Virus record (IMG/VR): IMGVR_UViG_3300013114_000447
Location: 1-64,000 of that record
DNA length: 64,000 nucleotides
Direction: 5' to 3' (one strand)
Origin: a virus
The position numbers were made by a program, and so were the translations under genes. Below the pieces are notes generated by a model, which made no database searches, was not told the origin of the DNA, and saw only the letters and a list, made by a program, of their open reading frames with translations. Below are positions 1 to 64,000 of the stretch, one piece after another; positions within the stretch are counted from its first letter, which is position 1, and every line of letters begins with the position of its first letter.

Positions 1-1041
1 GATTACAAGTTTCCCGTGCTGGTGCGCGGTAGGCATGGCGTCGGCAAATCCGAGGTAGTGTATCAGATTGCTGCTGATCGCAACCTTCCGATTGTCGAGC
101 GTCGTGCAAGCCAGATGACAGAGGGTGACTTGCTTGGTCTTCCCGATACCTGTGACACCGCTATCAGTGGGCGCAAGGCTACCACGTGGAACGCTCCAGA
201 TTGGCTTGTGACGGCTTGTGAGCAACCCGTGGTACTCTTCCTCGATGAAGTGGACCGGGCAACGATGGAAGTCCGTCAGGGACTCTTTGAGTTGACCGAC
301 AGTCGCAAGATCAACGGCTGGAAGCTGCACCCCGAAACCCTCATTGTCGCCGCTGTCAACGGTGGCGAGCATGGCGCACAATATCAGGTAGGAGAAATGG
401 ACCCTGCCGAGTTGGATCGCTGGACCGTGTTCGATGTCGAGCCTTCCGTAGAAGACTGGCTCACCTGGGGCAAGGACAATGTTAATGAAGTGCTGTGGGA
501 CTTCGTGAACCACAACCGTCAACACCTTGAGCATCAGGGCGAGCATGAGCCGAACAAAGTTTATCCTTCTCGCCGTAGCTGGAAGCGGTTTAATGATACC
601 GCTGTTCCCACTGGCGCGTTTACCGAGGATGGACAGAACGGCGAGTTGCTGTATCAGCTTGCAACCGCCTTTGTCGGCTTTGAAGCCGCTGTAGCACTTA
701 AGGACTTCGTTGAGAAGTATGAGTGGCAAGTGACGGTAGAGGATCTGCTTGACAACGGACAGATCGAGCGCACCGAGAAGTGGGGCATCAATGACCATGC
801 TGCGATGATCGAGAAGCTGGACGCCTCCGGTGTCCTGGCTGAAACGCTCAACGAGACACAGGTTAGTAACCTTGCCACCTATTTCGTCTCGCTGCCCTCG
901 GAAGTGGCCATGAAGTTGTGGACCGTCCTGGGAGACACCGACAACATTGAAAATGTCGTAGCACTCCACAAGGCAGAATCGGCCTCTGGACAGAAGGTTA
1001 GTGAACACCTTGTGGAAATCCTGGGAGGCTCCCAGGAGTGA
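1..1041 (+). CDS. MoxR-type AAA+ ATPase, 5' end outside window
   Basis: This is an AAA+ ATPase of the MoxR type, which usually works as a chaperone or remodeller together with a VWA-domain partner. The frame is open from base 1 and the Walker A motif (GRHGVGKS) lies only about ten residues in, so the true start is upstream and the gene is truncated by the window edge. Walker B (VLFLDEVDRA) is near visible residue 77. The gene overlaps the next one by 4 bases. The metallopeptidase/VWA gene at 1324 is the expected partner. The assignment to the MoxR class is firm; its target in the phage cycle is unknown. Confidence 0.85.
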   Translation, partial: DYKFPVLVRGRHGVGKSEVVYQIAADRNLPIVERRASQMTEGDLLGLPDTCDTAISGRKATTWNAPDWLVTACEQPVVLFLDEVDRATMEVRQGLFELTDSRKINGWKLHPETLIVAAVNGGEHGAQYQVGEMDPAELDRWTVFDVEPSVEDWLTWGKDNVNEVLWDFVNHNRQHLEHQGEHEPNKVYPSRRSWKRFNDTAVPTGAFTEDGQNGELLYQLATAFVGFEAAVALKDFVEKYEWQVTVEDLLDNGQIERTEKWGINDHAAMIEKLDASGVLAETLNETQVSNLATYFVSLPSEVAMKLWTVLGDTDNIENVVALHKAESASGQKVSEHLVEILGGSQE

Positions 1042-1247
1042 GGATCTTGAAGGCTGGCGACCTACTAATCAGGGAGCGCGATAAGCGCCCCTGTATCGTC
1101 TTGGAGGTCCAAGAGAGTACGAAACCCCAGTGGGGCACCCTGGACGCCAGCAGACGGCGATACAGGCTCTTTGAGAGCCATTCTGGAGTGTCCCGCTGGG
1201 TAGTCGATACCGAGGTTGCCGTCAAATACACCCTAACAACCGATTGA
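1038..1247 (+). CDS. Small beta-barrel 'GDLL' protein (69 aa)
   Basis: This small hypothetical protein starts with GTG overlapping the stop of the ATPase gene. It opens with MRILKAGDLLIRERDKRP followed by a CIVLEV strand. This is the first member in the window of a repeated family of one-domain, beta-rich proteins with an early GD[LI][LIV] motif and a following [GP]-x-[IV]-V strand, reminiscent of SH3/KOW-like barrels. Its stop codon lies inside the first TTGACA of the downstream promoter. Function is unknown. Confidence 0.65.
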   Translation: MRILKAGDLLIRERDKRPCIVLEVQESTKPQWGTLDASRRRYRLFESHSGVSRWVVDTEVAVKYTLTTD

Positions 1248-1298
1248 CATTCACTTGACAACTTTTCCCTGGACAAACCTACGTACCCATGCTATATT
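1244..1298 (+). promoter_or_regulatory. Sigma70-like promoter with triple TTGACA-type array
   Basis: The core promoter is TGGACA (1270-1275), a 17-base spacer and TATATT (1293-1298). Two further perfect TTGACA hexamers lie upstream at 1244 and 1255. Hexamer starts are offset by 11 and 15 bases. The same layout recurs at 2577 and 4032. A purine-rich Shine-Dalgarno (AAGGAAAG) precedes the ATG at 1324. Confidence 0.75.
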
Positions 1299-1323
1299 GT
1301 ATGTGTAGAAAGGAAAGAACCCT

Positions 1324-2580
1324 ATGAGCGACGACAAACCCACTCCCTTTGACTTGAACAAGCACACGGCGCGCCTGCTTATGCGCGAGCCGTTTTTCGC
1401 TGGGCTGTCTCGGCGGATCGACAAGACCCCGACGACTGAGATCCCGACTGCCGGTGTTCGCATTAATCCCGAACGGGCACAGTTTGAGTTGATGTATAAC
1501 CCTGACTTCATGGCGAGCCTTAGCGACAAGCACCGACTTGCGATCTTGAAGCATGAGTTTTACCATATCATCTTTGAGCATGTGACACACCGCAAGCCTG
1601 CCGATGGCATTAGCCGCCTGGACAACATTGCGATGGATCTGGCAATCAACGGCTTGCCCGACATGAAGACTAACCTTCCCAACGATGCCGAGCCAGGACC
1701 ACCGACCGGATCGGCTGGTGAGCCCATGAAGGCATGCATCCCCGGAGAAGGGCCATTCGCTCACTTGCCTTGTGAGAAGTCCTATGAGTGGTACAAGGCA
1801 GCACTCCAAGACATGCAGAAAGAGAAGCCAGAAGGCGAGCCAGGGGAGCCAGGACAAGGCGAGCCCGGTGATGGCGATCCCTTCGGCGGCATGGATGCGC
1901 TGGACGATCACGGCGAGTTTGGCGAGGGTCAAGGCACCGCAGACGAGATCGCTAAGGAACGTCTGAAGGAAGCGGTAAAGCAGGCAGCAGAGGAAGCCGA
2001 GAAGGCTAATAACTGGGGCACTGTTTCAGGAAACACCCGGCGCGACATTATGGATCGCATCGCTACTAAGGTTGACTGGCGCAAGGTGTTGCGTTATTTC
2101 GTGAAGACCACGCAACGCTCCGACAAGACCAGCACGCCGAGGAAACTGAACCGCAGATTTCCACGCATCCACGCAGGAAAGCGCGTCCGTCGTCACGCTC
2201 GCATTGCTATCAGCATCGACCAGTCTGGATCGGTGGATGATAAAATGCTTCAAGCGTTCTTCTCCGAGTTGAACAAGTTGGCCGAGATTGCCGAGTTTAC
2301 TGTTATCCCATTCGATTCAGTAGTGGGCGAGGATAAGATTTATGTATGGAAGAAGGGTGCAACCCGCAGAACCGAGCGCGTTATGTGCGGCGGGACTTGC
2401 TTTAATGCTCCAACCAAGTACGTGAACGAACACGGATTCGATGGACATATTATCCTTACTGACCTGATGGCACCTAAGCCGATGGCGAGCAAGTGTCAAC
2501 GCATGTGGATGACGACTAAGGCATACGCGGCGCGTCCCTACTTCCAGACTAACGAGCGAGTCATCGCAATCGACAGTTGA
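1324..2580 (+). CDS. Putative metallopeptidase with C-terminal VWA-like domain (DUF2201-like)
   Basis: This 418-aa protein combines an N-terminal zincin-like segment with HEFYH at residues 77-81 (HExxH) and a C-terminal VWA-like domain with the MIDAS motif DQSGS at residues 299-303, followed by GGTCF and a TDL aspartate. The middle is a low-complexity Gly/Glu/Pro stretch (about residues 155-200). This architecture matches the VWA-like metallopeptidase family usually encoded beside MoxR ATPases, as here. The ATPase probably remodels or loads the VWA protein on its target. The gene has its own strong promoter. Substrate and role in infection are not known. Confidence 0.8.
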   Translation: MSDDKPTPFDLNKHTARLLMREPFFAGLSRRIDKTPTTEIPTAGVRINPERAQFELMYNPDFMASLSDKHRLAILKHEFYHIIFEHVTHRKPADGISRLDNIAMDLAINGLPDMKTNLPNDAEPGPPTGSAGEPMKACIPGEGPFAHLPCEKSYEWYKAALQDMQKEKPEGEPGEPGQGEPGDGDPFGGMDALDDHGEFGEGQGTADEIAKERLKEAVKQAAEEAEKANNWGTVSGNTRRDIMDRIATKVDWRKVLRYFVKTTQRSDKTSTPRKLNRRFPRIHAGKRVRRHARIAISIDQSGSVDDKMLQAFFSELNKLAEIAEFTVIPFDSVVGEDKIYVWKKGATRRTERVMCGGTCFNAPTKYVNEHGFDGHIILTDLMAPKPMASKCQRMWMTTKAYAARPYFQTNERVIAIDS

Positions 2581-2630
2581 CAAGCACTTGACATTTCGGG
2601 GTAGACAACCTGCCCCGAATATGTTATATT
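2577..2630 (+). promoter_or_regulatory. Sigma70-like promoter with triple TTGACA-type array (second copy)
   Basis: TTGACA hexamers start at 2577 and 2588. The presumed -35 TAGACA is at 2602-2607, followed by a 17-base spacer and TATATT at 2625-2630. Offsets are 11 and 14 bases. The upstream gene's TGA stop is embedded in the first hexamer. Confidence 0.75.
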
Positions 2631-2658
2631 GCTATATACAAACAGGAGATCCCTACTT

Positions 2659-3468
2659 ATGGCTCGCACAACCTACGCCGACCGCTTGAAAGCCCTTATC
2701 ACCAACCCCGCTATGTCTGCGCGTGACTGCCAGTTTGCAAGCAGCTTGCTTGCCTACTACGTCAAGCGCAAGTCGCTGACCAGTGGCCGCGCTCGCTGTG
2801 TGCGCGAGCTTGAGGCACGGTACAGCGCCGAGGCAGTAGCCGAGCGTGCAGCCCGCACCGCACCGCTAACGGCTCGATTGCAGGCGCTCACTGCCCGTGT
2901 GACCGAGGGTTCATGGGCTGGCGGGTTCGTGGAGTCTTTGACCGAGCAAGTGGCGTCAGGACGCAACCTAAGCCCACGCCAGATCGAGATCCTGGAGAAG
3001 ATCGAGAGCGAGCATAGCGACGAGGCTATTAATGCTGCCGCTTCCTGGGATGCCGACTTCTCCGATGACATGCGCGACCGGCTGACCGTTGCGGCACGTT
3101 ATTATCGTCGCACTGGCTACTTTACTAACCTTGTGGATCGTGCGTTGACCCCTGATGGCCAACCGACCGCATTTATTCCGACTGAAAAGCAGTATCGGAA
3201 GGTCACCGAAAACAAGTATGCACAGAAGGTATTGACCGCGCACTATGACGCGCCAAAGTACGCCACTGGCTCGATGGTGCAACTGCGCCCGAGTTGCGGC
3301 TATCTCGCACGTTCCAAAGCAGGCGACAAGCCCTGTGTCGTTATCTCGACCACGGAGCCCATCGTGAGCGCGTGCAAGGGTGCAAAGATGTATCGGATCT
3401 TGCCCATCGGATCCGCAACTATGATCACAATCGAGGAGCGTCACATTAAGAAGGCGCGAGGAGTATAA
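2659..3468 (+). CDS. Hypothetical protein with C-terminal beta-barrel segment (269 aa)
   Basis: I do not recognise the family. The chosen ATG at 2659 follows an AGGAG ribosome site and lies downstream of the -10 box; an in-frame codon at 2629 would lie inside the promoter. The protein is Arg/Ala-rich and mostly helical, with a repeat-like feel (an N-terminal Ala-rich block and LSPRQIEILEKIESEH near residue 110). The last ~70 residues (from KYATGSMVQLRP) look beta-rich like the small 'GDLV' proteins nearby. It may be a nucleic-acid-binding early protein, but this is a guess. Confidence 0.65.
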   Translation: MARTTYADRLKALITNPAMSARDCQFASSLLAYYVKRKSLTSGRARCVRELEARYSAEAVAERAARTAPLTARLQALTARVTEGSWAGGFVESLTEQVASGRNLSPRQIEILEKIESEHSDEAINAAASWDADFSDDMRDRLTVAARYYRRTGYFTNLVDRALTPDGQPTAFIPTEKQYRKVTENKYAQKVLTAHYDAPKYATGSMVQLRPSCGYLARSKAGDKPCVVISTTEPIVSACKGAKMYRILPIGSATMITIEERHIKKARGV

Positions 3469-3470
3469 AC

Positions 3471-3776
3471 ATGAAGAGAATCCTAACCAACAGTAAAGTG
3501 ATCGAGGCATGGCAGCGCGGAGAACGCGCCGCTAACCATCGTGGCACACTTCAATGTTACAGTGATGGCACGCTGTATAGCTACAACCTGCATATCGGCC
3601 AGCGCACACCGTCAGGAGTGTGCATTGTGGGCGATTACACGGCTCCTGGCGGGGGGTTCAAGTCAGTGACTACCTCGTGCCATGTCGGACGCGCCAAGCG
3701 CGTTCCTGGGGTCACTGTGATGCACCCGCTTGTGTGGGTCGATTCTCCGTTGAGTAACGAGGAAATCCCATTCTAA
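3471..3776 (+). CDS. Conserved phage hypothetical (101 aa, 'DGTLYSYNLHIG' family)
   Basis: A small basic protein starting two bases after the upstream stop. The core SDGTLYSYNLHIGQRTPSG and a later TTSCHVGRAKRV stretch resemble a protein repeatedly found in phages that reads like a compact beta fold with a conserved His. No biochemical function is known to me. It sits in the operon started by the promoter at 2577. Confidence 0.6.
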   Translation: MKRILTNSKVIEAWQRGERAANHRGTLQCYSDGTLYSYNLHIGQRTPSGVCIVGDYTAPGGGFKSVTTSCHVGRAKRVPGVTVMHPLVWVDSPLSNEEIPF

Positions 3777-3789
3777 CCCGAGACAGATT

Positions 3790-4035
3790 ATGGAAGACAA
3801 CAATATCATTAACCTTGTCGAAATCCTTGAGGAGAAGGAAAGACAGAAAGAGAGAGAAGAAGAAATGGAAAAGGCCGAGCTACGCGATCAACTGCAATGG
3901 GTGTTGCAGAAACTCCATGAGAAGAACATCACCTATCGAGCAGAAGACGAAGAAGAAATAGGGTTTGATGCTTATGAGCGAGTTCCTAAACGTAACTGGT
4001 TCCAGCGTTTTCTGGACCGCTTTCGATACGATTGA
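3790..4035 (+). CDS. Highly charged helical protein (81 aa)
   Basis: This protein is Glu/Lys/Arg-rich, with an almost continuous predicted helix or coiled coil at residues 8-60 and an aromatic basic tail (RNWFQRFLDRFRYD) that could be amphipathic. No family is recognised. The stop codon falls within the TTGACA array of the following promoter. Confidence 0.55.
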   Translation: MEDNNIINLVEILEEKERQKEREEEMEKAELRDQLQWVLQKLHEKNITYRAEDEEEIGFDAYERVPKRNWFQRFLDRFRYD

Positions 4036-4086
4036 CACACACTTGACAACCTAAACCTTGACAGTCACCCCGAAAAGTGCTATATT
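4032..4086 (+). promoter_or_regulatory. Consensus sigma70 promoter with triple TTGACA array (third copy)
   Basis: Perfect TTGACA hexamers start at 4032, 4043 and 4058 (offsets 11 and 15). The last one is a perfect -35 placed 17 bases from TATATT at 4081-4086. This is the best of the three copies. It should drive the short-gene operon from 4110. Confidence 0.8.
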
Positions 4087-4109
4087 GTATGCATACAACG
4101 GAGAGAACT

Positions 4110-4301
4110 ATGACCACTTTGCCCCTTGAATCCGCCGCATATGCCTGTGAGGGCGTTATTACCGCTGTCGCAGTCCTGTCGCAAGTGCTGGAAGTCCAGC
4201 GCGTTGCGCCTGAAGACCCGCAGACCCCTGACGCAGTTAATCTGCTGTTGGAAGCCTATGCACTCGCATGCGTTGGTAGCGGCTGCGTAGCGGAGGCTTA
4301 G
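4110..4301 (+). CDS. Small Ala/Val-rich hypothetical (63 aa)
   Basis: The start at 4110 follows a GGAGAG ribosome site just downstream of the promoter; earlier in-frame codons fall in the -10 region. The product is neutral to acidic and hydrophobic, probably two amphipathic helices (ACEGVITAVAVLSQVLEV and AVNLLLEAYALACV). It is not clearly membrane-spanning. No family is recognised. Confidence 0.5.
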   Translation: MTTLPLESAAYACEGVITAVAVLSQVLEVQRVAPEDPQTPDAVNLLLEAYALACVGSGCVAEA

Positions 4302-4302
4302 A

Positions 4303-4548
4303 ATGACTATTAAAGTTGTACGCGAGAACCGCAACCCCCGAGATCATCAGATCCGAGTGGGTGATCTGATTCGGATCGTTAATCACGATCCAACAATGTC
4401 GATCCCCCTGGCGGCTGTCCCGCACACTCTCGGCCTTGTCACAGAAATGGGAGAACCGGCGACGTGCCCCGACTACGTGATCGCTGTCTTCCCGCACCTG
4501 GGCGAGACAGTCGTATACGAAGACGAATGGGAAGTGATTAGTGTTTGA
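4303..4548 (+). CDS. Small beta-barrel 'GDLI' protein (81 aa)
   Basis: The protein contains RVGDLIRIVNHDP followed by TLGLVTEMG and a closing EDEWEVISV, which is the signature order of the GDL family in this window. It starts two bases after the preceding stop and overlaps the next gene by 8 bases, so translation is probably coupled. Function is unknown. Confidence 0.65.
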   Translation: MTIKVVRENRNPRDHQIRVGDLIRIVNHDPTMSIPLAAVPHTLGLVTEMGEPATCPDYVIAVFPHLGETVVYEDEWEVISV

Positions 4549-4780
4549 CGTGGGAACCATTGTATCAGTTATTTCGACCGACCAGCCACTTAAAGGGATC
4601 GTCGTGCCGAATGGTTTTGATCCACCCGTGCATATCAACGCGGATCTTAAGACTCCGCCCTATCCGTGGGATGATCTTCCCGGTGTATCAATGGTGCTGA
4701 TTACAAGTAGCGGAGAGTATCAAGGAAAAGTGTATCCCTTTCAGAAGCATCAACTGGAGATTATAAGTGACTCAAGTTAA
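4541..4780 (+). CDS. Small beta-barrel family protein (79 aa)
   Basis: GTG start overlapping the preceding gene. The sequence MFDVGTIVSVISTDQPLKGIVV and the ending HQLEIISDSS fit the same small barrel plan as the neighbours. It overlaps the next gene by 14 bases. Function is unknown. Confidence 0.6.
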   Translation: MFDVGTIVSVISTDQPLKGIVVPNGFDPPVHINADLKTPPYPWDDLPGVSMVLITSSGEYQGKVYPFQKHQLEIISDSS

Positions 4781-5078
4781 AGTCAGTATCCCGCCCGCGC
4801 TGTTCACAGCCCCGAGCGGTCAACGCTATGCGGTTGCAGGCTCACAGTGGATTCGTGTGCCCCTGGACACGACTCACGCGACCCTTGACCAGTTTGTGAG
4901 CTACTCGCCGCCAGAAGTCCAGCAGGACGACAATAATGGATCGTGGCAAGTGCAAGGCTCCAAGGGCAACACTTATACTGTGCGCGTTCGCGCCGGTCAG
5001 TGGTTCTGCTCCTGTCCTGGCTATGGCTTTCGGCGCAAGTGCCGACACATCGAGGAGACAAGAAATGCAAATCGGTGA
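4767..5078 (+). CDS. SWIM zinc-finger protein (103 aa)
   Basis: The C-terminal part (YTVRVRAGQWFCSCPGYGFR, then RKCRHIEE) contains a CxC-x(n)-CxH pattern, the SWIM zinc-finger signature associated with DNA, RNA or protein binding. The N-terminal ~50 residues carry no recognised domain. Translation starts at GTG within the preceding gene, and the next gene starts within this one, so the genes are strongly coupled. A stand-alone SWIM protein in a phage early operon suggests a nucleic-acid-binding regulator (inference). Confidence 0.7.
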   Translation: MTQVKVSIPPALFTAPSGQRYAVAGSQWIRVPLDTTHATLDQFVSYSPPEVQQDDNNGSWQVQGSKGNTYTVRVRAGQWFCSCPGYGFRRKCRHIEETRNANR

Positions 5079-5274
5079 TTTGATTCGTTTTGTTAATACG
5101 GGTTGTCATGGCGTGGTTCTGTCCGTCCGTCCGTCCCGCCACCACATCGATCCCGACTGGATTTATGTCTTGTGCGGTCCTGATGCTGATGGCCACCGGG
5201 CAACAGGCGAACCTACGGCTTTTCCCAGGGACTACCTCGCAAGAGTGTCGGAGGTTATAAATGCAAGTCGGTGA
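5065..5274 (+). CDS. Small beta-barrel 'GDLI' protein (69 aa)
   Basis: The ATG at 5065 follows GAGGAGAC and starts MQIGDLIRFVNTGCHGVVLSV, closely matching the next two genes (MQVGDLVVF, MKIGDLITF). Longer in-frame extensions upstream are unlikely because they run antisense to the ribosome site and lack a better start. It is a family member of unknown function with a 14-base overlap on each side. Confidence 0.65.
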   Translation: MQIGDLIRFVNTGCHGVVLSVRPSRHHIDPDWIYVLCGPDADGHRATGEPTAFPRDYLARVSEVINASR

Positions 5275-5449
5275 TCTCGTAGTGTTTAGGGATGACCGGG
5301 TGCCTGGAGTGATTGTAGCAGAAAGGCGCGACGATCCGCTCCCCAAGAAACTCCGTGTGGGTGTATTGTGGATCGATTGTAATGATGTGTCGTGGGAGCC
5401 AATCCAATACTTGCGAGTGATAAGCGAGACAGATAATGAAAATCGGTGA
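5261..5449 (+). CDS. Small beta-barrel 'GDLV' protein (62 aa)
   Basis: Begins MQVGDLVVFRDDRVPGVIVAE and closes with a hydrophobic LRVISETDN strand. It is paralogous to the flanking genes, with the same gene-to-gene overlap. This tandem trio (5065, 5261, 5436) is the clearest duplication series of the family. Confidence 0.65.
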   Translation: MQVGDLVVFRDDRVPGVIVAERRDDPLPKKLRVGVLWIDCNDVSWEPIQYLRVISETDNENR

Positions 5450-5618
5450 TCTAATAACATTTCAGATTGACTATGATTCAGAGTGTATTGAAGATATAGG
5501 GATTGTCACAGAAATAGAACCGACTCTTGGTTATGCCATAATCGCATGGCCGTGGGGACAGGGGCGACACCGCACATGCGGGTTGCATATATTAAGCGAG
5601 AACGGAGAACAAGAATGA
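5436..5618 (+). CDS. Small beta-barrel 'GDLI' protein (60 aa)
   Basis: Begins MKIGDLITFQIDYDSECI, then DIGIVTEIEPTLGYAIIAWPWG and LHILSENGEQE. The order (GD motif, G-x-V strand, W-containing strand, LxILS end) defines the family. Its 3' end overlaps a 33-aa membrane micro-ORF. Confidence 0.65.
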   Translation: MKIGDLITFQIDYDSECIEDIGIVTEIEPTLGYAIIAWPWGQGRHRTCGLHILSENGEQE

Positions 5619-5716
5619 ATATGAGAAAAGCATATATTATGATCGCAGTGGATATTGCGCTGTGGATCATTATGTTGGGCTTAACGTGGCATTATGTAAC
5701 ATGCCCGTTGACGTAA
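5615..5716 (+). CDS. Micro membrane protein (33 aa)
   Basis: A short ORF whose ATG overlaps the preceding stop codon. After a basic start (MNMRKAY) it has one continuous hydrophobic helix (IMIAVDIALWIIMLGLTW). The coupling by overlap and the plausible membrane topology support a real gene. Function is unknown; single-helix phage peptides often act on host membrane proteins. Confidence 0.5.
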   Translation: MNMRKAYIMIAVDIALWIIMLGLTWHYVTCPLT

Positions 5717-5730
5717 AAGAGGGAAGAGGA

Positions 5731-6027
5731 ATGTATAAAAGAATCGAATGTAAAGACGGCTTCAGTATGAGCGTTCAAGCAGGACAGGGACACTATTGTG
5801 ATCCCCGTGACGATACTGGCCCATATAATAGTGTTGAGTGTGGATTCCCAAGCGAATACGAAGAGTTGATCATAGCCTACGCAGAGTCAAGGCACGAACC
5901 GACTAAAAGTGTATACGGTTGGGTGCCTGTCGGTGTCGTGACTAATGTAATCGCCAAGCATGGCGGCCTCGTCGGCGGAACAGTGCCTAATGGCGTAGCA
6001 CCACTAAAAGGGGGCGAGAGTGATTAA
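5731..6027 (+). CDS. Conserved phage hypothetical (98 aa, 'FSMSVQAG' family)
   Basis: The ATG at 5731 follows an AGAGGGAAGAGG purine tract and opens MYKRIECKDGFSMSVQAGQG. Conserved-looking elements are the YC/DPRDDTGPY turn, VECGFPSE and YGWVPVGVVTNVIAKHGG. I recall such sequences as a recurrent phage protein of unknown function. An alternative start at 5662 lies inside the micro-ORF and is less likely. Confidence 0.65.
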   Translation: MYKRIECKDGFSMSVQAGQGHYCDPRDDTGPYNSVECGFPSEYEELIIAYAESRHEPTKSVYGWVPVGVVTNVIAKHGGLVGGTVPNGVAPLKGGESD

Positions 6028-6106
6028 AAATATACTATTAGTATTAGGTATCATCATAGTATGGGAACACAGGTATGGTATCATTAAGTTAATAGAAGGT
6101 ATTTGA
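6020..6106 (+). CDS. Micro membrane protein (28 aa)
   Basis: GTG start overlapping the preceding gene. The translation is one hydrophobic helix (IKNILLVLGIIIVWEHRYG) with a short tail. Its TGA stop overlaps the ATG of the next micro-ORF. Supported only by overlap and topology. Confidence 0.4.
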   Translation: MIKNILLVLGIIIVWEHRYGIIKLIEGI

Positions 6107-6186
6107 TGTTTCTGTTTGTCTTTGCTAATGTGGTTATACTTGTATCAATGTGGTACGTAGTGGATCAAAGTGGAGCGTGGTGGTAG
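6106..6186 (+). CDS. Micro membrane protein (26 aa)
   Basis: The ATG overlaps the preceding stop (TGATG). The product MFLFVFANVVILVSMWYVV plus a short acidic tail is a single membrane helix. It belongs to the same run of coupled micro-ORFs. Confidence 0.4.
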   Translation: MFLFVFANVVILVSMWYVVDQSGAWW

Positions 6187-6187
6187 T

Positions 6188-6310
6188 GTGGATGTATGTG
6201 ATATGGATATTTCTATTCTAAATGTATATTTATTTGTGTTGGTTTGCGGTGGTATGTGGTTTAATACTTTATACCCTGCCCGGATCGCGCTGTCAACGGG
6301 TGCGTTTTGA
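6188..6310 (+). CDS. Possible micro membrane protein (40 aa)
   Basis: A GTG-started ORF begins one base after the previous stop and contains a hydrophobic stretch ILNVYLFVLVCGGMWF around residues 10-25. No clear ribosome site is seen, so this is the weakest member of the micro-ORF run. Confidence 0.25.
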   Translation: MDVCDMDISILNVYLFVLVCGGMWFNTLYPARIALSTGAF

Positions 6311-6340
6311 TACGCCCACGCCGTCGCATTAAACCGCATG

Positions 6341-6360
6341 CCGTATACATTCTTATACGG
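6341..6360 (+). other. Perfect 7-bp inverted repeat (hairpin)
   Basis: CCGTATA (6341-6347) and TATACGG (6354-6360) surround a 6-base loop. No T run follows, so it is not a classical terminator. It could be an operator or an RNA hairpin upstream of the gene at 6396. Confidence 0.35.
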
Positions 6361-6395
6361 TGCGCCGGGATTGATGGCCGAGAGAAGAAAACATA

Positions 6396-6527
6396 ATGAT
6401 TAAACGTATCAAGAAAGCAGCGTGCCTATCCCACAGAGTGCTGGGGTATAGTATCTTACTCGCCGCCATATATGCGACAGCGTTGGGTTACATGTATAGT
6501 AACGCCAAGCATGACAAGAAACATTAA
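6396..6527 (+). CDS. Small membrane protein (43 aa)
   Basis: The ATG follows a purine-rich AGAGAAGAAAA tract. The protein has a basic N-terminus (MIKRIKKAACLSHR), a single hydrophobic segment (LGYSILLAAIYATALGYMY) and a basic His/Lys tail, giving an N-in single-pass topology. Unknown function. Confidence 0.5.
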   Translation: MIKRIKKAACLSHRVLGYSILLAAIYATALGYMYSNAKHDKKH

Positions 6528-6829
6528 CCTTTAATATGTGTACGGTCAGCTCACGAACATTAACCTTAGCCGACCTGAGCCAAGCGAGCGCAGCGAGCGA
6601 TTAATGGCCGAGAGTAACAAAAATATATATATAAAACATATATAACAGACAAAGCTTTTACGCGACAGCAGTACCCCCCACCCCCCTCCTACCCGGAATC
6701 TATGTCACACTATAGGAATAGATGTATCAGCCGGGCTAGATCCCTTTTCGATATCGCTAAGAAAAAATCAGAATATTGAGTTTGTTAAAAATGCGCCGGT
6801 AAAAATTTCCCAAACCTACCTACTACAGG
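6528..6829 (+). other. Non-coding gap at composition boundary
   Basis: I see no convincing gene here. It contains the direct repeat GCGAGCG-CA-GCGAGCG (about 6584-6599), a second copy of TGGCCGAGAG (also upstream of 6396), an AT-only stretch (6620-6645) and a C-rich tract at about 6672-6692 that would be G-rich on the minus strand. It separates the GC-rich block from the AT-rich block. It might hold regulatory or origin-like elements, but nothing is decisive. Confidence 0.4.
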
Positions 6830-7072
6830 ATGGAGACTAAAGAAAAGCGCTTTCGATGCCGCATGATGGCCGCAGACTCAAAGTGTCCAAAGTGTGGTTT
6901 CCGAGTACATTGGAGTTGCAACGGAACCAAAGGCTATGCCTACTGCGGACATTCACCCACCGCCACACGTATGTGGATCCCAGGTTCCCCCATAACGTTT
7001 TGTGAGTGGGAAGGCAAGTGTAAGCGCAGACCAGACGGAAGAGTAGAAATATTTTATTTAGAAGAGATATAG
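6830..7072 (+). CDS. Cys-rich putative zinc-binding protein (80 aa)
   Basis: Contains CPKCGFRVHWSC followed by YCGHS and later FCEWEGKC. The paired Cys suggest one or two zinc-binding knuckles. It is basic and small, typical of phage regulatory proteins. The ribosome site is weak (CAGG directly before ATG). No specific family is recognised. Confidence 0.55.
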   Translation: METKEKRFRCRMMAADSKCPKCGFRVHWSCNGTKGYAYCGHSPTATRMWIPGSPITFCEWEGKCKRRPDGRVEIFYLEEI

Positions 7073-7073
7073 C

Positions 7074-7319
7074 ATGCCATTCGACAAGCTATATCTCAAA
7101 GTCAAGTGCAATGTGTGCGACGGTACGCGCCTTCACAACCACGGACACCATGACCCACATGAGCCGTACAAGTGGAAGAGGTGCCCATATTGCGATCCTA
7201 ACGGGCACGTCGTCATTGAGGCAACCCCAGACCTTATTGCCGACTACATCGCCGGCACAGACGATTTAACGCGCCAACGATTGTGGGAGAAACTAGTCGA
7301 GATTCAAGAAAAGAAATAG
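7074..7319 (+). CDS. DnaJ-type half zinc finger protein (81 aa)
   Basis: CNVCDGT (N-terminal) and CPYCDPNGHV (about residues 38-47) are two CxxCxG-like knuckles of the DnaJ central-domain type, separated by a His-rich loop. The C-terminal part is an acidic helix. It starts one base after the preceding stop. It probably binds zinc; its role is unknown. Confidence 0.6.
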   Translation: MPFDKLYLKVKCNVCDGTRLHNHGHHDPHEPYKWKRCPYCDPNGHVVIEATPDLIADYIAGTDDLTRQRLWEKLVEIQEKK

Positions 7320-7327
7320 TTATAGGC

Positions 7328-7567
7328 ATGAGGGCCCGCTATAAGAAGCAGCAATTCGTTGTTGGAGACTTAGTATACTACCGAGGATTCGAGATATTCG
7401 AACGCCACCCACCCGACAATTACGTTGGCATTGTGGTAGGAGAGCCTTCAGATGCATATGCTTCCGGAACATATTATGTATTTTGGTTTAAATCAGGCTT
7501 GACAACAAGGATGCATTGTGATAATATGACATTAGTATATGAAACAGAGCGCGCACCAAAAGAGTGA
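7328..7567 (+). CDS. Small beta-barrel 'GDLV' protein (79 aa)
   Basis: Start ATG at 7328 (MRARYKKQQFVVGDLVYY). The family signature continues with YVGIVVGE and YYVFWFKSG. A longer start at 7283 would overlap the previous gene by ~37 bases without a better ribosome site. Unknown function. Confidence 0.6.
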   Translation: MRARYKKQQFVVGDLVYYRGFEIFERHPPDNYVGIVVGEPSDAYASGTYYVFWFKSGLTTRMHCDNMTLVYETERAPKE

Positions 7568-7757
7568 TTTAGTCAGATGGTATGACTACTATGAAGATAG
7601 AATTGTGCGAGATGCAGGACTGGGCGTCGTTGTACAAGATCGTGGACATGGCGGTATGTACTTGGTGTATAGATTTAAACACGGTAATACGATGTGGTAC
7701 GACTCATATGACCTGGCCCCTATAGAGGAAATAAATGCTCCAGTTCCCGAAAGGTAA
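7539..7757 (+). CDS. Small beta-barrel 'SDLV' protein (72 aa)
   Basis: HQKSDLVRWYDYYEDRI, GLGVVVQDRG, YLVYRFKHG and SYDLAPIEE follow the family order, with S replacing the G before the D. It overlaps the previous gene by 29 bases. It is probably a duplicate of its upstream neighbour. Confidence 0.6.
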   Translation: MKQSAHQKSDLVRWYDYYEDRIVRDAGLGVVVQDRGHGGMYLVYRFKHGNTMWYDSYDLAPIEEINAPVPER

Positions 7758-8052
7758 ACTATTTATGAATATGGCTGATGAACAAACTTTACCGCTTCGC
7801 AATCTTCGTTATCTTATCCGAGAAGCTTTGACAAAAACTGATAAAGCTGAAATTAAGAGTATTGTTCGCAAGGAACTTGAGAGCGAACTTAAAGCTAAGC
7901 TTTCCAAAGCTGTTGAGGATGAAGTTGCAAAAGCGCTTAAGGACAAGTCGACGAAAGAAGAGATTGGCGAGATCGCCAAGAAGGTCCTTAAAAAGCTTTA
8001 CAAGGACCTCTCCATGCATCACCCATACATTATCGACCGAATCAAGGTGTAA
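7735..8052 (+). CDS. Lys/Glu-rich helical protein (105 aa)
   Basis: A GAGG ribosome site precedes the start. After ~20 residues the protein becomes continuous amphipathic helices beginning LRNLRYLIREALTKTDKAEI, a 'LIREAL/IVRKEL' pattern that recurs in marine phage proteins. No domain of known function. The RLIRE-type start can occur in virion-associated proteins, but nothing more can be said. Confidence 0.55.
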   Translation: MLQFPKGKLFMNMADEQTLPLRNLRYLIREALTKTDKAEIKSIVRKELESELKAKLSKAVEDEVAKALKDKSTKEEIGEIAKKVLKKLYKDLSMHHPYIIDRIKV

Positions 8053-8053
8053 T

Positions 8054-8257
8054 TTGAAAGATATTTTTACTGTATTGAACCAATTTGCGTATGCAGGGTC
8101 TTTTATCAAGGATCTCACTCATCAAAAGAGATCGCTTGGTTATGTGCTTGAGGTCAATAAAGAAACCAACATGATGCGAGTGCGGTTTCCTAAGATCGGT
8201 CGAGATGCTTGGATAGTGTGGGGAAATCACGGCCATTATAGAGTTATTGGTAAATAA
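8054..8257 (+). CDS. Small beta-rich 'GYVLEV' protein, TTG start (67 aa)
   Basis: I choose the TTG at 8054 because AAGGTG lies at the right distance and the upstream frame is the shadow of the previous gene. The protein LKDIFTVLNQFAYAGSF is followed by LGYVLEVNKETNMMRVRFP and WIVWGNHGHYRVIGK, a barrel-like pattern related in design to the GDLV family. Unknown function. Confidence 0.6.
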   Translation: MKDIFTVLNQFAYAGSFIKDLTHQKRSLGYVLEVNKETNMMRVRFPKIGRDAWIVWGNHGHYRVIGK

Positions 8258-8302
8258 CGAACTATTTATCACCTAAGAGCCAAAAAACAAAGGATTTTTG
8301 CA

Positions 8303-8542
8303 ATGAAACTAATTTACTGGAGTGCGACGGCGATTGCGCTTGGTGCTGTTGCTCCGCAACCTCACTATTTTCAAAGTAACGTTATAGAGCGCGATCATGT
8401 GGAGGTGGTTTATTTACCAAACAACACATGTCATATTACGGGACCTTTGATTACACCTGCTGCAAATTATAAGGATTATGTGAGAGCATGCCTTAATAAT
8501 CAACATTTAAGAAAAAAGATCAACACTTACCTCCCTAATTAA
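8303..8542 (+). CDS. Small secreted protein with signal peptide (79 aa)
   Basis: An N-terminal signal-like segment (MKLIYWSATAIALGAVAPQ) with possible cleavage after AVA or APQ precedes a short mature domain with two Cys (residues 46 and 66), possibly forming a periplasmic disulfide. No family is recognised. The terminal region overlaps a hairpin that would mask the next ribosome site. Confidence 0.55.
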   Translation: MKLIYWSATAIALGAVAPQPHYFQSNVIERDHVEVVYLPNNTCHITGPLITPAANYKDYVRACLNNQHLRKKINTYLPN

Positions 8543-8547
8543 GGGAG
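8531..8547 (+). promoter_or_regulatory. Hairpin masking the Shine-Dalgarno of the 8549 gene
   Basis: CTCCCT (8531-8536) pairs with AGGGAG (8542-8547) across a 5-base loop. The 3' arm contains the ribosome site of the ATG at 8549. The upstream stop codon (8540-8542) lies in the loop, so a ribosome finishing the upstream gene would open the stem. This is a plausible translational-coupling switch. Confidence 0.45.
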
Positions 8548-8548
8548 A

Positions 8549-8791
8549 ATGGAATTAACTTTAACTGTCGGTGATATCGTCATCGATAAAATAAGTGGTG
8601 AGATTGGTTTATTGGTAGAACGCTATTTGCTTACTAATAAGGGCCCGGATGATCCTATCGCCTTGTGGGCATGGGATGTGTACTGGGTAGGTGCGAAAAT
8701 TATACCTGAAAAAAGATTAACTCCGTGGACTGAGTATGGGCTAACCAATATAATTAAAGCTGGTACTTTTATGCATTATCGGAATATTTAA
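8549..8791 (+). CDS. Small beta-barrel 'GDIV' protein (80 aa)
   Basis: LTVGDIVIDKISGEIGLLVERYL and WAWDVYWVG identify the GDLV-type family. Its start is controlled by the hairpin directly upstream. Unknown function. Confidence 0.6.
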   Translation: MELTLTVGDIVIDKISGEIGLLVERYLLTNKGPDDPIALWAWDVYWVGAKIIPEKRLTPWTEYGLTNIIKAGTFMHYRNI

Positions 8792-8793
8792 TG

Positions 8794-8822
8794 TTGCATT
8801 GATGACCAATAAGTGTTATATT
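8794..8822 (+). promoter_or_regulatory. Sigma70-like promoter
   Basis: TTGCAT (8794-8799), 17-base spacer, TATATT (8817-8822), then an AGGAG ribosome site and the ATG at 8849. No TTGACA array is present here. Confidence 0.65.
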
Positions 8823-8848
8823 ATTAATATTCAATCATAGGAGATATA

Positions 8849-9301
8849 ATGAATTGGAATGTTTACAAGGTGTTTAAAAACGGCAAACGTGCTAAAGCAC
8901 CGATAATAACCTTTAAACATGCGGGCAAGAAAGAAGAAGTAACTCAATATTTTAATGCAAATATTAAGAAAAATTTTAACGAAAAAAATCGCGGATTAGA
9001 GTTTGTGGTTCTTCGAGAGGATGAATGCCAAGATCGTGCCGAAGAAAAAACCCACCAACAAGAAGAGGTCGCGCTTAAAAAACAAACCATTGTCCTGGCG
9101 CGCCTCTTAAAAGAGTCCGGCGTCAAATCAAAGCATAGGATGGTTGGCGGCCTTATTTTTGCGTCTGCCACAAACTGGAAGTGGCAATGGTGTGCACTGG
9201 AAGCCGGCTCAAATAATTATATCGAGGGACTTTCTCCTCGATTCGATAACCCCACGGAAGCGCATCGATGGATGAACCAACAAGTCCAAACTTTAACATA
9301 G
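8849..9301 (+). CDS. Hypothetical protein (150 aa)
   Basis: The protein opens MNWNVYKVFKNGKRAKAP, continues with a charged helical centre (about residues 50-85), and ends with an aromatic beta-like part (TNWKWQWCALEAGS). I do not recognise it. It has its own promoter and a good ribosome site, so it is probably expressed independently of the upstream operon. Confidence 0.55.
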   Translation: MNWNVYKVFKNGKRAKAPIITFKHAGKKEEVTQYFNANIKKNFNEKNRGLEFVVLREDECQDRAEEKTHQQEEVALKKQTIVLARLLKESGVKSKHRMVGGLIFASATNWKWQWCALEAGSNNYIEGLSPRFDNPTEAHRWMNQQVQTLT

Positions 9302-9504
9302 AGTGGCGGATTAAGATTGGGGATATCGTAAAAATAATGCGTTATGATTATGACGCTTATAGTGTTCCGGTTTATGGAGTTGTAGTTAGTAGAGAGGAAA
9401 CAAATCAAATCTATATGTTTCCGGCCGTCGAGGTCTTTTTATTTGAATCCCAGCAAATTGAGATGTTCCCTGCCGGCACAGTGGAAGTAATCTCTAGTGC
9501 TTAA
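9268..9504 (+). CDS. Small beta-barrel 'GDIV' protein (78 aa)
   Basis: RIKIGDIVKIMRYDYDAY, then VYGVVVSREE and GTVEVISSA show the family plan. It overlaps the previous gene by 34 bases and is overlapped by the membrane micro-ORF at 9497. Confidence 0.6.
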   Translation: MDEPTSPNFNIEWRIKIGDIVKIMRYDYDAYSVPVYGVVVSREETNQIYMFPAVEVFLFESQQIEMFPAGTVEVISSA

Positions 9505-9673
9505 AACAAACTTTAACATTCTTTCTTATGGCGCCATTTTTTTAAATTTAGGAATCTTGTTTGTAGCATGGCACACAAATGAGGTACAATTACAGTTTTT
9601 AGCAATTTTCAACATGATTATGCTCACAATTGGTCTTTTATTAAGATCACCGGAGAAAAAAGACAAGCAATAA
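9497..9673 (+). CDS. Two-helix small membrane protein (58 aa)
   Basis: GTG start overlapping the upstream stop. Two hydrophobic segments (SYGAIFLNLGILFVAW and FLAIFNMIMLTIGLLL) separated by a short polar loop, and a basic tail RSPEKKDKQ, give a hairpin topology with the C-terminus in the cytoplasm. It is similar in plan to the 54-aa protein at 22762. Function is unknown. Confidence 0.55.
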   Translation: MLKTNFNILSYGAIFLNLGILFVAWHTNEVQLQFLAIFNMIMLTIGLLLRSPEKKDKQ

Positions 9674-9685
9674 CATAGTTATTGT

Positions 9686-11293
9686 ATGAAGAATTTAAAA
9701 AAAATTGCCATTTTGTGTGCTAGCCTACTAATAAGCTGCAGCGATTATGAGTTAAATCCAAAAGTAGAAGAAATTCCTATTATTGAATCGCCCAATATTG
9801 AGGTGACACCTTCTTCTCTTAATTTTGGACACTTAGATGCCGGCGTGGGCGAGTCCAAAGCCCAAGTCATTACAATTACCAACGTGGGGAACAAAGATCT
9901 TAACTTATCCCATGTTGGCTTAGATGCCGCTGACTTAGTGTATACAATTACACTCCCCCATTTAACGACGCTAGAGCCCGATCAAGCGACTCGTGTGACA
10001 GTTACTTATATACCGCGCACGTATGAGACGAATTCCAATAGTGTTCTCATTAATTCTAATGACCCTGACGAAGCAGTGGTGAAAGTACCCCTAAGAGGTG
10101 AAAGCTCGGCGCCGGTTATTGAAATCGATCCGACTTATTATGATTTCGGCACAACCTATATTGGATGCGAAGCTAAAACTGTAGTCGGCATTACCAACGT
10201 TGGTGATTCTGATTTAGTGATCACTGACATCCAATATTTTGTTTCTTACCCTCCGGAACTTTCCATTGAAATCGACACCGCCGCCATGGGTCCCTTTCCA
10301 TGGACATTAGAACCCAACGAGAGGCAGCTTGTTACTATCTATCATGAACCATGGGACATCCAGGAAGATTCTGGCTTTGTCGAAGTACACTCCAGCGACC
10401 CGGCTACGCCTATAGCTCAAGCCGATCAAGAAGCTATGGGGGATTATTATGCCTGGGCCTCTGACTTTTACGAACAAGAAGAAGTAGCGAATGCCGATAT
10501 CTTGTTTATAATTGATAATTCGTGTTCAATGCACAGCCATCAAACCAATCTTAGTAACAACTTTTCTTCTTTTATAAGTGTCTTTGCTAATTCTGGTGTA
10601 GATTATCAAATCGCCTTCATTACGACCGATAATGAAAATTTTGTTAATGGAAAGATAATACGCAGTACAGATGCCGATCCCATCGGAGATGTTACGGATA
10701 TTATCAGCCAAATTAGCATTACGGGCCATGGTCTTGAGCGAGGATTATGGGAAAGCTATGAAGCCACGCAGGCTGGTGCAGACGCAGGTCCTGGAAGTAC
10801 CTTTCTTCGAAATGACTCTCGACTTGTGATGGTTTACCTCTCGGATGAGCGCGACGGTTCCACCACATATTCGTCGATGACACCTACTGATTATGCCAAC
10901 CATCTCCTGACACTGAAACCTTTATCCGATCAATTATCAATTAACGCAGTTGCTGGCGATCATCCGAATGGCTGCAGCCCTCCATACGCCCAGCATGGCG
11001 CCGGCTATTATGAAGTCGTCCAACAACTGGGAGGAACGTTTATGTCTATTTGTGCTACTGACTATGGATTACAGATGGATACCTTGGCGCGAGATTCAAT
11101 TTTATTAAGCGCGTTTGAGCTTTCAGATATTCCCATTGAAGAAAGCATTATTGTAACAGTAGATGGCTACCAGTCGACCAACTGGACCTACAATTCCACC
11201 GAGAATGCCATTTATTTTGACGCGTCGGCTATTCCTCCTACAGATGCAGAGATTTATATAGATTATGCGGTTTTAGCCGAATGCCCCCAATAA
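9686..11293 (+). CDS. Secreted lipoprotein: choice-of-anchor D-like repeats plus VWA domain (535 aa)
   Basis: The signal peptide ends in a lipobox (LLISC, Cys about residue 18). Two Ig-like modules of the choice-of-anchor D/ASPM-HYDIN type follow, each with a LNFGHLDAG or YDFGTTYIG start and an ITNVG core (about residues 40-140 and 145-250). A VWA-like domain follows with the MIDAS-type motif IDNSCSM (about residue 275) and a later YLSDERD. The last ~50 residues form a beta module shared with the lipoprotein at 35490. It is probably displayed on the host outer membrane or periplasm. Such a protein is odd for a phage and might alter adhesion or block superinfection (inference). Confidence 0.75.
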   Translation: MKNLKKIAILCASLLISCSDYELNPKVEEIPIIESPNIEVTPSSLNFGHLDAGVGESKAQVITITNVGNKDLNLSHVGLDAADLVYTITLPHLTTLEPDQATRVTVTYIPRTYETNSNSVLINSNDPDEAVVKVPLRGESSAPVIEIDPTYYDFGTTYIGCEAKTVVGITNVGDSDLVITDIQYFVSYPPELSIEIDTAAMGPFPWTLEPNERQLVTIYHEPWDIQEDSGFVEVHSSDPATPIAQADQEAMGDYYAWASDFYEQEEVANADILFIIDNSCSMHSHQTNLSNNFSSFISVFANSGVDYQIAFITTDNENFVNGKIIRSTDADPIGDVTDIISQISITGHGLERGLWESYEATQAGADAGPGSTFLRNDSRLVMVYLSDERDGSTTYSSMTPTDYANHLLTLKPLSDQLSINAVAGDHPNGCSPPYAQHGAGYYEVVQQLGGTFMSICATDYGLQMDTLARDSILLSAFELSDIPIEESIIVTVDGYQSTNWTYNSTENAIYFDASAIPPTDAEIYIDYAVLAECPQ

Positions 11294-11301
11294 CCCACTA
11301 G

Positions 11302-11339
11302 TTAATGTGTTAGAGAACACTGAAAAGGAGACACATTAA
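11302..11339 (+). promoter_or_regulatory. 9-bp inverted repeat around a ribosome site
   Basis: TTAATGTGT (11302-11310) is perfectly complementary to ACACATTAA (11331-11339). The AAGGAG Shine-Dalgarno lies in the loop, and the last base of the stem is the A of the start codon at 11339. It could modulate translation of the protease gene or be a protein-binding operator. Confidence 0.45.
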
Positions 11340-12067
11340 TGAAATTTTTAAGTATAGTACTCGGCGCGCTGTTAGTAAGTCCCACTCACGCCACCGAAAT
11401 CATTAAAACCCACGATACTGACACCCGGACAATTGAGATAAGTTCGCAGATGTCTGACACTGAAATGGCCGTGCGGGGTGCCGCAGTGCGAGTAACGAGA
11501 TTTGGAGAAGGCGGCCATGGCTCGGGTTCCCTGGTGCAGTATAAGGACGTCCAACTTGTTTTGACAGCCCAGCATGTAGCTGACGCCATTATTGGTACAC
11601 CTTATCGTATTACCCATGATGGTGAAATACGCGAAGGTATTTTAATATATTCAAATGAGGCACACGATATTGCAGTTTTATGGGTACAAGTGCCATGGCC
11701 ACGTGGACACGCACTAAAGTGGGATCCCACCACAGAAGTTGCTGAGGTGGGATCAAAAATAACTTATTCGGGCTTTCCCGGGCCACATAGTTTGATGACT
11801 TATCGTGGCCGTGTTGCGGGTTATGAGTTAATGCCTGATGGCTCTACTAACATTTTACTCCACACTTATGGATATTTTGGATGTTCAGGCGCCGTAATTT
11901 ACAACGCAGACAAAGAAATTGTAGGAATCCTATGGGGAATCGATAGAGGGCGTATTGCCCCTATAGAAGATATGATATGGGTATCTCCGATACAGAATTT
12001 AAATATTGATTTATCATTGCGAGGATTGTGTCAGACATTACGTAATGAACCACGCGCATGCCGATGA
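11339..12067 (+). CDS. Secreted trypsin-like serine protease (242 aa)
   Basis: A signal peptide (MKFLSIVLGALLVSPTHA) precedes a chymotrypsin-fold domain with an apparent catalytic triad: His79 (TAQHVAD), Asp110 (HDIAVL) and Ser183 (GCSGA). The GSGSLV strand before the His and the VGILWG strand after the Ser fit the family. It is short (~225 residues mature), with no PDZ domain, so it is not a DegP-type enzyme. It is expected in the periplasm or outside. An extracellular protease encoded by a phage is unusual and suggests manipulation of the cell envelope. The start codon is inside an inverted repeat. Confidence 0.8.
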   Translation: MKFLSIVLGALLVSPTHATEIIKTHDTDTRTIEISSQMSDTEMAVRGAAVRVTRFGEGGHGSGSLVQYKDVQLVLTAQHVADAIIGTPYRITHDGEIREGILIYSNEAHDIAVLWVQVPWPRGHALKWDPTTEVAEVGSKITYSGFPGPHSLMTYRGRVAGYELMPDGSTNILLHTYGYFGCSGAVIYNADKEIVGILWGIDRGRIAPIEDMIWVSPIQNLNIDLSLRGLCQTLRNEPRACR

Positions 12068-12519
12068 AATATTCATGGAAAGGCTTTCTTGGCGAAGGCA
12101 AAGAATCAGAAGTTGGAATTGTTGCTTGTCTAAACGATGAGCAACAATTTCTTATTTTAAGACGTTCAGAGATGGATGATCGAGCAGGGCAATGGACAAT
12201 GCCGGGAGGACATATTGATCCAGAAGACAGTTCTATAGAAGCCGGCACACTTCGAGAATTGAACGAGGAAGCTAATTTAACGTGTAAAATTAGTAATTTA
12301 ATGTATTTGGGCTCTCCAAAAAAGAAAAAATACTATTTTTTGGCTCTTAAGTGGTCGGGAGAAGTAAGTGTAGATAAGCCAAATCCAAAAACTGACGAAA
12401 TTGAACACGATGACTACAAATGGGCAACAATTAATGAGATAAAAGACATTGACGATACTAATATTCCGATCTATTTACTGGAGAAAGCTTTAGAAATCCA
12501 AAAGGAAGGTGAAGAATGA
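12064..12519 (+). CDS. Nudix hydrolase (151 aa)
   Basis: The Nudix box is readable as GGHIDPED, then TLRELNEEANL, with about two extra residues between the Glu and the REL segment. The fold starts at VGIVACLNDEQQ. The ATG at 12064 overlaps the protease stop; ATG 12058 would add two residues. Nudix enzymes hydrolyse nucleoside diphosphates linked to another group, such as NDP-sugars, NAD or capped RNA. The N-terminus MKYSWKGFLGE resembles a shortened form of the MK..W..FL.E leader seen in the following genes, so it may be virion-packaged (inference). Confidence 0.8.
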   Translation: MKYSWKGFLGEGKESEVGIVACLNDEQQFLILRRSEMDDRAGQWTMPGGHIDPEDSSIEAGTLRELNEEANLTCKISNLMYLGSPKKKKYYFLALKWSGEVSVDKPNPKTDEIEHDDYKWATINEIKDIDDTNIPIYLLEKALEIQKEGEE

Positions 12520-12773
12520 GGTTTTTAACACTATTTTTGATGTTCTCGACCACTGCGATGGCAGACACGCCAGAAGAACCAACAAACGAGCGACAAATCG
12601 TTTACAAACAACGCACAGAAATTGACTTTGAAGGTCTTGAAATCGAGGGAACACTCGTTCGACCTCAAGGCGCCCTAATCTTAGACAGAACGGCTGGATC
12701 ATTTAATCCTCTTATCCGTTTAAGAATGGATTTCGAGCCAGAATTAAACAACTCGGTGAATTACATAAAATGA
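12516..12773 (+). CDS. Small periplasmic protein with signal peptide (85 aa)
   Basis: The signal peptide MRFLTLFLMFSTTAMA ends in an AMA cleavage site. The mature part contains RTEIDFEGLEIEGTLVRP and FNPLIRLRMDFEPEL. This pattern reminds me of small periplasmic proteins of deltaproteobacteria-like lineages with a YKxxTxIDFxxxxIEG motif, but I cannot confirm this. The start overlaps the Nudix stop (ATGA). Confidence 0.5.
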   Translation: MRFLTLFLMFSTTAMADTPEEPTNERQIVYKQRTEIDFEGLEIEGTLVRPQGALILDRTAGSFNPLIRLRMDFEPELNNSVNYIK

Positions 12774-12868
12774 AAACTCTCGATAAAGCTTTAGAAGAAC
12801 TTTCAGCCGCAGAACTGGCGGAATACGAAGAAGTCATCGAACTTTGGATTACATATGGTGGCGACTGA
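12770..12868 (+). CDS. Micro-ORF, acidic helix (32 aa)
   Basis: MKTLDKALEELSAAELAEYE followed by EVIELWITYGGD is a single acidic helix. Its ATG overlaps the upstream stop (ATGA) and its TGA overlaps the next ATG (TGATG), so it sits exactly in the coupled operon and is probably translated. Function is unknown. Confidence 0.45.
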   Translation: MKTLDKALEELSAAELAEYEEVIELWITYGGD

Positions 12869-13362
12869 TGAAACTTATAATGGAAAATTGGCGGCGTTAT
12901 TTAACAGAACAAGAAGCTTCTTGGGGAGACTGGACAATTGAAGAACTCGAAGACTTAATTAAAAATGCTCGTGAAGAAGAGAATGTACAAGCCAAAAAAT
13001 GGCTTGGGAAAACAATGGGTATTGAATTTATAAAACTCATTCCTGTTCTTGGTCACGCATTAACTGGAGGTGAGGTCTTGAGCGGTCTTTATAAGAAGCA
13101 CAAGCGATCTGAGGCAGAATCCGATGATAATCCTGAAGATTTTCCAATTTTAGATATTTTAGACGTCGATCCTTATCTTATTCAAACACTCGATCAAGAA
13201 ATTTTAAATAGTATTGATGAAGAATATGAAAAATATTTACATGGCTTGCCGGCCGGAACGCGCATAAAAGACATCACCGATATTAATGATTTTATTCGAG
13301 GAATCGTTGCGCGCCAAACGAAGAAGCATGTTACCATTGTTGATCAAAGCGGAGAAGGTTAA
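12868..13362 (+). CDS. Leader-bearing protein, cargo unknown (164 aa)
   Basis: Starts MKLIMENWRRYLTE, a variant of the shared 14-residue leader ending in L-T-E. The following body is acidic and helical, with a short hydrophobic, glycine-containing segment (MGIEFIKLIPVLGHALTGGE, residues ~50-70) and an acidic C-terminal half. The leader DNA here differs at several bases from the five identical copies downstream, so this is an older copy. It is probably a virion-internal protein; the cargo function is not recognised. Confidence 0.65.
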   Translation: MKLIMENWRRYLTEQEASWGDWTIEELEDLIKNAREEENVQAKKWLGKTMGIEFIKLIPVLGHALTGGEVLSGLYKKHKRSEAESDDNPEDFPILDILDVDPYLIQTLDQEILNSIDEEYEKYLHGLPAGTRIKDITDINDFIRGIVARQTKKHVTIVDQSGEG

Positions 13363-15962
13363 TGATCAAGGTCCGTATTGGAAAAAAGAAATCGCATTGC
13401 GGCGAAGCCAAGAAAATAGGCTTTGGTCAGGGCACACCTCCAAAAGGTGAATGGTATAAGAAGCAAGAGATCGTCGTTGAAGACACAAAACTCCTCCGCG
13501 AACTCACTGAAGACGAGCTTGAGCGCGCGCTAGCTGCCGTCGAGGAAATCGATCCCGACGAATTGGCTTTTAACCAAATCTTTGGCGATAAAAAGCGCCT
13601 CGTTATTGATTTTCCTGTCGCTAATTTAGATTCAGAAGCGGGACGCTTCATTAACATGTGGGGCGATCTGGATGATGTGGAGACCGGCAGCGGCTATAGC
13701 GCCGATTGGCAAAAAGGAATTATCTCAGGACTGCGCACTATCAAAGATGAAAGTCTTGTTGGTGTGCCTGCCGAGATAGAGCGCGCCGCGTTTGGTTTCG
13801 GTGGCGAGAAAGAAAAAGGCCCGAAACAGAAGAAAGTCCAAATGAAAATTGGAAAATTCTTTGCCAAAATACACGATTTAGCCACAAAGCGTCAAGAGAT
13901 TATTCAACTATATTGGAAAAAGCACCACGAAAAGCATTTTAAAGGCGACCGACCTTATAGAGGGGGCCAAGCAAACTTTTCTCACATTCCAGTCGGAGAG
14001 ATCCGAGACCTAATTGGAGACGAAAAAGTGGAGCGTTACGATCAACTGACCAATCAGCTTAAAATGTATTTAGGCACCAAAGGAATGACCCGATTTGCCC
14101 AATTTCCAGACACCGCCCTCCGCGCTGGCGAATACTGGCAGAAAAACGCAGGTTTTATTAAGAAAAACATCGACGGGATGACTAACGATAAATACGCCAT
14201 CGTTATTACGCGTGATCCAGTCGATATGTTTCGCATGAGCGACTTCAATCAAATTACTTCATGCCACTCTCCACCATCAAGACCTTCGGAATCGGGCAAT
14301 TCATATTATAAATGCGCGGTTGCTGAGGCTATGGGTCACGGAGCAGTCGCCTATGTAGTCGACAAGACCGATTTGCTGGCTGCTGCTGACGCTGAGGCGC
14401 TTCCAGAAGCAGAAGACAATATCCAGGAAGGAGAACTTTTTGCGGACGAGACACGGGGCTCTCACGTCGGTTATGAAATGGATCTGGTTCCGCTCTCGCG
14501 CATTCGTTTGCGTCAGTATCGCTATTACGACAGCACCGCTCTAGCAACTGACGCAGCAGACTATGCAAAACCTAGCATTGAAGGCGGCACACAACTGGCT
14601 GTGCCTGAAATTGGAACCACACCATATGGTCTTAATATCCCAGGCTTCCTTGAACGCTTAGAAGGCTGGGCGAGAGAAAACCAGCAAGAGGCCATGACCC
14701 AAGTACCCAAGACGAGCAAAGGTAAAATAGAGTCGGGAGCCTTTGTACTTTATGGAGGAGCTTATGAAGAAGCTAGAACGAGCGGAGGCATGGGCCGCCG
14801 CAAAATGCTTGCAAGCTTTTTTGAAGTGCGCTTTGATGAAATGACAGGCGAGCCTCGACAAGACACGTCGACGGAACGCAAACTGCCAAAAGATATTGGA
14901 AAAGGAATAATTGAGTTTACTGAAGAAGCAGTCGCACGAGTTGCGATGCAATGGAATGACTCTTGGCATCGGAGTTCACCCGGAACTGCCGAACACCCAG
15001 GCATGCAGGTCTTCGCCCGAGTAGAAGACATGGGACAAAACGAGGATGGCGGATATGATTTTGCTATCGAGGGATCCGCAGTGATGCGTGTATTTTGGGA
15101 TGCCGATGAGTGGGAGAGGCTACCAAGAGCCGATGAGACAGATTGGATAGATCGCGAGGTTGCAGAATATGGCTTTGGCTTTGTTCAGGATTTAGTGGTC
15201 ATTAGGCGTGGAGATATGATATATGCTAAATTCGATATTAACAATAATGGGGTTTATAATCTCTATCATTACGGTACGTCTATCGAAGTTGATTTAGTAC
15301 ATACTGGGGTAACTCACTCGCCAGACGGCTTCGAAGAATATTGTCTGGAAATTAACAAGATAGATGATGTTCGAGAAGGACTCAAGGCTGTTCTCTCCAC
15401 CTTTTTTAAACGCCAAGGCTGGCTTCAAGGGGGCGCCTACATGCAGTTAGCCATGGATATTGAAAACGACGAACTGACCTCTTATGAATGGGATCTCCGA
15501 ACAGACGGAGAATATGAAGACTCCTATGAAGCCACCGCCACCGTTACACATGACTTTGATCCCGAAGAGTTAAATATCAATCCTGAAGTGTTATTGGGGA
15601 TTCTTGAAGACCGGGAATTTAGATTGCTGGTACGCACTCAATTCTTGCATGCGTTGCAGAAAACGACAGGCATAGACTTTCAGTTGGATATCGTGCCCGA
15701 GAAAGTAACGAATATTGGTGGGACGCTGCGGTTTCCATTTACTTTTCAAGTTACAGCCGATGACCCCACTGAACGTGTAGAATTATTTCGCGCTCTCGTT
15801 GAAGAGATCGACGACGAAGATGATATTGCGGCGCGCTTCGAGAAAGCGATGGCTCACGCACTAAACAACATGAAGCCCGTAGCGTATCGACAGAATTTGG
15901 ACGAGAACAAAAAATATGATGCCGATTGGGCACTAAAAAGATGGAAACAAAATTTTAACTAA
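13362..15962 (+). CDS. Large phage protein of unknown function with RMSDF/SCHS motif (866 aa)
   Basis: A long acidic protein. About residues 280-335 contain the most distinctive block: ITRDPVDMFRMSDFNQITSC, then HSPPSRP and YYKCAVAEAMGHGAVAYVV. I recall this block (R-P-x-D-x-x-R-M-S-D-F, SCHS, CAVAEA-GHG) from large proteins of T4-like marine phages. The remainder has several alpha/beta stretches without recognised motifs. The paired SCHS and KCAVAEA motifs look like a catalytic site. It has no leader of the MKLLLENWR type and starts with MIKVRIGKKK. It directly follows a leader-bearing gene with a one-base overlap. Confidence 0.6.
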   Translation: MIKVRIGKKKSHCGEAKKIGFGQGTPPKGEWYKKQEIVVEDTKLLRELTEDELERALAAVEEIDPDELAFNQIFGDKKRLVIDFPVANLDSEAGRFINMWGDLDDVETGSGYSADWQKGIISGLRTIKDESLVGVPAEIERAAFGFGGEKEKGPKQKKVQMKIGKFFAKIHDLATKRQEIIQLYWKKHHEKHFKGDRPYRGGQANFSHIPVGEIRDLIGDEKVERYDQLTNQLKMYLGTKGMTRFAQFPDTALRAGEYWQKNAGFIKKNIDGMTNDKYAIVITRDPVDMFRMSDFNQITSCHSPPSRPSESGNSYYKCAVAEAMGHGAVAYVVDKTDLLAAADAEALPEAEDNIQEGELFADETRGSHVGYEMDLVPLSRIRLRQYRYYDSTALATDAADYAKPSIEGGTQLAVPEIGTTPYGLNIPGFLERLEGWARENQQEAMTQVPKTSKGKIESGAFVLYGGAYEEARTSGGMGRRKMLASFFEVRFDEMTGEPRQDTSTERKLPKDIGKGIIEFTEEAVARVAMQWNDSWHRSSPGTAEHPGMQVFARVEDMGQNEDGGYDFAIEGSAVMRVFWDADEWERLPRADETDWIDREVAEYGFGFVQDLVVIRRGDMIYAKFDINNNGVYNLYHYGTSIEVDLVHTGVTHSPDGFEEYCLEINKIDDVREGLKAVLSTFFKRQGWLQGGAYMQLAMDIENDELTSYEWDLRTDGEYEDSYEATATVTHDFDPEELNINPEVLLGILEDREFRLLVRTQFLHALQKTTGIDFQLDIVPEKVTNIGGTLRFPFTFQVTADDPTERVELFRALVEEIDDEDDIAARFEKAMAHALNNMKPVAYRQNLDENKKYDADWALKRWKQNFN

Positions 15963-15973
15963 AGGAAGAGAAA

Positions 15974-16624
15974 ATGAGAAAGAGATTAATCGAAGCATGT
16001 GCATTTATGCTTTTGTTAGTAGCATGCACAACGTTAGTGTTTGGTATTGCAGGATGCAAGCCCAAGTTAACTACCGACGATAGCACAACCCCACCTATCC
16101 CCCAGGTAGATGATTCTGCTATTACAATTTCCCCCACCGATAGCGATGATCGCTCTTGGGTAACTTGGGAGACTTGTTCACAAAAACCAGGAGATCATCC
16201 CTGTGATTTTGAATTGATGGATCAGCATGGAGATATGGTGAGTCTATACGATTATCACGGAAAGGTTATTGTAATTGATCTGTCAACAATTTGGTGTGGG
16301 GTGTGTAACAACATCGCACAAGAAGGTGATGAGTGGCTCAATGATTATGGTGCGGAAAACTTTATCTGGCTAACTATCTTAATTGATAATGCTACAGGCG
16401 ATCCTCCCACATTAGCTGATATCCAGCATTGGGCTACGGTATACGGCATCGAAGTGCCTGTGCTAGTAGGCGACCGAAGCTTAGTAGATCTAACCGCTGA
16501 AACGGGTTATCCGTGCACCGGTTGGCCAACACTAGTTGTAATCGACCGAGAGATGGTTTTACAATACGGTATTAATGGATGGAATGAAACAACCATTCGT
16601 GGGTGGGTGCAAAGTCTGTTATGA
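15974..16624 (+). CDS. Thioredoxin-fold lipoprotein, TlpA/AhpC-like (216 aa)
   Basis: The signal peptide ends in the lipobox GIAGC (Cys28), followed by a Thr/Ser/Asp-rich linker typical of exported lipoproteins. The domain from about residue 70 has the redox motif WCGVC (107-111) after IVIDLSTIWC, and a cis-Pro region GWPTLVVID. It is likely a membrane-anchored periplasmic thiol-disulfide oxidoreductase or peroxidase-like protein. Its stop overlaps the start of the next lipoprotein, and the two may act together, for example if this protein assists folding of secreted partners. Confidence 0.8.
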   Translation: MRKRLIEACAFMLLLVACTTLVFGIAGCKPKLTTDDSTTPPIPQVDDSAITISPTDSDDRSWVTWETCSQKPGDHPCDFELMDQHGDMVSLYDYHGKVIVIDLSTIWCGVCNNIAQEGDEWLNDYGAENFIWLTILIDNATGDPPTLADIQHWATVYGIEVPVLVGDRSLVDLTAETGYPCTGWPTLVVIDREMVLQYGINGWNETTIRGWVQSLL

Positions 16625-17190
16625 TGTCCTTGTTGCTACTCTTGGGGTGCACCAACGCGCCTGTCATCGTAGTGCAAGAGACAACTACGCATGAAGAACG
16701 CCAACTCCATAAAGTATCAGAGACTATTGATGCTTCGTTCTTTAATCGTGGCCCACAAAGTCAAGGAGGATGGCAGGGCACCCCCGACATCCGTGTGTGC
16801 ACCACCGCACCCATTTCTCAGCGGAGAGTAGAAAAAGGACTTGACTTTTGGCGAGAACTAGGTTATAGTTTTGGTAGGATATATTATAATGATGTATCGA
16901 GACATTGTATTGAAGATATATTTTCATATAATACAATAATCATTGATTTGATTGACGGAACACACAGAGAGCCAGCGCTCGCCACCACAACGTCGTGGAT
17001 TGACCGAGAAACCCGAGAGATTTTGAAAGCCAAAATTGCGCTTAAAAATACATGGGGCGAAGCCGACCGAATTCTAGAACACGAGCTTGGGCATGCGCTA
17101 GGCTGGCTCGACTATAATCAAACTGGTCATATTATGCACCACGAATGGAGTCGAGGAGGACTAAATACCATGGGAGTGGAAGTCCAATGA
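16621..17190 (+). CDS. Matrixin-like metalloprotease lipoprotein (189 aa)
   Basis: Short signal with lipobox LLLGC (Cys10). The zinc motif HELGHALGWLD (154-164) is the metzincin signature HExxHxxGxxD, with Asp as third ligand as in some matrixin-like families, and Met172 (GHIMHH) is a possible Met-turn. The ATG at 16621 overlaps the preceding stop. The protein is predicted to be periplasmic or surface-attached. Together with the trypsin-like enzyme at 11339 it forms a secreted-protease set that is unusual for phages. Confidence 0.75.
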   Translation: MMSLLLLLGCTNAPVIVVQETTTHEERQLHKVSETIDASFFNRGPQSQGGWQGTPDIRVCTTAPISQRRVEKGLDFWRELGYSFGRIYYNDVSRHCIEDIFSYNTIIIDLIDGTHREPALATTTSWIDRETREILKAKIALKNTWGEADRILEHELGHALGWLDYNQTGHIMHHEWSRGGLNTMGVEVQ

Positions 17191-17816
17191 AACTTTTAAT
17201 GGAAAATTGGCGAGAGTTTTTGAATGAGACCTCACCTCCTTTTGAAGAGATTCAATCTATTATTGATCAAAATCCTTATTTAAAAGGCAAAGTTAGTGCA
17301 ACTGAGGAGACAGTCTACGATATGGGGGATAAATATCTCCTGATGTCGGGGGTTTCCCACATAGCCGAGCGCCACCAAGATAAATGTTTTCCAGGCTCTC
17401 TTTTTCTCCAAGATGAGGAAGTGATAAAGAAAGCAATTCTCAATATTGTAGCCCAAATGCCCCCTGCGGAAGGAAAAGCGCTAGCTATGCCTTCGGGGAT
17501 TTCTGGACTTGGAATGGAGAGATTAGTCAAAACAACACCTGAAGAAGTCGCCGGACTTGAAGATTACACGATGAATGATGGTACAATTGTTAAAATTAAA
17601 CGCGAAGGCAATAATCCCGGGCAAGTAACCGATAAATTAACAGTTATTGCTCCCTCTATTGGCAACATAGGTGGAAAGCCTCTACTTTCTCTAATAACTG
17701 CGTTTCCGGGTTTCATGGGAACTGGGCGCGGCGGTGACGGAGATATTGAGATCCTTGACCGCAGCGATTTTACAAAAAATGGATATTATTTTTTAATCCC
17801 AGAGGATTGTAAATGA
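17187..17816 (+). CDS. Leader-bearing protein with BECR-type RNase-like C-terminal domain (209 aa)
   Basis: Starts MKLLMENWREFLNE, a full leader ending in L-N-E. Further on, SGVSHIAERHQDKCFPGS (His58, Arg62, His63) and, near the end, SLITAFPG (168-175) recall the Barnase/EndoU/ColicinE5-D/RelE-like fold, which carries an early H-x(3-4)-H helix and a late [ST]-x-[TS]-A-[FY]-P strand. If so, this is a nuclease cargo delivered with the DNA. The match is by eye only. The start overlaps the upstream stop (ATGA). Confidence 0.5.
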   Translation: MKLLMENWREFLNETSPPFEEIQSIIDQNPYLKGKVSATEETVYDMGDKYLLMSGVSHIAERHQDKCFPGSLFLQDEEVIKKAILNIVAQMPPAEGKALAMPSGISGLGMERLVKTTPEEVAGLEDYTMNDGTIVKIKREGNNPGQVTDKLTVIAPSIGNIGGKPLLSLITAFPGFMGTGRGGDGDIEILDRSDFTKNGYYFLIPEDCK

Positions 17817-18259
17817 AACTCCTACTTGAAAATTGGCGGAAGTATTTGACGGAGACAATCGGATTAGACGATAATCCTGATTTATCACAAGACGGCTTTG
17901 AAACGGCAAAATTGCCTATTCCCTTAGAATTTAGATATGCAGAAACAGACGAGACCATTGAAACAAAAGAAGGTCCAGTAAACGCAACCGCCGGCGATGC
18001 TATCATGACCGGCACTGAAGGTGAACAATGGCCGATCCCCGCAGAGAAATTTGCAGAGACTTATGATGATTTAGGCGACGGAACAGCCGCAAAGAAAAAC
18101 ATTCCTGTTTTTGCTAAAGAAATGGCTGAGCCCTTCCAAGTTAAAGTATCATGGTCAGATGATTTATTACAAGGCGAAGCAGGAGACTATTTAGTTCAAT
18201 ACGGCGTGGGTGACTACGGCGTTGTGGGCAGAGAAATATTTGGAAAAACATATAAATGA
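17813..18259 (+). CDS. Leader-bearing PGDYG-like protein (148 aa)
   Basis: Starts MKLLLENWRKYLTE; its first 26 bases are identical to four other copies. The body has two PGDYG-like units: TAGDAIMTGTEGEQWPIP with KFAETYD (about residues 56-83), and GEAGDYLVQYGVGDYGVVG with IFGKTYK at the end. PGDYG domains are small beta folds of unknown function. The start overlaps the preceding stop (ATGA). Confidence 0.65.
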   Translation: MKLLLENWRKYLTETIGLDDNPDLSQDGFETAKLPIPLEFRYAETDETIETKEGPVNATAGDAIMTGTEGEQWPIPAEKFAETYDDLGDGTAAKKNIPVFAKEMAEPFQVKVSWSDDLLQGEAGDYLVQYGVGDYGVVGREIFGKTYK

Positions 18260-18984
18260 AACTCCTACTTGAAAATTGGCGAGAGTTCATAAATGAAAAC
18301 CAAGAAGGATCTGGGCTGCTTTACCACGCCACCTTGTCTGGTGAGAATAACAGCATTGTTCGTTCATTTATTGATAACGGGATCGATCCAACGCGCGCTG
18401 GGGGCTTTGGTCAAGGTGGAGGCTTCTATCTTTGGACCGATATAAAGGATGCCCATCATTATATTAAAGGCTTGGTTTACGGCATGAAGGGCGCTTCGAA
18501 AGAGGAGGAGGTCGAAGGCAAGCCCATTATAGTAGTGGTTGACGAACCAGTTACTCCTCAAAACTTTGATATTGATTATGAACTGTATGCTAAGGGGCTT
18601 ATTGGTTTTATCGAAGGTAACCTTGATTACTTTAAACAAAATGGTGAAGCCCTAGGTATTATAACAAAAAAGCTTGACAGTCATTTGAGTGTTGATAAAA
18701 AAGCACTTGGCCTCCAGGGCGGGAGGAAGACTGTTGCTCGATGGGATTCTCGCGCTTCGTGGGATAGTGACATACATGGAGAAGACTACGGAATTGATAT
18801 TGGCACTGGTGAACTGTTGGGAATGGTGGCATCTAAACTTCATGAATTGGACCCCACAAAATATGAAGAGTTTGAGAAGCAGGCTCTCCCGCCTGCCCGG
18901 GCTTTAAAATACAATGGCGAAACAAAGATTTGGCCATTACGCATTGAAGATGCCGAAGGCAATGTTCTGTGGAGCAGAGAATGA
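18256..18984 (+). CDS. Leader-bearing ADP-ribosyltransferase-like protein (242 aa)
   Basis: Starts MKLLLENWREFINE (I-N-E end). The body opens with LLYHATLSGENNS (YHAT 23-26), then an isoleucine-rich helix and GGFGQGGGFYLWTDIKDAHH (GGGFYLW 54-60). The order Y-H-[GA]-T, then G-x-G-F-Y-[LT], then a helix with Ala resembles ART-fold proteins such as the DUF3990/PARP-like groups. T4 packages its ADP-ribosyltransferase Alt through a similar N-terminal tag, so function and packaging would agree. The catalytic Glu is not assigned with confidence. Confidence 0.55.
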   Translation: MKLLLENWREFINENQEGSGLLYHATLSGENNSIVRSFIDNGIDPTRAGGFGQGGGFYLWTDIKDAHHYIKGLVYGMKGASKEEEVEGKPIIVVVDEPVTPQNFDIDYELYAKGLIGFIEGNLDYFKQNGEALGIITKKLDSHLSVDKKALGLQGGRKTVARWDSRASWDSDIHGEDYGIDIGTGELLGMVASKLHELDPTKYEEFEKQALPPARALKYNGETKIWPLRIEDAEGNVLWSRE

Positions 18985-19607
18985 AACTCCTACTTGAAAA
19001 TTGGCGGAAGTTTTTAAACGAGAAAAAATGGGAAGACTTTGATCATCCCAAGAATCAATGGGCCGATGTTTCACCCAGTGATATCAAAGCCGCACAACAT
19101 CCGATTAATGTAGACTTATCTGATGAATTATATGATCTGATTGATGTTGCATATGCTGCCATAGGAGGCAATTTTGATTTTGCTAACTCTGGCGATCTTC
19201 CTGGCGATCATGATCAGTGGGGAGCTATTGACATCGATGATGATCCGGAACCAGATGCACTTCGTGTTTCCAAAACAAAGCCGGCCGGCTCAAAGATGAC
19301 TGTCGCAGGTCATGACGGGTCCAAGTCTGGAAAAGATGCCTATATTAGCAGGACTGCCGAATTATTATCACAACCGGGACACTATGCGGAAATGTCCAAG
19401 AAAATTGCGGATATTATGATAAAATATTATGATATCCCGGCGGTCACCGACCCCGAAAAAGTACAGCAAGTATTGGGTCCTAATAAGTCTATCAAATGGC
19501 TCGGACCCCACCCAGAAGGAAAGCATCCTGGCATTGACGGCTGGTATACGAGAGACATCGGTCCCAATAAAGATATTCTCAAGATTATGCTTGGGAATCC
19601 AAAATGA
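18981..19607 (+). CDS. Leader-bearing phage protein, possibly GNAT-like (208 aa)
   Basis: Starts MKLLLENWRKFLNE. The body contains YDLIDVAYAAIGGNFDF, WGAIDIDDDPEPDA, TVAGHDGSKSGKDAY, YAEMSKKIADIMIK and GIDGWYTRDIG. I recall this pattern in phage proteins often labelled as acetyltransferase-like, but I cannot see the usual acetyl-CoA loop. The start overlaps the preceding stop, and the leader DNA is one of the five identical copies. Confidence 0.55.
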   Translation: MKLLLENWRKFLNEKKWEDFDHPKNQWADVSPSDIKAAQHPINVDLSDELYDLIDVAYAAIGGNFDFANSGDLPGDHDQWGAIDIDDDPEPDALRVSKTKPAGSKMTVAGHDGSKSGKDAYISRTAELLSQPGHYAEMSKKIADIMIKYYDIPAVTDPEKVQQVLGPNKSIKWLGPHPEGKHPGIDGWYTRDIGPNKDILKIMLGNPK

Positions 19608-20053
19608 AAATTCTATTTTTACACGGACTTGAATCAACCCCAGGCGGAAGAAAGCCCACGACCATCTCAGATGCTGGCTACGAAGTGATTGAGCCAATTC
19701 TTCCTGCGAACAGTTGGAACGATAGTATCAGCGCAGCCCAAGAGGCATATGATGAAGAACAACCAGATATCATAGTTGGTTCGTCCCGGGGAGGAGCAGT
19801 TGCTATGGCCGCTAATCTTCCTGCACGTAAAATGATTTTAATTGCGCCGGCGTGGAAAAAGTATTGCCCTGGTTGTACTATTGCTCCCAATACAATTATT
19901 CTTCATTCGCCTGATGACGAGGTAATAGCCTTTGCAGACAGCAGACTATTGTCGAAGATGTTCGGCGCCGAACTAGTTATAGCGGGCGATGACCACCGCA
20001 TGAATGATAGCGGAGCATTGGCTAAGATGATGCAGGCAATAGATAACTCATGA
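19604..20053 (+). CDS. YqiA-like alpha/beta-hydrolase (149 aa)
   Basis: MKILFLHGLESTPGGRKP is the oxyanion strand of small YqiA-type esterases. The nucleophile elbow is GSSRGG (about residues 65-70), a late Asp lies in HSPDDEV and the catalytic His is in GDDHRMND. It lacks the shared leader although it sits between leader genes. It starts in ATGA overlap with the preceding gene, and its own stop overlaps the orphan leader ORF. It is probably a small esterase or thioesterase. Confidence 0.75.
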   Translation: MKILFLHGLESTPGGRKPTTISDAGYEVIEPILPANSWNDSISAAQEAYDEEQPDIIVGSSRGGAVAMAANLPARKMILIAPAWKKYCPGCTIAPNTIILHSPDDEVIAFADSRLLSKMFGAELVIAGDDHRMNDSGALAKMMQAIDNS

Positions 20054-20085
20054 AACTCCTACTTGAAAATTGGCGAGGGCTATAA
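20050..20085 (+). CDS. Orphan leader micro-ORF (11 aa)
   Basis: The exact 26-base leader repeat is followed by GGG CTA TAA, giving MKLLLENWRGL and stop. The next ATG starts one base later. Either a leader gene lost its cargo here, or a new gene was inserted behind a leader and the fusion broke. The GAGGG inside the micro-ORF could serve as the ribosome site for the gene at 20086. Confidence 0.6.
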   Translation: MKLLLENWRGL

Positions 20086-21531
20086 ATGGCAATAACTCTA
20101 GAATATATGAGGCGTAAACAAAAACAACTGGAAAGAAAAATGCGGCGCGAAGCTGAATTGGAAGCTGAAAAAGAGGCAGAACGAGTTGCTGAGATAGAGG
20201 CCGAACTTCGCGAACAGGAAGAAATTGCTGCAAGGGCGCGCCTTCTTGTGGAACAACAGGAAGATAAGCGCCTTCATCAGAGGTATCTTAAAAGAAAGCA
20301 AAAAATAGCAGATCAAAAATGGGATAACCAGTTTGACGCTTTAATGACTCAGATAAAAAATCAAACCCAAAAGGATAATAAGCTTGAAGAAATAAGGTTT
20401 ATAATCCAAAATCGCGAACCCTCTCTTCAACAGCTTGATTGGGATACGTGGTTATCCGTTCCTTTCAATCAAAGGCTCGCTGAATTGGATTTTGAGCGGG
20501 CGATGGAAATGTTTAAGCGCGATAATCTAATGTCTGCACGGCGTAAGAAAACGCGCGGGAAGTCTCCCAAGATCGATGCTGCTGTTAATTATGCATTATC
20601 ATTCACTGGCAATGATGCAGTAGGCGCCCGCGCAGATTTGGTCGCAACATCGTTTACTCCTAATGATCCTACAAATAAAGGCTTTTCAAGTTCTGACAGA
20701 AAACCACTTGCAGAATCAGGATTTACTATATCATTTTGGTGGAGACCAGACCAAAACTATCAGGATTCATTTCCTATTGGCTGGAAAAGAGATACACATG
20801 CCAGATTTGACTTTGGAATAAGAAATGCATCAAAACCATGGTTTGGTTTAGGCAGTTCAGAATTAAAAGGCGTAACTTGGGAAACTATGTTTGATGATTC
20901 AGGTAATTCAGATTTAAAAAACACATTATTGGATAGTGGCGAAGGAACAGACCCCGGCTCTGGTAATCATTTAATACTGGGTAAATGGTATCATCTTGTA
21001 GCAACATATGCAGGTACTGATAATCCTGATGGTGATGGTTACATGCTCCGTAAAATATATTTAAATGGATATCACATATATGGGGGATTTGGTGAAGCAA
21101 AGCAATCTGTGAACTGGACGAGCCACACTGGCGCTCAGATGGCCCGGGGTTTAGCTTTTGGTATGCGCGTAGTAGTAGCTTCAGGAACGGACTCAGAATC
21201 AGGACTAAGAAATGCTAAATATAACAACGGAAACGCATGTGGGCTTGATGAAATAGCTATTTATAGTGAAGCCAAAGATGCCGATTGGGTTACGAATGTA
21301 TATAATGGTGGTGTGGATTACAATCATAAAGATTCGGGCGGCGATGGTCTTGTAGGATATTGGAGACTTAATGAAGGTAATGGAAATACTGTTAAAGATT
21401 TATCAGGATATGGTTGGCACGGAACATTCACTAATGCTTCATACGGAACAAAGATTGATGCCGCTATAGCCGATCTACCACCTTCAGGAACACCAACTTG
21501 GATCAAGGTACCAACAGGATACGGTCAATAA
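20086..21531 (+). CDS. Coiled coil plus LamG/concanavalin-like domain protein (481 aa)
   Basis: Residues 1-160 are strongly charged coiled coil (MRRKQKQLERKMRREAELEA and on). From about residue 165 a concanavalin-like/LamG domain begins (NYALSFTGNDAVGARADL, FTISFWWRPDQN, WYHLVATYAGTD, LDEIAIYSEA, LVGYWRLNEGNG). LamG domains bind glycans and occur in phage tail, fibre and decoration proteins. The short C-terminal tail is free of domains. It directly follows the orphan leader, so it may once have carried it. Confidence 0.75.
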   Translation: MAITLEYMRRKQKQLERKMRREAELEAEKEAERVAEIEAELREQEEIAARARLLVEQQEDKRLHQRYLKRKQKIADQKWDNQFDALMTQIKNQTQKDNKLEEIRFIIQNREPSLQQLDWDTWLSVPFNQRLAELDFERAMEMFKRDNLMSARRKKTRGKSPKIDAAVNYALSFTGNDAVGARADLVATSFTPNDPTNKGFSSSDRKPLAESGFTISFWWRPDQNYQDSFPIGWKRDTHARFDFGIRNASKPWFGLGSSELKGVTWETMFDDSGNSDLKNTLLDSGEGTDPGSGNHLILGKWYHLVATYAGTDNPDGDGYMLRKIYLNGYHIYGGFGEAKQSVNWTSHTGAQMARGLAFGMRVVVASGTDSESGLRNAKYNNGNACGLDEIAIYSEAKDADWVTNVYNGGVDYNHKDSGGDGLVGYWRLNEGNGNTVKDLSGYGWHGTFTNASYGTKIDAAIADLPPSGTPTWIKVPTGYGQ

Positions 21532-22115
21532 TGAAACTCCTACTTGAAAATTGGCGACGATTTTTAAATGAGGAGCAGGAGTACGAGATTTACTGTGACA
21601 TGGATGGTGTGCTTGTAGACTTCGAATTAGGGGCCGTAGAGCACATCACAAGCGACTTAAAAAGCGGAAAGGCTTCCGAGCTAGAGGAAGAGCTTGGACG
21701 CGATTATATCACCGCTGAGGATATTAGGTCAAATAAGTCCGTTAGAAATTATATGTACAAAGAATTAGAACATAACGCAGAATTTTGGGAGAACTTGCCT
21801 TGGATAGAAAATGGTCCCGAATTGTGGGCCGCAATTGCTCCATATAATCCGAATATATTAACAACCCCTATGGGATATGGATCCGAAATTGGCAAACAAG
21901 CTTGGATTGATAAAAACTTAAGCCCCCTCCCCCAACAAGTTTTTATGTCGAGAGATAAATATCGCTGGGCCGATAAAAATAGTATTTTGATCGATGATTG
22001 GACAAAAAACACCATTCCTTGGGAAGAACACGGCGGCATAGCTATTTTACATCGAGATTCAGACATAGAAAAAACACTGTCAACACTGCAGGAACTCGGA
22101 CTGCAAACTAATTAA
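21531..22115 (+). CDS. Leader-bearing HAD-family phosphatase (194 aa)
   Basis: The leader MKLLLENWRRFLNE directly precedes a HAD domain with motif I DMDGVLVDF (23-31), a cap region rich in helices, and the late LIDDW motif. This is the phage 5'(3')-nucleotidase-like HAD group common in T4-like phages, here carrying the packaging-type leader. The start overlaps the preceding stop (TAATG). Confidence 0.8.
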   Translation: MKLLLENWRRFLNEEQEYEIYCDMDGVLVDFELGAVEHITSDLKSGKASELEEELGRDYITAEDIRSNKSVRNYMYKELEHNAEFWENLPWIENGPELWAAIAPYNPNILTTPMGYGSEIGKQAWIDKNLSPLPQQVFMSRDKYRWADKNSILIDDWTKNTIPWEEHGGIAILHRDSDIEKTLSTLQELGLQTN

Positions 22116-22139
22116 AAGAGTGCGGCAGGAGGCAACAAT

Positions 22140-22457
22140 ATGGCTGATGGAGAATCTTGGGATCAATATTCCCGACTAGTTTTACAACAACTAGAAACAC
22201 TTTCAAATGGCATTGAAGCTTTGCGTGGAGAGCTTCAAGATGTCAAAAACCAACTCACAGAATTAAAAGCAAAAGAGGATCGGGTACAAGACTTAAAAGA
22301 TTGGAAAGAGAAGATTGACGAGGTCGCGTCTCCTTCTCAGCTACAAAATGCGCTACAAGAAATAGAAGATTTAAAGACCTTTAAGACAAAAGCGGTCACT
22401 ATTTTTGCTGTAGTGCAGTTTTTGATGGCTGCAGCAATAGCTTTATCTAGGATATAG
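22140..22457 (+). CDS. Coiled coil protein with C-terminal membrane helix (105 aa)
   Basis: AGGAGG ribosome site. A long helix (residues 7-85; LQQLETLSNGIEALRGELQD and LTELKAKEDRVQDLKDWK) leads to a single C-terminal transmembrane segment (AVTIFAVVQFLMAAAIALS). I know this layout from marine T4-like phage proteins of unknown role. The small tail-anchored form could be a membrane-associated lysis or spanin-like accessory, but that is not shown. Confidence 0.65.
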   Translation: MADGESWDQYSRLVLQQLETLSNGIEALRGELQDVKNQLTELKAKEDRVQDLKDWKEKIDEVASPSQLQNALQEIEDLKTFKTKAVTIFAVVQFLMAAAIALSRI

Positions 22458-22471
22458 TAGCTATTTATCAT

Positions 22472-22762
22472 ATGGGATTTGACTACATAGATGAAAAAAA
22501 ATTTAAGCGATTGGTTAAGCAAATTAGTGGAACCATCACTGAGAGAGATGGAGAATTAGTCCCCTATCACTCCATAATCGGTAGTGGTGCGATGTGGTGC
22601 TATCAACCGAGTAACAAAACTATGGTAAGAGTTCTTCGCGGTACAAAAATCTTTGTTTTAGATTATGGAGACGAAACAGACGAACGCTGTCTGGCGTTAA
22701 CCACGGATGGGGTACCCATTTTGATAAAAAAAGACGAAATTATAGAAATAGGCTTTGATTAG
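22472..22762 (+). CDS. Small beta-rich hypothetical (96 aa)
   Basis: Starts MGFDYIDEKKFKRLVKQ. After an N-terminal helix it is beta-rich (TMVRVLRGTKIFVLDYGDE, PILIKKDEIIEIGFD), similar in style to the GDLV barrels but without the GD motif. Unknown function. Confidence 0.5.
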   Translation: MGFDYIDEKKFKRLVKQISGTITERDGELVPYHSIIGSGAMWCYQPSNKTMVRVLRGTKIFVLDYGDETDERCLALTTDGVPILIKKDEIIEIGFD

Positions 22763-22926
22763 TGTTATTTAAATTTGATAAATTTTGGAAAATTATTTTA
22801 GTAACGATAAGTTCGTGGCTTGTCTACGCCTGCGCAGGTTATGAATTTACTACTATCACCTTGTTATCCCTTATATTAGCGGATAACCTTTTTAGTGCGA
22901 CAAACGATGGCAAAAAAAAGAAATAA
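22762..22926 (+). CDS. Two-helix small membrane protein (54 aa)
   Basis: The GTG start overlaps the preceding TAG. Two hydrophobic segments (IILVTISSWLVYACAG and TTITLLSLILADNLF) are followed by a basic tail (DGKKKK). The plan is the same as the 58-aa protein at 9497. It overlaps the start of the next gene. Confidence 0.5.
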   Translation: MLFKFDKFWKIILVTISSWLVYACAGYEFTTITLLSLILADNLFSATNDGKKKK

Positions 22927-23143
22927 AAGTAAAAATTATGACATCACAGGAATTGTAGAAGTCATTAATATTACTCCGGGACATCGGAAAGCAACTATAT
23001 TGAACTTAGATGAACGTCGTTCGGTAGAAAAAACGGAAATTTCTGGCTCAATAGTTATAAAAAGAGCTATTTATGAAGCAAATGCTACAAAAGAACTCTC
23101 GAACCAAGAAATACCTGCCGAACGACCCAGCGATGAAAGGTAA
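22907..23143 (+). CDS. Small basic hypothetical (78 aa)
   Basis: Start at MAKKRNKSKNYDITGIVEVI; the segment DITGIVEVINITPGHRKATIL looks like the start of a beta barrel (OB or KOW-like). The C-terminus is polar. It overlaps both neighbours. No family is recognised. Confidence 0.45.
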   Translation: MAKKRNKSKNYDITGIVEVINITPGHRKATILNLDERRSVEKTEISGSIVIKRAIYEANATKELSNQEIPAERPSDER

Positions 23144-23291
23144 GACACTATATATTCTTTATCAATTTGATATGAACAAAGACGAATTAGTGTCTGATGG
23201 CCCTTATTTAAAAAAGGAAGAAGCTTATAATCACATGCACGGTTTTTTGAAGAAAGGTATATGTGCCTGGGTAGTCGTCTATAATGGATGA
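23133..23291 (+). CDS. Small hypothetical (52 aa)
   Basis: I choose the ATG at 23133 (MKGKTLYILYQFDMNKD) because it overlaps the previous stop by a few bases. The alternative start at 23073 would overlap it by 70 bases. A short alpha/beta protein with an aromatic C-terminus (ICAWVVVYNG). Unknown. Confidence 0.45.
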   Translation: MKGKTLYILYQFDMNKDELVSDGPYLKKEEAYNHMHGFLKKGICAWVVVYNG

Positions 23292-23544
23292 ACAGGAACC
23301 ATTTGGCACGATAGCTGCTAATAGTTTAAAAGTAGGAGATATTGTAGAATGGTCGACGTGGGATCCTAGCCGTGATAATTGGGAATTGAATTATGGAATT
23401 ATTATGGAAATTAAAAATGAGGTAAAGGGCAATCGATTGGTTTCGGTTTCCGTAGTGATGCCGTTAGTAGGTCCAAAACAAGAAATTGAATTTTTTACTC
23501 CAACTTTAAAACTTATTTCTGAGGCCTCTAAAGTAGGCGACTAA
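23284..23544 (+). CDS. Small beta-barrel 'GDIV' protein (86 aa)
   Basis: LKVGDIVEWSTWDPSRDNWE, then LNYGIIMEIKN and VSVVMP and LKLISEAS give the full family signature, with an EW at the first strand end. It shows the family is spread through the AT-rich part too. Confidence 0.65.
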   Translation: MDEQEPFGTIAANSLKVGDIVEWSTWDPSRDNWELNYGIIMEIKNEVKGNRLVSVSVVMPLVGPKQEIEFFTPTLKLISEASKVGD

Positions 23545-23889
23545 ATGAAATCGATTATAGACCATATAGCCCTTAAAGTTGAGGATCTAAAGATCGCAGA
23601 AGAGTGGTATTGCAACAATTTAGATGCTGAAGTCACTTTTCGAGATAAAAAGTACACAAGATTAAAGGTAGAAAATACTAACATTGCCTTAATCGACAAA
23701 AAATACTATCCTTGGGAGCATATTGCAATTTTGATAGAGAACAAAGAGGATTTGCCTCATGATTTAGGAAAAACTATAGAACATCGCGATGGAACGGTGG
23801 GAGTTTATGTAAAAGACCCATTTGGTAACTATTTAGAGTATATCTGGTACTCTGAAGAGCAAAAAAAGGTATTTTTAGATAATGATTGA
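23545..23889 (+). CDS. VOC/glyoxalase-fold protein (114 aa)
   Basis: The VOC pattern is clear: IIDHIALKVEDLKIAEEWYC (first metal-type His), EHIAILIENKEDL and DPFGNYLEYIWY (last metal-type Glu). Single-domain VOC proteins can be glyoxalases, dioxygenases or resistance proteins. It overlaps the metalloprotease gene by 8 bases. The substrate is not predictable. Confidence 0.8.
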   Translation: MKSIIDHIALKVEDLKIAEEWYCNNLDAEVTFRDKKYTRLKVENTNIALIDKKYYPWEHIAILIENKEDLPHDLGKTIEHRDGTVGVYVKDPFGNYLEYIWYSEEQKKVFLDND

Positions 23890-24832
23890 TATTATTAATC
23901 CGATGATTAAGCAATTTATGCCTTTTGCACAGGAAAAAATGGGTTTTCACAAGCCCCCTAAATTGTTTTTGCGTGGATCTCCTAAGAACGCTGCTAACCC
24001 ACTGGGGAAAACGGCATTCTATGATCCTGCCGCACAAGCTATTACCATATATATTACAGATCGTCACCCTAAAGACGTTATGAGGTCACTATCACACGAA
24101 TTAGTACACCATACACAAAACTGTCGGGGTGACTTTGACAATGTCGGAGAAATGGGTGAAGGATATGCCCAAAACGACGAATATCTGCGCGAAATGGAGC
24201 GCGAAGCATACGAAAAAGGAAATATGTGCTTTCGAGACTGGGAAGACAGCATCAAAAGTACTATTTATTTTGAACATCTACAAAAAGGAGCTAAGAAAAC
24301 GATGTCTACTAAAGAATGGAGAAATGGAGAATTAACCACGATTCTCTCAGAAGCTTTTGGTTTTAAGTTTAATCTTGACCATCTTACTGAGGAACGAACT
24401 GGTTCAGGAATCGATCACGGTGGTGACGATGATGAAGAGGCTGAGGAAGAGACCGAAGGCACAGCCGATAGCAAACGCGAAGAAAAAGGTCTTCGTGATG
24501 AAGGACAAGTTTCAAGCGGTCGCAATGGGCCAAATGACAGGCGCCCAGATCCACGGAAGCGTCCGATGGAAGAGGAAGAAGAGCCTTGGGGAATGGATAC
24601 GGTTAAAGATCCGAAGCCCCACAAGCGCCAGGATACCCTTGCACTCCCCGCTCGTAAAAAATGTGAGGATGGTTCGAAACCTGATCGACGAACGGGCAAC
24701 TGCCCTGATGAGCGTGTACAGGTCGATTATCGAGCGTCCCCCTACGGACTTGAAGAAAAAGCTGAAATTACTGAGGTTCAAATCCGCGAAGCTGCCAAAC
24801 GTGTTTTGGCTCGGCTCAAAGGAGGAAAATAA
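23882..24832 (+). CDS. Zincin metalloprotease-like phage protein with acidic/basic tail (316 aa)
   Basis: The zinc site HELVHH (about 70-75) is preceded by an RSLS helix and followed by REMEREAYEKG (about 105-115), whose Glu can be the third ligand as in gluzincins. After residue ~170 the protein is low complexity: an acidic run (DDDEEAEEETEG), then basic and Pro-rich segments, ending in a helix (VQIREAAKRVLARLKGG). Similar proteins occur among T4-like marine phages near head genes, so it may be virion-associated and autoproteolytic (inference). Confidence 0.7.
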   Translation: MIDIINPMIKQFMPFAQEKMGFHKPPKLFLRGSPKNAANPLGKTAFYDPAAQAITIYITDRHPKDVMRSLSHELVHHTQNCRGDFDNVGEMGEGYAQNDEYLREMEREAYEKGNMCFRDWEDSIKSTIYFEHLQKGAKKTMSTKEWRNGELTTILSEAFGFKFNLDHLTEERTGSGIDHGGDDDEEAEEETEGTADSKREEKGLRDEGQVSSGRNGPNDRRPDPRKRPMEEEEEPWGMDTVKDPKPHKRQDTLALPARKKCEDGSKPDRRTGNCPDERVQVDYRASPYGLEEKAEITEVQIREAAKRVLARLKGGK

Positions 24833-25126
24833 ATGGGAAAATCATGGAAAAGACGCTGGAACGCCGCCCGGTTGGCCTCGTATAACACTACTACGACTGA
24901 CACGGTTACAACTACGGCACCAGAAGTAGAGACAATCACAGTAGAAACAACGACTCCCATAGTGGAAGCGACAGCGGCAGAGGAAAAAACAACTTCCCCT
25001 CAAACCACTACAAAGAAAAAGACAACTACTTCGACTCGTACTGCCCGAAAAAAGGTAACCAATACAACAAAACGCCAAACACGCAAGAAAACCACTACTA
25101 CCGAAGCCACAACTCACACTACTTAA
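24833..25126 (+). CDS. Thr/Lys-rich low-complexity protein, possibly DNA-binding (97 aa)
   Basis: Starts MGKSWKRRWNAARLASYN. The rest is nearly all Thr, Lys, Arg, Ala and Glu (TTTKKKTTTSTRTARKK). It resembles histone-H1-like or other DNA-condensing tails. It starts directly after the zincin stop. It may be an internal virion DNA-binding protein. Low-complexity composition limits any homology claim. Confidence 0.55.
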   Translation: MGKSWKRRWNAARLASYNTTTTDTVTTTAPEVETITVETTTPIVEATAAEEKTTSPQTTTKKKTTTSTRTARKKVTNTTKRQTRKKTTTTEATTHTT

Positions 25127-25140
25127 AGGAATAAGCAAAA

Positions 25141-25398
25141 ATGTCGTTAAATAAAGTCTGGAATGATTTCTTACTGAATGAAAATCTTCAAGATAAAAAT
25201 ATTTTTACTTATTTGCAAGGTTTAGAAGAAATAATCTCCAATATTAAGCCAAAATCGATGACAGAAGAGCGTCGTTTGTCTTTGGCGAGGCAGCATCTGA
25301 AAGAAGCTCGCAGATCTGCACGCAGAATGCAAAACGAACTCCAAGTTCTAGAAGAAAGGCTTAATGTATTGGAAGAAAGCCTAAACGAGGGCTCGTAA
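25141..25398 (+). CDS. Coiled coil protein with divergent leader-like start (85 aa)
   Basis: The N-terminus MSLNKVWNDFLLNE resembles the shared leader in the W-x-x-F-L-x-x-E part and ends in L-N-E. The remainder is a basic/acidic helix with heptads (LKEARRSARRMQNELQVLEE). It overlaps the ligase-like gene by one base. Likely a virion-internal or assembly accessory (inference). Confidence 0.55.
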   Translation: MSLNKVWNDFLLNENLQDKNIFTYLQGLEEIISNIKPKSMTEERRLSLARQHLKEARRSARRMQNELQVLEERLNVLEESLNEGS

Positions 25399-27323
25399 TG
25401 GGTGGTGCGGCGGGCCATATGGCTCATCCCTTCGATTTGGGATGGGTAAACTCGGGTTCTGACCTCTTAGATTTCTTTGAGAAGGCAAAAACCTATGTTG
25501 AGAAGAAGGGCGCTGGCTCCGTCAAGATAGATGGCGTCAATGTATCGTTCAAAGTGGTCGGAGACGACGAAAACAAGCAATTTGCGGTTGATCGCGGCTC
25601 CTTAAAGCCAATAGACATCGATGGAATTACGATGGACCGCGTTGATGACCGTTTTCCAGAAGGCCACGGCATGCGGCCGGCGATCCGGACCCTTTTGACC
25701 ATTTTAAATGAAGCTTTGCCCGATATTCAACAAGAATTAGAAGAATTAGGCATGTGGGACGACCCATCGCGCTTTTTAAACACCGAATATGTCGCCGGAA
25801 CGACAAATGTGACTCAATATGATGAAAATTTCCTTGCAATTCACGGATTAAGCCAATTTTATCAAAAAACCGCTAAATCTGGACCCAGCAAAGGAAATAT
25901 ACGCCCTGGAATGGCGCGCCCGGAAGGAGTAAAGGCTCCAAGCGTCGAAGTGGCCTATGATCCTCAAACAATGGACAAATTAGTCACGAAACTCAATTCT
26001 GTAGCCGAAAACTACGGTTTTAAGGTATATGGCTCCGTTCCAACCGAAAAAATCGACGAAATCGACTTTTCATCGACTTTATCGCAACCTTTTACAGTAA
26101 ACGTGTCTCCTGATCGCCAAATCACTAAATCTTTGGAAGAATGGTTGCGCGAAGTCCAAAATCCACGTTATAAAGTGGTCAAATTAAAAGATGGGACCAA
26201 AATACACTCTCTACATAAACAACTTTATCTTAATATCTTAAATGGAGAGACCCCAGTGGTAGATTTACTTGATCAGGCAGATGCGCAAGATGCTATTTAT
26301 GGTGCAGTGCTGATGCACGCCACTCGAATGCTTGGAAATGATGTTATGAAGGCCCTGACAAGCCCGATGGGCGATGTAATGAACCATGAAGGTATTGTTA
26401 TGCGAGATGAGAAACTTTTTGGACCAAATCCTGTCAAAATCACCGGAGACTTTATTGTTGGTAACCTCGGAGGCGGATTTGGACAGGTCACTGAAGAAGA
26501 AGAAGAAATAGAGGTCATCGACAACGAAGATGCAGATCCTGTGGGAGAATTTGCTGGTGGTGAAACGGTTGCTATTGTCCCCGGCGCATTTAAGCCGCCA
26601 CACCGCGGCCATCTTGCAATGGTAGAACAATATGCCGATGAAGCAGACCGTGTAATAGTGTTAATTTCAGCCCCTGTGTTAGCAGGTAGAAAACTACCTA
26701 ATGGGCGCGAAATTACTGCTGCAGATTCTCAAAAGATTTGGGAATTGTATGTTGATCACTTACCAAACGTTGAAGTAGAGATTTCCTCGCATGCTTCTCC
26801 CATAAATGCAGCTTATGAATATGTTGGAGAGGAAGGACCACTCAATGCGGGCGATAGTGTTATTCTCGGCTGCAGCAAAAAGGATTGTGATTGGAAACGA
26901 TGGATGGGCGCTGAAAAATATATTAAAGATGGGGTAAGCCTGCTACCGCCCGAAGGTGTTTCCCCGACATATCGGGATAATGGTGAGCCATTTAGTGCTA
27001 CCGAAATGAGAGACTTGCTTGGGCGCGCACAAGAAGACTCAGATGCAATTGAAGAATTAGAAGAATTTACCGGCGAAGATAATGTTTTTGATGTTTTGTC
27101 TATTTTGGGCCTAAATGTTGGTTTAAGTGAGATGTCTTCAATGGGTGGCGGGGCCGTCCAAGGTGCAGCCGTAGGAGCCAAGGGAGGACCTTGGCGCCAC
27201 ACTGATATTGAAGCCGAGAACGAAAAAGAAAAGAAACGTAGTAGACTTAAAAAAGAAAATATAGATTTATCTATGGTTGATGAAGTAATGAGACTATTTA
27301 TGGAAAGAGGGATTATCCAATGA
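25398..27323 (+). CDS. Ligase-like domain fused to HxGH nucleotidyltransferase (641 aa)
   Basis: N-terminal part: GGAAGHMAHPFD, then SVKIDGVNVSFKV (K-x-D-G-x-N, the nucleotidyl-lysine motif of RNA/DNA ligases) and FLNTEYVAG. C-terminal part (from about residue 395): VAIVPGAFKPPHRGHLAMVE with the HxGH site of cytidylyl/NMN-adenylyl transferases, and PFSATEMRDLLG near the end of that domain. I recall this fusion from T4-like phages. It could take part in NAD metabolism or RNA repair. A Glu-rich linker (EEEEEIEVIDNEDAD) separates the parts. Confidence 0.75.
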   Translation: MGGAAGHMAHPFDLGWVNSGSDLLDFFEKAKTYVEKKGAGSVKIDGVNVSFKVVGDDENKQFAVDRGSLKPIDIDGITMDRVDDRFPEGHGMRPAIRTLLTILNEALPDIQQELEELGMWDDPSRFLNTEYVAGTTNVTQYDENFLAIHGLSQFYQKTAKSGPSKGNIRPGMARPEGVKAPSVEVAYDPQTMDKLVTKLNSVAENYGFKVYGSVPTEKIDEIDFSSTLSQPFTVNVSPDRQITKSLEEWLREVQNPRYKVVKLKDGTKIHSLHKQLYLNILNGETPVVDLLDQADAQDAIYGAVLMHATRMLGNDVMKALTSPMGDVMNHEGIVMRDEKLFGPNPVKITGDFIVGNLGGGFGQVTEEEEEIEVIDNEDADPVGEFAGGETVAIVPGAFKPPHRGHLAMVEQYADEADRVIVLISAPVLAGRKLPNGREITAADSQKIWELYVDHLPNVEVEISSHASPINAAYEYVGEEGPLNAGDSVILGCSKKDCDWKRWMGAEKYIKDGVSLLPPEGVSPTYRDNGEPFSATEMRDLLGRAQEDSDAIEELEEFTGEDNVFDVLSILGLNVGLSEMSSMGGGAVQGAAVGAKGGPWRHTDIEAENEKEKKRSRLKKENIDLSMVDEVMRLFMERGIIQ

Positions 27324-28141
27324 AAGCTGAGCAAGAGCAAATCTTAAGAGAGAATATAAGACAGTTAATTGAAGTTGTCAAGCAAAAAAGAAGTACAGTC
27401 CAAGAAACACTGTTATTAGAAGAAGAACGCCTCCGCGGGATCGTTAGAGACTTAATTGATGTTGAACTCCAATCGCTCCGCGAGGATACTACCCCTGACA
27501 ACGACCCGGTGCCCAATAAGTCTACTGGCATTAACGTTCTCGAAGATCTTTTGAAGAAAATTATTCCTGTCCTAGAGACTGATTATAAATTACTTACTAC
27601 CGATGCCGAACAGCGCCAATCATTCCGCGCGCATGTTATTAATGCTGTAGTTGATGCCTTAACACCTGCTGAAGTTAATAATGAGGCTGGTGAGGAGGTT
27701 GCTGCAGCGGATGCACTAGAAGAAGAAGTAGATATAGCTATTGGCGATGAAGATAAGTTTATCGATATTCGAACTGATGCAGAAAAAAGTGCTGATGATG
27801 AAGAAGTCGAAGAGGACCCCCGCGATGGTTTTGGCGTCGCCGGCGAAGATGAAACTGGACGCAATGTAGCTTATAATGCCTTTAAAAAGATTCAAACTTC
27901 AATTATTGATTCTTATGAATTATTATCTAATCCTGAAGACCAAGAATTGTTTTATGATTATTTGATCGCCAATCTTAAATTGTATTTTGATAAATTCGAA
28001 GGCGAATTGGCGCCAGACGTAGAAGAGCCCACAAATCAAGCCTATGACGATGCTAAGAGCGAAGAAGGCGATATGGGCGCGCCAGATGACACTGAGATGG
28101 ATTTCGGTGGTGATGAAGAAGAGATAGAATTAGAATTATGA
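27320..28141 (+). CDS. Acidic helical protein, possible head-core component (273 aa)
   Basis: Opens with a helix MKAEQEQILRENIRQLIEVV that is common in phage proteins of this group. The middle and C-terminal regions are very acidic (EEEVDIAIGDEDKFIDIRTD; DFGGDEEEIELEL at the end). It overlaps both neighbours (ATGA at its 5' end). Acidic, helical and low-complexity proteins near such genes can be scaffold or core components, but no domain is recognised. Confidence 0.5.
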   Translation: MKAEQEQILRENIRQLIEVVKQKRSTVQETLLLEEERLRGIVRDLIDVELQSLREDTTPDNDPVPNKSTGINVLEDLLKKIIPVLETDYKLLTTDAEQRQSFRAHVINAVVDALTPAEVNNEAGEEVAAADALEEEVDIAIGDEDKFIDIRTDAEKSADDEEVEEDPRDGFGVAGEDETGRNVAYNAFKKIQTSIIDSYELLSNPEDQELFYDYLIANLKLYFDKFEGELAPDVEEPTNQAYDDAKSEEGDMGAPDDTEMDFGGDEEEIELEL

Positions 28142-28902
28142 AAATTTTAATGGAGAATTGGCGCCAATTTATAGAACATGGCGCGTCGACACCTGAGAAT
28201 GGAAAAATATATCTTTTCGAAGATGAAAAGATCACAGAAGCATCTTTTAGCATAAGATTAAATCTATTAACAGAATCCACCACAGAGATAGAAGGCTTTT
28301 TGCGAGAATGGGAGACGTCTGCCGATTATGTGTTAAGCAAGAATGTTCTTAATGAGGGCGTAATGGATTTAGTTTCTCAGGCGGCTGCAGTGTTGAAAAC
28401 ACTCGCAGAGAAATCTTGGGATACGGTCACAAGTGTCACTTCAAAAGTTTTAAATTTTATTGAGAAATTTAAAGAAAAACACCCCAAAATATATAGCGCC
28501 CTCAAATGGGCCTGTATAGCAATAATATGTATAGCGGCACTTTATCTAATAGCCAAAGCCACAGGAATGACAGCTGTTGTCCAAGCTATGGAATCACTTG
28601 CTACATTCCAATGGCCCGATGTAGCAATTTCTGAATTGGTAAGAGATCTAACCAACCAACAGACAGTAGATGCTCTTCGAAACCTACAAGACGCATTATT
28701 AAATCGAGCAGGAGACATAGGAGTAGATCTGGTGCAAAGTGATCATCAAATCCTTCAGGATCTAGGAGATAAAATCTTAGATTCTATTCCATCGGAGCAG
28801 TCGGCTGAAGCAGTATCGGATTTCTGGGGTCAGGCGATGGAACGGTTACAGCAAGGCGCCCAGGCCGGCACGGGACAAATTGAGACCTTCACTCCAAATT
28901 AG
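28138..28902 (+). CDS. Leader-bearing protein with hydrophobic segment (254 aa)
   Basis: Starts MKILMENWRQFIEH, the most divergent leader, ending I-E-H rather than x-x-E. Further L/I-x-E motifs follow (KITEAS, LLTEST, VLNEGV), any of which could be cleavage sites of a prohead protease. A transmembrane-like helix (WACIAIICIAALYLIAKATG, about residues 123-142) lies in the middle. The C-terminal half is polar. It may be an internal or ejection protein that interacts with membranes. Confidence 0.55.
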   Translation: MKILMENWRQFIEHGASTPENGKIYLFEDEKITEASFSIRLNLLTESTTEIEGFLREWETSADYVLSKNVLNEGVMDLVSQAAAVLKTLAEKSWDTVTSVTSKVLNFIEKFKEKHPKIYSALKWACIAIICIAALYLIAKATGMTAVVQAMESLATFQWPDVAISELVRDLTNQQTVDALRNLQDALLNRAGDIGVDLVQSDHQILQDLGDKILDSIPSEQSAEAVSDFWGQAMERLQQGAQAGTGQIETFTPN

Positions 28903-28919
28903 ATATCTCTGAGAAAAAA

Positions 28920-29282
28920 ATGATAAAAAGTTCAAAAAAGAACTTGACAACCAAAAATAAGAGCGTTATACTAGCATTGAAGGCTAAAAACCTTATAGAT
29001 GATAGTTTGTTAGTTTCTATTAATAGTTTAACTTTAGAAGATCTAATAGCTATAAAGTTTGAACTTTCAGCTAACCATATAAATAATAGACCTTATGGAT
29101 TTGACATTTGGAGAAAATCAAGTTATATTATAAAAGAGGCTTTACTAAAGTTTGCGCTTTCAACCACCAACTCTAAAAAAGACGCGGCAAGGTTTTTAGG
29201 TTTAACCTACAGTGATTTTAAAAAAGCCATTAAAAAATACAAGGTAACCAACTTTTTTAACGACGATGTGGAAGGTTTATAA
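28920..29282 (+). CDS. Fis-type helix-turn-helix protein (120 aa)
   Basis: The C-terminus ALSTTNSKKDAARFLGLTYS with DFKKAIKKYKV is a typical Fis/NtrC-like HTH (N-x-x-x-A-A-x-x-L-G). The N-terminal part is helical and basic. A consensus promoter (28944-28972) lies inside the first codons, so this gene could be read from upstream while the promoter serves downstream RNA, or translation may start later. It may regulate itself and the tmRNA region. Confidence 0.6.
   Translation: MIKSSKKNLTTKNKSVILALKAKNLIDDSLLVSINSLTLEDLIAIKFELSANHINNRPYGFDIWRKSSYIIKEALLKFALSTTNSKKDAARFLGLTYSDFKKAIKKYKVTNFFNDDVEGL
28944..28972 (+). promoter_or_regulatory. Sigma70 promoter inside the HTH gene
   Basis: Perfect TTGACA (28944-28949), 17-base spacer and TATACT (28967-28972). 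It lies within the first 18 codons of the HTH gene and upstream of the tmRNA, for which it is the best visible promoter. Confidence 0.6.
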
Positions 29283-29508
29283 ATATAACGGACACTATAT
29301 CATGGGCGACTTGGTCGGCTCACACAAAACAGAAGCTGCCGCCATGAAAAAAGCAAAGAAAGAAATAAAATTTAAATTTTCTGTGAGAGAAAAGAAAAAG
29401 AACGAGATACTTATTTGGCTTGATGGTGAAAACCACGAACCACTAGGAGTTATCACACACGAATTAAAGGGGACGAAACGGCCTCGACAGGGTAAGGAGA
29501 AAGGATAG
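29266..29508 (+). CDS. Small hypothetical running into the tmRNA (80 aa)
   Basis: MWKVYKYNGHYIMGDLVGSH starts a small alpha/beta protein, followed by a Lys-rich helix and LIWLDGENHEPLGVITHE. The last 13 codons and the stop lie within the 5' end of the tmRNA gene (from 29469). Processing of the tmRNA would cut this message. The ORF may be real but expressed only from unprocessed transcripts. Confidence 0.5.
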   Translation: MWKVYKYNGHYIMGDLVGSHKTEAAAMKKAKKEIKFKFSVREKKKNEILIWLDGENHEPLGVITHELKGTKRPRQGKEKG

Positions 29509-29890
29509 TGCAAGTAGTCAAACGTACCAGCAGACTTTAAATGCAGATACAAAACATAATTGCTAATAATAATAACAATTTCGAATCTGTCCGCTTAGCG
29601 GCTTAATCGGGTGGTTACCTAAAGCCATCAATCCAATTTAGGTATTTATCGCAACAGGATGGTAAGCGATATCTTATAGCCATCTATCTTTTTGTTAGTT
29701 TCTGATAGCAAACTGACGCATCGATTGGAAAGGGTGAGGGTTTAGCTTGTCAGTCGATTAATCACCCCGCTTTTGTTGATTTTCACATAGCGGATGCCGG
29801 CCGTCAGACCGGTAAAAATCAACTAAACTTGTGAATGACTTGAATTTTAATATGCTTTGGACGCGGGTTCGACTCCCGCCGTCTCCACCA
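29469..29890 (+). ncRNA. ssrA: tmRNA (transfer-messenger RNA)
   Basis: The 5' end GGGGACGAAACGGCCTCGAC and the 3' end (T arm GCGGG-TTCGACT-CCCGC, then GTCTCC-A-CCA) are canonical. GGGGAC pairs with GTCTCC to form the acceptor stem, and the CCA is encoded. The tag reading frame runs from GCT at 29562 to TAA at 29604-29606 and reads ANNNNNFESVRLAA, ending in the usual LAA-type degradation signal. Length is about 422 nt. Phage-borne tmRNA genes are rare but known. I see no smpB in the window, so it must use the host SmpB. Confidence 0.93.
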
Positions 29891-29902
29891 TCTTACTAAG
29901 GA

Positions 29903-30601
29903 ATGCGTATATATCAAAATAAAACTAAGACAGCCATATTGCTTATTAATTTAAAGGCGGCTTCTACATCTGCTGCGACACATTGCCGAAAAGGCGAAAT
30001 TTCACAGGTTACGAATTCATCAACAGAATATCGTAAAGTTGCAAGAGATCCACTATTATATAAACTAATGATAGTGCGAGAGCCCTACCAACGAATTGAA
30101 AGTTTTTATAAAAGTCGTTTTTATGTGCCTTACTCTCAAGATGAATGGCAAAAGCTCTTAAACACAATCACAGACTTAGAAATATATCAATGCCCTCTAA
30201 CAGGCAAGTTTAAAGAGAGAAAATCCGGAAATAAATTACCGTTTTGGGTACGTATGGTAAATCATATATGTGAATATTTTGATAAAGAAGAATATTTTGC
30301 TGAAAAAATAGATTTTGAACAGTTTGTTATAAATGGGGTAGGAAAGGGATATCACGGACTTGGGCATTTATATGAACAAACCCGACTCTTGGAGCGCTCC
30401 CAAATTAACGCCGCGGCGGTAAATGAAATTATAAAACTTGAAAATCCGGATTTTACAAACTTAAACTCTTATTTTAATATAAATTTTGCTCATGAGAATA
30501 AAAGCTCGATAGACACGACCTTAATTTGGACGTCCGAAATGAGGCAAATAGCTTATGAAAAATACAAAAAAGATTTCGAAGAATTTAAATATACAAGATA
30601 A
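29903..30601 (+). CDS. Carbohydrate sulfotransferase-like protein (232 aa)
   Basis: The Sulfotransfer_2-type pattern is visible: LLINLKAASTSAATH (5'-phosphosulfate-binding-like strand/loop), MIVREPYQRIESFYKSRF (3'-phosphate-binding segment) and the C-terminal YEKYKKDFEEFKY. It starts 13 bases after the tmRNA, with no visible terminator between. It is one of three sulfotransferase-like proteins in the window. It probably transfers sulfate from PAPS to a glycan or small molecule. Confidence 0.7.
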   Translation: MRIYQNKTKTAILLINLKAASTSAATHCRKGEISQVTNSSTEYRKVARDPLLYKLMIVREPYQRIESFYKSRFYVPYSQDEWQKLLNTITDLEIYQCPLTGKFKERKSGNKLPFWVRMVNHICEYFDKEEYFAEKIDFEQFVINGVGKGYHGLGHLYEQTRLLERSQINAAAVNEIIKLENPDFTNLNSYFNINFAHENKSSIDTTLIWTSEMRQIAYEKYKKDFEEFKYTR

Positions 30602-30722
30602 TGAATTAACAGACGAACAATTAGAAATAGTATGTGGCGGAATGAGAAAAGAAACATTCGACATATACGCAACAGATTTAATAAATAAAAATTTATTCTA
30701 CAAACAAAAGGAAAAACAATGA
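30555..30722 (+). CDS. Double-glycine leader micropeptide (55 aa)
   Basis: The start overlaps the sulfotransferase 3' end, and the TGA overlaps the ATG of the FKBP gene. The N-terminal half ends in ELTDEQLEIVCGG (GG at 28-29), the classic double-Gly leader of class II bacteriocins/NHLP-Nif11-type precursor peptides. The 26-residue remainder (MRKETFDIYATDLINKNLFY and a basic tail) has no Cys. It may be a secreted peptide cleaved by a host PCAT/C39 transporter, or a decoy leader. The small size makes chance resemblance possible. Confidence 0.55.
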   Translation: MKNTKKISKNLNIQDNELTDEQLEIVCGGMRKETFDIYATDLINKNLFYKQKEKQ

Positions 30723-31159
30723 AAACAGTAGAAGTTGGAAACAACGTAAAAGTCCATTACGTAGGAACCCTTACAGATGGCACAGAATTTGATAGCTCGC
30801 ATAAGCGAGGCGAGGCACTTCTTGTAGAAGTGGGCTCTCCTGGGCTATTAAAAGCTTTTGACGAAGCAATCGTGGGAATGACCGAGGGCGAAACAAAAGA
30901 GATCGTACTCTCCGCTGAGGAAGGATATGGTCCCCGAAACCCCGAAGCAATGCAAACGGTTCCCAAGGAAGCCTTTGGCCCTGAATTTGAATTTGAAGAA
31001 GGTCAGACTGTCCAAGGCAATGGCCCGTATGGACCTTTTTTAGCTACAATCAAGCAACTGGAAGAAACTCAAGTGGTATTGGATATGAACCATCCTCTTG
31101 CTGGTGAAACACTCAAATTTCAAATTGAAATGTTAGAAATTATTACGGAAGGAGAGTAA
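30719..31159 (+). CDS. FKBP-type peptidyl-prolyl isomerase (146 aa, SlyD/FkpB-like)
   Basis: VKVHYVGTLTDGTEFDSSHK, VSAEEGYGPRNP-type motif (here LSAEEGYGPRNP) and LDMNHPLAGETLKFQIEMLE are hallmarks of the SlyD-like FKBP family with an inserted flap domain. It catalyses cis-trans Pro isomerisation and acts as a chaperone in the cytoplasm. Its ATG overlaps the stop of the micropeptide, so the two are translationally coupled. There is no signal peptide. Confidence 0.85.
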   Translation: MKTVEVGNNVKVHYVGTLTDGTEFDSSHKRGEALLVEVGSPGLLKAFDEAIVGMTEGETKEIVLSAEEGYGPRNPEAMQTVPKEAFGPEFEFEEGQTVQGNGPYGPFLATIKQLEETQVVLDMNHPLAGETLKFQIEMLEIITEGE

Positions 31160-31160
31160 A

Positions 31161-31376
31161 ATGAGCTTTTTAGACAAATTTAAGAGTATTATTACATTTG
31201 ATAGGCTAACAGTAGGAAATAAGGAAGTAGAATCAACACCAACAACCTCTACTTCCTCCGCTCCCGATCTGTCGACGCTTAAGGTTACGGAACTGAAGGC
31301 TCTGGCTAAAGAGCGAGGCATAAAAGGCTATTCTACATTAAAGAAGGCAGAACTGTTAAGCTTGTTGAGTGAATGA
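31161..31376 (+). CDS. Small protein with SAP/Rho_N-like C-terminal motif (71 aa)
   Basis: The C-terminus LSTLKVTELKALAKERGIKG followed by YSTLKKAELLSLL matches the SAP/Rho N-terminal helix-extension-helix motif that binds nucleic acids. The N-terminal part (FLDKFKSIITFDRL) resembles an amphipathic helix joined by a Thr/Ser linker. Likely a nucleic-acid-binding phage protein. Confidence 0.65.
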   Translation: MSFLDKFKSIITFDRLTVGNKEVESTPTTSTSSAPDLSTLKVTELKALAKERGIKGYSTLKKAELLSLLSE

Positions 31377-31723
31377 CTTATTTGTTATTATTGCTAATCG
31401 GATGTCTTCCGCCATTAGCTTATAGAAATTACGCCGGATCTAATTTCGATACTACTCGAAGTCCTTGCGTAGATGCTCTGTACGTTAATTTGGATAATTC
31501 CACCTGTGATGATGCTTTAATTTTCGATTTTCCTTATCATGATTATTTCATGGTTAGATGTATTGACGATAACCCTGGAATAATTGATAATTGGACAATC
31601 CACTCTTTTTATATCACTTCTCGATATAACACCTCTACATGGACCACGTTTATGATGGATGAATCATATACGTGGTTCTGTTCTGACCAGCAAATGGTCG
31701 TATATACCAAACCAAGGAATTAA
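31373..31723 (+). CDS. Secreted lipoprotein (116 aa)
   Basis: A very short signal peptide MTYLLLLLIGC gives a possible lipobox (LLIGC). The mature part has five Cys residues, one of them near the middle (NSTCDDALIF), consistent with disulfides. ATGA overlap with the previous gene. No domain is recognised. Confidence 0.5.
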   Translation: MTYLLLLLIGCLPPLAYRNYAGSNFDTTRSPCVDALYVNLDNSTCDDALIFDFPYHDYFMVRCIDDNPGIIDNWTIHSFYITSRYNTSTWTTFMMDESYTWFCSDQQMVVYTKPRN

Positions 31724-31724
31724 A

Positions 31725-31847
31725 ATGGATATAATTTCACAAATGTGTTTTCTAATGGCCGCACTTACATTCGGTGCTTTAGCAGGACACTACACAACCA
31801 AAGATTACTATATCAAACAACTATTAACAAGGAAGGAAAATGAATAG
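31725..31847 (+). CDS. Small membrane protein (40 aa)
   Basis: The ATG at 31725 follows the preceding stop by one base. The product has one hydrophobic segment (MDIISQMCFLMAALTFGALAG) and a basic tail (KDYYIKQLLTRKENE). Likely N-out single pass or a signal anchor. Unknown function. It overlaps the lipoprotein gene at 31840. Confidence 0.5.
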   Translation: MDIISQMCFLMAALTFGALAGHYTTKDYYIKQLLTRKENE

Positions 31848-33744
31848 ATTAATTTTATTACCCTTGTTGCTTGTTCCAGCATGCAACAAGGACTCGGGAA
31901 AGGATGCTCCCGACAGTGGCGACAGTGCCGCTGTAACTCCATTAGACCCACAAGGTCGAATTGGAGGATTTGTGACGGATGAAAATGGACAACCTATCGA
32001 AGGGGTTCTCATTTCTGCACAAGAAACCACGGCTACGTCGGCCGCAGATGGCTCCTATACTCTTTTAGAGATGGAGCCACAAACTGACATCGTGCTTAAA
32101 TTTAGTAAGCGCGGCTATGCGTCTAATTATAAGGTCACTTCATTGATGACTTGGGAAACAGTCGCATCCAACGCAACTCTTTTGTCAATTGACGGAAGCG
32201 AGACGTTCTCTAGCTTTGATGAATCTTATTTTATCATTGAGGATACTACTGTAGCTTTTGAGCCTAATAGTTTCACGGATAAATCCACAGGACAGCGTTA
32301 CAATGGCGATGTTACTGCTGAAGTTACTCACGTTGACCCGTCAACTGACGAGCTTTCTGGCGCACCCCGCGATCTGTCTGCTATTTCTAACAGTGAAGAC
32401 TCTCAACTAGTTTCTTATGGAATGGTTGACGTGTCATTGTTTGGCGAGAATGGCGAAGAGCTTTCGATTGACTTGGATAAGCCCGCAACCCTGCGCATTC
32501 CAATCACCAATGGAAGCCTTCCAGACGGTCTCAAATTGGAGCCCGGAGACATTCAGAATACTTGGTCCTTTGATCCCCTCCAGGGAACCTGGATCGAAGA
32601 AGCAACCGGCACTGTCAGCGCCACTGACGATCAGTTGTATTTCATTTTTGAAGCTCCGCACTTTTCGTGGTGGAACTGCGATATGGGATTCGTTCCATCG
32701 TGCGCAGAAGGTCGTGTAATCGACTTTCAGGGCTTTCCGGTACGTGGAGCCGATGTGACGTGCGCCGGCGGTCAGACGACCTCTACGGCGGTCACAAATG
32801 ACGATGGAGAGTATCAATGCAGCATCATGGTTGGCGATTATGTCAGCTTCACCGGCCACACTTTTGTCGGTGGACAAGATTGGCAAAAGACGAAGGGATC
32901 TATCTTTATGGATAGTGAAGGTTCATCGGCTGCAGACTGCGAACCGATTCCAGACATTCAGATTGATGTCTGTCGCATTGCGGGAGCAGTTAATATTGAA
33001 AACTATGATTCTATTGTAGATATCAATGAGCCTCAAGGCGTCGGAGCAGACGGAATTTCTGCTGTCTTTTGGGAACCCCCCGGACCTATTTCATATTGTG
33101 AAAACCCTTGGGATAGCTTAGAAGCCGGCGAATGCTGGAGTGGAACTAATGAAGAAATTGTTTCTATGTTCCCAGAGAGCGCTTTCCCTGGAATTCCCGA
33201 TAGTGCCCGTTCCGCAGGCAACTGGGTTGAACTTTCCAATGATTATCGTTCTTATCGAATGGAGAAAAGCTTTGAAGGAACTTTGCCCTTTTATGTTTGG
33301 AATTCTCACGAAATGGAAGAAGGTCGTATCTTAACAGATCGCCCGGACTTCAAGCAAGGACAAAATATCAGCGTCGAAGCCGATGGCGACTTTACGTCGT
33401 ATTTTGGCACCTGGAGCGTCGAAGAATTTGCGACCATACCTGACCAAGTATATTTTTCTGCAGACAATCTAGTGTACAATGGCGGCGGCTTACTCGTAGA
33501 TTATGGCAACGCTAGTGGAGATCATGTCTTCTTTGCAGCCATTTTAGGAGAAAACCAAATGCTTTGCAAGTTTGATAACGATGGTGGGTTTATGGTACCC
33601 GCTGACGCTCTCAACAAGCTAGATGCAGGATGGGGAGGAGCATCGGTATTTAATCTATCGATGGAACTTTCCGCAGGTCCCGATGGCTTGCCAATTTATT
33701 CGCAAGTATTTTCAGGAGAAACTGTTCCTCTGCGAGTTGAGTAG
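31840..33744 (+). CDS. Large secreted lipoprotein with carboxypeptidase-regulatory-like domains (634 aa)
   Basis: Signal peptide MNRLILLPLLLVPAC with lipobox Cys15, then an Asp/Ser/Gly-rich linker (NKDSGKDAPDSGDSA). Residues ~40-110 form a carboxypeptidase regulatory-like beta domain (GRIGGFVTDENGQPIEGVLI, SYTLLEMEP). A second similar motif appears later (GRVIDFQGFPVRGADVTCAG, about residue 292). The style is that of surface lipoproteins of Myxococcota/Bdellovibrionota-like bacteria. It is probably host-derived and displayed on the outer membrane during infection. A strong terminator follows the gene. Confidence 0.7.
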   Translation: MNRLILLPLLLVPACNKDSGKDAPDSGDSAAVTPLDPQGRIGGFVTDENGQPIEGVLISAQETTATSAADGSYTLLEMEPQTDIVLKFSKRGYASNYKVTSLMTWETVASNATLLSIDGSETFSSFDESYFIIEDTTVAFEPNSFTDKSTGQRYNGDVTAEVTHVDPSTDELSGAPRDLSAISNSEDSQLVSYGMVDVSLFGENGEELSIDLDKPATLRIPITNGSLPDGLKLEPGDIQNTWSFDPLQGTWIEEATGTVSATDDQLYFIFEAPHFSWWNCDMGFVPSCAEGRVIDFQGFPVRGADVTCAGGQTTSTAVTNDDGEYQCSIMVGDYVSFTGHTFVGGQDWQKTKGSIFMDSEGSSAADCEPIPDIQIDVCRIAGAVNIENYDSIVDINEPQGVGADGISAVFWEPPGPISYCENPWDSLEAGECWSGTNEEIVSMFPESAFPGIPDSARSAGNWVELSNDYRSYRMEKSFEGTLPFYVWNSHEMEEGRILTDRPDFKQGQNISVEADGDFTSYFGTWSVEEFATIPDQVYFSADNLVYNGGGLLVDYGNASGDHVFFAAILGENQMLCKFDNDGGFMVPADALNKLDAGWGGASVFNLSMELSAGPDGLPIYSQVFSGETVPLRVE

Positions 33745-33763
33745 ACTAAGTAATAGGAACTTC

Positions 33764-33793
33764 GGGGGCCAGAGCAATCTGGCTCCCTTTTTT
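33764..33793 (+). terminator. Rho-independent terminator
   Basis: A perfect 10-bp stem (GGGGGCCAGA at 33764-33773 with TCTGGCTCCC at 33778-33787, one G-U pair) closed by a GCAA tetraloop, followed by six T (33788-33793). This is a textbook intrinsic terminator and the only strong one I found in the window. Confidence 0.9.
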
Positions 33794-33808
33794 ATAGGAG
33801 ACAAGAAA

Positions 33809-34024
33809 ATGGACAGACTTCAACAAAGGCGCGATCAAATTCGTGCACGCAACCGGGTTCGTTATACTGCGGACCAAGAAATCATGAGAACATATCACAT
33901 TAATGCTGATTTAACTCGTGAAACTACCGATGAAATCGAGAAGGCTCTGTGGGAGTTAAAAGACTCGATGGATCTGCCAACAGAAGAGATTGAATTGGCT
34001 ATTGCTTCACGTCGATTAAAATAA
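33809..34024 (+). CDS. Small helical hypothetical (71 aa)
   Basis: Start chosen at MDRLQQRRDQIRARNRVRYT because ATAGGAG lies at the right distance, directly after the terminator. The product is a charged, helical protein (IEKALWELKDSMDLPTEEIE). Because it follows the terminator it needs readthrough or a weak promoter. Unknown function. Confidence 0.55.
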   Translation: MDRLQQRRDQIRARNRVRYTADQEIMRTYHINADLTRETTDEIEKALWELKDSMDLPTEEIELAIASRRLK

Positions 34025-34054
34025 ATTATTTTTTTATCCTTCTGTTAAAAAATA

Positions 34055-34063
34055 TGGTATAAT
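34055..34063 (+). promoter_or_regulatory. Extended -10 promoter candidate
   Basis: TGG-TATAAT (TATAAT at 34058-34063) forms an extended -10 with a poor -35. It lies 23 bases before the GTG at 34086 and just after an AT-rich stretch. Confidence 0.5.
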
Positions 34064-34085
34064 TATTAATGAAGGAGAATTATGA

Positions 34086-34532
34086 GTGGGAACTATTTTT
34101 GCGTTTAGTCTCGGATTACTTTATGCAAATTTCATGGAATGGTACGTCCACAAATATTTCTTTCATGGTCTTGGAAAAAAACAAAATAGTATTTTCGCTT
34201 TTCACCTAAGACAGCACCATATTGAATCACGCAATAATAAGTTCCTAGATACTCGCGTAACCAAGCGCGAAACACTGGGGCTTTTAGCGTTTCTGGCGCT
34301 CTATCTGCCGCTCTATTCTGTAGTGCCCGCGTTTTATATAGCGCTGGTGGTATATGGGGCGGCATTTGTAATTGTGCACAAACTTTTACATATATACCCC
34401 CATATAGCTAAAAGGCATTTTTGGTGGCATTGGAACCACCATATGCATAATCAAAATAAAAGTTGGAACGTCGTCTTTCCTCTAATGGACTGGATCACGG
34501 GTACTTTGGAGGAACGCCAAGATGAAAGTTAA
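34086..34532 (+). CDS. Fatty-acid hydroxylase/sterol desaturase-like membrane protein (148 aa)
   Basis: Histidine clusters HKYFFH, HLRQHH, HKLLHIYPH and HWNHHMH match the di-iron His-box pattern of the FA hydroxylase superfamily. Hydrophobic helices lie at the start and around LAFLALYLPLYSVVPAFYIA. The GTG start has an AAGGAG site. The protein probably hydroxylates or desaturates a lipid in the inner membrane, an unusual auxiliary gene for a phage. Confidence 0.75.
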   Translation: MGTIFAFSLGLLYANFMEWYVHKYFFHGLGKKQNSIFAFHLRQHHIESRNNKFLDTRVTKRETLGLLAFLALYLPLYSVVPAFYIALVVYGAAFVIVHKLLHIYPHIAKRHFWWHWNHHMHNQNKSWNVVFPLMDWITGTLEERQDES

Positions 34533-35016
34533 AGTCGCGTTCTACAAAGGAAAGGGCAACTGGAAACATAAGATAGTGCGGTGGTGGACAAAAAGTCCCT
34601 ATAGCCATGCCGAACTTATCATGCCAGACAATTACACATGGATAAGTATCAGCCCTCTTTTGACGGCCACAGTTTCAAAAAGGATTAAAACTGATTTTGA
34701 TTTAGACAATTGGGATTTTGTATCTTTAGAAATTGATGAAGTACAACATGAAGTTATTCAAGATTTTTATCAAGAAACAGAAGGGTGTAAATACGACTGG
34801 GTGGGAATGATTTTATCTCAATTGTTGTCTTTTAATATTAAACAAAAAAACAAATGGTATTGTAGTGAATGGATCGCTTATGCTCTCCGTATTGCTGGCA
34901 TAATCGATTGGAGAGTAATAAAAATTTATGATCAAAGTGATTTGTCTCCCAAAAAGCTTTATGAGATTATAACAAGCCAAAAAGAGGAACAACAAGAATG
35001 TCCTCCGGAAAATTAA
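34522..35016 (+). CDS. Permuted NlpC/P60-like (YiiX-type) protein (164 aa)
   Basis: The His-containing strand SHAELIMPDNY (about residue 29) comes first and the Cys-containing helix KWYCSEWIAYALRIAG (about residue 114) later, the order of permuted NlpC/P60 papain-fold enzymes such as YiiX/YaeF. These act on lipids or acyl-amide bonds. No signal peptide is visible. It overlaps the hydroxylase gene by 11 bases, which suggests a common lipid-related role. Confidence 0.65.
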   Translation: MKVKVAFYKGKGNWKHKIVRWWTKSPYSHAELIMPDNYTWISISPLLTATVSKRIKTDFDLDNWDFVSLEIDEVQHEVIQDFYQETEGCKYDWVGMILSQLLSFNIKQKNKWYCSEWIAYALRIAGIIDWRVIKIYDQSDLSPKKLYEIITSQKEEQQECPPEN

Positions 35017-35246
35017 TCGAAGAAATCAAGGCGGGCGATTTGGTTCTCTTAAGAGAGCGCCGCAAAAAATATAAGAAAAGGCCCGCATTAATATTAAAAG
35101 TTTTGAGCGATCATGAGCGGATTTTTGTTGAATCTACGATCTGGACCGATTTTCACTATATGGTATACACTGAAGGAAAGACTATGTACGTGTCGGAGGG
35201 TCACATAGATCGAGTTATAAGCAGTAATGAAGAGCCGGAAATTTAA
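34998..35246 (+). CDS. Small beta-barrel 'GDLV' protein (82 aa)
   Basis: LIEEIKAGDLVLLRERRKKY, then PALILKVLSDHE and the closing IDRVISSNEE. It most resembles the protein at 1038 (both have a GDLL/GDLV-xxRER start), linking the two ends of the genome region. Unknown function. Confidence 0.65.
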   Translation: MSSGKLIEEIKAGDLVLLRERRKKYKKRPALILKVLSDHERIFVESTIWTDFHYMVYTEGKTMYVSEGHIDRVISSNEEPEI

Positions 35247-35433
35247 AATAGACGAATGGGTACTATATGACCCTTATCTATCTGGTGAAAACACTACACT
35301 ACGACTCAAAGCAGTGGTCCTGGAGGTGCTAGAAAATGATTTATTCTATGATTACAGGATTTTTATCGACGGTAGGGGTACTATTACAAAAGTGCGGGAG
35401 GAGAATCTCTTTCTTTGTGAAGAAACTACGTAA
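35227..35433 (+). CDS. Small beta-barrel family protein (68 aa)
   Basis: MKSRKFKIDEWVLYDPYLSG, then LKAVVLEVLENDLFYDYRIF and a closing NLFLCEE. It is a family variant with DEWV in place of GDLV. It overlaps both neighbours. Confidence 0.55.
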   Translation: MKSRKFKIDEWVLYDPYLSGENTTLRLKAVVLEVLENDLFYDYRIFIDGRGTITKVREENLFLCEETT

Positions 35434-35500
35434 TAATGAGGAGCCACCATTCCGTTGCCCTTGCTGCGGTTTTGCTCCTTGCGACTGCGATGACCATTAA
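35417..35500 (+). CDS. Cys-rich micropeptide (27 aa)
   Basis: A GTG-started ORF overlaps the end of the previous gene and the start of the next lipoprotein. Its product, MKKLRNNEEPPFRCPCCGFA plus PCDCDDH, has five Cys and a terminal His in a zinc-knuckle-like arrangement. The composition looks coding rather than random, but length alone gives weak support. Confidence 0.35.
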   Translation: MKKLRNNEEPPFRCPCCGFAPCDCDDH

Positions 35501-36386
35501 AAAGATAAAATTACTACTTTTAACAGCTTTAATAGTGCTCGGTTGCCAGCCAGATTATGGTATGCAGTACGAGGTGATAGAAGAGATCCAGCCAACTGAG
35601 GTAGTTGTAGATTCGTTCGTACAACCAAGCCCTCCGACCAAATTAGATGTATTGATTGTGCTTGATACTTCGGGTTCAATGAACGATAATTTTCAACAAG
35701 TAAGCACAGGAGTGGAGTTGTTGCGCGGAGATATCGAAGCCCTAACACTTGATTATAAAATTGGCTTTATAAACTCAGGATTGGTCAGTCCGTATTTTGC
35801 TGGTCCTTATGACTATAATTCGGATTCTATTGATTTTTTGTTGGCCCCTTATATATTGGGCGCTGATTGGTACGAAAGAGCGTTCCAGACAATGCATGGG
35901 TTCGTCTCAAGCACACCTGAAGGCATCGCATTCTTTCGAGATGATGCAGACAAATTAATTATTTTTGTTTCTGATGAAGACGAGCAAGGAGCCATCCCAA
36001 CAAATACTTTTCATGATTGGCTTGTAGACAAGTTTAAAGGAGTGCAACATGACGTAGTGGCCATTGTGCAAGTTGAAGATGGTGAATGCGCAAGCACTTG
36101 GCAATATGATGTAGGTCAGAAATTTATTGATTTAGTAGCTTATTATGGAAAAGTGGGAATTGACATTTGCAGCGATTGGGAAGCGTGGCTAGCCGACAGC
36201 ACATTTTTAGTAGGTGAGATTAATTATATAAACCTCACTCAAAAACCACTCGAAGACAGCCTTGTAGTTTATAGAAACGGTCTGGAAACCGCACTATGGT
36301 ATTATTTGCCTAGTACTAACACGGTATATTTAGACTTTGTGCCGGATCCGGGAGAACTCATTGAAGTAGGATATGTTGTTTTATAA
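35490..36386 (+). CDS. Secreted VWA-domain lipoprotein (298 aa)
   Basis: Start ATG at 35490 (MTIKKIKLLLLTALIVLGC), a proper lipoprotein signal with Cys19. A longer start at 35436 would bury the signal. The VWA domain starts LDVLIVLDTSGSMNDNF with MIDAS DTSGS, and later has FVSDEDEQG. The C-terminal ~50 residues (PLEDSLVVYRNGLETALWYY, then LDFVPDPGE) match the end of the lipoprotein at 9686. The two are paralogues. Likely periplasmic or surface-exposed; ligand unknown. Confidence 0.75.
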   Translation: MTIKKIKLLLLTALIVLGCQPDYGMQYEVIEEIQPTEVVVDSFVQPSPPTKLDVLIVLDTSGSMNDNFQQVSTGVELLRGDIEALTLDYKIGFINSGLVSPYFAGPYDYNSDSIDFLLAPYILGADWYERAFQTMHGFVSSTPEGIAFFRDDADKLIIFVSDEDEQGAIPTNTFHDWLVDKFKGVQHDVVAIVQVEDGECASTWQYDVGQKFIDLVAYYGKVGIDICSDWEAWLADSTFLVGEINYINLTQKPLEDSLVVYRNGLETALWYYLPSTNTVYLDFVPDPGELIEVGYVVL

Positions 36387-36392
36387 AAATAC

Positions 36393-36420
36393 TTGACTTT
36401 CTTTTAGATGGTGTTATAAT
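36393..36420 (+). promoter_or_regulatory. Sigma70-like promoter
   Basis: TTGACT (36393-36398), 16-base spacer and perfect TATAAT (36415-36420), followed by an AGGAGG-like ribosome site before GTG 36445. Confidence 0.65.
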
Positions 36421-36444
36421 ATAAAAGGAGTCAAGGAGGAAATA

Positions 36445-36660
36445 GTGGACCCGAATAACGAAAACAATAAAAGCTGGAAACAAGAAGGTATTTTTGATAC
36501 TTATAACGAGGCTGATAGTACACGAGCAGTAATGCTCTCAATGAATACTGATAATAAGCTATTAGTAAAAGTAAAAAGGTGCGGACCTGGAGGAACGCGA
36601 TTTAAGGTTAAATCGTACTATCCACCCGAACCTAAAAAAAATAAGAAGAGGAAAAATTAA
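36445..36660 (+). CDS. Small hypothetical (71 aa)
   Basis: GTG start after GGAGGAAAT. Polar protein with a basic C-terminus (YYPPEPKKNKKRKN) and a beta-like centre (LLVKVKRCGPGGTRFKVKSY). No family recognised. Its stop overlaps the ATG of the nucleotidyltransferase gene. Confidence 0.5.
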   Translation: MDPNNENNKSWKQEGIFDTYNEADSTRAVMLSMNTDNKLLVKVKRCGPGGTRFKVKSYYPPEPKKNKKRKN

Positions 36661-37154
36661 TGACGATTCACCGCGATATGTATGATGTTAAGAAAGAAAA
36701 GCCAACTGTAATGGTTTCTGGAGGATTTGATCCAGTGCATGCCGGACACATTCGATTAATTCGTGCGGCTGCAGAACATGGTGATGTAATCGTTATCGCC
36801 AATTCAGATGAATGGTTGTTCCGTAAAAAAGGATTTGTATTTATGGATTTTGATGCCCGGGCAGAAATTTTAAATGCAGTTAAGGGTGTTGTGGTGGTAG
36901 ATTCGGTTGATGATAGTGATGGCACTGTTTGTGATGCTATATATCGCCATCGGCCTACCTATTTTGCCAATGGTGGTGATCGAGGCCGAAATAATACTCC
37001 GGAGCAATCAGTTTGCGAAGAATTGGGAGTAGAATTATTGTGGGGAGTTGGTGGAGATAAAAAACTAGCAAGCTCCTCCGATCTTGTCGAGAACGCACGC
37101 AGTTTTGAGGAGAAGCCTCCGCGCCGGTATACTAGTAAAGTTTCCGAAAAATAA
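36660..37154 (+). CDS. Cytidylyltransferase-like (HxGH) protein (164 aa)
   Basis: VSGGFDPVHAGHIRLIRAAA contains the HxGH nucleotide-binding motif of the RfaE-C/TagD-like nucleotidyltransferases; ANSDEWLFRKKG and FANGGDRGRNNTPE follow the usual order. Related proteins make ADP-heptose or CDP-polyols. The C-terminal tail is basic. It may prepare a precursor for the surface-glycan pathway further downstream. Confidence 0.75.
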   Translation: MTIHRDMYDVKKEKPTVMVSGGFDPVHAGHIRLIRAAAEHGDVIVIANSDEWLFRKKGFVFMDFDARAEILNAVKGVVVVDSVDDSDGTVCDAIYRHRPTYFANGGDRGRNNTPEQSVCEELGVELLWGVGGDKKLASSSDLVENARSFEEKPPRRYTSKVSEK

Positions 37155-37172
37155 TTATTTATGGAAAAGTAC

Positions 37173-37201
37173 TTGACAAATGCCAAATTTTAGATTATAT
37201 T
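37173..37201 (+). promoter_or_regulatory. Consensus sigma70 promoter
   Basis: TTGACA (37173-37178), 17-base spacer and TATATT (37196-37201), the same core as the three array promoters but single. It probably drives the region with the tRNA. Confidence 0.75.
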
Positions 37202-37209
37202 GTGAATTA

Positions 37210-37269
37210 GTGTTATTTTCCCTCGCAGGATTTATAATATGTTATATAATTGATGGAGGGTTAGGATAG
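37210..37269 (+). CDS. Possible micro membrane ORF (19 aa)
   Basis: MLFSLAGFIICYIIDGGLG from GTG is a single hydrophobic stretch near the expected transcription start. Its TAG stop overlaps an ATA (ATAG) at 37266. Support is weak. A longer version from the ATG at 37180 would overlap the -10 box. Confidence 0.25.
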   Translation: MLFSLAGFIICYIIDGGLG

Positions 37270-37535
37270 ACTATCAAAAAAACGATATTGTGTTGGTAAA
37301 ATCAGTTGCAGGCGATGCAATTCCGCTAATTCATGTTCGCCTACTAGAAAGAGAGATCAGACCGCCCTCTAAGGGAAGCACTTTTGATTGGCCCGGATAT
37401 TCAGGATGGATGGCAACGCCAATTTATCAAAAAGAGATCGAGATTTTAAAAAAAGAATGGAACATTCCATTTAAAAAAGCAAACAAAGATTTAACATTTG
37501 TTTATGATAAAAATATCATTAAAAAAATTATTTAA
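37266..37535 (+). CDS. Small hypothetical, possible ATA start (81-89 aa)
   Basis: The conventional start is GTG at 37290 (81 aa). However, in-frame codons back to ATA at 37266 add IDYQKNDI, giving a 'NDIVLVKSVAGD' start like the GDIV barrels, and GGAGGG lies 5 bases before that ATA. No ATG/GTG/TTG exists upstream before a stop. The C-terminus is basic. The start is uncertain; coordinates give the longer form. Confidence 0.4.
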   Translation: MDYQKNDIVLVKSVAGDAIPLIHVRLLEREIRPPSKGSTFDWPGYSGWMATPIYQKEIEILKKEWNIPFKKANKDLTFVYDKNIIKKII

Positions 37536-37539
37536 AAAT

Positions 37540-37615
37540 TGGGGTGTAGTTCAATCGGCAGAACGTCTGACTGTTAATCAGAAAGTTGCAGGTTCGAGTC
37601 CTGCTGCCCCAGCCA
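37540..37615 (+). tRNA. tRNA-Asn (anticodon GTT)
   Basis: A cloverleaf is readable: acceptor TGGGGTG/TGCCCCA, anticodon stem TCTGA/TCAGA with loop CTGTTAA (anticodon GTT at 37573-37575), T arm GCAGG-TTCGAGT-CCTGC, discriminator G and encoded CCA. It reads AAC/AAU codons. It lies 4 bases after the preceding gene. Confidence 0.95.
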
Positions 37616-37635
37616 CACACCATAAAGGAGAAAAC

Positions 37636-37812
37636 ATGACTGTTGCAAACAATACACAGCAACTTAAAGAAGCAAAACAAGAGATTTTACAATTGCGCTT
37701 ACGTATTAGCCAATTGGTTGACGAGATCACAACATTGAAGGCAGACGTTCGCACGTTCAAGAATAGTGTTGCAGAAGATGTAAAGTATTTGACCACCCGC
37801 GTCGATGGCTAA
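37636..37812 (+). CDS. Small coiled coil protein (58 aa)
   Basis: The ATG at 37636 follows an AAAGGAG site just after the tRNA. The protein is one coiled coil (QLKEAKQEILQLRLRISQLV, then EITTLKADVRTFKNSV). It overlaps the next gene by 8 bases. Unknown function, common type in T4-like phages. Confidence 0.55.
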   Translation: MTVANNTQQLKEAKQEILQLRLRISQLVDEITTLKADVRTFKNSVAEDVKYLTTRVDG

Positions 37813-38008
37813 GTGGAAAAAATTTAGTAAATTTTCACTAATTTGGTATAGCCAGCAATTTGCAATTCCTTTTTGGATTGTTGGACATATTCACTTGCAT
37901 CTTAATGATTACCGTGATATAATAGAATTATCAAGTTCGGCTGTAATGCATTTTATGGTCGCACTTGGTTTTTGGTTTGATTGGAAAAATTATGATAAAG
38001 GAGAATAA
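37805..38008 (+). CDS. Small membrane protein (67 aa)
   Basis: Two aromatic, hydrophobic segments (SLIWYSQQFAIPFWIVGHIH and SSSAVMHFMVALGFWFDW), with basic N-terminus MAKWKKFSK. Likely an inner-membrane hairpin. Unknown function. Confidence 0.55.
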   Translation: MAKWKKFSKFSLIWYSQQFAIPFWIVGHIHLHLNDYRDIIELSSSAVMHFMVALGFWFDWKNYDKGE

Positions 38009-38482
38009 ATGTCATTTACTCAAAAATTAAAGAACCTGGAAGTTGATCCTTCCACAACGGCAACGTTGACTTATATTGATGGGGTCGATGTATTCGTACA
38101 CAATGAGACAGAGATTGAAACCGCCCTGGCCGAGACCAATGTGGTAAATCAATTATGTGAATTAGTAGCCACACCCGGTTTAAATGTAACGACTGCATAT
38201 GGAACTCATATTTTGCAAGAATTGCGCAACTCCCACCTTCTCGAAGAATATGAACGTGGTAGTTTTGAGTTTTCAGATTATCTTACTGGTGTTGTCAGTG
38301 AGAATTTCTATGAATTTGATTTCATCGATGCAAACATTCAAAAATTTGATCATAAGCGTGGCTTTTGCGAATTGCGCGCCGAGGTTAAAGTTCCAGTTGG
38401 TGAATTGATCGACGCGAGCGCTTTCTTGAGTACCTGGACCGTTTCTGTGCCGACAGAAAATGGCGTCCTTACTCTAGAGTAA
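38009..38482 (+). CDS. Conserved T4-like phage hypothetical (157 aa)
   Basis: Contains YGTHILQELRNSHLLEEY, EFSDYLTGVVSENFYEFDFI and KFDHKRGFCELRAEVKVPVG, a pattern I recall from T4-like marine phages. No biochemical role is known to me. Its stop is directly followed by the structured RNA element. Confidence 0.6.
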   Translation: MSFTQKLKNLEVDPSTTATLTYIDGVDVFVHNETEIETALAETNVVNQLCELVATPGLNVTTAYGTHILQELRNSHLLEEYERGSFEFSDYLTGVVSENFYEFDFIDANIQKFDHKRGFCELRAEVKVPVGELIDASAFLSTWTVSVPTENGVLTLE

Positions 38483-38483
38483 A

Positions 38484-38590
38484 GCGCGTCCGCTGTATCG
38501 TCGGGTAAATAATAACGATACGTGGCTGCCGAACGTCACGCAGGCAGGGGTTTACGGTCATCCTTGGACGCTTAAAACCGTTTCCTCATA
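38484..38590 (+). ncRNA. Structured RNA candidate with pseudoknot in 5' leader of 38603
   Basis: Helices by eye: GCGTCC (38486-38491) with GGACGC (38566-38571); GTATCGT (38495-38501) with ACGATAC (38515-38521); CTGCC (38526-38530) with GGCAG (38543-38547); ACGGT (38554-38558) with ACCGT (38577-38581). The first and last helices interlock, forming an H-type pseudoknot around two hairpins. No ORF explains the 120-base gap. The marine/phage riboswitch-like motifs wcaG and manA have this genomic setting, but identity with either is unproven. Confidence 0.55.
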
Positions 38591-38602
38591 GGCTAAACAC
38601 AA

Positions 38603-39340
38603 ATGATTATTTTTCATCAATACGGTGCACGAAGAACTGGCACCAATTATATTCAAGCCTTGTTAGAAGAAAACTATTCTAATGTAATGGTGTTAGATAA
38701 TATTGTATGGAAGCACGGCCCGGCCCCATCGGCAGACGAATTTATTGGGTATTTTCTTCAAGATAGAGAAGAGCATTTTAACAACACATGCGCAGGACGC
38801 CAAGACTTATATGAATGTCTACAGAAAAAAGTACTTACTAATGAAGTTATACCTCTCTTAACCATTAAAAATCCCTACGCCTGGGTCGAGAGCATGTGGC
38901 GCTATGCGAAAAATTTAAGGCTATGCGATCCCCACGAATTAGGAACTAAATATGTTTTTTTGGATCCTACACAAAAATTAAGCTCTCAAGAAGAGAACAT
39001 CACTGAATTAATGAACTCATATAATCAGAGATATCAACAGTGGGGGCATACTACACGTTTTGTTGTACGATATGAGGATTTATTGATTGATTATAAATCA
39101 ATTCTTTCTTTTTTCGAAGAGCAATATTCCTTGCAGCGAATTAATAAAGATTTGTTAAATATTAAAAGCGGCTGTGATCCTATACCTGTAAATTTAAAAC
39201 GCATTAATCCGGATTGGGATTATGCAAATTATTATTTAACTGAAAGTTACTTAAAAAATCTACCCTCAAACATCATTGAATGTATTACAGAAGCCACAGA
39301 TTGGGGCTTGTTTGAGAAATATCAATATAGTGCAATTTAG
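38603..39340 (+). CDS. P-loop sulfotransferase-like protein (245 aa)
   Basis: HQYGARRTGTNYIQALLEEN has the phosphosulfate-binding-like loop, and TIKNPYAWVESMWRYAKN matches the 3'-phosphate segment. The C-terminal half is helical and aromatic. It lies behind the pseudoknotted leader, which may control it. No usual -35/-10 box was found close to the start. Confidence 0.6.
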   Translation: MIIFHQYGARRTGTNYIQALLEENYSNVMVLDNIVWKHGPAPSADEFIGYFLQDREEHFNNTCAGRQDLYECLQKKVLTNEVIPLLTIKNPYAWVESMWRYAKNLRLCDPHELGTKYVFLDPTQKLSSQEENITELMNSYNQRYQQWGHTTRFVVRYEDLLIDYKSILSFFEEQYSLQRINKDLLNIKSGCDPIPVNLKRINPDWDYANYYLTESYLKNLPSNIIECITEATDWGLFEKYQYSAI

Positions 39341-39389
39341 GCAAGTGAACTATATAAGAACAGCATAAAGGCCTTTCACTTTAATTATA

Positions 39390-40727
39390 ATGGCTAAAAA
39401 AAATTACGTTTTAGATACAAGCGTGTACCTTACTGATGCAGAAGCAATTTATAGCTTTGACAATCACGATATCTTTATTCCACTGAAGGTGCTTGAAGAG
39501 GTTGACAAACATAAAAAACGTCAGGATTCAGTCGGGGTTAACGCACGCAAGATTATTCGCATACTAGATGAATTACGCTCTAAAGGAGATCTCCACAAGG
39601 GGATTCGTATAGCGAAAGGAAAAGGCATTTTAAAGGTAATGTCTTATGGTTGCCTTAAAAATTCATTACAATTTCCGCCCGATCTTGATTTACGCATTCC
39701 AGATCATACAATCATAGCGACAGCTTTGGCTGTTAAAACACTAGAACCAAAGCGTCCTATCGTTTTAGTTTCTAGAGACATTAACATGCGTGTTATTTGT
39801 GATTCTATTGGAATCGCAGCACAAGATTATATTATTGAGAGCGCAGTCACATCCTCATCAGAATTATATCAAGGGTTCATTGAATATCTGGTAGATGATG
39901 CTGTGGTTGATAGATTTTATAATGGCGACGATATTCTTATCGAAGCAGATGAGATTGAGAGCGAGTGGCATCCGAACCAATATGTTATGATGGTATCCAA
40001 TGCTCATCCTAAGAAATCAGCTTTAGCGCGCTTTGACGGTCACCACACGCCTCTTAAAAAAGTAATACATAGTAGCATTCCGGATTGGAAAATTAATTCA
40101 AGAAACAAAGAGCAGGCGTTTGCAATTGATTTGTTGATGGATCCTCGGGTGAAAATTATTAGTTTAGTAGGCAGAGCAGGCTCAGGCAAAACATTATTAG
40201 CAATTGCTGCTGGTCTTCAACAAACAATTGGTTTGAGACAAGACGAAAATTATTATTCTCGACTTATCGTGTCACGACCCGTGCAGCCTCTTGGAAAAGA
40301 TATTGGCTTCCTTCCCGGAACAATGGAAGAAAAGATGCTGCCATGGCTGATGCCCATTCAAGATAATCTCAAGTTTTTAATGGGGGATAGAACGAATCTA
40401 GAAATGTATATCGATAAAGGAAAAATCGAAATAGAAGCTTTGACATATATTCGAGGGCGCTCTATTGCCAATGCGTTTATGATCATTGACGAAGCCCAGA
40501 ATCTCACTATGCATGAAATTAAAACAATTATTACCCGGGTAGGAGATAATACTAAAATTGTATTAACTGGTGATATTGAGCAAATTGATAATATTTATGT
40601 AAATGAAACTTCTAACGGTTTGGCCCACGCAGTTGAAAAATTTAAAGAATATCCCATAGCAGGACACGTTACCTTTAAAAAAGGTGAAAGAAGCGAAGTT
40701 TCCACTCTCGCATCAAAAGTATTATAA
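39390..40727 (+). CDS. phoH: PhoH family protein with N-terminal PIN domain (445 aa)
   Basis: A PIN-like RNase domain (KKNYVLDTSVYLTDAEAI, later PDHTIIATALA and SRDINMRVICDSIG) fills residues 1-150. The PhoH ATPase follows with Walker A VGRAGSGKTLLA (about 260), SRPVQPLGKDIGFLPGTMEE, and Walker B MIIDEAQNLT (about 365). This PhoH2/YlaK architecture is widespread in phages and acts in RNA metabolism or stress responses. The length is typical. It is a good phage marker for the window. Confidence 0.92.
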   Translation: MAKKNYVLDTSVYLTDAEAIYSFDNHDIFIPLKVLEEVDKHKKRQDSVGVNARKIIRILDELRSKGDLHKGIRIAKGKGILKVMSYGCLKNSLQFPPDLDLRIPDHTIIATALAVKTLEPKRPIVLVSRDINMRVICDSIGIAAQDYIIESAVTSSSELYQGFIEYLVDDAVVDRFYNGDDILIEADEIESEWHPNQYVMMVSNAHPKKSALARFDGHHTPLKKVIHSSIPDWKINSRNKEQAFAIDLLMDPRVKIISLVGRAGSGKTLLAIAAGLQQTIGLRQDENYYSRLIVSRPVQPLGKDIGFLPGTMEEKMLPWLMPIQDNLKFLMGDRTNLEMYIDKGKIEIEALTYIRGRSIANAFMIIDEAQNLTMHEIKTIITRVGDNTKIVLTGDIEQIDNIYVNETSNGLAHAVEKFKEYPIAGHVTFKKGERSEVSTLASKVL

Positions 40728-40733
40728 AAAAAG

Positions 40734-40762
40734 TTGCATAATCAATAAAGGTATGTTATAAA
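40734..40762 (+). promoter_or_regulatory. Sigma70-like promoter / TATAAATA box
   Basis: TTGCAT (40734-40739), 17-base spacer, TATAAA (40757-40762). TATAAATA at 40757-40764 also matches the T4 late-promoter consensus. AGGAG follows, before the ATG at 40779. Confidence 0.55.
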
Positions 40763-40778
40763 TAAAATAGGAGTTATT

Positions 40779-41078
40779 ATGAGCGACACAGATACCACAG
40801 TCACAGAAGAAGATTTGCATTCAAATCCTCTCTTGGCCGCACCAGTTGAAGGGACCACAGAACTTAAAGAATTTTTGGTTAATTATACTGGCACCAAATT
40901 ACAACCAGAAGATGAGCAGGTCACTGTTCATATGATAGCTGAAACAGTGGCAGCGGAATTCCCAGAGTTTATGTTCGCAATCGCAGAAGAAAACTTTTTA
41001 AGAGGATACCAACTAGGATTAGAAGATGCTACAACACTTGAAACAGAAACAGAAGCAGATACAGGAAATGAAGAGTGA
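40779..41078 (+). CDS. Conserved T4-like phage hypothetical (99 aa)
   Basis: The core ELKEFLVNYTGTKLQPEDEQ, VHMIAETVAAEFPEFMFAIA and EENFLRGYQLGLEDA is strongly reminiscent of a family conserved in marine T4-like phages (LVNYVG, PE..VTVEMI, EFPEF, AEENW.RGY). Function is unknown, but it supports the phage grouping. The acidic tail overlaps the start of the zincin gene. Confidence 0.75.
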   Translation: MSDTDTTVTEEDLHSNPLLAAPVEGTTELKEFLVNYTGTKLQPEDEQVTVHMIAETVAAEFPEFMFAIAEENFLRGYQLGLEDATTLETETEADTGNEE

Positions 41079-41724
41079 TTTTTACACTTCGCGCGGAACA
41101 CACGTATACTTTAAAGACGACTTAGAGAATGACGAAATAGATACTGAAAGAGTTGTATCAAAAGTAGAGAGCGCAATTCCAGATCACTTATTATCCGAAT
41201 TAGAAATGATAATTATCGGATGGTTTGATGAATTTGAAGAACGTAATATTAATGCTTTTTATAAAGATGGAATTTTGCATGTTTCTAATATACAAGATGA
41301 TGAAAAAGACATGTTTGATGATTTTGTGCACGAAATAGCCCACTCAATTGAGTCGCCCTATAGTTATGAAATCTACGGAGACCAAGAGGTGCGAGATGAA
41401 TTCCTCCGAAAACGCACACTCTTACACGATAAGTTGTGGGCCCTAGATTATAAGGCGCCTCTTAAGTGGTTTTTGAATACCGAGTATAATAAAGAGTTTG
41501 ATGATTTTCTGTTTAGTACTGTAGGAAAAGACAAGTTGCGTTTAATTTGTATGGGATTGTTTATCAATGCCTATGCCGCTGTCTCTTTAAGAGAGTATTT
41601 TGCGACCGGGTTTACAGATTATTATCTACACCCCAATCATAATTTTTTCAAAAAAGTAAGCCCGCAACTTTATAAAAAACTAACTTTTTTGAATGAAATA
41701 AAAAATCTTGACACCGCCTTCTAA
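41068..41724 (+). CDS. Zincin-type metalloprotease-like protein (218 aa)
   Basis: MFDDFVHEIAHSIESPYSYE contains HExxH (VHEIAHS), and the later LREYFATGFTDYYL could supply the third ligand, as in ATLF/anthrax lethal factor-like zincins in phages. The start is taken at ATG 41068 (MKSDFYTSR), overlapping the preceding stop. No signal peptide. Likely acts in the cytoplasm; substrate unknown. Confidence 0.7.
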   Translation: MKSDFYTSRGTHVYFKDDLENDEIDTERVVSKVESAIPDHLLSELEMIIIGWFDEFEERNINAFYKDGILHVSNIQDDEKDMFDDFVHEIAHSIESPYSYEIYGDQEVRDEFLRKRTLLHDKLWALDYKAPLKWFLNTEYNKEFDDFLFSTVGKDKLRLICMGLFINAYAAVSLREYFATGFTDYYLHPNHNFFKKVSPQLYKKLTFLNEIKNLDTAF

Positions 41725-41736
41725 ACAGGCTATAAT
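41708..41736 (+). promoter_or_regulatory. Perfect consensus sigma70 promoter
   Basis: TTGACA (41708-41713), exactly 17 bases, TATAAT (41731-41736). It lies over the 3' end of the zincin gene and upstream of the nuclease and glycan genes. Confidence 0.85.
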
Positions 41737-41754
41737 ATATAAAATGGAGTGCCT

Positions 41755-42528
41755 GTGCCGCATATATCTTATTCTGAACTCAAAGACTGGGTTCATTGCG
41801 CCTTTTATCACAAACTAACAAGAATCGATAAAATCGATGGATTCAAAGGAAACGCCTTCACAGCGTTTGGAACCGCAATTCACGATGTTTGCGAAAAGAA
41901 GTTATTAAAGGAAGACATCAACGATGATGAACATTTTCTCAAATCTTTTGAGGATAACTTAGCTAAACTACCTGCTGATGTTGAAGTTGACCCAAAGCTC
42001 GTATCGGACATGCGAGAACAAGGAAAAAAGATCTTGCCCGAGATTCAAGAGGCTTTAGATGATTATTTTGAGGAATATGAAGTACTTGCAGTAGAATTTC
42101 CCTTAATGATGGATATTGAGGGCGAAGAAGATTATAAATTTAAAGGTTATATCGATGCGATTGTCGTAACACCTGATGGTAAGATTCACATCTTTGATTG
42201 GAAGACTTGTTCATGGGGCTGGGATTCACGCAAGAAGAATGACAAGATGGTGACTTATCAGCTTACTTTATATAAGCACTTTTTTGCCTTGGGCGCCTGT
42301 CAAGATCCCAAGAATATTGAAACGCACTTCGCGCTTCTTAAGAGAACAGCAAAGAACAACAGAGTAGAGTTCTTTCGAGTCACAAGTGGTCCCAAAAAGA
42401 CACAAAATGCGCTTAAAACACTCCATATGGCAATTTGGAATATTAAAAAGAAGCGTTATATCAAAAACAGATTATCATGCACTGCCGGTTATGGTTGTAA
42501 ATTTCATAACACCAAGCACTGCCCATAA
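41755..42528 (+). CDS. PD-(D/E)XK nuclease, RecB/Cas4-like (257 aa)
   Basis: ISYSELKDWVHCAFYHKLTR is the RecB-like N-terminus with the first Cys. FKGYIDAIVVTP with IHIFDWKTCSWGW gives the GxxD/D-x-K active site, followed by YQLTLYKHFF. The end GYGCKFHNTKHCP completes a possible four-Cys Fe-S cluster as in Cas4/AddB-type nucleases. Such exonucleases act in phage recombination. I chose GTG 41755 because the GGAG site overlaps the earlier GTG at 41749. Confidence 0.8.
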   Translation: MPHISYSELKDWVHCAFYHKLTRIDKIDGFKGNAFTAFGTAIHDVCEKKLLKEDINDDEHFLKSFEDNLAKLPADVEVDPKLVSDMREQGKKILPEIQEALDDYFEEYEVLAVEFPLMMDIEGEEDYKFKGYIDAIVVTPDGKIHIFDWKTCSWGWDSRKKNDKMVTYQLTLYKHFFALGACQDPKNIETHFALLKRTAKNNRVEFFRVTSGPKKTQNALKTLHMAIWNIKKKRYIKNRLSCTAGYGCKFHNTKHCP

Positions 42529-42536
42529 GGAACCAA

Positions 42537-43808
42537 ATGAAAAAAACAAAAATCTTAACTATATCGGATCACCCTTTAAGTCCATCCGGAGTTGGAACAC
42601 AAACCAAATATGTGATTGAGGCATTATTGAAGACAGGCCGATATCAAATTATCTCTTTGGGAGGAGCTATGAAACATGACGATTATACTCCCAAAGCTGT
42701 AAGCCCCTATAACGATGATTGGAAAATATTTCCTGTAGATGGTTATGGGAACCAAGAAGCCATTAGGTCTATTCTGCAAAAAGAAAAACCTGATATGGTA
42801 TGGTTTATGACCGATCCTAGATTTTATGGCTGGCTTTGGGAAATTGAAAATGAAGTTAGAGCCGTGTGCCCTATGGTATATTACCATGTTTGGGATAACT
42901 TTCCAGCGCCCAAGTATAACGCTCAATTCTACGATTCAACCGACGAAATCATATGTATATCTAAGGTTACAGCGGCAATAGTAAAAGAAGTATCTCCGAA
43001 TGTATCATCTTGCTATATTCCTCACGCAGTTAATTCAAACATATTTTATAAGTTTAAAACTGACGAAAAGCTCAAAGTTGTGGCAGAACTCAGAACACGC
43101 GTTTTGGGAACCGACAATTCTCCCAAGAAATTATTCTTTTGGAACAATCGCAATGCACGCCGGAAGCAATCAGGTACTATTATTTGGTGGTTTAAAGAGT
43201 TTTTAGACGATGTGGGGCACGATAAAGCTGTCTTGTTAATGCATACAGACGCGCGCGATCCTCACGGACAAGACTTGCCTCATTTGATTGAAACGCTAGG
43301 GCTAACCGAAGGACAAGTATTGATTTCTACTCAGAAAGTTCCCCCCGAAGATTTGGCCAATATGTATAATGCATCAGACTTTACCATAAATATTTCGGAT
43401 GCTGAAGGTTTTGGACTGGCTACTTTAGAATCCCTGTCTTGCGGTACACCCATCATCGTTAATATGACCGGCGGGCTCCAAGAACAAGTGACTGATGGTG
43501 AAAACTGGTTTGGCTTTGGTATTCAGCCAGCTTCAAAAGCGATTATTGGTTCTCTGCAAGTACCTTATATTTATGAAGACCGCCTTGCTCAAAAAGATTT
43601 TCACAACGCACTTAAAAAGGCAATATCAATGACTCCCAAGGCTTATAAGAAAGTTTCGATACAAGGTCGAGAACACGTTAGAAAAAATTATAATTTTGAT
43701 AATTTTGAAAAGCAATGGGTCAGTAAGATTGATGAAATTGTAGAGAAATATGGTTCGTGGGAAAATAGACAAGGTTATAAACGCTGGCATTTATTGGAGG
43801 TGGCATAA
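42537..43808 (+). CDS. Glycosyltransferase, GT4-like (423 aa)
   Basis: A GT-B enzyme with start TKILTISDHPLSPSGVGTQT and a donor-binding end region NMYNASDFTINISDAEGFGL with ATLESLSCGTPIIVN (E-x7-E type). It likely adds a sugar from an NDP donor to a surface glycan. First gene of the glycan operon; overlaps the next by one base. Confidence 0.85.
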   Translation: MKKTKILTISDHPLSPSGVGTQTKYVIEALLKTGRYQIISLGGAMKHDDYTPKAVSPYNDDWKIFPVDGYGNQEAIRSILQKEKPDMVWFMTDPRFYGWLWEIENEVRAVCPMVYYHVWDNFPAPKYNAQFYDSTDEIICISKVTAAIVKEVSPNVSSCYIPHAVNSNIFYKFKTDEKLKVVAELRTRVLGTDNSPKKLFFWNNRNARRKQSGTIIWWFKEFLDDVGHDKAVLLMHTDARDPHGQDLPHLIETLGLTEGQVLISTQKVPPEDLANMYNASDFTINISDAEGFGLATLESLSCGTPIIVNMTGGLQEQVTDGENWFGFGIQPASKAIIGSLQVPYIYEDRLAQKDFHNALKKAISMTPKAYKKVSIQGREHVRKNYNFDNFEKQWVSKIDEIVEKYGSWENRQGYKRWHLLEVA

Positions 43809-45751
43809 TGCGTAAGAAAATTATTTTAAAGGGTCCTCTTTTGACTCGTTCTGGTTATGGTGAACAAGCACGTTTCGCTCTTCGGGCTCTCCGGAGCCGG
43901 CAGGATCTATTTGATATCTATATCCAGCCGTTACAATGGGGCCAAACTTCTTGGCTAAGCGATTTAGATGAGGAACGTGTTTGGATCGATCAAGCTATTG
44001 AAAAAACAATTCATCATGTTCATGCCGGCGGCAAGTTTGATATGTCCCTTCAAGTGACCATTCCAAATGAATGGGAACCAATGGCGCCAATAAATATTGG
44101 GTACACAGCCGGAATGGAAACAACAGCCGTAGATCCTGCATGGCTCATAAAAGCAGAAGAAGTGATTGATAGAATAATTGTTGTTTCAAGCCACTCTAAA
44201 AATACCTACGCTTATACCGCTTATGATGCCACAGATAACCACACCAATCAGAGCGTCACTCTCAAGCTAACAAAACCAATTGCAGCAGTCAACTATCCGA
44301 CTAAGACATATGAGGATTTGCCCGAAGTTGAATTAGAGCTTAAGCCCGATTTTAACTTTTTAGTTGTAGCTCAAATGGGCCCTAGGAAAAATTTAATGAA
44401 TACAGTTAAATGGTTTGTTGAAGAATTTCAAGATGAAGAAGTGGGTTTGGTGCTTAAGGCAAATATGATGAAAAATTGTCATATGGATAAGCTTAGAACT
44501 CATCAGGATTTAAAGGCCTTTGTTGCACAGCTTAATAAGAGTGATATGAAATGTAAGATTTATCTTCTCCATGGAGATATGACCGATAAAGAGATGCACA
44601 GCTTGTATAATCACCCTAAGATTTCGGCTTTTGTTACATTCGCTCACGGCGAAGGCTTCGGGCTTCCCATTTTTGAAGCAGCATACTCGGGTGTTCCAGT
44701 AGTTGCTACAGGTTGGTCCGGACAATTAGATTTTCTCGTTTCGTCCGACAAGAAAGAAAATTTTTATAATGTTTCATATGATTTAGGACCCATTCCAAAA
44801 GAAGCTGTTTGGGAAAATGTGGTTCGCGAAGGAACAATGTGGGCTTATCCCCGAGAACAGTCTGCCAAAGAAAAGATGCGCGCCTGCTACGAAGATAATA
44901 AAAAGAAACGCCAAGCACGGTGGAGCAAGAATGCCAAACGCTTGCATGAAGAATTTACGCCCGAGAAACAATACGCAGCGTTTGTAGAGGGAATGTTAGG
45001 CGAAGCGCCCAAGAAGATTGATTTAGAGGACATCCCTAAGATCTCTATTATTACTTCGGTATATGACGGAGACGAATATATTCGACCATTTATGGAAGAT
45101 ATTACTCGACAAACGATCTTTAAAGAAAAATGCGAATTAATTATGATTAATGCGAATTCTCCTGGAAATGAAGAAGAGACTATTCTAGAGTATCAAGAAA
45201 AATATCCCGATAATATTATATACAAAAAGCTTGATGAGGATCCCGGGATTTATAGTACATGGAACATAGGCATTGAATTGGCCACCGGTGATTATATCAC
45301 AAACGCAAATTTGGATGATCGTAAAGCTGCTCACTCGTTAGAGCGTCACGCGACGGAACTGACCACTAATGAAGATGTAGATTTAGTGTACGCAGATATG
45401 CTTATTACAGATCAACCTAACGAATTGTATGAGAATAATAATTCTAATGGTCGCCGATATAACTTTCCCCCCTTCTCTCTGGAAAATCTCAAGATGGTTA
45501 ATATGCCCCACGCTAGTCCAATGTGGAGAAAAGAGCTACATGACAAGTATGGGAAATTTGACGATAAGTATAAATCCGCCGGAGATTGGGAAATGTGGCT
45601 CCGAGCAGCATCTCAAGGAAGCCGGTTTAAGAAGATAGAAAATGAAGTTTTGGGATTATACTATTTCAACCCCACAGGAATCTCCACAAACCCCGACAAC
45701 TTTGGTTGGAAACAGAAGGAAGAAACAGAGGTTTACGAACGCTATAAATAA
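43808..45751 (+). CDS. Bifunctional glycosyltransferase GT4 + GT2 (647 aa)
   Basis: The N-terminal GT-B half (LLTRSGYGEQARFALRALRS; later FAHGEGFGLPIFEAAYSGVP) is joined to a C-terminal GT-A family 2 domain (PKISIITSVYDGDEYIRPFM, GIYSTWNIGIELATGDYITN, NLDDRK and DWEMWL). Such fusions add two sugars in sequence. The junction is around residue 405. Typical of capsule or O-antigen loci. Confidence 0.85.
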   Translation: MRKKIILKGPLLTRSGYGEQARFALRALRSRQDLFDIYIQPLQWGQTSWLSDLDEERVWIDQAIEKTIHHVHAGGKFDMSLQVTIPNEWEPMAPINIGYTAGMETTAVDPAWLIKAEEVIDRIIVVSSHSKNTYAYTAYDATDNHTNQSVTLKLTKPIAAVNYPTKTYEDLPEVELELKPDFNFLVVAQMGPRKNLMNTVKWFVEEFQDEEVGLVLKANMMKNCHMDKLRTHQDLKAFVAQLNKSDMKCKIYLLHGDMTDKEMHSLYNHPKISAFVTFAHGEGFGLPIFEAAYSGVPVVATGWSGQLDFLVSSDKKENFYNVSYDLGPIPKEAVWENVVREGTMWAYPREQSAKEKMRACYEDNKKKRQARWSKNAKRLHEEFTPEKQYAAFVEGMLGEAPKKIDLEDIPKISIITSVYDGDEYIRPFMEDITRQTIFKEKCELIMINANSPGNEEETILEYQEKYPDNIIYKKLDEDPGIYSTWNIGIELATGDYITNANLDDRKAAHSLERHATELTTNEDVDLVYADMLITDQPNELYENNNSNGRRYNFPPFSLENLKMVNMPHASPMWRKELHDKYGKFDDKYKSAGDWEMWLRAASQGSRFKKIENEVLGLYYFNPTGISTNPDNFGWKQKEETEVYERYK

Positions 45752-45754
45752 GAT

Positions 45755-46420
45755 ATGAATTCAAAAAAATTAATAACTTTTTCTTTATGGGGGCAAGATC
45801 CCAAATATTTAGTAGGAGCCATTAGAAATGCTGAGTTGGCTCAAGAGATATATCCCGATTGGATATGTCGATTTTATTTAGGAGCTAGCGTGCCGCTTCC
45901 TATTAAATTGCAATTAAAAAAATTAGAGAATGTAGAAATCGTAACAATGGATCAATGGGGCGATTGGCGTGGTATGTTTTGGCGTTTTCTCCCTGCCTCT
46001 GAGTCAGGAGTAGAGGCTATGATTTCTCGTGACACAGATTCGAGATTAAACTTCCGTGAAAAAGCGGCCGTTGATGAATGGCTGGAAAGCGATAAGGGAT
46101 TTCATATTATGAGAGACCACCCATTTCACAAGTTTCCAGTGCTGGGAGGAATGTGGGGAGTAAAGGCAGGAATTCTTCCCAATATGGCTCACATGATTAA
46201 TCAATTTGCACAAGAAGATAAATATGGCACTGATTATGAGTTTTTTGCTCAAGTTGTTGTCCCTCATATTCAAAACAATGCGCTTGTTCATGATGAATTT
46301 TTTGGTGGAAAGCCTTTTCCCACCCCAAGAGAAAATTATCAATTTGTCGGTCAAGTCTTCGACGAGAATGAAATAACTGTTGAAGAACACATAGCCGCGC
46401 TTCGAGCGCACTCGAAATGA
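45755..46420 (+). CDS. GT-A-like glycosyltransferase (221 aa)
   Basis: LITFSLWGQDPKYLVGAIRN and the DxD-type ISRDTDSRLNFREKAAVDEW with HIMRDHPFH and LGGMWGVKAG form a family of sugar-processing proteins seen in surface-glycan clusters. The DTDSR motif likely binds the metal and nucleotide sugar. A TATAAATA box lies 5 bases upstream of the ATG. Confidence 0.7.
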   Translation: MNSKKLITFSLWGQDPKYLVGAIRNAELAQEIYPDWICRFYLGASVPLPIKLQLKKLENVEIVTMDQWGDWRGMFWRFLPASESGVEAMISRDTDSRLNFREKAAVDEWLESDKGFHIMRDHPFHKFPVLGGMWGVKAGILPNMAHMINQFAQEDKYGTDYEFFAQVVVPHIQNNALVHDEFFGGKPFPTPRENYQFVGQVFDENEITVEEHIAALRAHSK

Positions 46421-47484
46421 AGTTTTTTAATTTAGACTTGCACATATCAGTTATCGCCGATATAAAGCGCATTTTCACAGATTTGGGACATTCAGTAGAC
46501 AATTGGAGTATCTCGGGCCACGCTCATTTGATGGGATCTCCCACAGATCAAGTAGATATAGTCAACCAGCATACTTGGCGCCACCTTGATTCTGAAATGA
46601 TAGAAGAATTTTATAAGCGCTATGAGTCAGACTTAAAACATTATGATGGATTTATTGTTACGCATACTCCGTGTTTCGCGATGCTGTATGAAAAATTTAA
46701 TAAACCGATCATCACAGTCGCAAGTACACGATACGAAGATCCCTTTTCGAATGATATGATTAAGTGGACAAAGTTTAATCGTTATCTGCAAGGGCAAATA
46801 GATAAGAATCTAGTCATTCCGGTTGCCAATAATAAATACGACAAAAAATATACGCAATTATTTACACAACGAGAGTGGCAGCATATTCCAAGCCTATGTG
46901 AATACACAGAAGCTCAATATACAGGCACCACTAATCAATTTTTATATTCCTCTAAATTTAAACCGCAAATTCAAATCGAAAATTTAATAGAAAAAGAAAG
47001 AGCATTTCCCCAAGGATACACTTGGCAGCAATTAGCTGATTATAAAGGCATTGTTCATATACCTTATAATATCTCTACTATGTCAATATTTGAGCAATAT
47101 ATGGCAAATATTCCTTTATTTTTTCCGTCCTGGGAATTATTGTATAAATTACGCGAAAAACATGGTAACCATGGAGTTCTGTCTGAGACATCCTGGAACC
47201 AAATACATCGATTAAGCTCTAATTCGATTCTTTTTCCGGGAATGAAAGATCCTAATAATTTTAACAACACCGCCGATATGATGGAATGGGCCAGACTCTC
47301 AGATTTTTATGATGAAGATAATATGCCCTATATTCAATATTTTAATTCATTCGAACATTTAGGTGAATTATTAAAAACAGTTGATTTAAAAATCATATCC
47401 GAAAATATGAAAGAACACAACAAAAAAAGAAAAGAAAAAGTATATGAATCTTGGAAGGAGATTTTATCAAGGATAGAACAATGA
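46417..47484 (+). CDS. Putative GT-B glycosyltransferase (355 aa)
   Basis: Alpha/beta protein with an N-terminal MKFFNLDLHISVIADIKRIF and a middle HIPYNISTMSIFEQYMANIP that resembles the acceptor/donor region of GT-B enzymes; the usual E-x7-E is not clear. It is embedded in the glycan operon with ATGA overlap on both sides. Assignment is mainly from context. Confidence 0.5.
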   Translation: MKFFNLDLHISVIADIKRIFTDLGHSVDNWSISGHAHLMGSPTDQVDIVNQHTWRHLDSEMIEEFYKRYESDLKHYDGFIVTHTPCFAMLYEKFNKPIITVASTRYEDPFSNDMIKWTKFNRYLQGQIDKNLVIPVANNKYDKKYTQLFTQREWQHIPSLCEYTEAQYTGTTNQFLYSSKFKPQIQIENLIEKERAFPQGYTWQQLADYKGIVHIPYNISTMSIFEQYMANIPLFFPSWELLYKLREKHGNHGVLSETSWNQIHRLSSNSILFPGMKDPNNFNNTADMMEWARLSDFYDEDNMPYIQYFNSFEHLGELLKTVDLKIISENMKEHNKKRKEKVYESWKEILSRIEQ

Positions 47485-48359
47485 AATACATCTGTTATAA
47501 TTGGATGCCCCTAATGGCCACACAAGGTTTAGATCTGCCACCGCAGTTTTATACAAATGCCGGTACCTCTCGACTGCACGACTTGCCTCCCCTCAATCCT
47601 GCGAGTTTACAAACAAATGAAACAATTTTTGTTAAAACAGATTATGTTGTAAATGGATATTTCCAAAATCATTATTTACGGCAAATCAATACAAAATTTA
47701 ATCTTATTACCGGCGTATCTGCTTATCATCTGGGGAGGGATGGAGGAAATGTTTATCAAGCAATTTTGGATCATCCCCACTTAAATAAGTGGATTTGTTC
47801 GAATCCTCCAGATATTGATGATGACCGAATCATTCCGATGCCTATTGGTTTTCAAGAACCAGATCGACAGGGAGGATATCAAGAATTTCTAGAACAAATT
47901 CAAGAATGTCGAACTCCTTTCGAGAAGAAAGAAGACGGTGTTTTTTTGCCTTATCATGATTTGAGCACAAACCCTCAAAGGGCTCAATTATTTCAAAAGC
48001 TCAGCCAGTTGCCCTTTGTACATGTACAAACAGAAAAACAAGATTTAATAGAATATTATGCGAGCTTAGATAAGTATAAATTTGTAATTGGTCTTGAGGG
48101 CCGCGGCCCCGATATTCATAGGAATTATGAGACCCTGCTCGTTGGCTCCATACCAATCGGTGTTAAAAATGTGATAAAACGCGTATTTGATTATCATCAG
48201 GTTGAGAGCGTCTTTTTAAATAATTGGGATGAATTAAATAATAATTTATTTGACACGTTGCTGCAAGCCGGTTATAATACTACTATAAATGATGATTTTT
48301 TAATAATAGACAAGCACGTTTCTCATCTTAAAAAAATGCTTACTAAAGGAACACAATAA
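47481..48359 (+). CDS. Exostosin-like glycosyltransferase (292 aa)
   Basis: The end region KFVIGLEGRGPDIHRNYETL with LVGSIPIGVKN matches the exostosin/GT47-type signature (E-G-x-G-x-D-x-H-R and GSIPI). The N-terminal part contains PPQFYTNAG and other short motifs. The start at ATG 47481 overlaps the previous stop. Likely a glycosyltransferase of the surface-glycan system. Confidence 0.65.
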   Translation: MKYICYNWMPLMATQGLDLPPQFYTNAGTSRLHDLPPLNPASLQTNETIFVKTDYVVNGYFQNHYLRQINTKFNLITGVSAYHLGRDGGNVYQAILDHPHLNKWICSNPPDIDDDRIIPMPIGFQEPDRQGGYQEFLEQIQECRTPFEKKEDGVFLPYHDLSTNPQRAQLFQKLSQLPFVHVQTEKQDLIEYYASLDKYKFVIGLEGRGPDIHRNYETLLVGSIPIGVKNVIKRVFDYHQVESVFLNNWDELNNNLFDTLLQAGYNTTINDDFLIIDKHVSHLKKMLTKGTQ

Positions 48360-49015
48360 TGCCCGGCCAAATAAATCGAGGTACATTTTTTGGAGATCAA
48401 GTTTATAACTTATCACTTAATAAAAATTTTAAAAATTATGTGGAAGTAGGCACTTGGAACGGTGAAGGGAGCACCAAGTGTTTTATGGATGCACTTCTAC
48501 AGCGCCACGACGAGTCCGTTCTGTATTCACTAGAAGCGAATATTGAGTTTTATACTCAGGCGCGGAGCTATTGGGATCCTTTCATGCTTTTAGTGCGCTC
48601 CCCCACGCCTAAATTACATTTATTATACGGGCGTATTATTGAAGCAGAAGAATTGGTATCCGCAGAAGAAGTACAAAATCACTCTCGATTCCACCAGCAT
48701 CCCTGGCTGGAATGGCGTACTCGAAATATTAAAGAGTATGGCGAGTGTGAAAATGTTATAGGGCAGCTGCCATCTGAAATTGATGTATTACTATTGGATG
48801 GTGGACAGTTCTCAACACGGTCGGAATTCAATAAATTAAAAGATCGAACAAAGATTGTATTATTAGACGACACACTGTCTTTTAAGACAGAAAAAGCCCG
48901 TGAAGATATTTTGGCAGACCCTGATTCGTGGACCGTAATCTTTGATAATGTCGCGGATCGCCATGGCGTTTTTATGGCATGCCGCAGCGAATTTGCCCAC
49001 CTCTTGCGAGATTAA
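48359..49015 (+). CDS. SAM-dependent methyltransferase-like protein (218 aa)
   Basis: NYVEVGTWNGEGSTKCFMDA is motif I of a class I methyltransferase, followed by an acidic strand end (LYSLEANIEF) and LLLDGGQFSTRSEF. It probably methylates a sugar hydroxyl (FkbM/CmcI-like type). Overlaps the upstream stop by one base. Confidence 0.7.
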   Translation: MPGQINRGTFFGDQVYNLSLNKNFKNYVEVGTWNGEGSTKCFMDALLQRHDESVLYSLEANIEFYTQARSYWDPFMLLVRSPTPKLHLLYGRIIEAEELVSAEEVQNHSRFHQHPWLEWRTRNIKEYGECENVIGQLPSEIDVLLLDGGQFSTRSEFNKLKDRTKIVLLDDTLSFKTEKAREDILADPDSWTVIFDNVADRHGVFMACRSEFAHLLRD

Positions 49016-49016
49016 A

Positions 49017-49730
49017 ATGAAAACAGCAATTTGTTTCACGGGCACCTGTAGGAGCTTGGAGCACACACACGAGAACATCAAAAATCTTCTGGTGAACACA
49101 ACAGGGGCAGATGTATTTTTATTGATAGCCGACAATCCGCATGCGCACAAAGTACATGAGTATTTTAATTTGCCTCAAACCAAAAAACTTATAATAGAAG
49201 AAGAGCCTAGCTATGACTTGACAGGATTACAGTTTCGACCCGGCTGGCCTCCCCCTACAACAACCACACAAATATACTATAAAATGATCAAATCGCGCCA
49301 ACGATGTGATGAAGTTTTGAAAGCCTATGAAGAAGAAGAGGGAGAGGAATATGAACGAGTCATATTTTCGAGATTAGACGTTAAATATTTTAATGACGTA
49401 GCACCACTTATAGACAAAACCGATCTAAACAATTTATATGTACCGGATTTTCATAACACTTTCGGAGGCGCTATTGATGGGTATAATGATCGATTTGCAG
49501 TAAGCAATAGAAAAAATATGCACATCTATTTTGATGCTGTAGAAAGTGCTCACCCCTTTGTAGATAGCGGAGGCCGAATCACGGCCGAGACGCTTTTAAA
49601 ATGGCACTTAACAAACTCCCAGGTGAACGTTATGCACGTACCAGTGCGTTTCACCCGCGTCCGACCAGACGGTAGTGAAATTGACGAACGCCTTAAGAAT
49701 TTCCAACCCGGTGTACATCGAGACTCATGA
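49017..49730 (+). CDS. Glycan-cluster protein, GT-A-like (237 aa)
   Basis: Opens MKTAICFTGTCRSLEHTHEN, then VIFSRLDVKYFNDVA (D-x-K after an SR strand) and NTFGGAIDGYNDRFAVSNRK. This combination is typical for a family of putative glycosyltransferases in marine viral and bacterial clusters. The start is ATG 49017; a longer frame upstream is a shadow of the methyltransferase gene. Confidence 0.6.
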   Translation: MKTAICFTGTCRSLEHTHENIKNLLVNTTGADVFLLIADNPHAHKVHEYFNLPQTKKLIIEEEPSYDLTGLQFRPGWPPPTTTTQIYYKMIKSRQRCDEVLKAYEEEEGEEYERVIFSRLDVKYFNDVAPLIDKTDLNNLYVPDFHNTFGGAIDGYNDRFAVSNRKNMHIYFDAVESAHPFVDSGGRITAETLLKWHLTNSQVNVMHVPVRFTRVRPDGSEIDERLKNFQPGVHRDS

Positions 49731-50572
49731 ATAAATATTTAGTACTTGGTTCCTCGGGGCAGATTGGTGCCCCCCTAGTTGAGTTTTTGCGCGCTCGTGA
49801 TCACGAGGTATATACTTTAGATATTGTTGAAGATAAAGCAGAGGATCTGCGCTTAGCGCATAACGAGCTTCTTCTCAAATACGCTGCGCAGGCAGACTTT
49901 GTATTTTTCTTGGCTTTTGATGTAGGAGGCGCAAAGTATTTAAGCAAGTATCAAGATACCTTTAATTTTATACAAAACAATATTCAAATTATGTCAAACA
50001 CGTTTGAGACCTTGCGGCATCTTAAAAAACCCTTTATTTTTGCATCAAGTCAAATGTCGGATATGAATCATTCCACATATGGATTATGTAAAGCCATCGG
50101 TGAACGCTATACTAATGCGCTGGGGGGACTTAACATTAAATTGTGGAATGTTTATGGGTATGAAAAAGATTTAGAAAAGTCACATGTTATAACTGACTTT
50201 GTTTTAAAAGCTCTGCAAACCGGAACAATAGATATGCTAACAGATGGTCGTGAAGAACGCCAATTGTTGCATGTAGAAGACTGTTGTCGTGCGCTCTATA
50301 CACTGAGCACGCAATTTGAAAAAATTGATAAAAGCATAGATTACCATCTAACGAGTTTTGTATGGGACTCTATAATGGATGTGGCTGTCCAAGTAGCTTC
50401 AAATTATGAAGATATAGTTATAGAACCCGCAACGAGCACTGACTTAACTCATGGTAATTGGCGCAAAGAACCACCGGAGCATATTTTGCAATATTGGTCG
50501 CCATCTATCACCCTGCAAGAGGGGATCAAGAGGGTTATTAAGGAAATTGAAAGTGGACTATCAACTAAATAA
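49727..50572 (+). CDS. NAD-dependent sugar epimerase/dehydratase (281 aa)
   Basis: Rossmann glycine motif LGSSGQIGAPLVEFL, and the catalytic Y-x3-K in STYGLCKAIGERYT. It lacks a strong Ser-Ala-type active loop. Acts on a nucleotide sugar. It overlaps the GT29 gene by 20 bases. Confidence 0.8.
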   Translation: MNKYLVLGSSGQIGAPLVEFLRARDHEVYTLDIVEDKAEDLRLAHNELLLKYAAQADFVFFLAFDVGGAKYLSKYQDTFNFIQNNIQIMSNTFETLRHLKKPFIFASSQMSDMNHSTYGLCKAIGERYTNALGGLNIKLWNVYGYEKDLEKSHVITDFVLKALQTGTIDMLTDGREERQLLHVEDCCRALYTLSTQFEKIDKSIDYHLTSFVWDSIMDVAVQVASNYEDIVIEPATSTDLTHGNWRKEPPEHILQYWSPSITLQEGIKRVIKEIESGLSTK

Positions 50573-51299
50573 AGATTTATTAAGCATCTTAAAAGGTAAG
50601 AGAGTTGCCATAGTAGGACCCTCTCCACATTTAATGGGACATAATATCGGCGAATTGATTGATTCTTATGATATTGTATGCCGCGTTAATGAGGTGCACC
50701 CCACTGGATATGAAAGTGATTACGGGGATAGAACCGATATTGTATTTCACAATTGCGGTGGCGCCTTTATAGATTTCTTTGGCCGACAACTAGTGGCTAA
50801 GTCTATTATATCGAAATATCTCAAATTTGTGATATGCCCTTGCGTAAAAAATAATGGGAGTGATAATAATTGGTCTACATGGCCTGATGACTATGAGAGT
50901 GGGGTTGTTGCTAATTTTAGAAAAATTAATATATTTAATATCCCCTTTCACTGGATAGGGATGAAAAACTATAGACAAGTATATAATCTATACAGTGTAG
51001 AGCCAAACACCGGCCAAGTAGCAATTTTAATGTTACTGAAGCATCAGGTTGAAGAATTGTTTATCACGGGATTCTCTTTTTACCAACAAGGAGATATGCC
51101 TAGTGACGCGCACCGTCCTGGTCACACCCAACTCGGGCGCGAGAATATTGCAGTTGGCAATTCAAGTCATTCTCAAAACCCTCAAATGCAGACATTCTCA
51201 CAGAATATATTAAAGGACTATGGAGAACGTATCGTACTGGACTCTGTTCTGAATGATTTATTACAGTGTGAACATTCTAACGTAGTAGAGTTGGCTTAA
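50553..51299 (+). CDS. Sialyltransferase-like glycosyltransferase, GT29 (248 aa)
   Basis: GKRVAIVGPSPHLMGHNIGE and YDIVCRVNEVHPTGYESDYG with DRTDIVFHN form the L-type sialylmotif. NTGQVAILMLLKHQVEELFI and SDAHRPGHTQL recall the S-type part. GT29 transfers sialic acid from CMP-sialic acid. The GTG at 50553 with AAGGAAATT upstream is the likely start. Its neighbour NeuA would make the donor. Confidence 0.75.
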   Translation: MDYQLNKDLLSILKGKRVAIVGPSPHLMGHNIGELIDSYDIVCRVNEVHPTGYESDYGDRTDIVFHNCGGAFIDFFGRQLVAKSIISKYLKFVICPCVKNNGSDNNWSTWPDDYESGVVANFRKINIFNIPFHWIGMKNYRQVYNLYSVEPNTGQVAILMLLKHQVEELFITGFSFYQQGDMPSDAHRPGHTQLGRENIAVGNSSHSQNPQMQTFSQNILKDYGERIVLDSVLNDLLQCEHSNVVELA

Positions 51300-51946
51300 T
51301 GAAGATAGTTTCTTTAATTTTAGCCCGCGGCGGCAGCAAGGGAATACCAAGAAAAAACTTAATCCCACTGAATGGAAAGCCTCTCTTATATTACAGTATT
51401 ACAAATTCACTAAAAGCAGAGGTAAATGAAACCTGGGTCAGTACAGAAGATAGTGAAATGAAAAAGACATCTTTAAGGTATGGAGCAAAAGTGCTTGATC
51501 GACCACTTGAGATATCTACGGATACCTCAAAATGTGAGGAAGCTTTGTTACATTTTGCCGCTAATGTTGATTTTGATATTTTGGTTTTTATACAAAATAC
51601 ATCTCCGTTGGTTAGCCCCGAAGAAATAAACAATGGCATTAGGAAAGTTAAATCTGGCGAGTTTGATTCGGTATTCAGTGCTTACTTAGAGCACTGGGTG
51701 CCACGATGGTCCACGGATATCACCCCAATTGGGTGGAATACTAGCGCACGCCCGAGAAGACAGCAAAAGCCAGAAGTATACGTAGAGAATGGAGCCTTTT
51801 ATATAACCACCCGGCAAAATCTTTTAGAGTCTGGGGTTCGATATAGCGGTAAGATAGGGATTGTTGAAATGCCGTTTTCCAGGAGTTTTCAGATAGACAC
51901 AATAGACGAGGCAAGATTAATAGAAAAACTGATGAGGGCAGTATGA
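51299..51946 (+). CDS. neuA: CMP-sialic acid synthetase (215 aa)
   Basis: The conserved start LILARGGSKGIPRKNLIPLN is the CTP-binding loop of acylneuraminate cytidylyltransferases. FIQNTSPLVSPEEINNGI and DSVFSAYLEHWVPRW follow the family order. It activates a nonulosonic acid as CMP-sugar for the adjacent GT29 enzyme. Length is normal. Confidence 0.85.
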   Translation: MKIVSLILARGGSKGIPRKNLIPLNGKPLLYYSITNSLKAEVNETWVSTEDSEMKKTSLRYGAKVLDRPLEISTDTSKCEEALLHFAANVDFDILVFIQNTSPLVSPEEINNGIRKVKSGEFDSVFSAYLEHWVPRWSTDITPIGWNTSARPRRQQKPEVYVENGAFYITTRQNLLESGVRYSGKIGIVEMPFSRSFQIDTIDEARLIEKLMRAV

Positions 51947-52689
51947 TAATAGCAGAGATTGGCCTGAACCATATGGGTGTTGAGGCGTACGCCGAATATT
52001 ATGTAAATCAATTATTAGAAACCTCAGTAGATGCCATTACTTTTCAAATTAGAGAGCCAGATTTTTATTTGCGAAAAGAGAGAAAAGCTTTTGTTTTAGA
52101 TATAGAGCTATACCATAAATTAAGTAATAAGATCCAGAGACAAGGTAAAAGCTTTGGCCTCGCGTTATCCGATATTAGTTTGCTTAGCGACTTAGATAGA
52201 TCTGTAGATTTTTATAAAATTTTAAGCAAAGACTTTAATGATAAGTTTATAAAAGAATTTACGGAAACAACCGAAAAACCAATTTTCATTTCAACGGGCC
52301 TTAGCTCGATAGAAAATATTCGTTCGCTTACAGAACAGATCACTCCGGAAAATAATGCAAGAATTTCTCTGATACACACTCAGTTGAGCCATGATATTTC
52401 TGACGTTAATTTAAACTCTATTCTTAAATTAAGAGATTTAACTGGCAATTCAATTTCTTTTGGCAATCATTGCGAAGACTCTCGTGTGTGCTTTATGTCC
52501 CTTCCTTATAATCCACATTCAATTTTTGTATATGTGAAGGGCAATGAAAATTTAGAATATCCGGATAATGAACACGCTCTTAAACTTAATGATTTTGGAA
52601 TATTTTGTGAAGATATGAAAAAACTCATGAATGCAATTGGAGACGGAGATAAAAAAGAAATGACTAACCAAATAAGAGGACAAAAATGA
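51943..52689 (+). CDS. NeuB-like protein with altered active site (248 aa)
   Basis: MIIAEIGLNHMGVEAYAEYY and SFGNHCEDSRVC show kinship to sialic acid synthases. However, the KFQ motif is TFQ here, the IExH metal-type motif is lost, and the C-terminal SAF (antifreeze-like) domain is absent. It may be a catalytically altered paralogue or act on another substrate. ATGA overlap with neuA. Confidence 0.6.
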   Translation: MIIAEIGLNHMGVEAYAEYYVNQLLETSVDAITFQIREPDFYLRKERKAFVLDIELYHKLSNKIQRQGKSFGLALSDISLLSDLDRSVDFYKILSKDFNDKFIKEFTETTEKPIFISTGLSSIENIRSLTEQITPENNARISLIHTQLSHDISDVNLNSILKLRDLTGNSISFGNHCEDSRVCFMSLPYNPHSIFVYVKGNENLEYPDNEHALKLNDFGIFCEDMKKLMNAIGDGDKKEMTNQIRGQK

Positions 52690-53342
52690 ATAAAGACAAA
52701 AAAGCAATCGTTGTGGCGGGCTCAAGAGGCATCGGGAAAGCAATTGCCGATGGAATTCGAGAACTTGGATACGATGTAGAAGCGCTATCCCGCACTGCTT
52801 TAGATACATCAAATTTAAAAAACGTTAAAAATTTCCTTGACAAAGGGCCAGAAACTGATATACTAGTATTAAATACCGGAGGTCCGCCCGCTAAAGATTT
52901 TTTTGATATAACGGAGGAAGACTTCAACAAATATTATAATCAGTTATTTTTAAGTTTCTGTCTTTTGCTACAGAAGGTAAAAATTAGGGATAATGGGTTT
53001 GTGTTTTTGGTATCTTCGTATAACATAAAAGAACCAAATCCAAAATTGATATTATCAAATTCTTATAGAATAGCTTTTACTAGTGTTCTAAAATCCGTTT
53101 CAAAATTATTTGCAGCGAGAGGGATTAATTGTATAAATATAGCCCCCGGACCAATTAAAACAGATAGGCTTTATGCCTTGGTTGAAGACATCAACGTATT
53201 AGAAGAAAAGCTGCCACTTAAACGAGCGGCCGAACCTCACGAGATAGGGGACTTTGTTAAATCCATTGTCGAAAACAATATTAAGTATTTAAATGGTGTA
53301 ACAATTAATTTTGACGGTGGACACTCAAACTATATTTTATAG
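52686..53342 (+). CDS. Short-chain dehydrogenase/reductase (218 aa)
   Basis: Nucleotide motif AIVVAGSRGIGKAIADGIRE and NTGGPP. The usual YxxxK is replaced by the LSNSYRIAF region with SVLKSVSKLFAARGINCINI and APGPIKTDR, a variant found in the LSN-R type SDRs. It probably reduces or oxidises a sugar intermediate of the sialic-acid-like pathway, but may have unusual chemistry. Confidence 0.75.
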   Translation: MNKDKKAIVVAGSRGIGKAIADGIRELGYDVEALSRTALDTSNLKNVKNFLDKGPETDILVLNTGGPPAKDFFDITEEDFNKYYNQLFLSFCLLLQKVKIRDNGFVFLVSSYNIKEPNPKLILSNSYRIAFTSVLKSVSKLFAARGINCINIAPGPIKTDRLYALVEDINVLEEKLPLKRAAEPHEIGDFVKSIVENNIKYLNGVTINFDGGHSNYIL

Positions 53343-53366
53343 TATTAATATTAGCGATCAATAAAG

Positions 53367-54191
53367 ATGAAAAAAACAAAAATAATTGCGGAAATAGGTA
53401 TTAATCATAATGGCGATATTGATTTGGCAAAAAGACTAATTGATGCTGCCGTTGTAGCCGGCTGCGATTATGCAAAATTTCAAAAAAGAACACCCGATAT
53501 TTGTGTACCAGATCATCAAAAGTCCAAGCTTAGAAAAACGCCTTGGGGCGAAATTCCATATATCGATTATAAAAAAAAGATAGAGTTTGAAAAAGATGAA
53601 TATGATGAATTGTTTGATTATGTAAAAGGAAAACCAATAGAAATATTTGCATCTGTTTGGGACAAGCCGTCTGTTGACTTTATGAAAACGTATGGAGGCC
53701 CTATGAAAATAGGCTCTGCAATGATAACAGATACAGAACTGTGTTCGTATGCTAGAAAAAATACGGACTTGTTAATAATATCGACAGGAATGAGCACTGA
53801 ATCCGAAATTGAAAAATGTGTCGATGCTTGCAGCCCAGATGTGATAATGCATACAAATTCTACATATCCCAGTCCCGTTTCAGAACTAAATTTAAATTAT
53901 ATTAATTGGTTATTAGAGAAATGGAATTGTGATATTGGATATAGTGGACATGAATATGGTTTAGTGACAACCTACGCAGCCGTAGTAATGGGGTGCAATT
54001 GGATCGAAAGGCACCTGACTTTAGATAGAACCATGTGGGGATCTGATCATTCTGCATCAGTTGAACCTCATGGCTTTATTAAATTAGTAAAAGGAATAAG
54101 AGACATTGAAAGATCAATGGGTCCCCCAGCCTCGCAAAGAGTTTGTTTGGGAAGCGAGCTTTCAAAAAGAAACAGCTTGAGGAAAAAATGA
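53367..54191 (+). CDS. neuB: Sialic acid (nonulosonic acid) synthase, SAF-less (274 aa)
   Basis: IIAEIGINHNGDIDLAKRLI, CDYAKFQKRTPD, GYSGHEYGL and WIERHLTLDRTMWGSDHSAS carry the catalytic motifs of NeuB, which condenses ManNAc-type sugars with phosphoenolpyruvate. The C-terminal SAF domain (~60 residues) is missing, so this is the catalytic barrel only. It ends in an ATGA overlap with the next gene. Confidence 0.85.
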   Translation: MKKTKIIAEIGINHNGDIDLAKRLIDAAVVAGCDYAKFQKRTPDICVPDHQKSKLRKTPWGEIPYIDYKKKIEFEKDEYDELFDYVKGKPIEIFASVWDKPSVDFMKTYGGPMKIGSAMITDTELCSYARKNTDLLIISTGMSTESEIEKCVDACSPDVIMHTNSTYPSPVSELNLNYINWLLEKWNCDIGYSGHEYGLVTTYAAVVMGCNWIERHLTLDRTMWGSDHSASVEPHGFIKLVKGIRDIERSMGPPASQRVCLGSELSKRNSLRKK

Positions 54192-54838
54192 GCAAACTTA
54201 AAATTGAGATTGGTGGAGGGGCCCACCCACGCCCTGGATTTGAGCAGTTTGAGAGTGACGGCGGATTCAATATTATAACTGACGAAATACCATATGAGAA
54301 CAATTCTATTGATGTGGTTTATATGTCTCATATTATTGAACATATACCGTTTTATTGTGCTCCTAACGTTTTAATTAAGATACACAAGAAATTAAAACCC
54401 GGAGGGTATCTTAGGGTGGTGTGCCCCGATTTAGAACAAATTATTGAGGCATATATAAAAAAAGATTATCTTGCTTTTCCAGCTTATAAACACGAGATCT
54501 TCATCGACCCCGATGGACTGCTGCCGCCCATCGAGGGTGCTAGCGGAGGAAGTCTTAGGAATAAATGGGGCGGCATTCATCCTTTGAACGTCAAATTGGG
54601 TATTGGTGGACTTTTTCTTAATCAGATTTGCTCGCAGGCGCCTAATGGCACGGGAGATTTAGATATATATTCTGGTGGACAGAAGGTTTCTAGCCAATCT
54701 CATATAAGTGCTTATGATTTTGAGATGATGCACAACTTGTTGAAATACGTTGGTTTTTCTAAAATTGATAGAACAGAAATAACTTCTTTTGATACTTGGA
54801 ATAAACCGGGACAACTAGCGGTAAATGCGCGGAAATGA
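54188..54838 (+). CDS. SAM-dependent methyltransferase (216 aa)
   Basis: LKIEIGGGAHPRPGFEQFES resembles the methyltransferase-11 motif I (here with GGG), followed by NSIDVVYMSHIIEHIPFYCA and KLKPGGYLRVVCPDLEQII. Probably methylates a sugar. Start at ATG 54188 overlaps the neuB stop. Confidence 0.8.
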   Translation: MSKLKIEIGGGAHPRPGFEQFESDGGFNIITDEIPYENNSIDVVYMSHIIEHIPFYCAPNVLIKIHKKLKPGGYLRVVCPDLEQIIEAYIKKDYLAFPAYKHEIFIDPDGLLPPIEGASGGSLRNKWGGIHPLNVKLGIGGLFLNQICSQAPNGTGDLDIYSGGQKVSSQSHISAYDFEMMHNLLKYVGFSKIDRTEITSFDTWNKPGQLAVNARK

Positions 54839-54841
54839 AAA

Positions 54842-55156
54842 ATGAAAATTTTTGTTGACATTGATGAAACTATTTGCAAGTATTTGGGTGAGCGGCATTA
54901 CCCGAGTGCTATCCCCATAAAAGAAAGAATACTTAGAATCAATGAACTTTATGATGAAGGTCATGAAATTACGTATTGGACCGCAAGAGGGGCCCTGACC
55001 GGTATTGACTGGCTTGATATTACAAAAAAGCAGCTTAACGACTGGAACTGCAAGTATCATAAATTAAGCGTTGGCGAAAAGCCTGTATATGACTTATTGA
55101 TATGCGATAAAGCGATCAATAGTAATGAATATTTTAAAAAAGAAGAGGCTGAATAG
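54842..55156 (+). CDS. Small HAD-type phosphatase (104 aa)
   Basis: MKIFVDIDETICKYLGERHY has HAD motif I (DIDET), and ITYWTARGALTG has motif II (TAR-type). The end DLLICDKAI gives motif IV (D-K). Such short capsule-biosynthesis phosphatases act on sugar phosphates. It starts 4 bases after the methyltransferase stop. Confidence 0.8.
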   Translation: MKIFVDIDETICKYLGERHYPSAIPIKERILRINELYDEGHEITYWTARGALTGIDWLDITKKQLNDWNCKYHKLSVGEKPVYDLLICDKAINSNEYFKKEEAE

Positions 55157-55160
55157 CAAA

Positions 55161-56081
55161 ATGTTAGATCTTATTGTCTTTGTAAAGTCTTCAGGAGCCA
55201 ACGTTAGACTTGATAATTTGTATGACATGGTTAATTCCTTTATTGTTAAAAATAAAAATTTAAATTATAAATTTTATTTTGCTGTTGACAGCGGGATAGA
55301 GAGTTCTCTAACGAATATGTTAAAAGAAATTAATCATGAGGACAAGATTTTAGATATTGTTACCACCAATAATTCGTGGGCAATTGATTTCAACATCTTT
55401 CTTGATACATATAAGAACGCATCAAAATGGTTGTTAATCACTCATGATGACGTAGTGTTCGAAAGTGATGATTATTTCAATAGGATTACTGATGCCGTGA
55501 AAGGATACGAAGAGCAGATTGGGTGGGTAACTTCTACTAGTGAATATTACTATAAATATGAAAGAAAAATGATCACTGATACCTTCCGTCCTGGTTTTTA
55601 CAAAGATGCCGCCAATTGGGGCGCAATGTTTCAACTTCACACACGCGATTTAGATAAGCCTGATTATCCCAAAGGACCTGTAAAGATCCATGGACCAATG
55701 TCCGCAATTATGATAACAACAATGAAATCAATGCAAAAAATTGGATTTTGTGAAGATTGGACGCGCTATACTATGCTAATTGATGAAGACTGGTCCTTGG
55801 AAGCGCTAAAGAATAATTTATGGAACGTGTGGGTGCCACATATATATCATCTACACCCTAATAGAAAAAATTTAAGAAAGGCGAATAATCGTTGGATGGA
55901 AGAAGCACACGCCGGCCTAAAGCAAAAATGGGGGTTTGATACAGGTAATCCCACAACTACAGGATGGGAACAAGGTGTCTCTATCCCTTTAGAGGATTTA
56001 AGAAAGATATATGAGAACACCAATATTCCTTGGTCTTCTTATCGAAACAGCTATGATTGGGAATATCTAGATGATGACTGA
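55161..56081 (+). CDS. Glycosyltransferase-like protein (306 aa)
   Basis: Start ATG 55161 (MLDLIVFVKSSGANVRLDNL). The acidic strand end LLITHDDVVFESDDYFNRIT is like the metal-binding site of GT-A enzymes, and LIDEDWSLEALKNN may be a second acidic site. The C-terminal part contains NVWVPHIYHLHPN. Its exact family is not clear. Confidence 0.6.
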   Translation: MLDLIVFVKSSGANVRLDNLYDMVNSFIVKNKNLNYKFYFAVDSGIESSLTNMLKEINHEDKILDIVTTNNSWAIDFNIFLDTYKNASKWLLITHDDVVFESDDYFNRITDAVKGYEEQIGWVTSTSEYYYKYERKMITDTFRPGFYKDAANWGAMFQLHTRDLDKPDYPKGPVKIHGPMSAIMITTMKSMQKIGFCEDWTRYTMLIDEDWSLEALKNNLWNVWVPHIYHLHPNRKNLRKANNRWMEEAHAGLKQKWGFDTGNPTTTGWEQGVSIPLEDLRKIYENTNIPWSSYRNSYDWEYLDDD

Positions 56082-56658
56082 TTTTTGGAAAAACATTTGG
56101 GATACTAAAGGTGATAGCGCCAGCACGGACCTGCTTTTCCTAGATGGCTATGAACACTTAAATATTGAATTTAATAGCCAAGACCTTTGTGAGAAGATTG
56201 CGCACCTAGGCGAATTTGAATATGGAGAAAAAATCTTAGAGGTAGGCTGTGGCTGTGGATTTTTGGCTCGCGAATTCCAGATCCATTATGCATACACAGG
56301 TGTAGACTATTCAGAATCAATTATTAATAAACACAAACAACTGTTCCCGACTCACTGTGTAGAGGTGGCGAATTCGGACAGGTTGCCTTTCGAAGATAAT
56401 TCCTTCGATAGAGTTTTTTGCTTCGGACTTTTTCAATACCTGCCAAATGAAGAGCATGCAGCTAAAACAATAAATGAAATGCAACGGGTGTCACGGAATA
56501 CAGTATTTCTAGGAGATCTTAAGGACTCCACCACTCGTCAAGAACACTTTGTTTTTCCAAAAGAGAAATTAGATGCCCAAGGCTTTAAAATGTCGGATTG
56601 CCTCTATGACGCGTCAGACGTCGAAAGGTATAACGCAGTTTACGGAGGAAATAGATGA
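56071..56658 (+). CDS. SAM-dependent methyltransferase, class I (195 aa)
   Basis: KILEVGCGCGFLAREFQIHY is a perfect motif I; AYTGVDYSESII and NSFDRVFCFGLFQYLPNEEH follow. It probably methylates a sugar or a small molecule. It overlaps the upstream gene by 11 bases. Confidence 0.85.
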   Translation: MMTDFWKNIWDTKGDSASTDLLFLDGYEHLNIEFNSQDLCEKIAHLGEFEYGEKILEVGCGCGFLAREFQIHYAYTGVDYSESIINKHKQLFPTHCVEVANSDRLPFEDNSFDRVFCFGLFQYLPNEEHAAKTINEMQRVSRNTVFLGDLKDSTTRQEHFVFPKEKLDAQGFKMSDCLYDASDVERYNAVYGGNR

Positions 56659-57218
56659 TTTGGAATGAAATTTTGTGTTTAGGAGACTCCATCACATATG
56701 GGGCCCGCGACCGATATGGTCGCTCTTATCCTGCAGAATTAGGCAAAATTCTCTTTGAAGAAACTGGAGAATTTTATTATTGCCATAATTATAGTCAATG
56801 CGGAGACACTAGTTCAGATCTTCTAAGAAAGGCGTGGAACGCTACCAAAGGACACAAAGAAGCGAAGTTGGCGATCATTATGATTGGAACCAACGATACT
56901 CAAAGTGGCATACCTCCGGAAATTTATCGCGACAATCTCAGACAGATTGTTTCAATCACTAAGATTCATGGTAAGATACCTATTGTTGCCACTCTTCCGC
57001 AGTTGGGATTTACACCTTTATATTTAAAAAATTGTGATTATATTGATTTGTATAATAAAGTAATTTTAGAGCTATCGAAATCAATGGGCTTTGAAGTATG
57101 TGATATGAGTGACACAGAGAAATATTATATTGATAACGTACATTACACACATGAGGGCTATAATTTGCTAGCCCAAAAATTTGCAGATAAAATTTTAAGT
57201 TTACAAACAAGGAGATAG
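56655..57218 (+). CDS. SGNH/GDSL hydrolase (187 aa)
   Basis: Block I LCLGDSITYGARD, block II SQCGDTSSDL, block III IMIGTNDTQ and block V DNVHYTHEGY give the Ser, Gly, Asn and Asp/His residues of the family. It acts as an esterase, perhaps removing O-acetyl groups from glycans. Typical length. Confidence 0.85.
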   Translation: MIWNEILCLGDSITYGARDRYGRSYPAELGKILFEETGEFYYCHNYSQCGDTSSDLLRKAWNATKGHKEAKLAIIMIGTNDTQSGIPPEIYRDNLRQIVSITKIHGKIPIVATLPQLGFTPLYLKNCDYIDLYNKVILELSKSMGFEVCDMSDTEKYYIDNVHYTHEGYNLLAQKFADKILSLQTRR

Positions 57219-57219
57219 A

Positions 57220-58047
57220 ATGGGTACTGGATATAGTGTAGGAGTAATTGGCGGAGGCTTTGTGGGTTCGGCCGTCGCCTTTGGATTTGGGAGTAGTAAC
57301 TCGTATGATTTTGAAGTCAAGGTATATGACTTAGATCCCAACAAGAGCACACATTCATTTGAAGAAACGGTTACGCAATCAGACTTTATTTTTATGTGTC
57401 TCCCGACACCTTCGAGAGAAGACATGTCAATTGACCTTTCATACATAGAAAAGAGCATGGAACAAGTAAGCAAGCTGGTTGATCCGTTTGAACAAACAGT
57501 GGTTATTAAGTCCACTGTCATCCCTGGCACCTGTCGTAGGCTATCGAAAAAATATGGTCTTAACATCGTATCCAATCCTGAATTCTTGACCGAGAGACGG
57601 GCAAAATGGGACTTTATTAACGCTGCTCAAGTTGTAATCGGAAGCGATGAAAAGGATGCCGGCTCCAAAGTAAAGAGCCTTTATGAAAAAAGATTTTCGT
57701 CTATGAAATATTTGGTAACTGACAGCACCACTGCCGAATTTGTTAAGTACATGTTAAACTGTTTCTTTTCGGTTAAGTTAAGTTTTATGAATGAAATGTA
57801 TCAAGTGGGACAGTCTTTTGGAGTAGATTGGGACGATGCGGTCACTGGATTAGTATCTGATAGTCGCGTCGGTGATTCACACGTCACCGTTCCTGGCCCA
57901 GACGGCAAGTTTGGCTTTGGTGGCCATTGCTTCCCCAAAGATATTAATGCCATGATTAGATTTGCTGAGCGATTAGGGGTCGATACCAAGGTGTTGAAAG
58001 CAGCGTGGGACAAGAATTTAGATATTCGTGAGGAAAACTTGCGATGA
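57220..58047 (+). CDS. UDP-glucose/GDP-mannose dehydrogenase-like, C-terminally short (275 aa)
   Basis: The Rossmann start SVGVIGGGFVGSAVAFGFGS, the strand FIFMCLPTPSREDMS, STVIPGT, NPEFLTERRAKWDFINAAQV and the catalytic Cys motif FGFGGHCFPKD are all present. It ends at residue 275, so the C-terminal UDP-binding domain of normal ~400-aa enzymes is missing. It may be non-oxidative or work with another subunit. Confidence 0.75.
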   Translation: MGTGYSVGVIGGGFVGSAVAFGFGSSNSYDFEVKVYDLDPNKSTHSFEETVTQSDFIFMCLPTPSREDMSIDLSYIEKSMEQVSKLVDPFEQTVVIKSTVIPGTCRRLSKKYGLNIVSNPEFLTERRAKWDFINAAQVVIGSDEKDAGSKVKSLYEKRFSSMKYLVTDSTTAEFVKYMLNCFFSVKLSFMNEMYQVGQSFGVDWDDAVTGLVSDSRVGDSHVTVPGPDGKFGFGGHCFPKDINAMIRFAERLGVDTKVLKAAWDKNLDIREENLR

Positions 58048-58991
58048 GAGTTTTAGTAACCGGTGCAAAAGGAGTTGTAGGCTCTAAATTGAGTGAAACT
58101 TTGACGTTAAAAGGCCATAGTGTTTTTGGTGTTGATTTGTTTCACGCTGAAGAACTCTATGGACACGGACTAGGAAAGGTAAAGAATGACAATTATTTTC
58201 GTTGTGATATCGGAGAATACAGGCAGATAAAAGATGTCATCGAATATGTTCAACCTGAGATTGTATTTAATTGTGCTGCTGAATTTGGGCGCTGGAATGG
58301 CGAACACTTCTATGAACAAGTATGGAAAAGCAACGCCATTGGTTTGAAGAATATTATTAGGCTACAAGAGCAACACGGATTTAAACTTATACACTGTTCG
58401 TCATCCGAAGTGTATGGCGATTATAAAGATGTGATGTATGAAGATGTATTAGAAAAAATACCGATTAATCAAATGAATGATTACGCAATTTCGAAGAAAG
58501 TTAATGAAATGCAAATTAAAAACTCCCAGGTTATGTATGATACTCAAACTGTACTTATTCGTATTTTTAACACATATGGTCCTGGCGAATGGTATCATCC
58601 TTTTAGAAGTGTAAATTGTCTTTTTACGTACAATCTTTTACACAACAGGCCCATTACGGTTTTCAAGGGGCATACGCGAACGAGTACCTATATCTATGAT
58701 TGTACTCGAACCATTTCAAACATTATTGATAACTTTAAGAATGGAGAAGTGTACAACATTGCTAGCCAAAGTCACCATACTATCGAAGAATTAGTAGAGA
58801 TGATATTAAAAGCCACTGGCGCAGATCCAGGACTTGTTACTTATAAAGAACACTTAGAAATTTTGACCACAAAAGATAAATTTGTAGATGCCAAAAAGGC
58901 TCGCTCGGATCTGGATCATCAAGATACAGTATCATTAGAGAAAGGCGTCCAGAAGACCGTTGAGTGGATGAAAGAATATTATAGATTATGA
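58044..58991 (+). CDS. NAD-dependent epimerase/dehydratase (315 aa)
   Basis: Motif RVLVTGAKGVVGSKLSETLT; catalytic Tyr and Lys in MNDYAISKKVNEMQ; RIFNTYGPGEWYHP. Uses a nucleotide-sugar substrate; exact chemistry unclear. ATGA overlap with the dehydrogenase gene. Confidence 0.85.
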   Translation: MRVLVTGAKGVVGSKLSETLTLKGHSVFGVDLFHAEELYGHGLGKVKNDNYFRCDIGEYRQIKDVIEYVQPEIVFNCAAEFGRWNGEHFYEQVWKSNAIGLKNIIRLQEQHGFKLIHCSSSEVYGDYKDVMYEDVLEKIPINQMNDYAISKKVNEMQIKNSQVMYDTQTVLIRIFNTYGPGEWYHPFRSVNCLFTYNLLHNRPITVFKGHTRTSTYIYDCTRTISNIIDNFKNGEVYNIASQSHHTIEELVEMILKATGADPGLVTYKEHLEILTTKDKFVDAKKARSDLDHQDTVSLEKGVQKTVEWMKEYYRL

Positions 58992-60061
58992 AAAAAATAG
59001 TTCACATTGTAGGAACGCGTCCAAATTATGTTAAAGCAGCACCAGTAATTAATGCTATTAATTTTGGAACCCAAACGATCATCAACACAGGGCAACATTA
59101 TGATAAAAGCTTATCGGCGGATATTATAAAGTCTCTAAATATGCGCCCTCCTGATATAAATCTAAATATCCCGAAAGGTTTAAATGTGTTCGATAGAATC
59201 TGCCATTTGCTGACAGATATTGCGCAACAACTGGCGGAAATAAAACCTGATATTGTAATATTATATGGAGATGTGGACTCAACATTGGCGGGAGCGCTCG
59301 CAGCTACGCGCTTACTCATACCTACCGCCCATGTTGAAGCCGGCTTACGAAGTTTTGACAATACAATGCCTGAAGAAATAAATAGAAAGATTGTAGACAG
59401 ATTAGCATCCATGCATTTTGTAACAGAAAAATCAGGAATTACCAATTTAAATCATGAAGGTTTTAGCACCAGTGTGCACTTTGTGGGAAATACGATGATT
59501 GATTCTTTAGTTGCTGTCATGAATAGTGATTCATATAAAAAGTCTTCTTATGAAAACGATGATAATATTTTATTGACTTGTCATCGCCCCTTCAATGTGG
59601 ATACAGAAGACGCCCTACAGAATATATTAAAAATGTGTCAGTCTATTGACGAAAAGATTGTCTGGCCAGTGCATCCCCGGACTGCACATAAAATGCAATC
59701 TTCTGAGAACCTATCGCAAGCTTTTAAGGATACTTCTAATTTGGAACTAATTGAGCCTCTAGATTACTGTAATTTTTTAAAAATGATGGCAACTAGCCGC
59801 CTTGTGATTACAGATTCGGGAGGGATCCAAGAAGAAACAACATATTTAAAGATTCCCTGTTTAACGATTCGCCCCAACACCGAACGACCGATTACGGTTG
59901 AAATTGGAAGCAACATTTTGAGTTCATTTGAAGATGTTTCTTCTTATGTGGAGATGGCTTACAAGAACGAATATAAGACTTGCACACTTCCCCCTAAATG
60001 GGATGGCGCCGCCTCTACACGTATTGCTGAAAAACTTTTAAGTTTTATGGAGAAAATATAG
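58988..60061 (+). CDS. wecB: UDP-GlcNAc 2-epimerase (357 aa)
   Basis: HIVGTRPNYVKAAPVINAIN, HVEAGLRSFDNTMPEEINRK, CHRPFNVDTE and ITDSGGIQEETTYLKIPCLT are clear motifs of the non-hydrolysing WecB-type enzyme. It interconverts UDP-GlcNAc and UDP-ManNAc, the entry for sialic-acid-like sugars used by neuB at 53367. Normal length. The HRREN motif is changed to HRPFN. Confidence 0.85.
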   Translation: MKKIVHIVGTRPNYVKAAPVINAINFGTQTIINTGQHYDKSLSADIIKSLNMRPPDINLNIPKGLNVFDRICHLLTDIAQQLAEIKPDIVILYGDVDSTLAGALAATRLLIPTAHVEAGLRSFDNTMPEEINRKIVDRLASMHFVTEKSGITNLNHEGFSTSVHFVGNTMIDSLVAVMNSDSYKKSSYENDDNILLTCHRPFNVDTEDALQNILKMCQSIDEKIVWPVHPRTAHKMQSSENLSQAFKDTSNLELIEPLDYCNFLKMMATSRLVITDSGGIQEETTYLKIPCLTIRPNTERPITVEIGSNILSSFEDVSSYVEMAYKNEYKTCTLPPKWDGAASTRIAEKLLSFMEKI

Positions 60062-60062
60062 A

Positions 60063-60890
60063 ATGAGCGATAGAAGACATATTTCATTTGTAGGCATTAA
60101 AAGAAGTGGAAATCATGCAGTACAAAACTGGATTTTACATCAGATCCCAGAACCTATTTCAGTGATCAATAATCACCAATCTGATGCCGCAAAGCGAATT
60201 ACTCACCCTGCAGATTTTGATGCACCATCACTGCACACGGGCGCCATGGAAAACGAATCGGCAATGTACACGTATGAAAATCTAAGCCTTCAAGGAACAG
60301 GCCATGGAACTCCAATGCATATTGATGACTTTAAAAAACTACCTCCCTATAATTATTTGGCAAATATATTATTGTTGCGCGATCCGTTTAACAACTTGGC
60401 TAGTTTATACCAACACGCGCTGCGACGTCCCGGGATGGAGCCCCCTCATATAAAGAACTTTATTATGTTGTGGAAAAGCTATGCGCACGAGTTTACAAAT
60501 AATACCAATTTTTTGACACCCCTCGACACCGCCCTGAAGCCTGGAAAAGTGTGTATCTCTTATAATGAATGGTTTAAAAGCAAGCCATATAGACGTGGTA
60601 TATCTCAACAATTAGGATTGTCATTCAATGATAATGGGCTACAATTCGTTAATGGATTTGGAAATGGAAGCAGTTTTGATGGTGGGCAGCTACAAGGAAA
60701 CGCCCAGACAATGAACGTTCTTAATCGATGGCGTACCCTCGAAGATCCCCGAGACTCCAAAACGTTTCCTACATATCCATTTCGGGTCTTGTGGCCAGAT
60801 GCGCTTAAAATATTAGCTCAAGAACGAGACCTAATGTGGTATGTTCAGATGATATTTCCAGAAATTTTTGCAGAAGTAATAAGACAATAA
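60063..60890 (+). CDS. P-loop sulfotransferase-like protein (275 aa)
   Basis: FVGIKRSGNHAVQNWILHQI (phosphosulfate-binding-like loop) and ILLLRDPFNNLASLYQHALR (3'-phosphate segment) fit the sulfotransferase fold. The C-terminal part is aromatic (DLMWYVQMIF). Likely transfers sulfate onto a glycan. It is the third such protein in the window. Confidence 0.65.
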   Translation: MSDRRHISFVGIKRSGNHAVQNWILHQIPEPISVINNHQSDAAKRITHPADFDAPSLHTGAMENESAMYTYENLSLQGTGHGTPMHIDDFKKLPPYNYLANILLLRDPFNNLASLYQHALRRPGMEPPHIKNFIMLWKSYAHEFTNNTNFLTPLDTALKPGKVCISYNEWFKSKPYRRGISQQLGLSFNDNGLQFVNGFGNGSSFDGGQLQGNAQTMNVLNRWRTLEDPRDSKTFPTYPFRVLWPDALKILAQERDLMWYVQMIFPEIFAEVIRQ

Positions 60891-60909
60891 CAATTATAGG
60901 ATTTTAAAA

Positions 60910-61290
60910 ATGAAAAACAAAGAAAACACAATGACAACTCTTCTACCAATGACCCATGTAGATAAAGGATGGGGCTGGGAACGCTGGATTGTTAATTGTG
61001 AAGAATACTGTGGAAAATTATTATTCTTTAACAAAGGAAAACGCTGTTCTTGGCACTTTCATAAATTAAAGGATGAAGTATTTTATTTACAATCAGGCAA
61101 AATGATGATATACTATTCAGATGAAGATGATATTTCTATGGCCAAACAACAAATTTTAAAGGCAGGCGAGAACTTTCATGTATATCGCGGCCTGCGACAC
61201 CAAATGGTAGCTTTGGAGGATTCTGAGCTATTCGAATTTTCAACCCAACATTTTGACAGCGATAGCCATAGAGTATTGAAGGGCGACTAA
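60910..61290 (+). CDS. Cupin protein, ManA-type (126 aa)
   Basis: KLLFFNKGKRCSWHFHKLKD and FHVYRGLRHQMVALEDSELF are the two cupin motifs (H-x-H, then H), as in type II mannose-6-phosphate isomerase domains. It starts with a good ribosome site. It could supply mannose phosphate for the GDP-mannose/GDP-fucose branch that follows. Confidence 0.75.
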   Translation: MKNKENTMTTLLPMTHVDKGWGWERWIVNCEEYCGKLLFFNKGKRCSWHFHKLKDEVFYLQSGKMMIYYSDEDDISMAKQQILKAGENFHVYRGLRHQMVALEDSELFEFSTQHFDSDSHRVLKGD

Positions 61291-61326
61291 TGGATATTTA
61301 TTTAAACTCAGGAGTATATTTTAATA

Positions 61327-62256
61327 ATGACTAAAAAAATCTTAGTAACCGGCGGCAGTGGAATGGTAGGCGCCGCATTACAATCTATTTTACCAGATGC
61401 AATTTATATTTCATCTAAAGACTTTGATTTACGCAACCCTCTTGATGCTGAAGCCATGTTTGCCATTCATAAGCCGGATTGGGTTATTCATTTAGCTGCG
61501 CGAGTCGGAGGAGTCAAGGCTAATTCCGAATATGTGGGAGAGTTTTTCTTGGACAATGTACTCATAAACACTAATGTTTTAGAATATTCTCGCCGCCACA
61601 ATGTAGAGAAAGTAGTCTCGTTATTGAGCACTTGTGTATATCCTGACAAAGCCACTTACCCCTTGACAGAAGATCAGTTTCACAATGGACCACCCCATCT
61701 TTCTAATTATGGCTATGCGCATGCCAAGCGCATGATAGAGGTGCAGTCCAGAGCGTACAGAGAACAATATGGTTGTAATTTTATAACTGCAATTCCCAAT
61801 AATCTATTTGGAGAAAACGATAATTACGATCTCGAAGACTCACATGTGATGCCGGCAATTATGCATAAAATGCTATTGGCCAAACGAAATAAACAAAATA
61901 TGTTATTATGGGGGGATGGCAGTCCCTTACGCGAATTTACTTATTCGGTTGACTTGGCTAAGATTTTATTATTGTTGTTAGAAAAGTATGACGAACCCGC
62001 GCCAATTAATGTTGGCAACACGGGTGAACACTCGATTAAAGAAGTAGTAGAGTTGATTGCCAACTTTATGGACTTTGAAGGAGATATCCAGTGGGACACA
62101 TCTAAACCTGCAGGCCAATATCGCAAACCATCGGATAATTCTAAGTTAATAGAATTAGGATGGGCGGCTACAGACTATACCGATTTTGAAGAAGCGTTAG
62201 AAAAATCATGTAAGTGGTTTACAGATACATATCCAAATTTAAGAGGTGCGAAATGA
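61327..62256 (+). CDS. fcl: GDP-L-fucose synthase (309 aa)
   Basis: KKILVTGGSGMVGAALQSIL, HLAARVGGVKANSEYVGEFF, LLSTCVYPDK and NYGYAHAKRMIEVQSRAYRE (YxxxK) are Fcl/WcaG-type motifs; IPNNLFGENDNYDLEDSHVM completes the family. It converts GDP-4-keto-6-deoxymannose into GDP-L-fucose, following Gmd (next gene). Confidence 0.9.
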   Translation: MTKKILVTGGSGMVGAALQSILPDAIYISSKDFDLRNPLDAEAMFAIHKPDWVIHLAARVGGVKANSEYVGEFFLDNVLINTNVLEYSRRHNVEKVVSLLSTCVYPDKATYPLTEDQFHNGPPHLSNYGYAHAKRMIEVQSRAYREQYGCNFITAIPNNLFGENDNYDLEDSHVMPAIMHKMLLAKRNKQNMLLWGDGSPLREFTYSVDLAKILLLLLEKYDEPAPINVGNTGEHSIKEVVELIANFMDFEGDIQWDTSKPAGQYRKPSDNSKLIELGWAATDYTDFEEALEKSCKWFTDTYPNLRGAK

Positions 62257-63224
62257 AGAAAACAGCCTTTATAACAGGCGTCACGGGTCAAGATGGCTCA
62301 TACCTTGCCGAGCTATTATTAGACAAGGGTTACCGAGTAGTTGGACTTAAGAGAAGAACCTCTTTGATTTGTACTGAACGAATTAATCAGGTTTTTGATA
62401 ATCCTAATTTTCATTTGGAATATTATAGTCTTCACGATCCTGGGGTACTTTATCGCTTGGTTGACAAATATGAGCCCGACGAAATTTATAACCTTGCCGC
62501 CCAATCACACGTTCATGTATCTTTTGATGTGCCCGAAGAAACAGTGGACACCATTGCAATGGGCACCTTGCGAATTTTGGAGACAATTCGAAATGCATGC
62601 CCCCACGTTCGCTTGTATCAGGCTTCTTCATCTGAAATGTTTGGAGATAACCCCGAACACCCGCAGAGTGAATCGACGCGACTGATGCCGGCTTCTCCTT
62701 ATGCGTGTGCTAAAGTTTTTGCACACCACCTTATAAGAAACTATCGAGAATCATATGGGATTCATGCTTCTAGCGGGATTTTGTTTAATCATGAATCACC
62801 TCGACGTGGCGAAACATTCGTAACACGGAAGATTACTTTGGCTGCAGCCCGTATTCGAGCTTGTCGCCAACAGAAACTGTATCTCGGGAATCTAGATGCT
62901 AAGCGCGACTGGGGCTTTGCAGGTGATTATGTAGAGGCTATGTGGCTGATGCTCCAGCAAGACAAGCCCGATGATTATGTTATTGCCACTGGCGAAACTC
63001 ATACTGTTAGGGAGTTTTTAGAGGTTGTATTTGAGCAAGCCGGCTTAGACGTAAACCAATACGTCGAAATCGATCCTCGCCTATTACGCCCTCACGAAGT
63101 GCCACTATTGTTGGGAGATTCTTCCAAGGCTCGTAGAGTACTGAAGTGGGAACCAAAGGTAGATTTTGTAGGATTGGCCAAAATGATGTTTGAGCATGAT
63201 TTTGAAAAAGTAGCTTATTTATGA
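62253..63224 (+). CDS. gmd: GDP-mannose 4,6-dehydratase (323 aa)
   Basis: AFITGVTGQDGSYLAELLLD, GLKRRTS, NLAAQSHVHVSF, and the catalytic SPYACAKVFAHHL with NHESPRRGETFVTRKIT are unmistakable Gmd motifs. It makes GDP-4-keto-6-deoxy-D-mannose. ATG 62253 overlaps the fcl stop (ATGA). The order fcl-gmd is the reverse of the common gmd-fcl. Confidence 0.93.
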   Translation: MKKTAFITGVTGQDGSYLAELLLDKGYRVVGLKRRTSLICTERINQVFDNPNFHLEYYSLHDPGVLYRLVDKYEPDEIYNLAAQSHVHVSFDVPEETVDTIAMGTLRILETIRNACPHVRLYQASSSEMFGDNPEHPQSESTRLMPASPYACAKVFAHHLIRNYRESYGIHASSGILFNHESPRRGETFVTRKITLAAARIRACRQQKLYLGNLDAKRDWGFAGDYVEAMWLMLQQDKPDDYVIATGETHTVREFLEVVFEQAGLDVNQYVEIDPRLLRPHEVPLLLGDSSKARRVLKWEPKVDFVGLAKMMFEHDFEKVAYL

Positions 63225-64000
63225 TCCTCGTAACTGGACATAAAGGGTATATTGGTAATAAATTATTTGACAAACTTAACACATTAGGTTATGATGTATG
63301 TGGAATTGATTTACACGCTGGAAACCCAGCAGAAAACGGAGACATCAGAAGAGACCTATTCTCTTACGGCACATCTTGGTATAATCCCCCTCCCGATGTA
63401 ATATTCCACTTGGCTGCACAACCCAGCGTACAATGGTGCGTTGACAACCCTTCTGAAGCCCTCTCTCACAACGTGTTAGGCACTTCTAGGGTGTTGGAAT
63501 TTGCCAAGCAGGTCAACTGTCGGCGAGTAATTTTTGCTAGCTCAGCGGCCATTTATGGGAACAATGGTTCACCCGATAGTCCTTATGGAATGCACAAACT
63601 TATGTCCGAATATGAATGTAAACTTTATTCAGAATTATACGATATAGACACTGTCGCCCTGCGCTATTATAATGTTTATTCTGCAGATCAACCATATGGC
63701 GGATCTTATTCTACTGTAATATCTGCTTGGATGGAGATGATTCGCAATAATCGTCCATTGAGAATTGACGGTGACGGTTCGCAAACAAGAGACTTTGTTC
63801 ACGTTGACGATATTGTTGATGCTAATATATTTTGTATGAATTATGAAAAGAAGTTTTGTGGTCGCCACTATGATGTGGGGACAGGTCACGAAACGTCTCT
63901 AAACGATTTAAAAGAAAAGATAGACACACTATTAAGTGTGCGCTGGGAACACAAACCAGCCAGAATTGGAGATATAGCCAATTCAATTGCCGATACTGGA
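63221..64000 (+). CDS. NAD-dependent sugar epimerase, runs off the right edge
   Basis: MILVTGHKGYIGNKLFDKLN, FHLAAQPSVQW, ASSAAIYGN with the Y-x3-K in SPYGMHKLMSE, and GDGSQTRDFVHVDDIVDANI are UDP-glucose 4-epimerase-type motifs. The frame is open to the end (260 codons), so the 3' end is outside the window. Starts in ATGA overlap with gmd. Confidence 0.8.
   Translation, partial: MILVTGHKGYIGNKLFDKLNTLGYDVCGIDLHAGNPAENGDIRRDLFSYGTSWYNPPPDVIFHLAAQPSVQWCVDNPSEALSHNVLGTSRVLEFAKQVNCRRVIFASSAAIYGNNGSPDSPYGMHKLMSEYECKLYSELYDIDTVALRYYNVYSADQPYGGSYSTVISAWMEMIRNNRPLRIDGDGSQTRDFVHVDDIVDANIFCMNYEKKFCGRHYDVGTGHETSLNDLKEKIDTLLSVRWEHKPARIGDIANSIADTG

Follow-up and report, generated by a model that had tools for sequence, protein, structure and literature searches.

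A double-box promoter, repeated 12 times in a 203-kb phage record, is probably a new form of phage early promoter. The 12 array promoters share one layout (TTGACA, 5 bases, TTGACA, 8–9 bases, a looser -35, 17 bases, TATATT or TATAAT), and all of them lie on one strand, in a single 12-kb block spanning the ends of the record. The comparisons reported here started from the window, i.e., the whole stretch of DNA that was analysed (the first 64,000 nucleotides of the record), and were extended to the whole record and to its relatives. In the reading that we consider on balance probable from these comparisons, the arrays would form an early-promoter class belonging to one clade of uncultured phages that are large and have T4-like heads, and the double box would be a site for two protein protomers that aid RNA polymerase. 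The small genes driven by the arrays are probably early genes, and the double-box arrays provide a ready-made marker of such putative early genes in this clade. They also raise the question of what reads a -35 hexamer that is incapable of a -35 role (the candidates are a novel activator for host takeover, a repressor, and polymerase contact of an unusual kind).

Array promoters in the window and in the whole record

An earlier note on this DNA described three promoters with a shared triple array, starting at 1244, 2577 and 4032. As seen in Table 1, the hexamers and the -10 boxes are found where they were described, and the offsets (11 + 15, 11 + 14 and 11 + 15) and the 17-base spacer can be read directly from the window sequence; in each of the three arrays, the first hexamer indeed contains the upstream stop codon. 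Only array C has a third element that matches TTGACA exactly. TTGACANNCACTTGACA has 3 occurrences in the window with 0 mismatches, and 6 matches when up to 3 mismatches are allowed versus a mean of 2.0 in shuffles; the array motif is not a product of chance.

Table 1. Coordinates (in the window) of the three arrays and associated features.
Feature	Position	Strand	Basis or remark
Array A box 1 TTGACA	1244..1249	+	sequence
Array A box 2 TTGACA	1255..1260	+	sequence
Array A -35 TGGACA	1270..1275	+	sequence
Array A -10 TATATT, preceded by TG and one base	1293..1298	+	sequence
Array B box 1 TTGACA	2577..2582	+	sequence
Array B box 2 TTGACA	2588..2593	+	sequence
Array B -35 TAGACA, 14 bases from box 2 start	2602..2607	+	sequence
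Array B -10 TATATT	2625..2630	+	sequence
Array C box 1 TTGACA	4032..4037	+	sequence
Array C box 2 TTGACA	4043..4048	+	sequence
Array C -35 TTGACA	4058..4063	+	sequence
Array C -10 TATATT	4081..4086	+	sequence
Box 1 TGA of array A	1245-1247	+	stop codon of ORF 1038-1247
Box 1 TGA of array B	2578-2580	+	stop codon of 418-aa gene
Box 1 TGA of array C	4033-4035	+	stop codon of ORF 3790-4035
Gene behind array A (418-aa protein, PHROG 1314)	1324..2580	+	anchor gene in relatives
Mostly non-coding stretch with C-run (6674)	6030..6829		relatives carry further TTGACA pairs here

The complete-genome scan proposed in the earlier note gave a larger set than the one it had listed: with up to 2 mismatches, 12 arrays were found on the forward strand of the whole record, 0 on the reverse strand and 0 in the control. 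When the 21-base upstream block was scored by a weight matrix (built from the same 12 sites, which fit by construction), the 12 sites reached 22.7–35.7, as compared to 15.4 for the best site on the other strand and a maximum of 16.4 across 10 order-1 random genomes. All 12 arrays have the features of a sigma70-type extended -10 promoter (a -35, a spacer of 17 ± 1 bases, TGn and a TATAAT-like -10), with TATATT or TATAAT placed 17 bases past the third element and preceded by TG and one base; a logo of 207 distinct arrays has the same features. Among the 13 TTGACA pairs of this phage, 12 are inside the one block.

Conservation in relatives

The sample of relatives was selected by protein and comprises 56 loci (730,262 bases); the scan with the anchor protein yielded 183 matches in one scan, of which 80 were kept. 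The anchor gene adjoins a MoxR-like ATPase gene on its upstream side. TTGACA pairs 11 bases apart occur 242 times on the + strand and 4 times on the - strand of the 56 relatives, as compared to 6 pairs for the best control hexamer (shifted TTGACA excluded). Among promoter cores, 331 of the 518 on the + strand are preceded by an array, as against none of the 111 on the - strand. The geometry of these 331 array promoters (step between boxes, step to the -35, spacer) is (11,15,17) in 206, (11,15,16) in 48, (11,15,18) in 36 and (11,14,17) in 29, so that the 15-base step to the -35 is constant while the spacer between -35 and -10 is 16, 17 or 18 bases. The boxes are 11 bases apart in 322 of the 331, where the array finder allowed steps of 10 to 12. 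In the logo of the 207 distinct arrays, near-invariant boxes stand amid diverged spacers and surroundings, and the bases kept beyond the hexamers are TTY in the linker, C ahead of box 2 and A behind box 2.

The -35 is less strictly kept than either upstream box. Among 45 array promoters anchored at the same gene, box 1 is an exact TTGACA in 39, box 2 in 43 and the -35 in 3. The earlier note had staked its reading on relatives that keep the core promoter also keeping the upstream hexamers; this holds for members of the clade (45 of 48 promoters anchored at the gene) and fails outside it: none of the 16 more distant relatives has the array, although the promoter is still present, and its -35 is an exact TTGACA in 12 of the 16. 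Relaxation of the -35 is a tendency and not a rule, since TTGACA is found at the -35 of 5/12 array promoters in this phage and of 7/12 in one relative (G009).

Of 17 genome-size records, 9 contain 8–17 pairs, nearly all of them in one block and on one strand, and the other 8 contain 0–3. At least one pair without a finder-assigned promoter is present in 23 of the 56 loci, although such pairs may belong to promoters overlooked by the finder (in L024, at least one pair counted as non-promoter is clearly upstream of an array promoter); in 15 of the 23, a C-run motif is found within about 700 bases. This phage has no TTGACA pair at 6030..6829, unlike relatives at the same place.

Search for a protein that reads the boxes

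We compared the gene content of four array-bearing and two array-less genomes, and found three families present in 4/4 versus 0/2, none of which is a recognisable DNA-binding regulator. Of the three, only a small zinc protein looks as if it might plausibly bind DNA. Its zinc-ribbon gene (window 6830-7072) accompanied the arrays in 3/3 of the first-tested array genomes and is absent from two array-less ones; it was rejected as the reader because it was not found in four further array-bearing genomes (G003, G004, G008 and G011). Another candidate, labelled "Arc-like repressor" (phrog_390; window 31161-31376), matches in its tail, which we take by eye to be SAP/Rho-N-like, and not in a ribbon-helix-helix. 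A 73-aa protein of L215, presumably HTH-17-like as judged by eye, has no relative in the other loci compared. Both were rejected as readers. A search of the phage's own record for OmpR-type winged helix-turn-helix domains gave nothing over the cut-off (best E 0.0155, within a large ORF), and the PHROG and Pfam families listed for the scanned proteins include no repressor or integrase, and no immunity repressor save the unsupported "Arc-like" label. No phage-encoded candidate for the regulator suggested in the earlier note survived this search, while its idea of an operator-like site fits the boxes best.

A host regulon was also considered: the exact full architecture, a strict pattern that a looser host regulon may escape, was found in one stretch only of a genome collection. 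This stretch, L215, lies within a Ca. Neomarinimicrobiota MAG and is itself a phage contig of the same family, with a gene for the anchor protein; the remainder of the MAG contains single-mismatch background pairs only. A look-alike pair in Citrobacter phage Moogle and Shigella phage Sf13 has 12-base spacing and no clear core (the sequence was inspected in Moogle), and was taken as chance. The double-box element is described nowhere in the titles and abstract openings of the open-licence PMC papers that were searched.

Possible roles of the double box

Three roles for the extra hexamers were offered in the earlier note (tandem polymerase docking, alternative promoters, and operators of a regulator), and the last fits best, given that the spacing is fixed at one turn, that the boxes vary less than the -35 and that pairs occur outside recognised promoters. 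In the mechanism that we favour, each promoter would be of the sigma70 type, with an extended -10 and a loose -35, preceded at about -61 and -50 by a dedicated two-half-site element (TTGACA-TTYNC-TTGACA). One helix turn (11 bases) separates the half-sites, and the second one is placed 15 bases ahead of the -35. A sequence-specific DNA-binding protein (a host protein, a virion-delivered protein or an unrecognised phage protein) would bind as two protomers, head to tail on the same DNA face, and help RNA polymerase at array promoters; we infer that the boxes activate, by recruitment, because the -35 is relaxed where boxes occur. A more specific version is tentative: the boxes may be a new upstream promoter element that brings in the polymerase via two invariant -35-like boxes (-50 and -61), with the -35 contact consequently relaxed; polymerase subunits changed upon infection might read them, or an unrecognised protein, phage-encoded or carried in the virion, that belongs to a new DNA-binding family.

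The 11-base activator sites of OmpR-type proteins (the pho box of PhoB, the SARP/AfsR box) are likewise direct-repeat half-sites strictly placed relative to the core. Read on the opposite strand, the box pair is TGTCA-N6-TGTCA, which resembles a pho box, although the usual orientation of the pho box is opposite to that of the array pair. According to excerpts of PMC10936776 and PMC10294691, SARP half-sites are also 11 bases apart. The AfsR box extends across the -35 and the spacer, and the 3' repeat of SARP sites is 8 bases from the -10; the array pair is instead wholly upstream of a separate -35, its boxes beginning 15 and 26 bases upstream. The early promoters of T4, as presented in excerpts of PMC2988021 and PMC1524935, resemble the arrays in being many near-identical strong sigma70-type promoters of small early genes, with an extended -10 and an extra upstream consensus, in a phage with a T4-like head. 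The extra part in T4 is an A-rich UP element beside a GTTTAC -35, whereas the arrays have a pair of TTGACA boxes, spaced by one turn and set 15 bases ahead of a loose -35. In place of an A-rich UP element at about -40 to -44 and a GTTTAC-type -35, the array logo has TTGAC at the -35 and is only moderately A/T-rich from -44 to -36 (ACTTAANCC).

A phage protein might bind the double box as a repressor and later silence the early promoters, and the core (extended -10, 17-base spacer) would suffice unaided. Operators and stoperators of mycobacteriophage L5, a parallel to such silencing, are single 13-base sites whose consensus contains TGTCAAG, the complement of CTTGACA. They are asymmetric, mostly in one orientation relative to transcription, and found at early promoters and elsewhere (PMC6550527, excerpts), as the boxes are present in many copies, in a single orientation relative to transcription, with pairs also outside recognised promoters. 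The L5 sites are, however, single and spread across a temperate phage genome, whereas the boxes are paired and within one putative early block. A repressor also has no need for a 15-base step to the -35 that persists through spacer changes, the -35 is weaker and not stronger in promoters with boxes, and the gene-content comparison revealed no array-specific repressor gene, which makes silencing doubtful. RNA polymerase itself is an unlikely reader, through sigma region 4 on extra -35 hexamers or alpha C-terminal domains at -50 and -61 (perhaps modified by a virion protein, cf. T4 Alt), even though the boxes have the sequence of the -35 hexamer, 11-base steps upstream of the -35 suit repeated positions of the alpha C-terminal domains, and no separate reader gene emerged from the same comparison. 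Sigma region 4 on all three hexamers predicts that the true -35 is the best kept, and it is the worst kept; moreover, in the 207-array logo neither box 1 nor box 2 is followed by a -10 after 17 bases. That absence also speaks against the alternative promoters of the earlier note, as do boxes stricter than the -35 and distant relatives with a mostly perfect -35 and no boxes; RNA polymerase docking repeats they probably are not. Excerpts of PMC2988021 describe T4 early promoters with consensus beyond -35 and -10, some of them favoured by Alt-modified polymerase, and UP elements that are A/T-rich, not TTGACA; an Alt-like enzyme is possible among the large proteins outside our scan.

It is very improbable that the boxes have no function of their own and hitch-hike on a promoter cassette spread between genes by recombination, with box 1 retained because it holds the stop codon. 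The TGA of box 1 ends the upstream ORF in 10/12 arrays of this phage and that of box 2 in the remaining 2, and among 277 arrays of relatives with a nearby ORF end, the stop is inside box 1 in 151 and inside box 2 in 40. A stop requires TGA alone, yet the preceding T and the following C and A are also kept, and the boxes are near-invariant amid diverged spacers and surroundings. Through the overlap, each gene is packed together with the following promoter into a single compact unit, an arrangement that may facilitate the shuffling of genes.

Box arrays in the phage genome

The three promoters that the earlier note had described in the window, each with two TTGACA-like boxes (box 1 and box 2) ahead of the -35 and -10 elements, are present at 1244, 2577 and 4032 with steps (box 1 to box 2 + box 2 to -35) of 11 + 15, 11 + 14 and 11 + 15. 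Their third element reads TGGACA, TAGACA and TTGACA, and in all three the upstream ORF ends with a TGA that falls within the first hexamer, as had been claimed. The virus record is 203,204 bases long (the window being bases 1-64000) and closes into a circle, since its first 119 bases recur as its last 119. Allowing up to 2 mismatches, we found 12 box pairs in the record by pattern search, all of them forward and none on the reverse strand, and the reversed control pattern had no match at the same tolerance; the pairs are located from 195609 to the record end and at 1-4048, which would join into a single block of about 12 kb on a circular record. All 12 arrays have a box 1 to box 2 step of 11, a 17-base spacer, a TG one base ahead of the -10 and TATATT or TATAAT as the -10, and the step from box 2 to the -35 is 15 except at 2577 (14). 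At two weaker sites, 193440 and 193288 (the latter ahead of tRNA-Leu), box 1 is degenerate and the other three elements (box 2, -35 and -10) are kept; their score of 16.3 is not above that of the top random genome (16.4). The array block is a G+C-rich part (0.55 in window 0-4000 versus 0.36-0.48 across the remaining window).

In 10 of our phage's 12 arrays the box 1 TGA terminates an ORF of 58 codons or more, and in the other two the box 2 TGA does so; the ORF that ends in box 1 at 202714 is just 60 codons long, and a longer gene of 262 codons stops at a TAG immediately before the box. Among 307 arrays of relatives with enough upstream sequence, 277 have a nearby end of an ORF of at least 50 codons, with the stop within box 1 in 151 and within box 2 in 40.

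Distribution among relatives

The array promoters are a real, clade-specific promoter class. Relatives were found with the 418-aa protein encoded behind the first array (the anchor; PHROG 1314), which matched 183 stretches of the viral collection, 80 of which were kept. The closer loci (L011-L066; 56 loci, 730,262 bases, anchor identity 62-93%) contain 242 TTGACA pairs 11 apart on the plus strand and 4 on the minus strand. With cores (-35/-10 parts) sharing identical last 50 bases merged, the array is found on 331 of 518 plus-strand cores and 0 of 111 minus-strand cores, versus 3/180 and 0/50 in the mostly distant L067-L089 (a group to which L083, 71% identical and with an incomplete anchor gene, belongs by list position alone).

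To avoid selecting sites by their boxes, we also considered, for 79 of the 80 loci, only the promoter that precedes the anchor gene (L083 lacks a complete start); L068 (no core), L067, L087 and L088 (score below the limit) and duplicates were dropped. The array is present in 45 of 48 distinct promoters of L010-L066 and in 0 of 16 of L067-L089, counts that are not independent because the sequences share ancestry. Exact TTGACA was observed at box 1 in 39, at box 2 in 43 and at the -35 in 3 of these 45 array promoters from L010-L066; 12 of the 16 distant ones have it at the -35. When the presence of an exact pair in a locus is mapped onto a tree built from 72 anchor proteins, 5 changes are required (20.9 in shuffles). 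Within one well-supported clade (100/99), such a pair is present in 46 of 51 rows, where absence can mean not seen as the loci are fragments; L066, outside this clade, also has one.

Nine of 17 genome-size records (our phage, G002, G003, G004 and G007-G011) contain 8-17 pairs (at most 1 mismatch), nearly all on one strand in a single block, and the remaining eight contain 0-3. The array-less G005 and G006 have apparently lost the boxes, because the loci that they contain (L062 and L064) fall within the array clade on the tree; a perfect -35 is found in 4 of 8 promoter-like cores of G005.

What the boxes may bind

The 331 arrays have steps and spacers of (11,15,17) in 206, (11,15,16) in 48, (11,15,18) in 36, (11,14,17) in 29, (10,15,17) in 8 and others in 4, so the register of the pair is tied more closely to the -35 than to the -10. 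By arithmetic, boxes 11 bases apart (about one helix turn) would lie on the same side, and the -35, 15 bases (about 1.4 turns) from box 2, on a different one. The logo of 207 distinct (11,15,17) arrays gives C TTGACA TT(C/T)NC TTGACA ACTTA..CC TTGACt TT ... TGnTATAtT, with no -10 seen 17 bases past box 1 or box 2.

A dedicated site bound by a putative protein seems more likely to us than repeated docking of polymerase, because of the spacing, because the boxes are stricter than the -35, and because pairs occur outside recognised promoters. Such pairs, tied to no promoter by the core finder, are found in 23 of 56 loci, although some of the pairs may belong to promoters whose cores the finder rejects. 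In 15 of the 23, a pair is at most about 700 bases from a C-run in non-coding DNA that leads into GAATGTATGTC or one of its variants, and L013 has several double boxes in series beside it; our phage has the C-run at window 6674 with no box pair beside it. The conserved non-coding stretch is possibly a replication origin or packaging site. A putative protein bound at these boxes would more probably activate than repress, an inference from the relaxed -35 and the fixed register of the boxes with it, which is weakened by a -35 that is still perfect in 5/12 of our phage's arrays and 7/12 in G009.

Comparing predicted proteins of four array genomes (our phage, G002, G007 and G009) with two array-less ones (G005 and G013), we found three families common to all four and missing from both, none a recognisable regulator; a phage-encoded binding protein could have been overlooked because the sample is small and divergence high.

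A different phage group, whose nearest isolates are Methylophilales phages Melnitz, has TTGACA-N5-TTGACA in another register (L095 and the similar L116, L118, L154 and L157): here TATAAC follows box 1 at -35 distance (17), with box 2 inside the spacer.

Coordinates of features in the virus record and related loci
Feature	Sequence	Position	Remark
Conserved non-coding stretch	window	6030-6829	GTGG-rich repeats, C-run, then GAATGTATGTC or variant
Same	L013	11340-11530	
Same	L018	8960-9120	
Pair in another register	L095	8970-9010	
tmRNA	window	29469-29890	Rfam RF00023, 112.5 bits; tag ANNNNNFESVRLAA
tRNA-Asn	window	37540	
Three further tRNAs	record	193351, 194814, 195342	
Tandem small-protein family	record; window	195959-201546; 5065-5618	first part outside window
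262-aa protein	record	201925-202713	outside window; own array promoter at 201845

Gene content of the phage

Pfam and PHROG scans covered 221 predicted proteins of at most 1000 aa (alignments A1-A4), apart from about a dozen at window 55125-63224, and the first 25 families were listed where there were more (Pfam in A1-A4, PHROG in A3 and A4). The families listed include a T4-type portal, capsid protein Gp23 and prohead protease, gp32-like and UvsX-like proteins, a DnaB-type helicase and a family A DNA polymerase, as well as PhoH, GroEL and tubulin/FtsZ; no sigma factor, MotA, AsiA or Alt is among those listed for these 221 proteins. A putative capsid protein (L211:12814-14085, assigned by size and place) is just 29% identical to its nearest isolates, Microcystis phage Mel-JY01 and Flavobacterium phages.

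The phage also carries a tmRNA and tRNAs (see the table). A tandemly amplified small-protein family shares the block with the arrays; at least 12 of its small ORFs (60-87 codons) start with MKVGDLV-like residues, and the same DNA, GTCGGTGAYTT (7 copies), often surrounds these starts. The 262-aa protein of this probably early block contains two motifs, recognised by eye, which we take to be CCHC zinc-knuckle-like.
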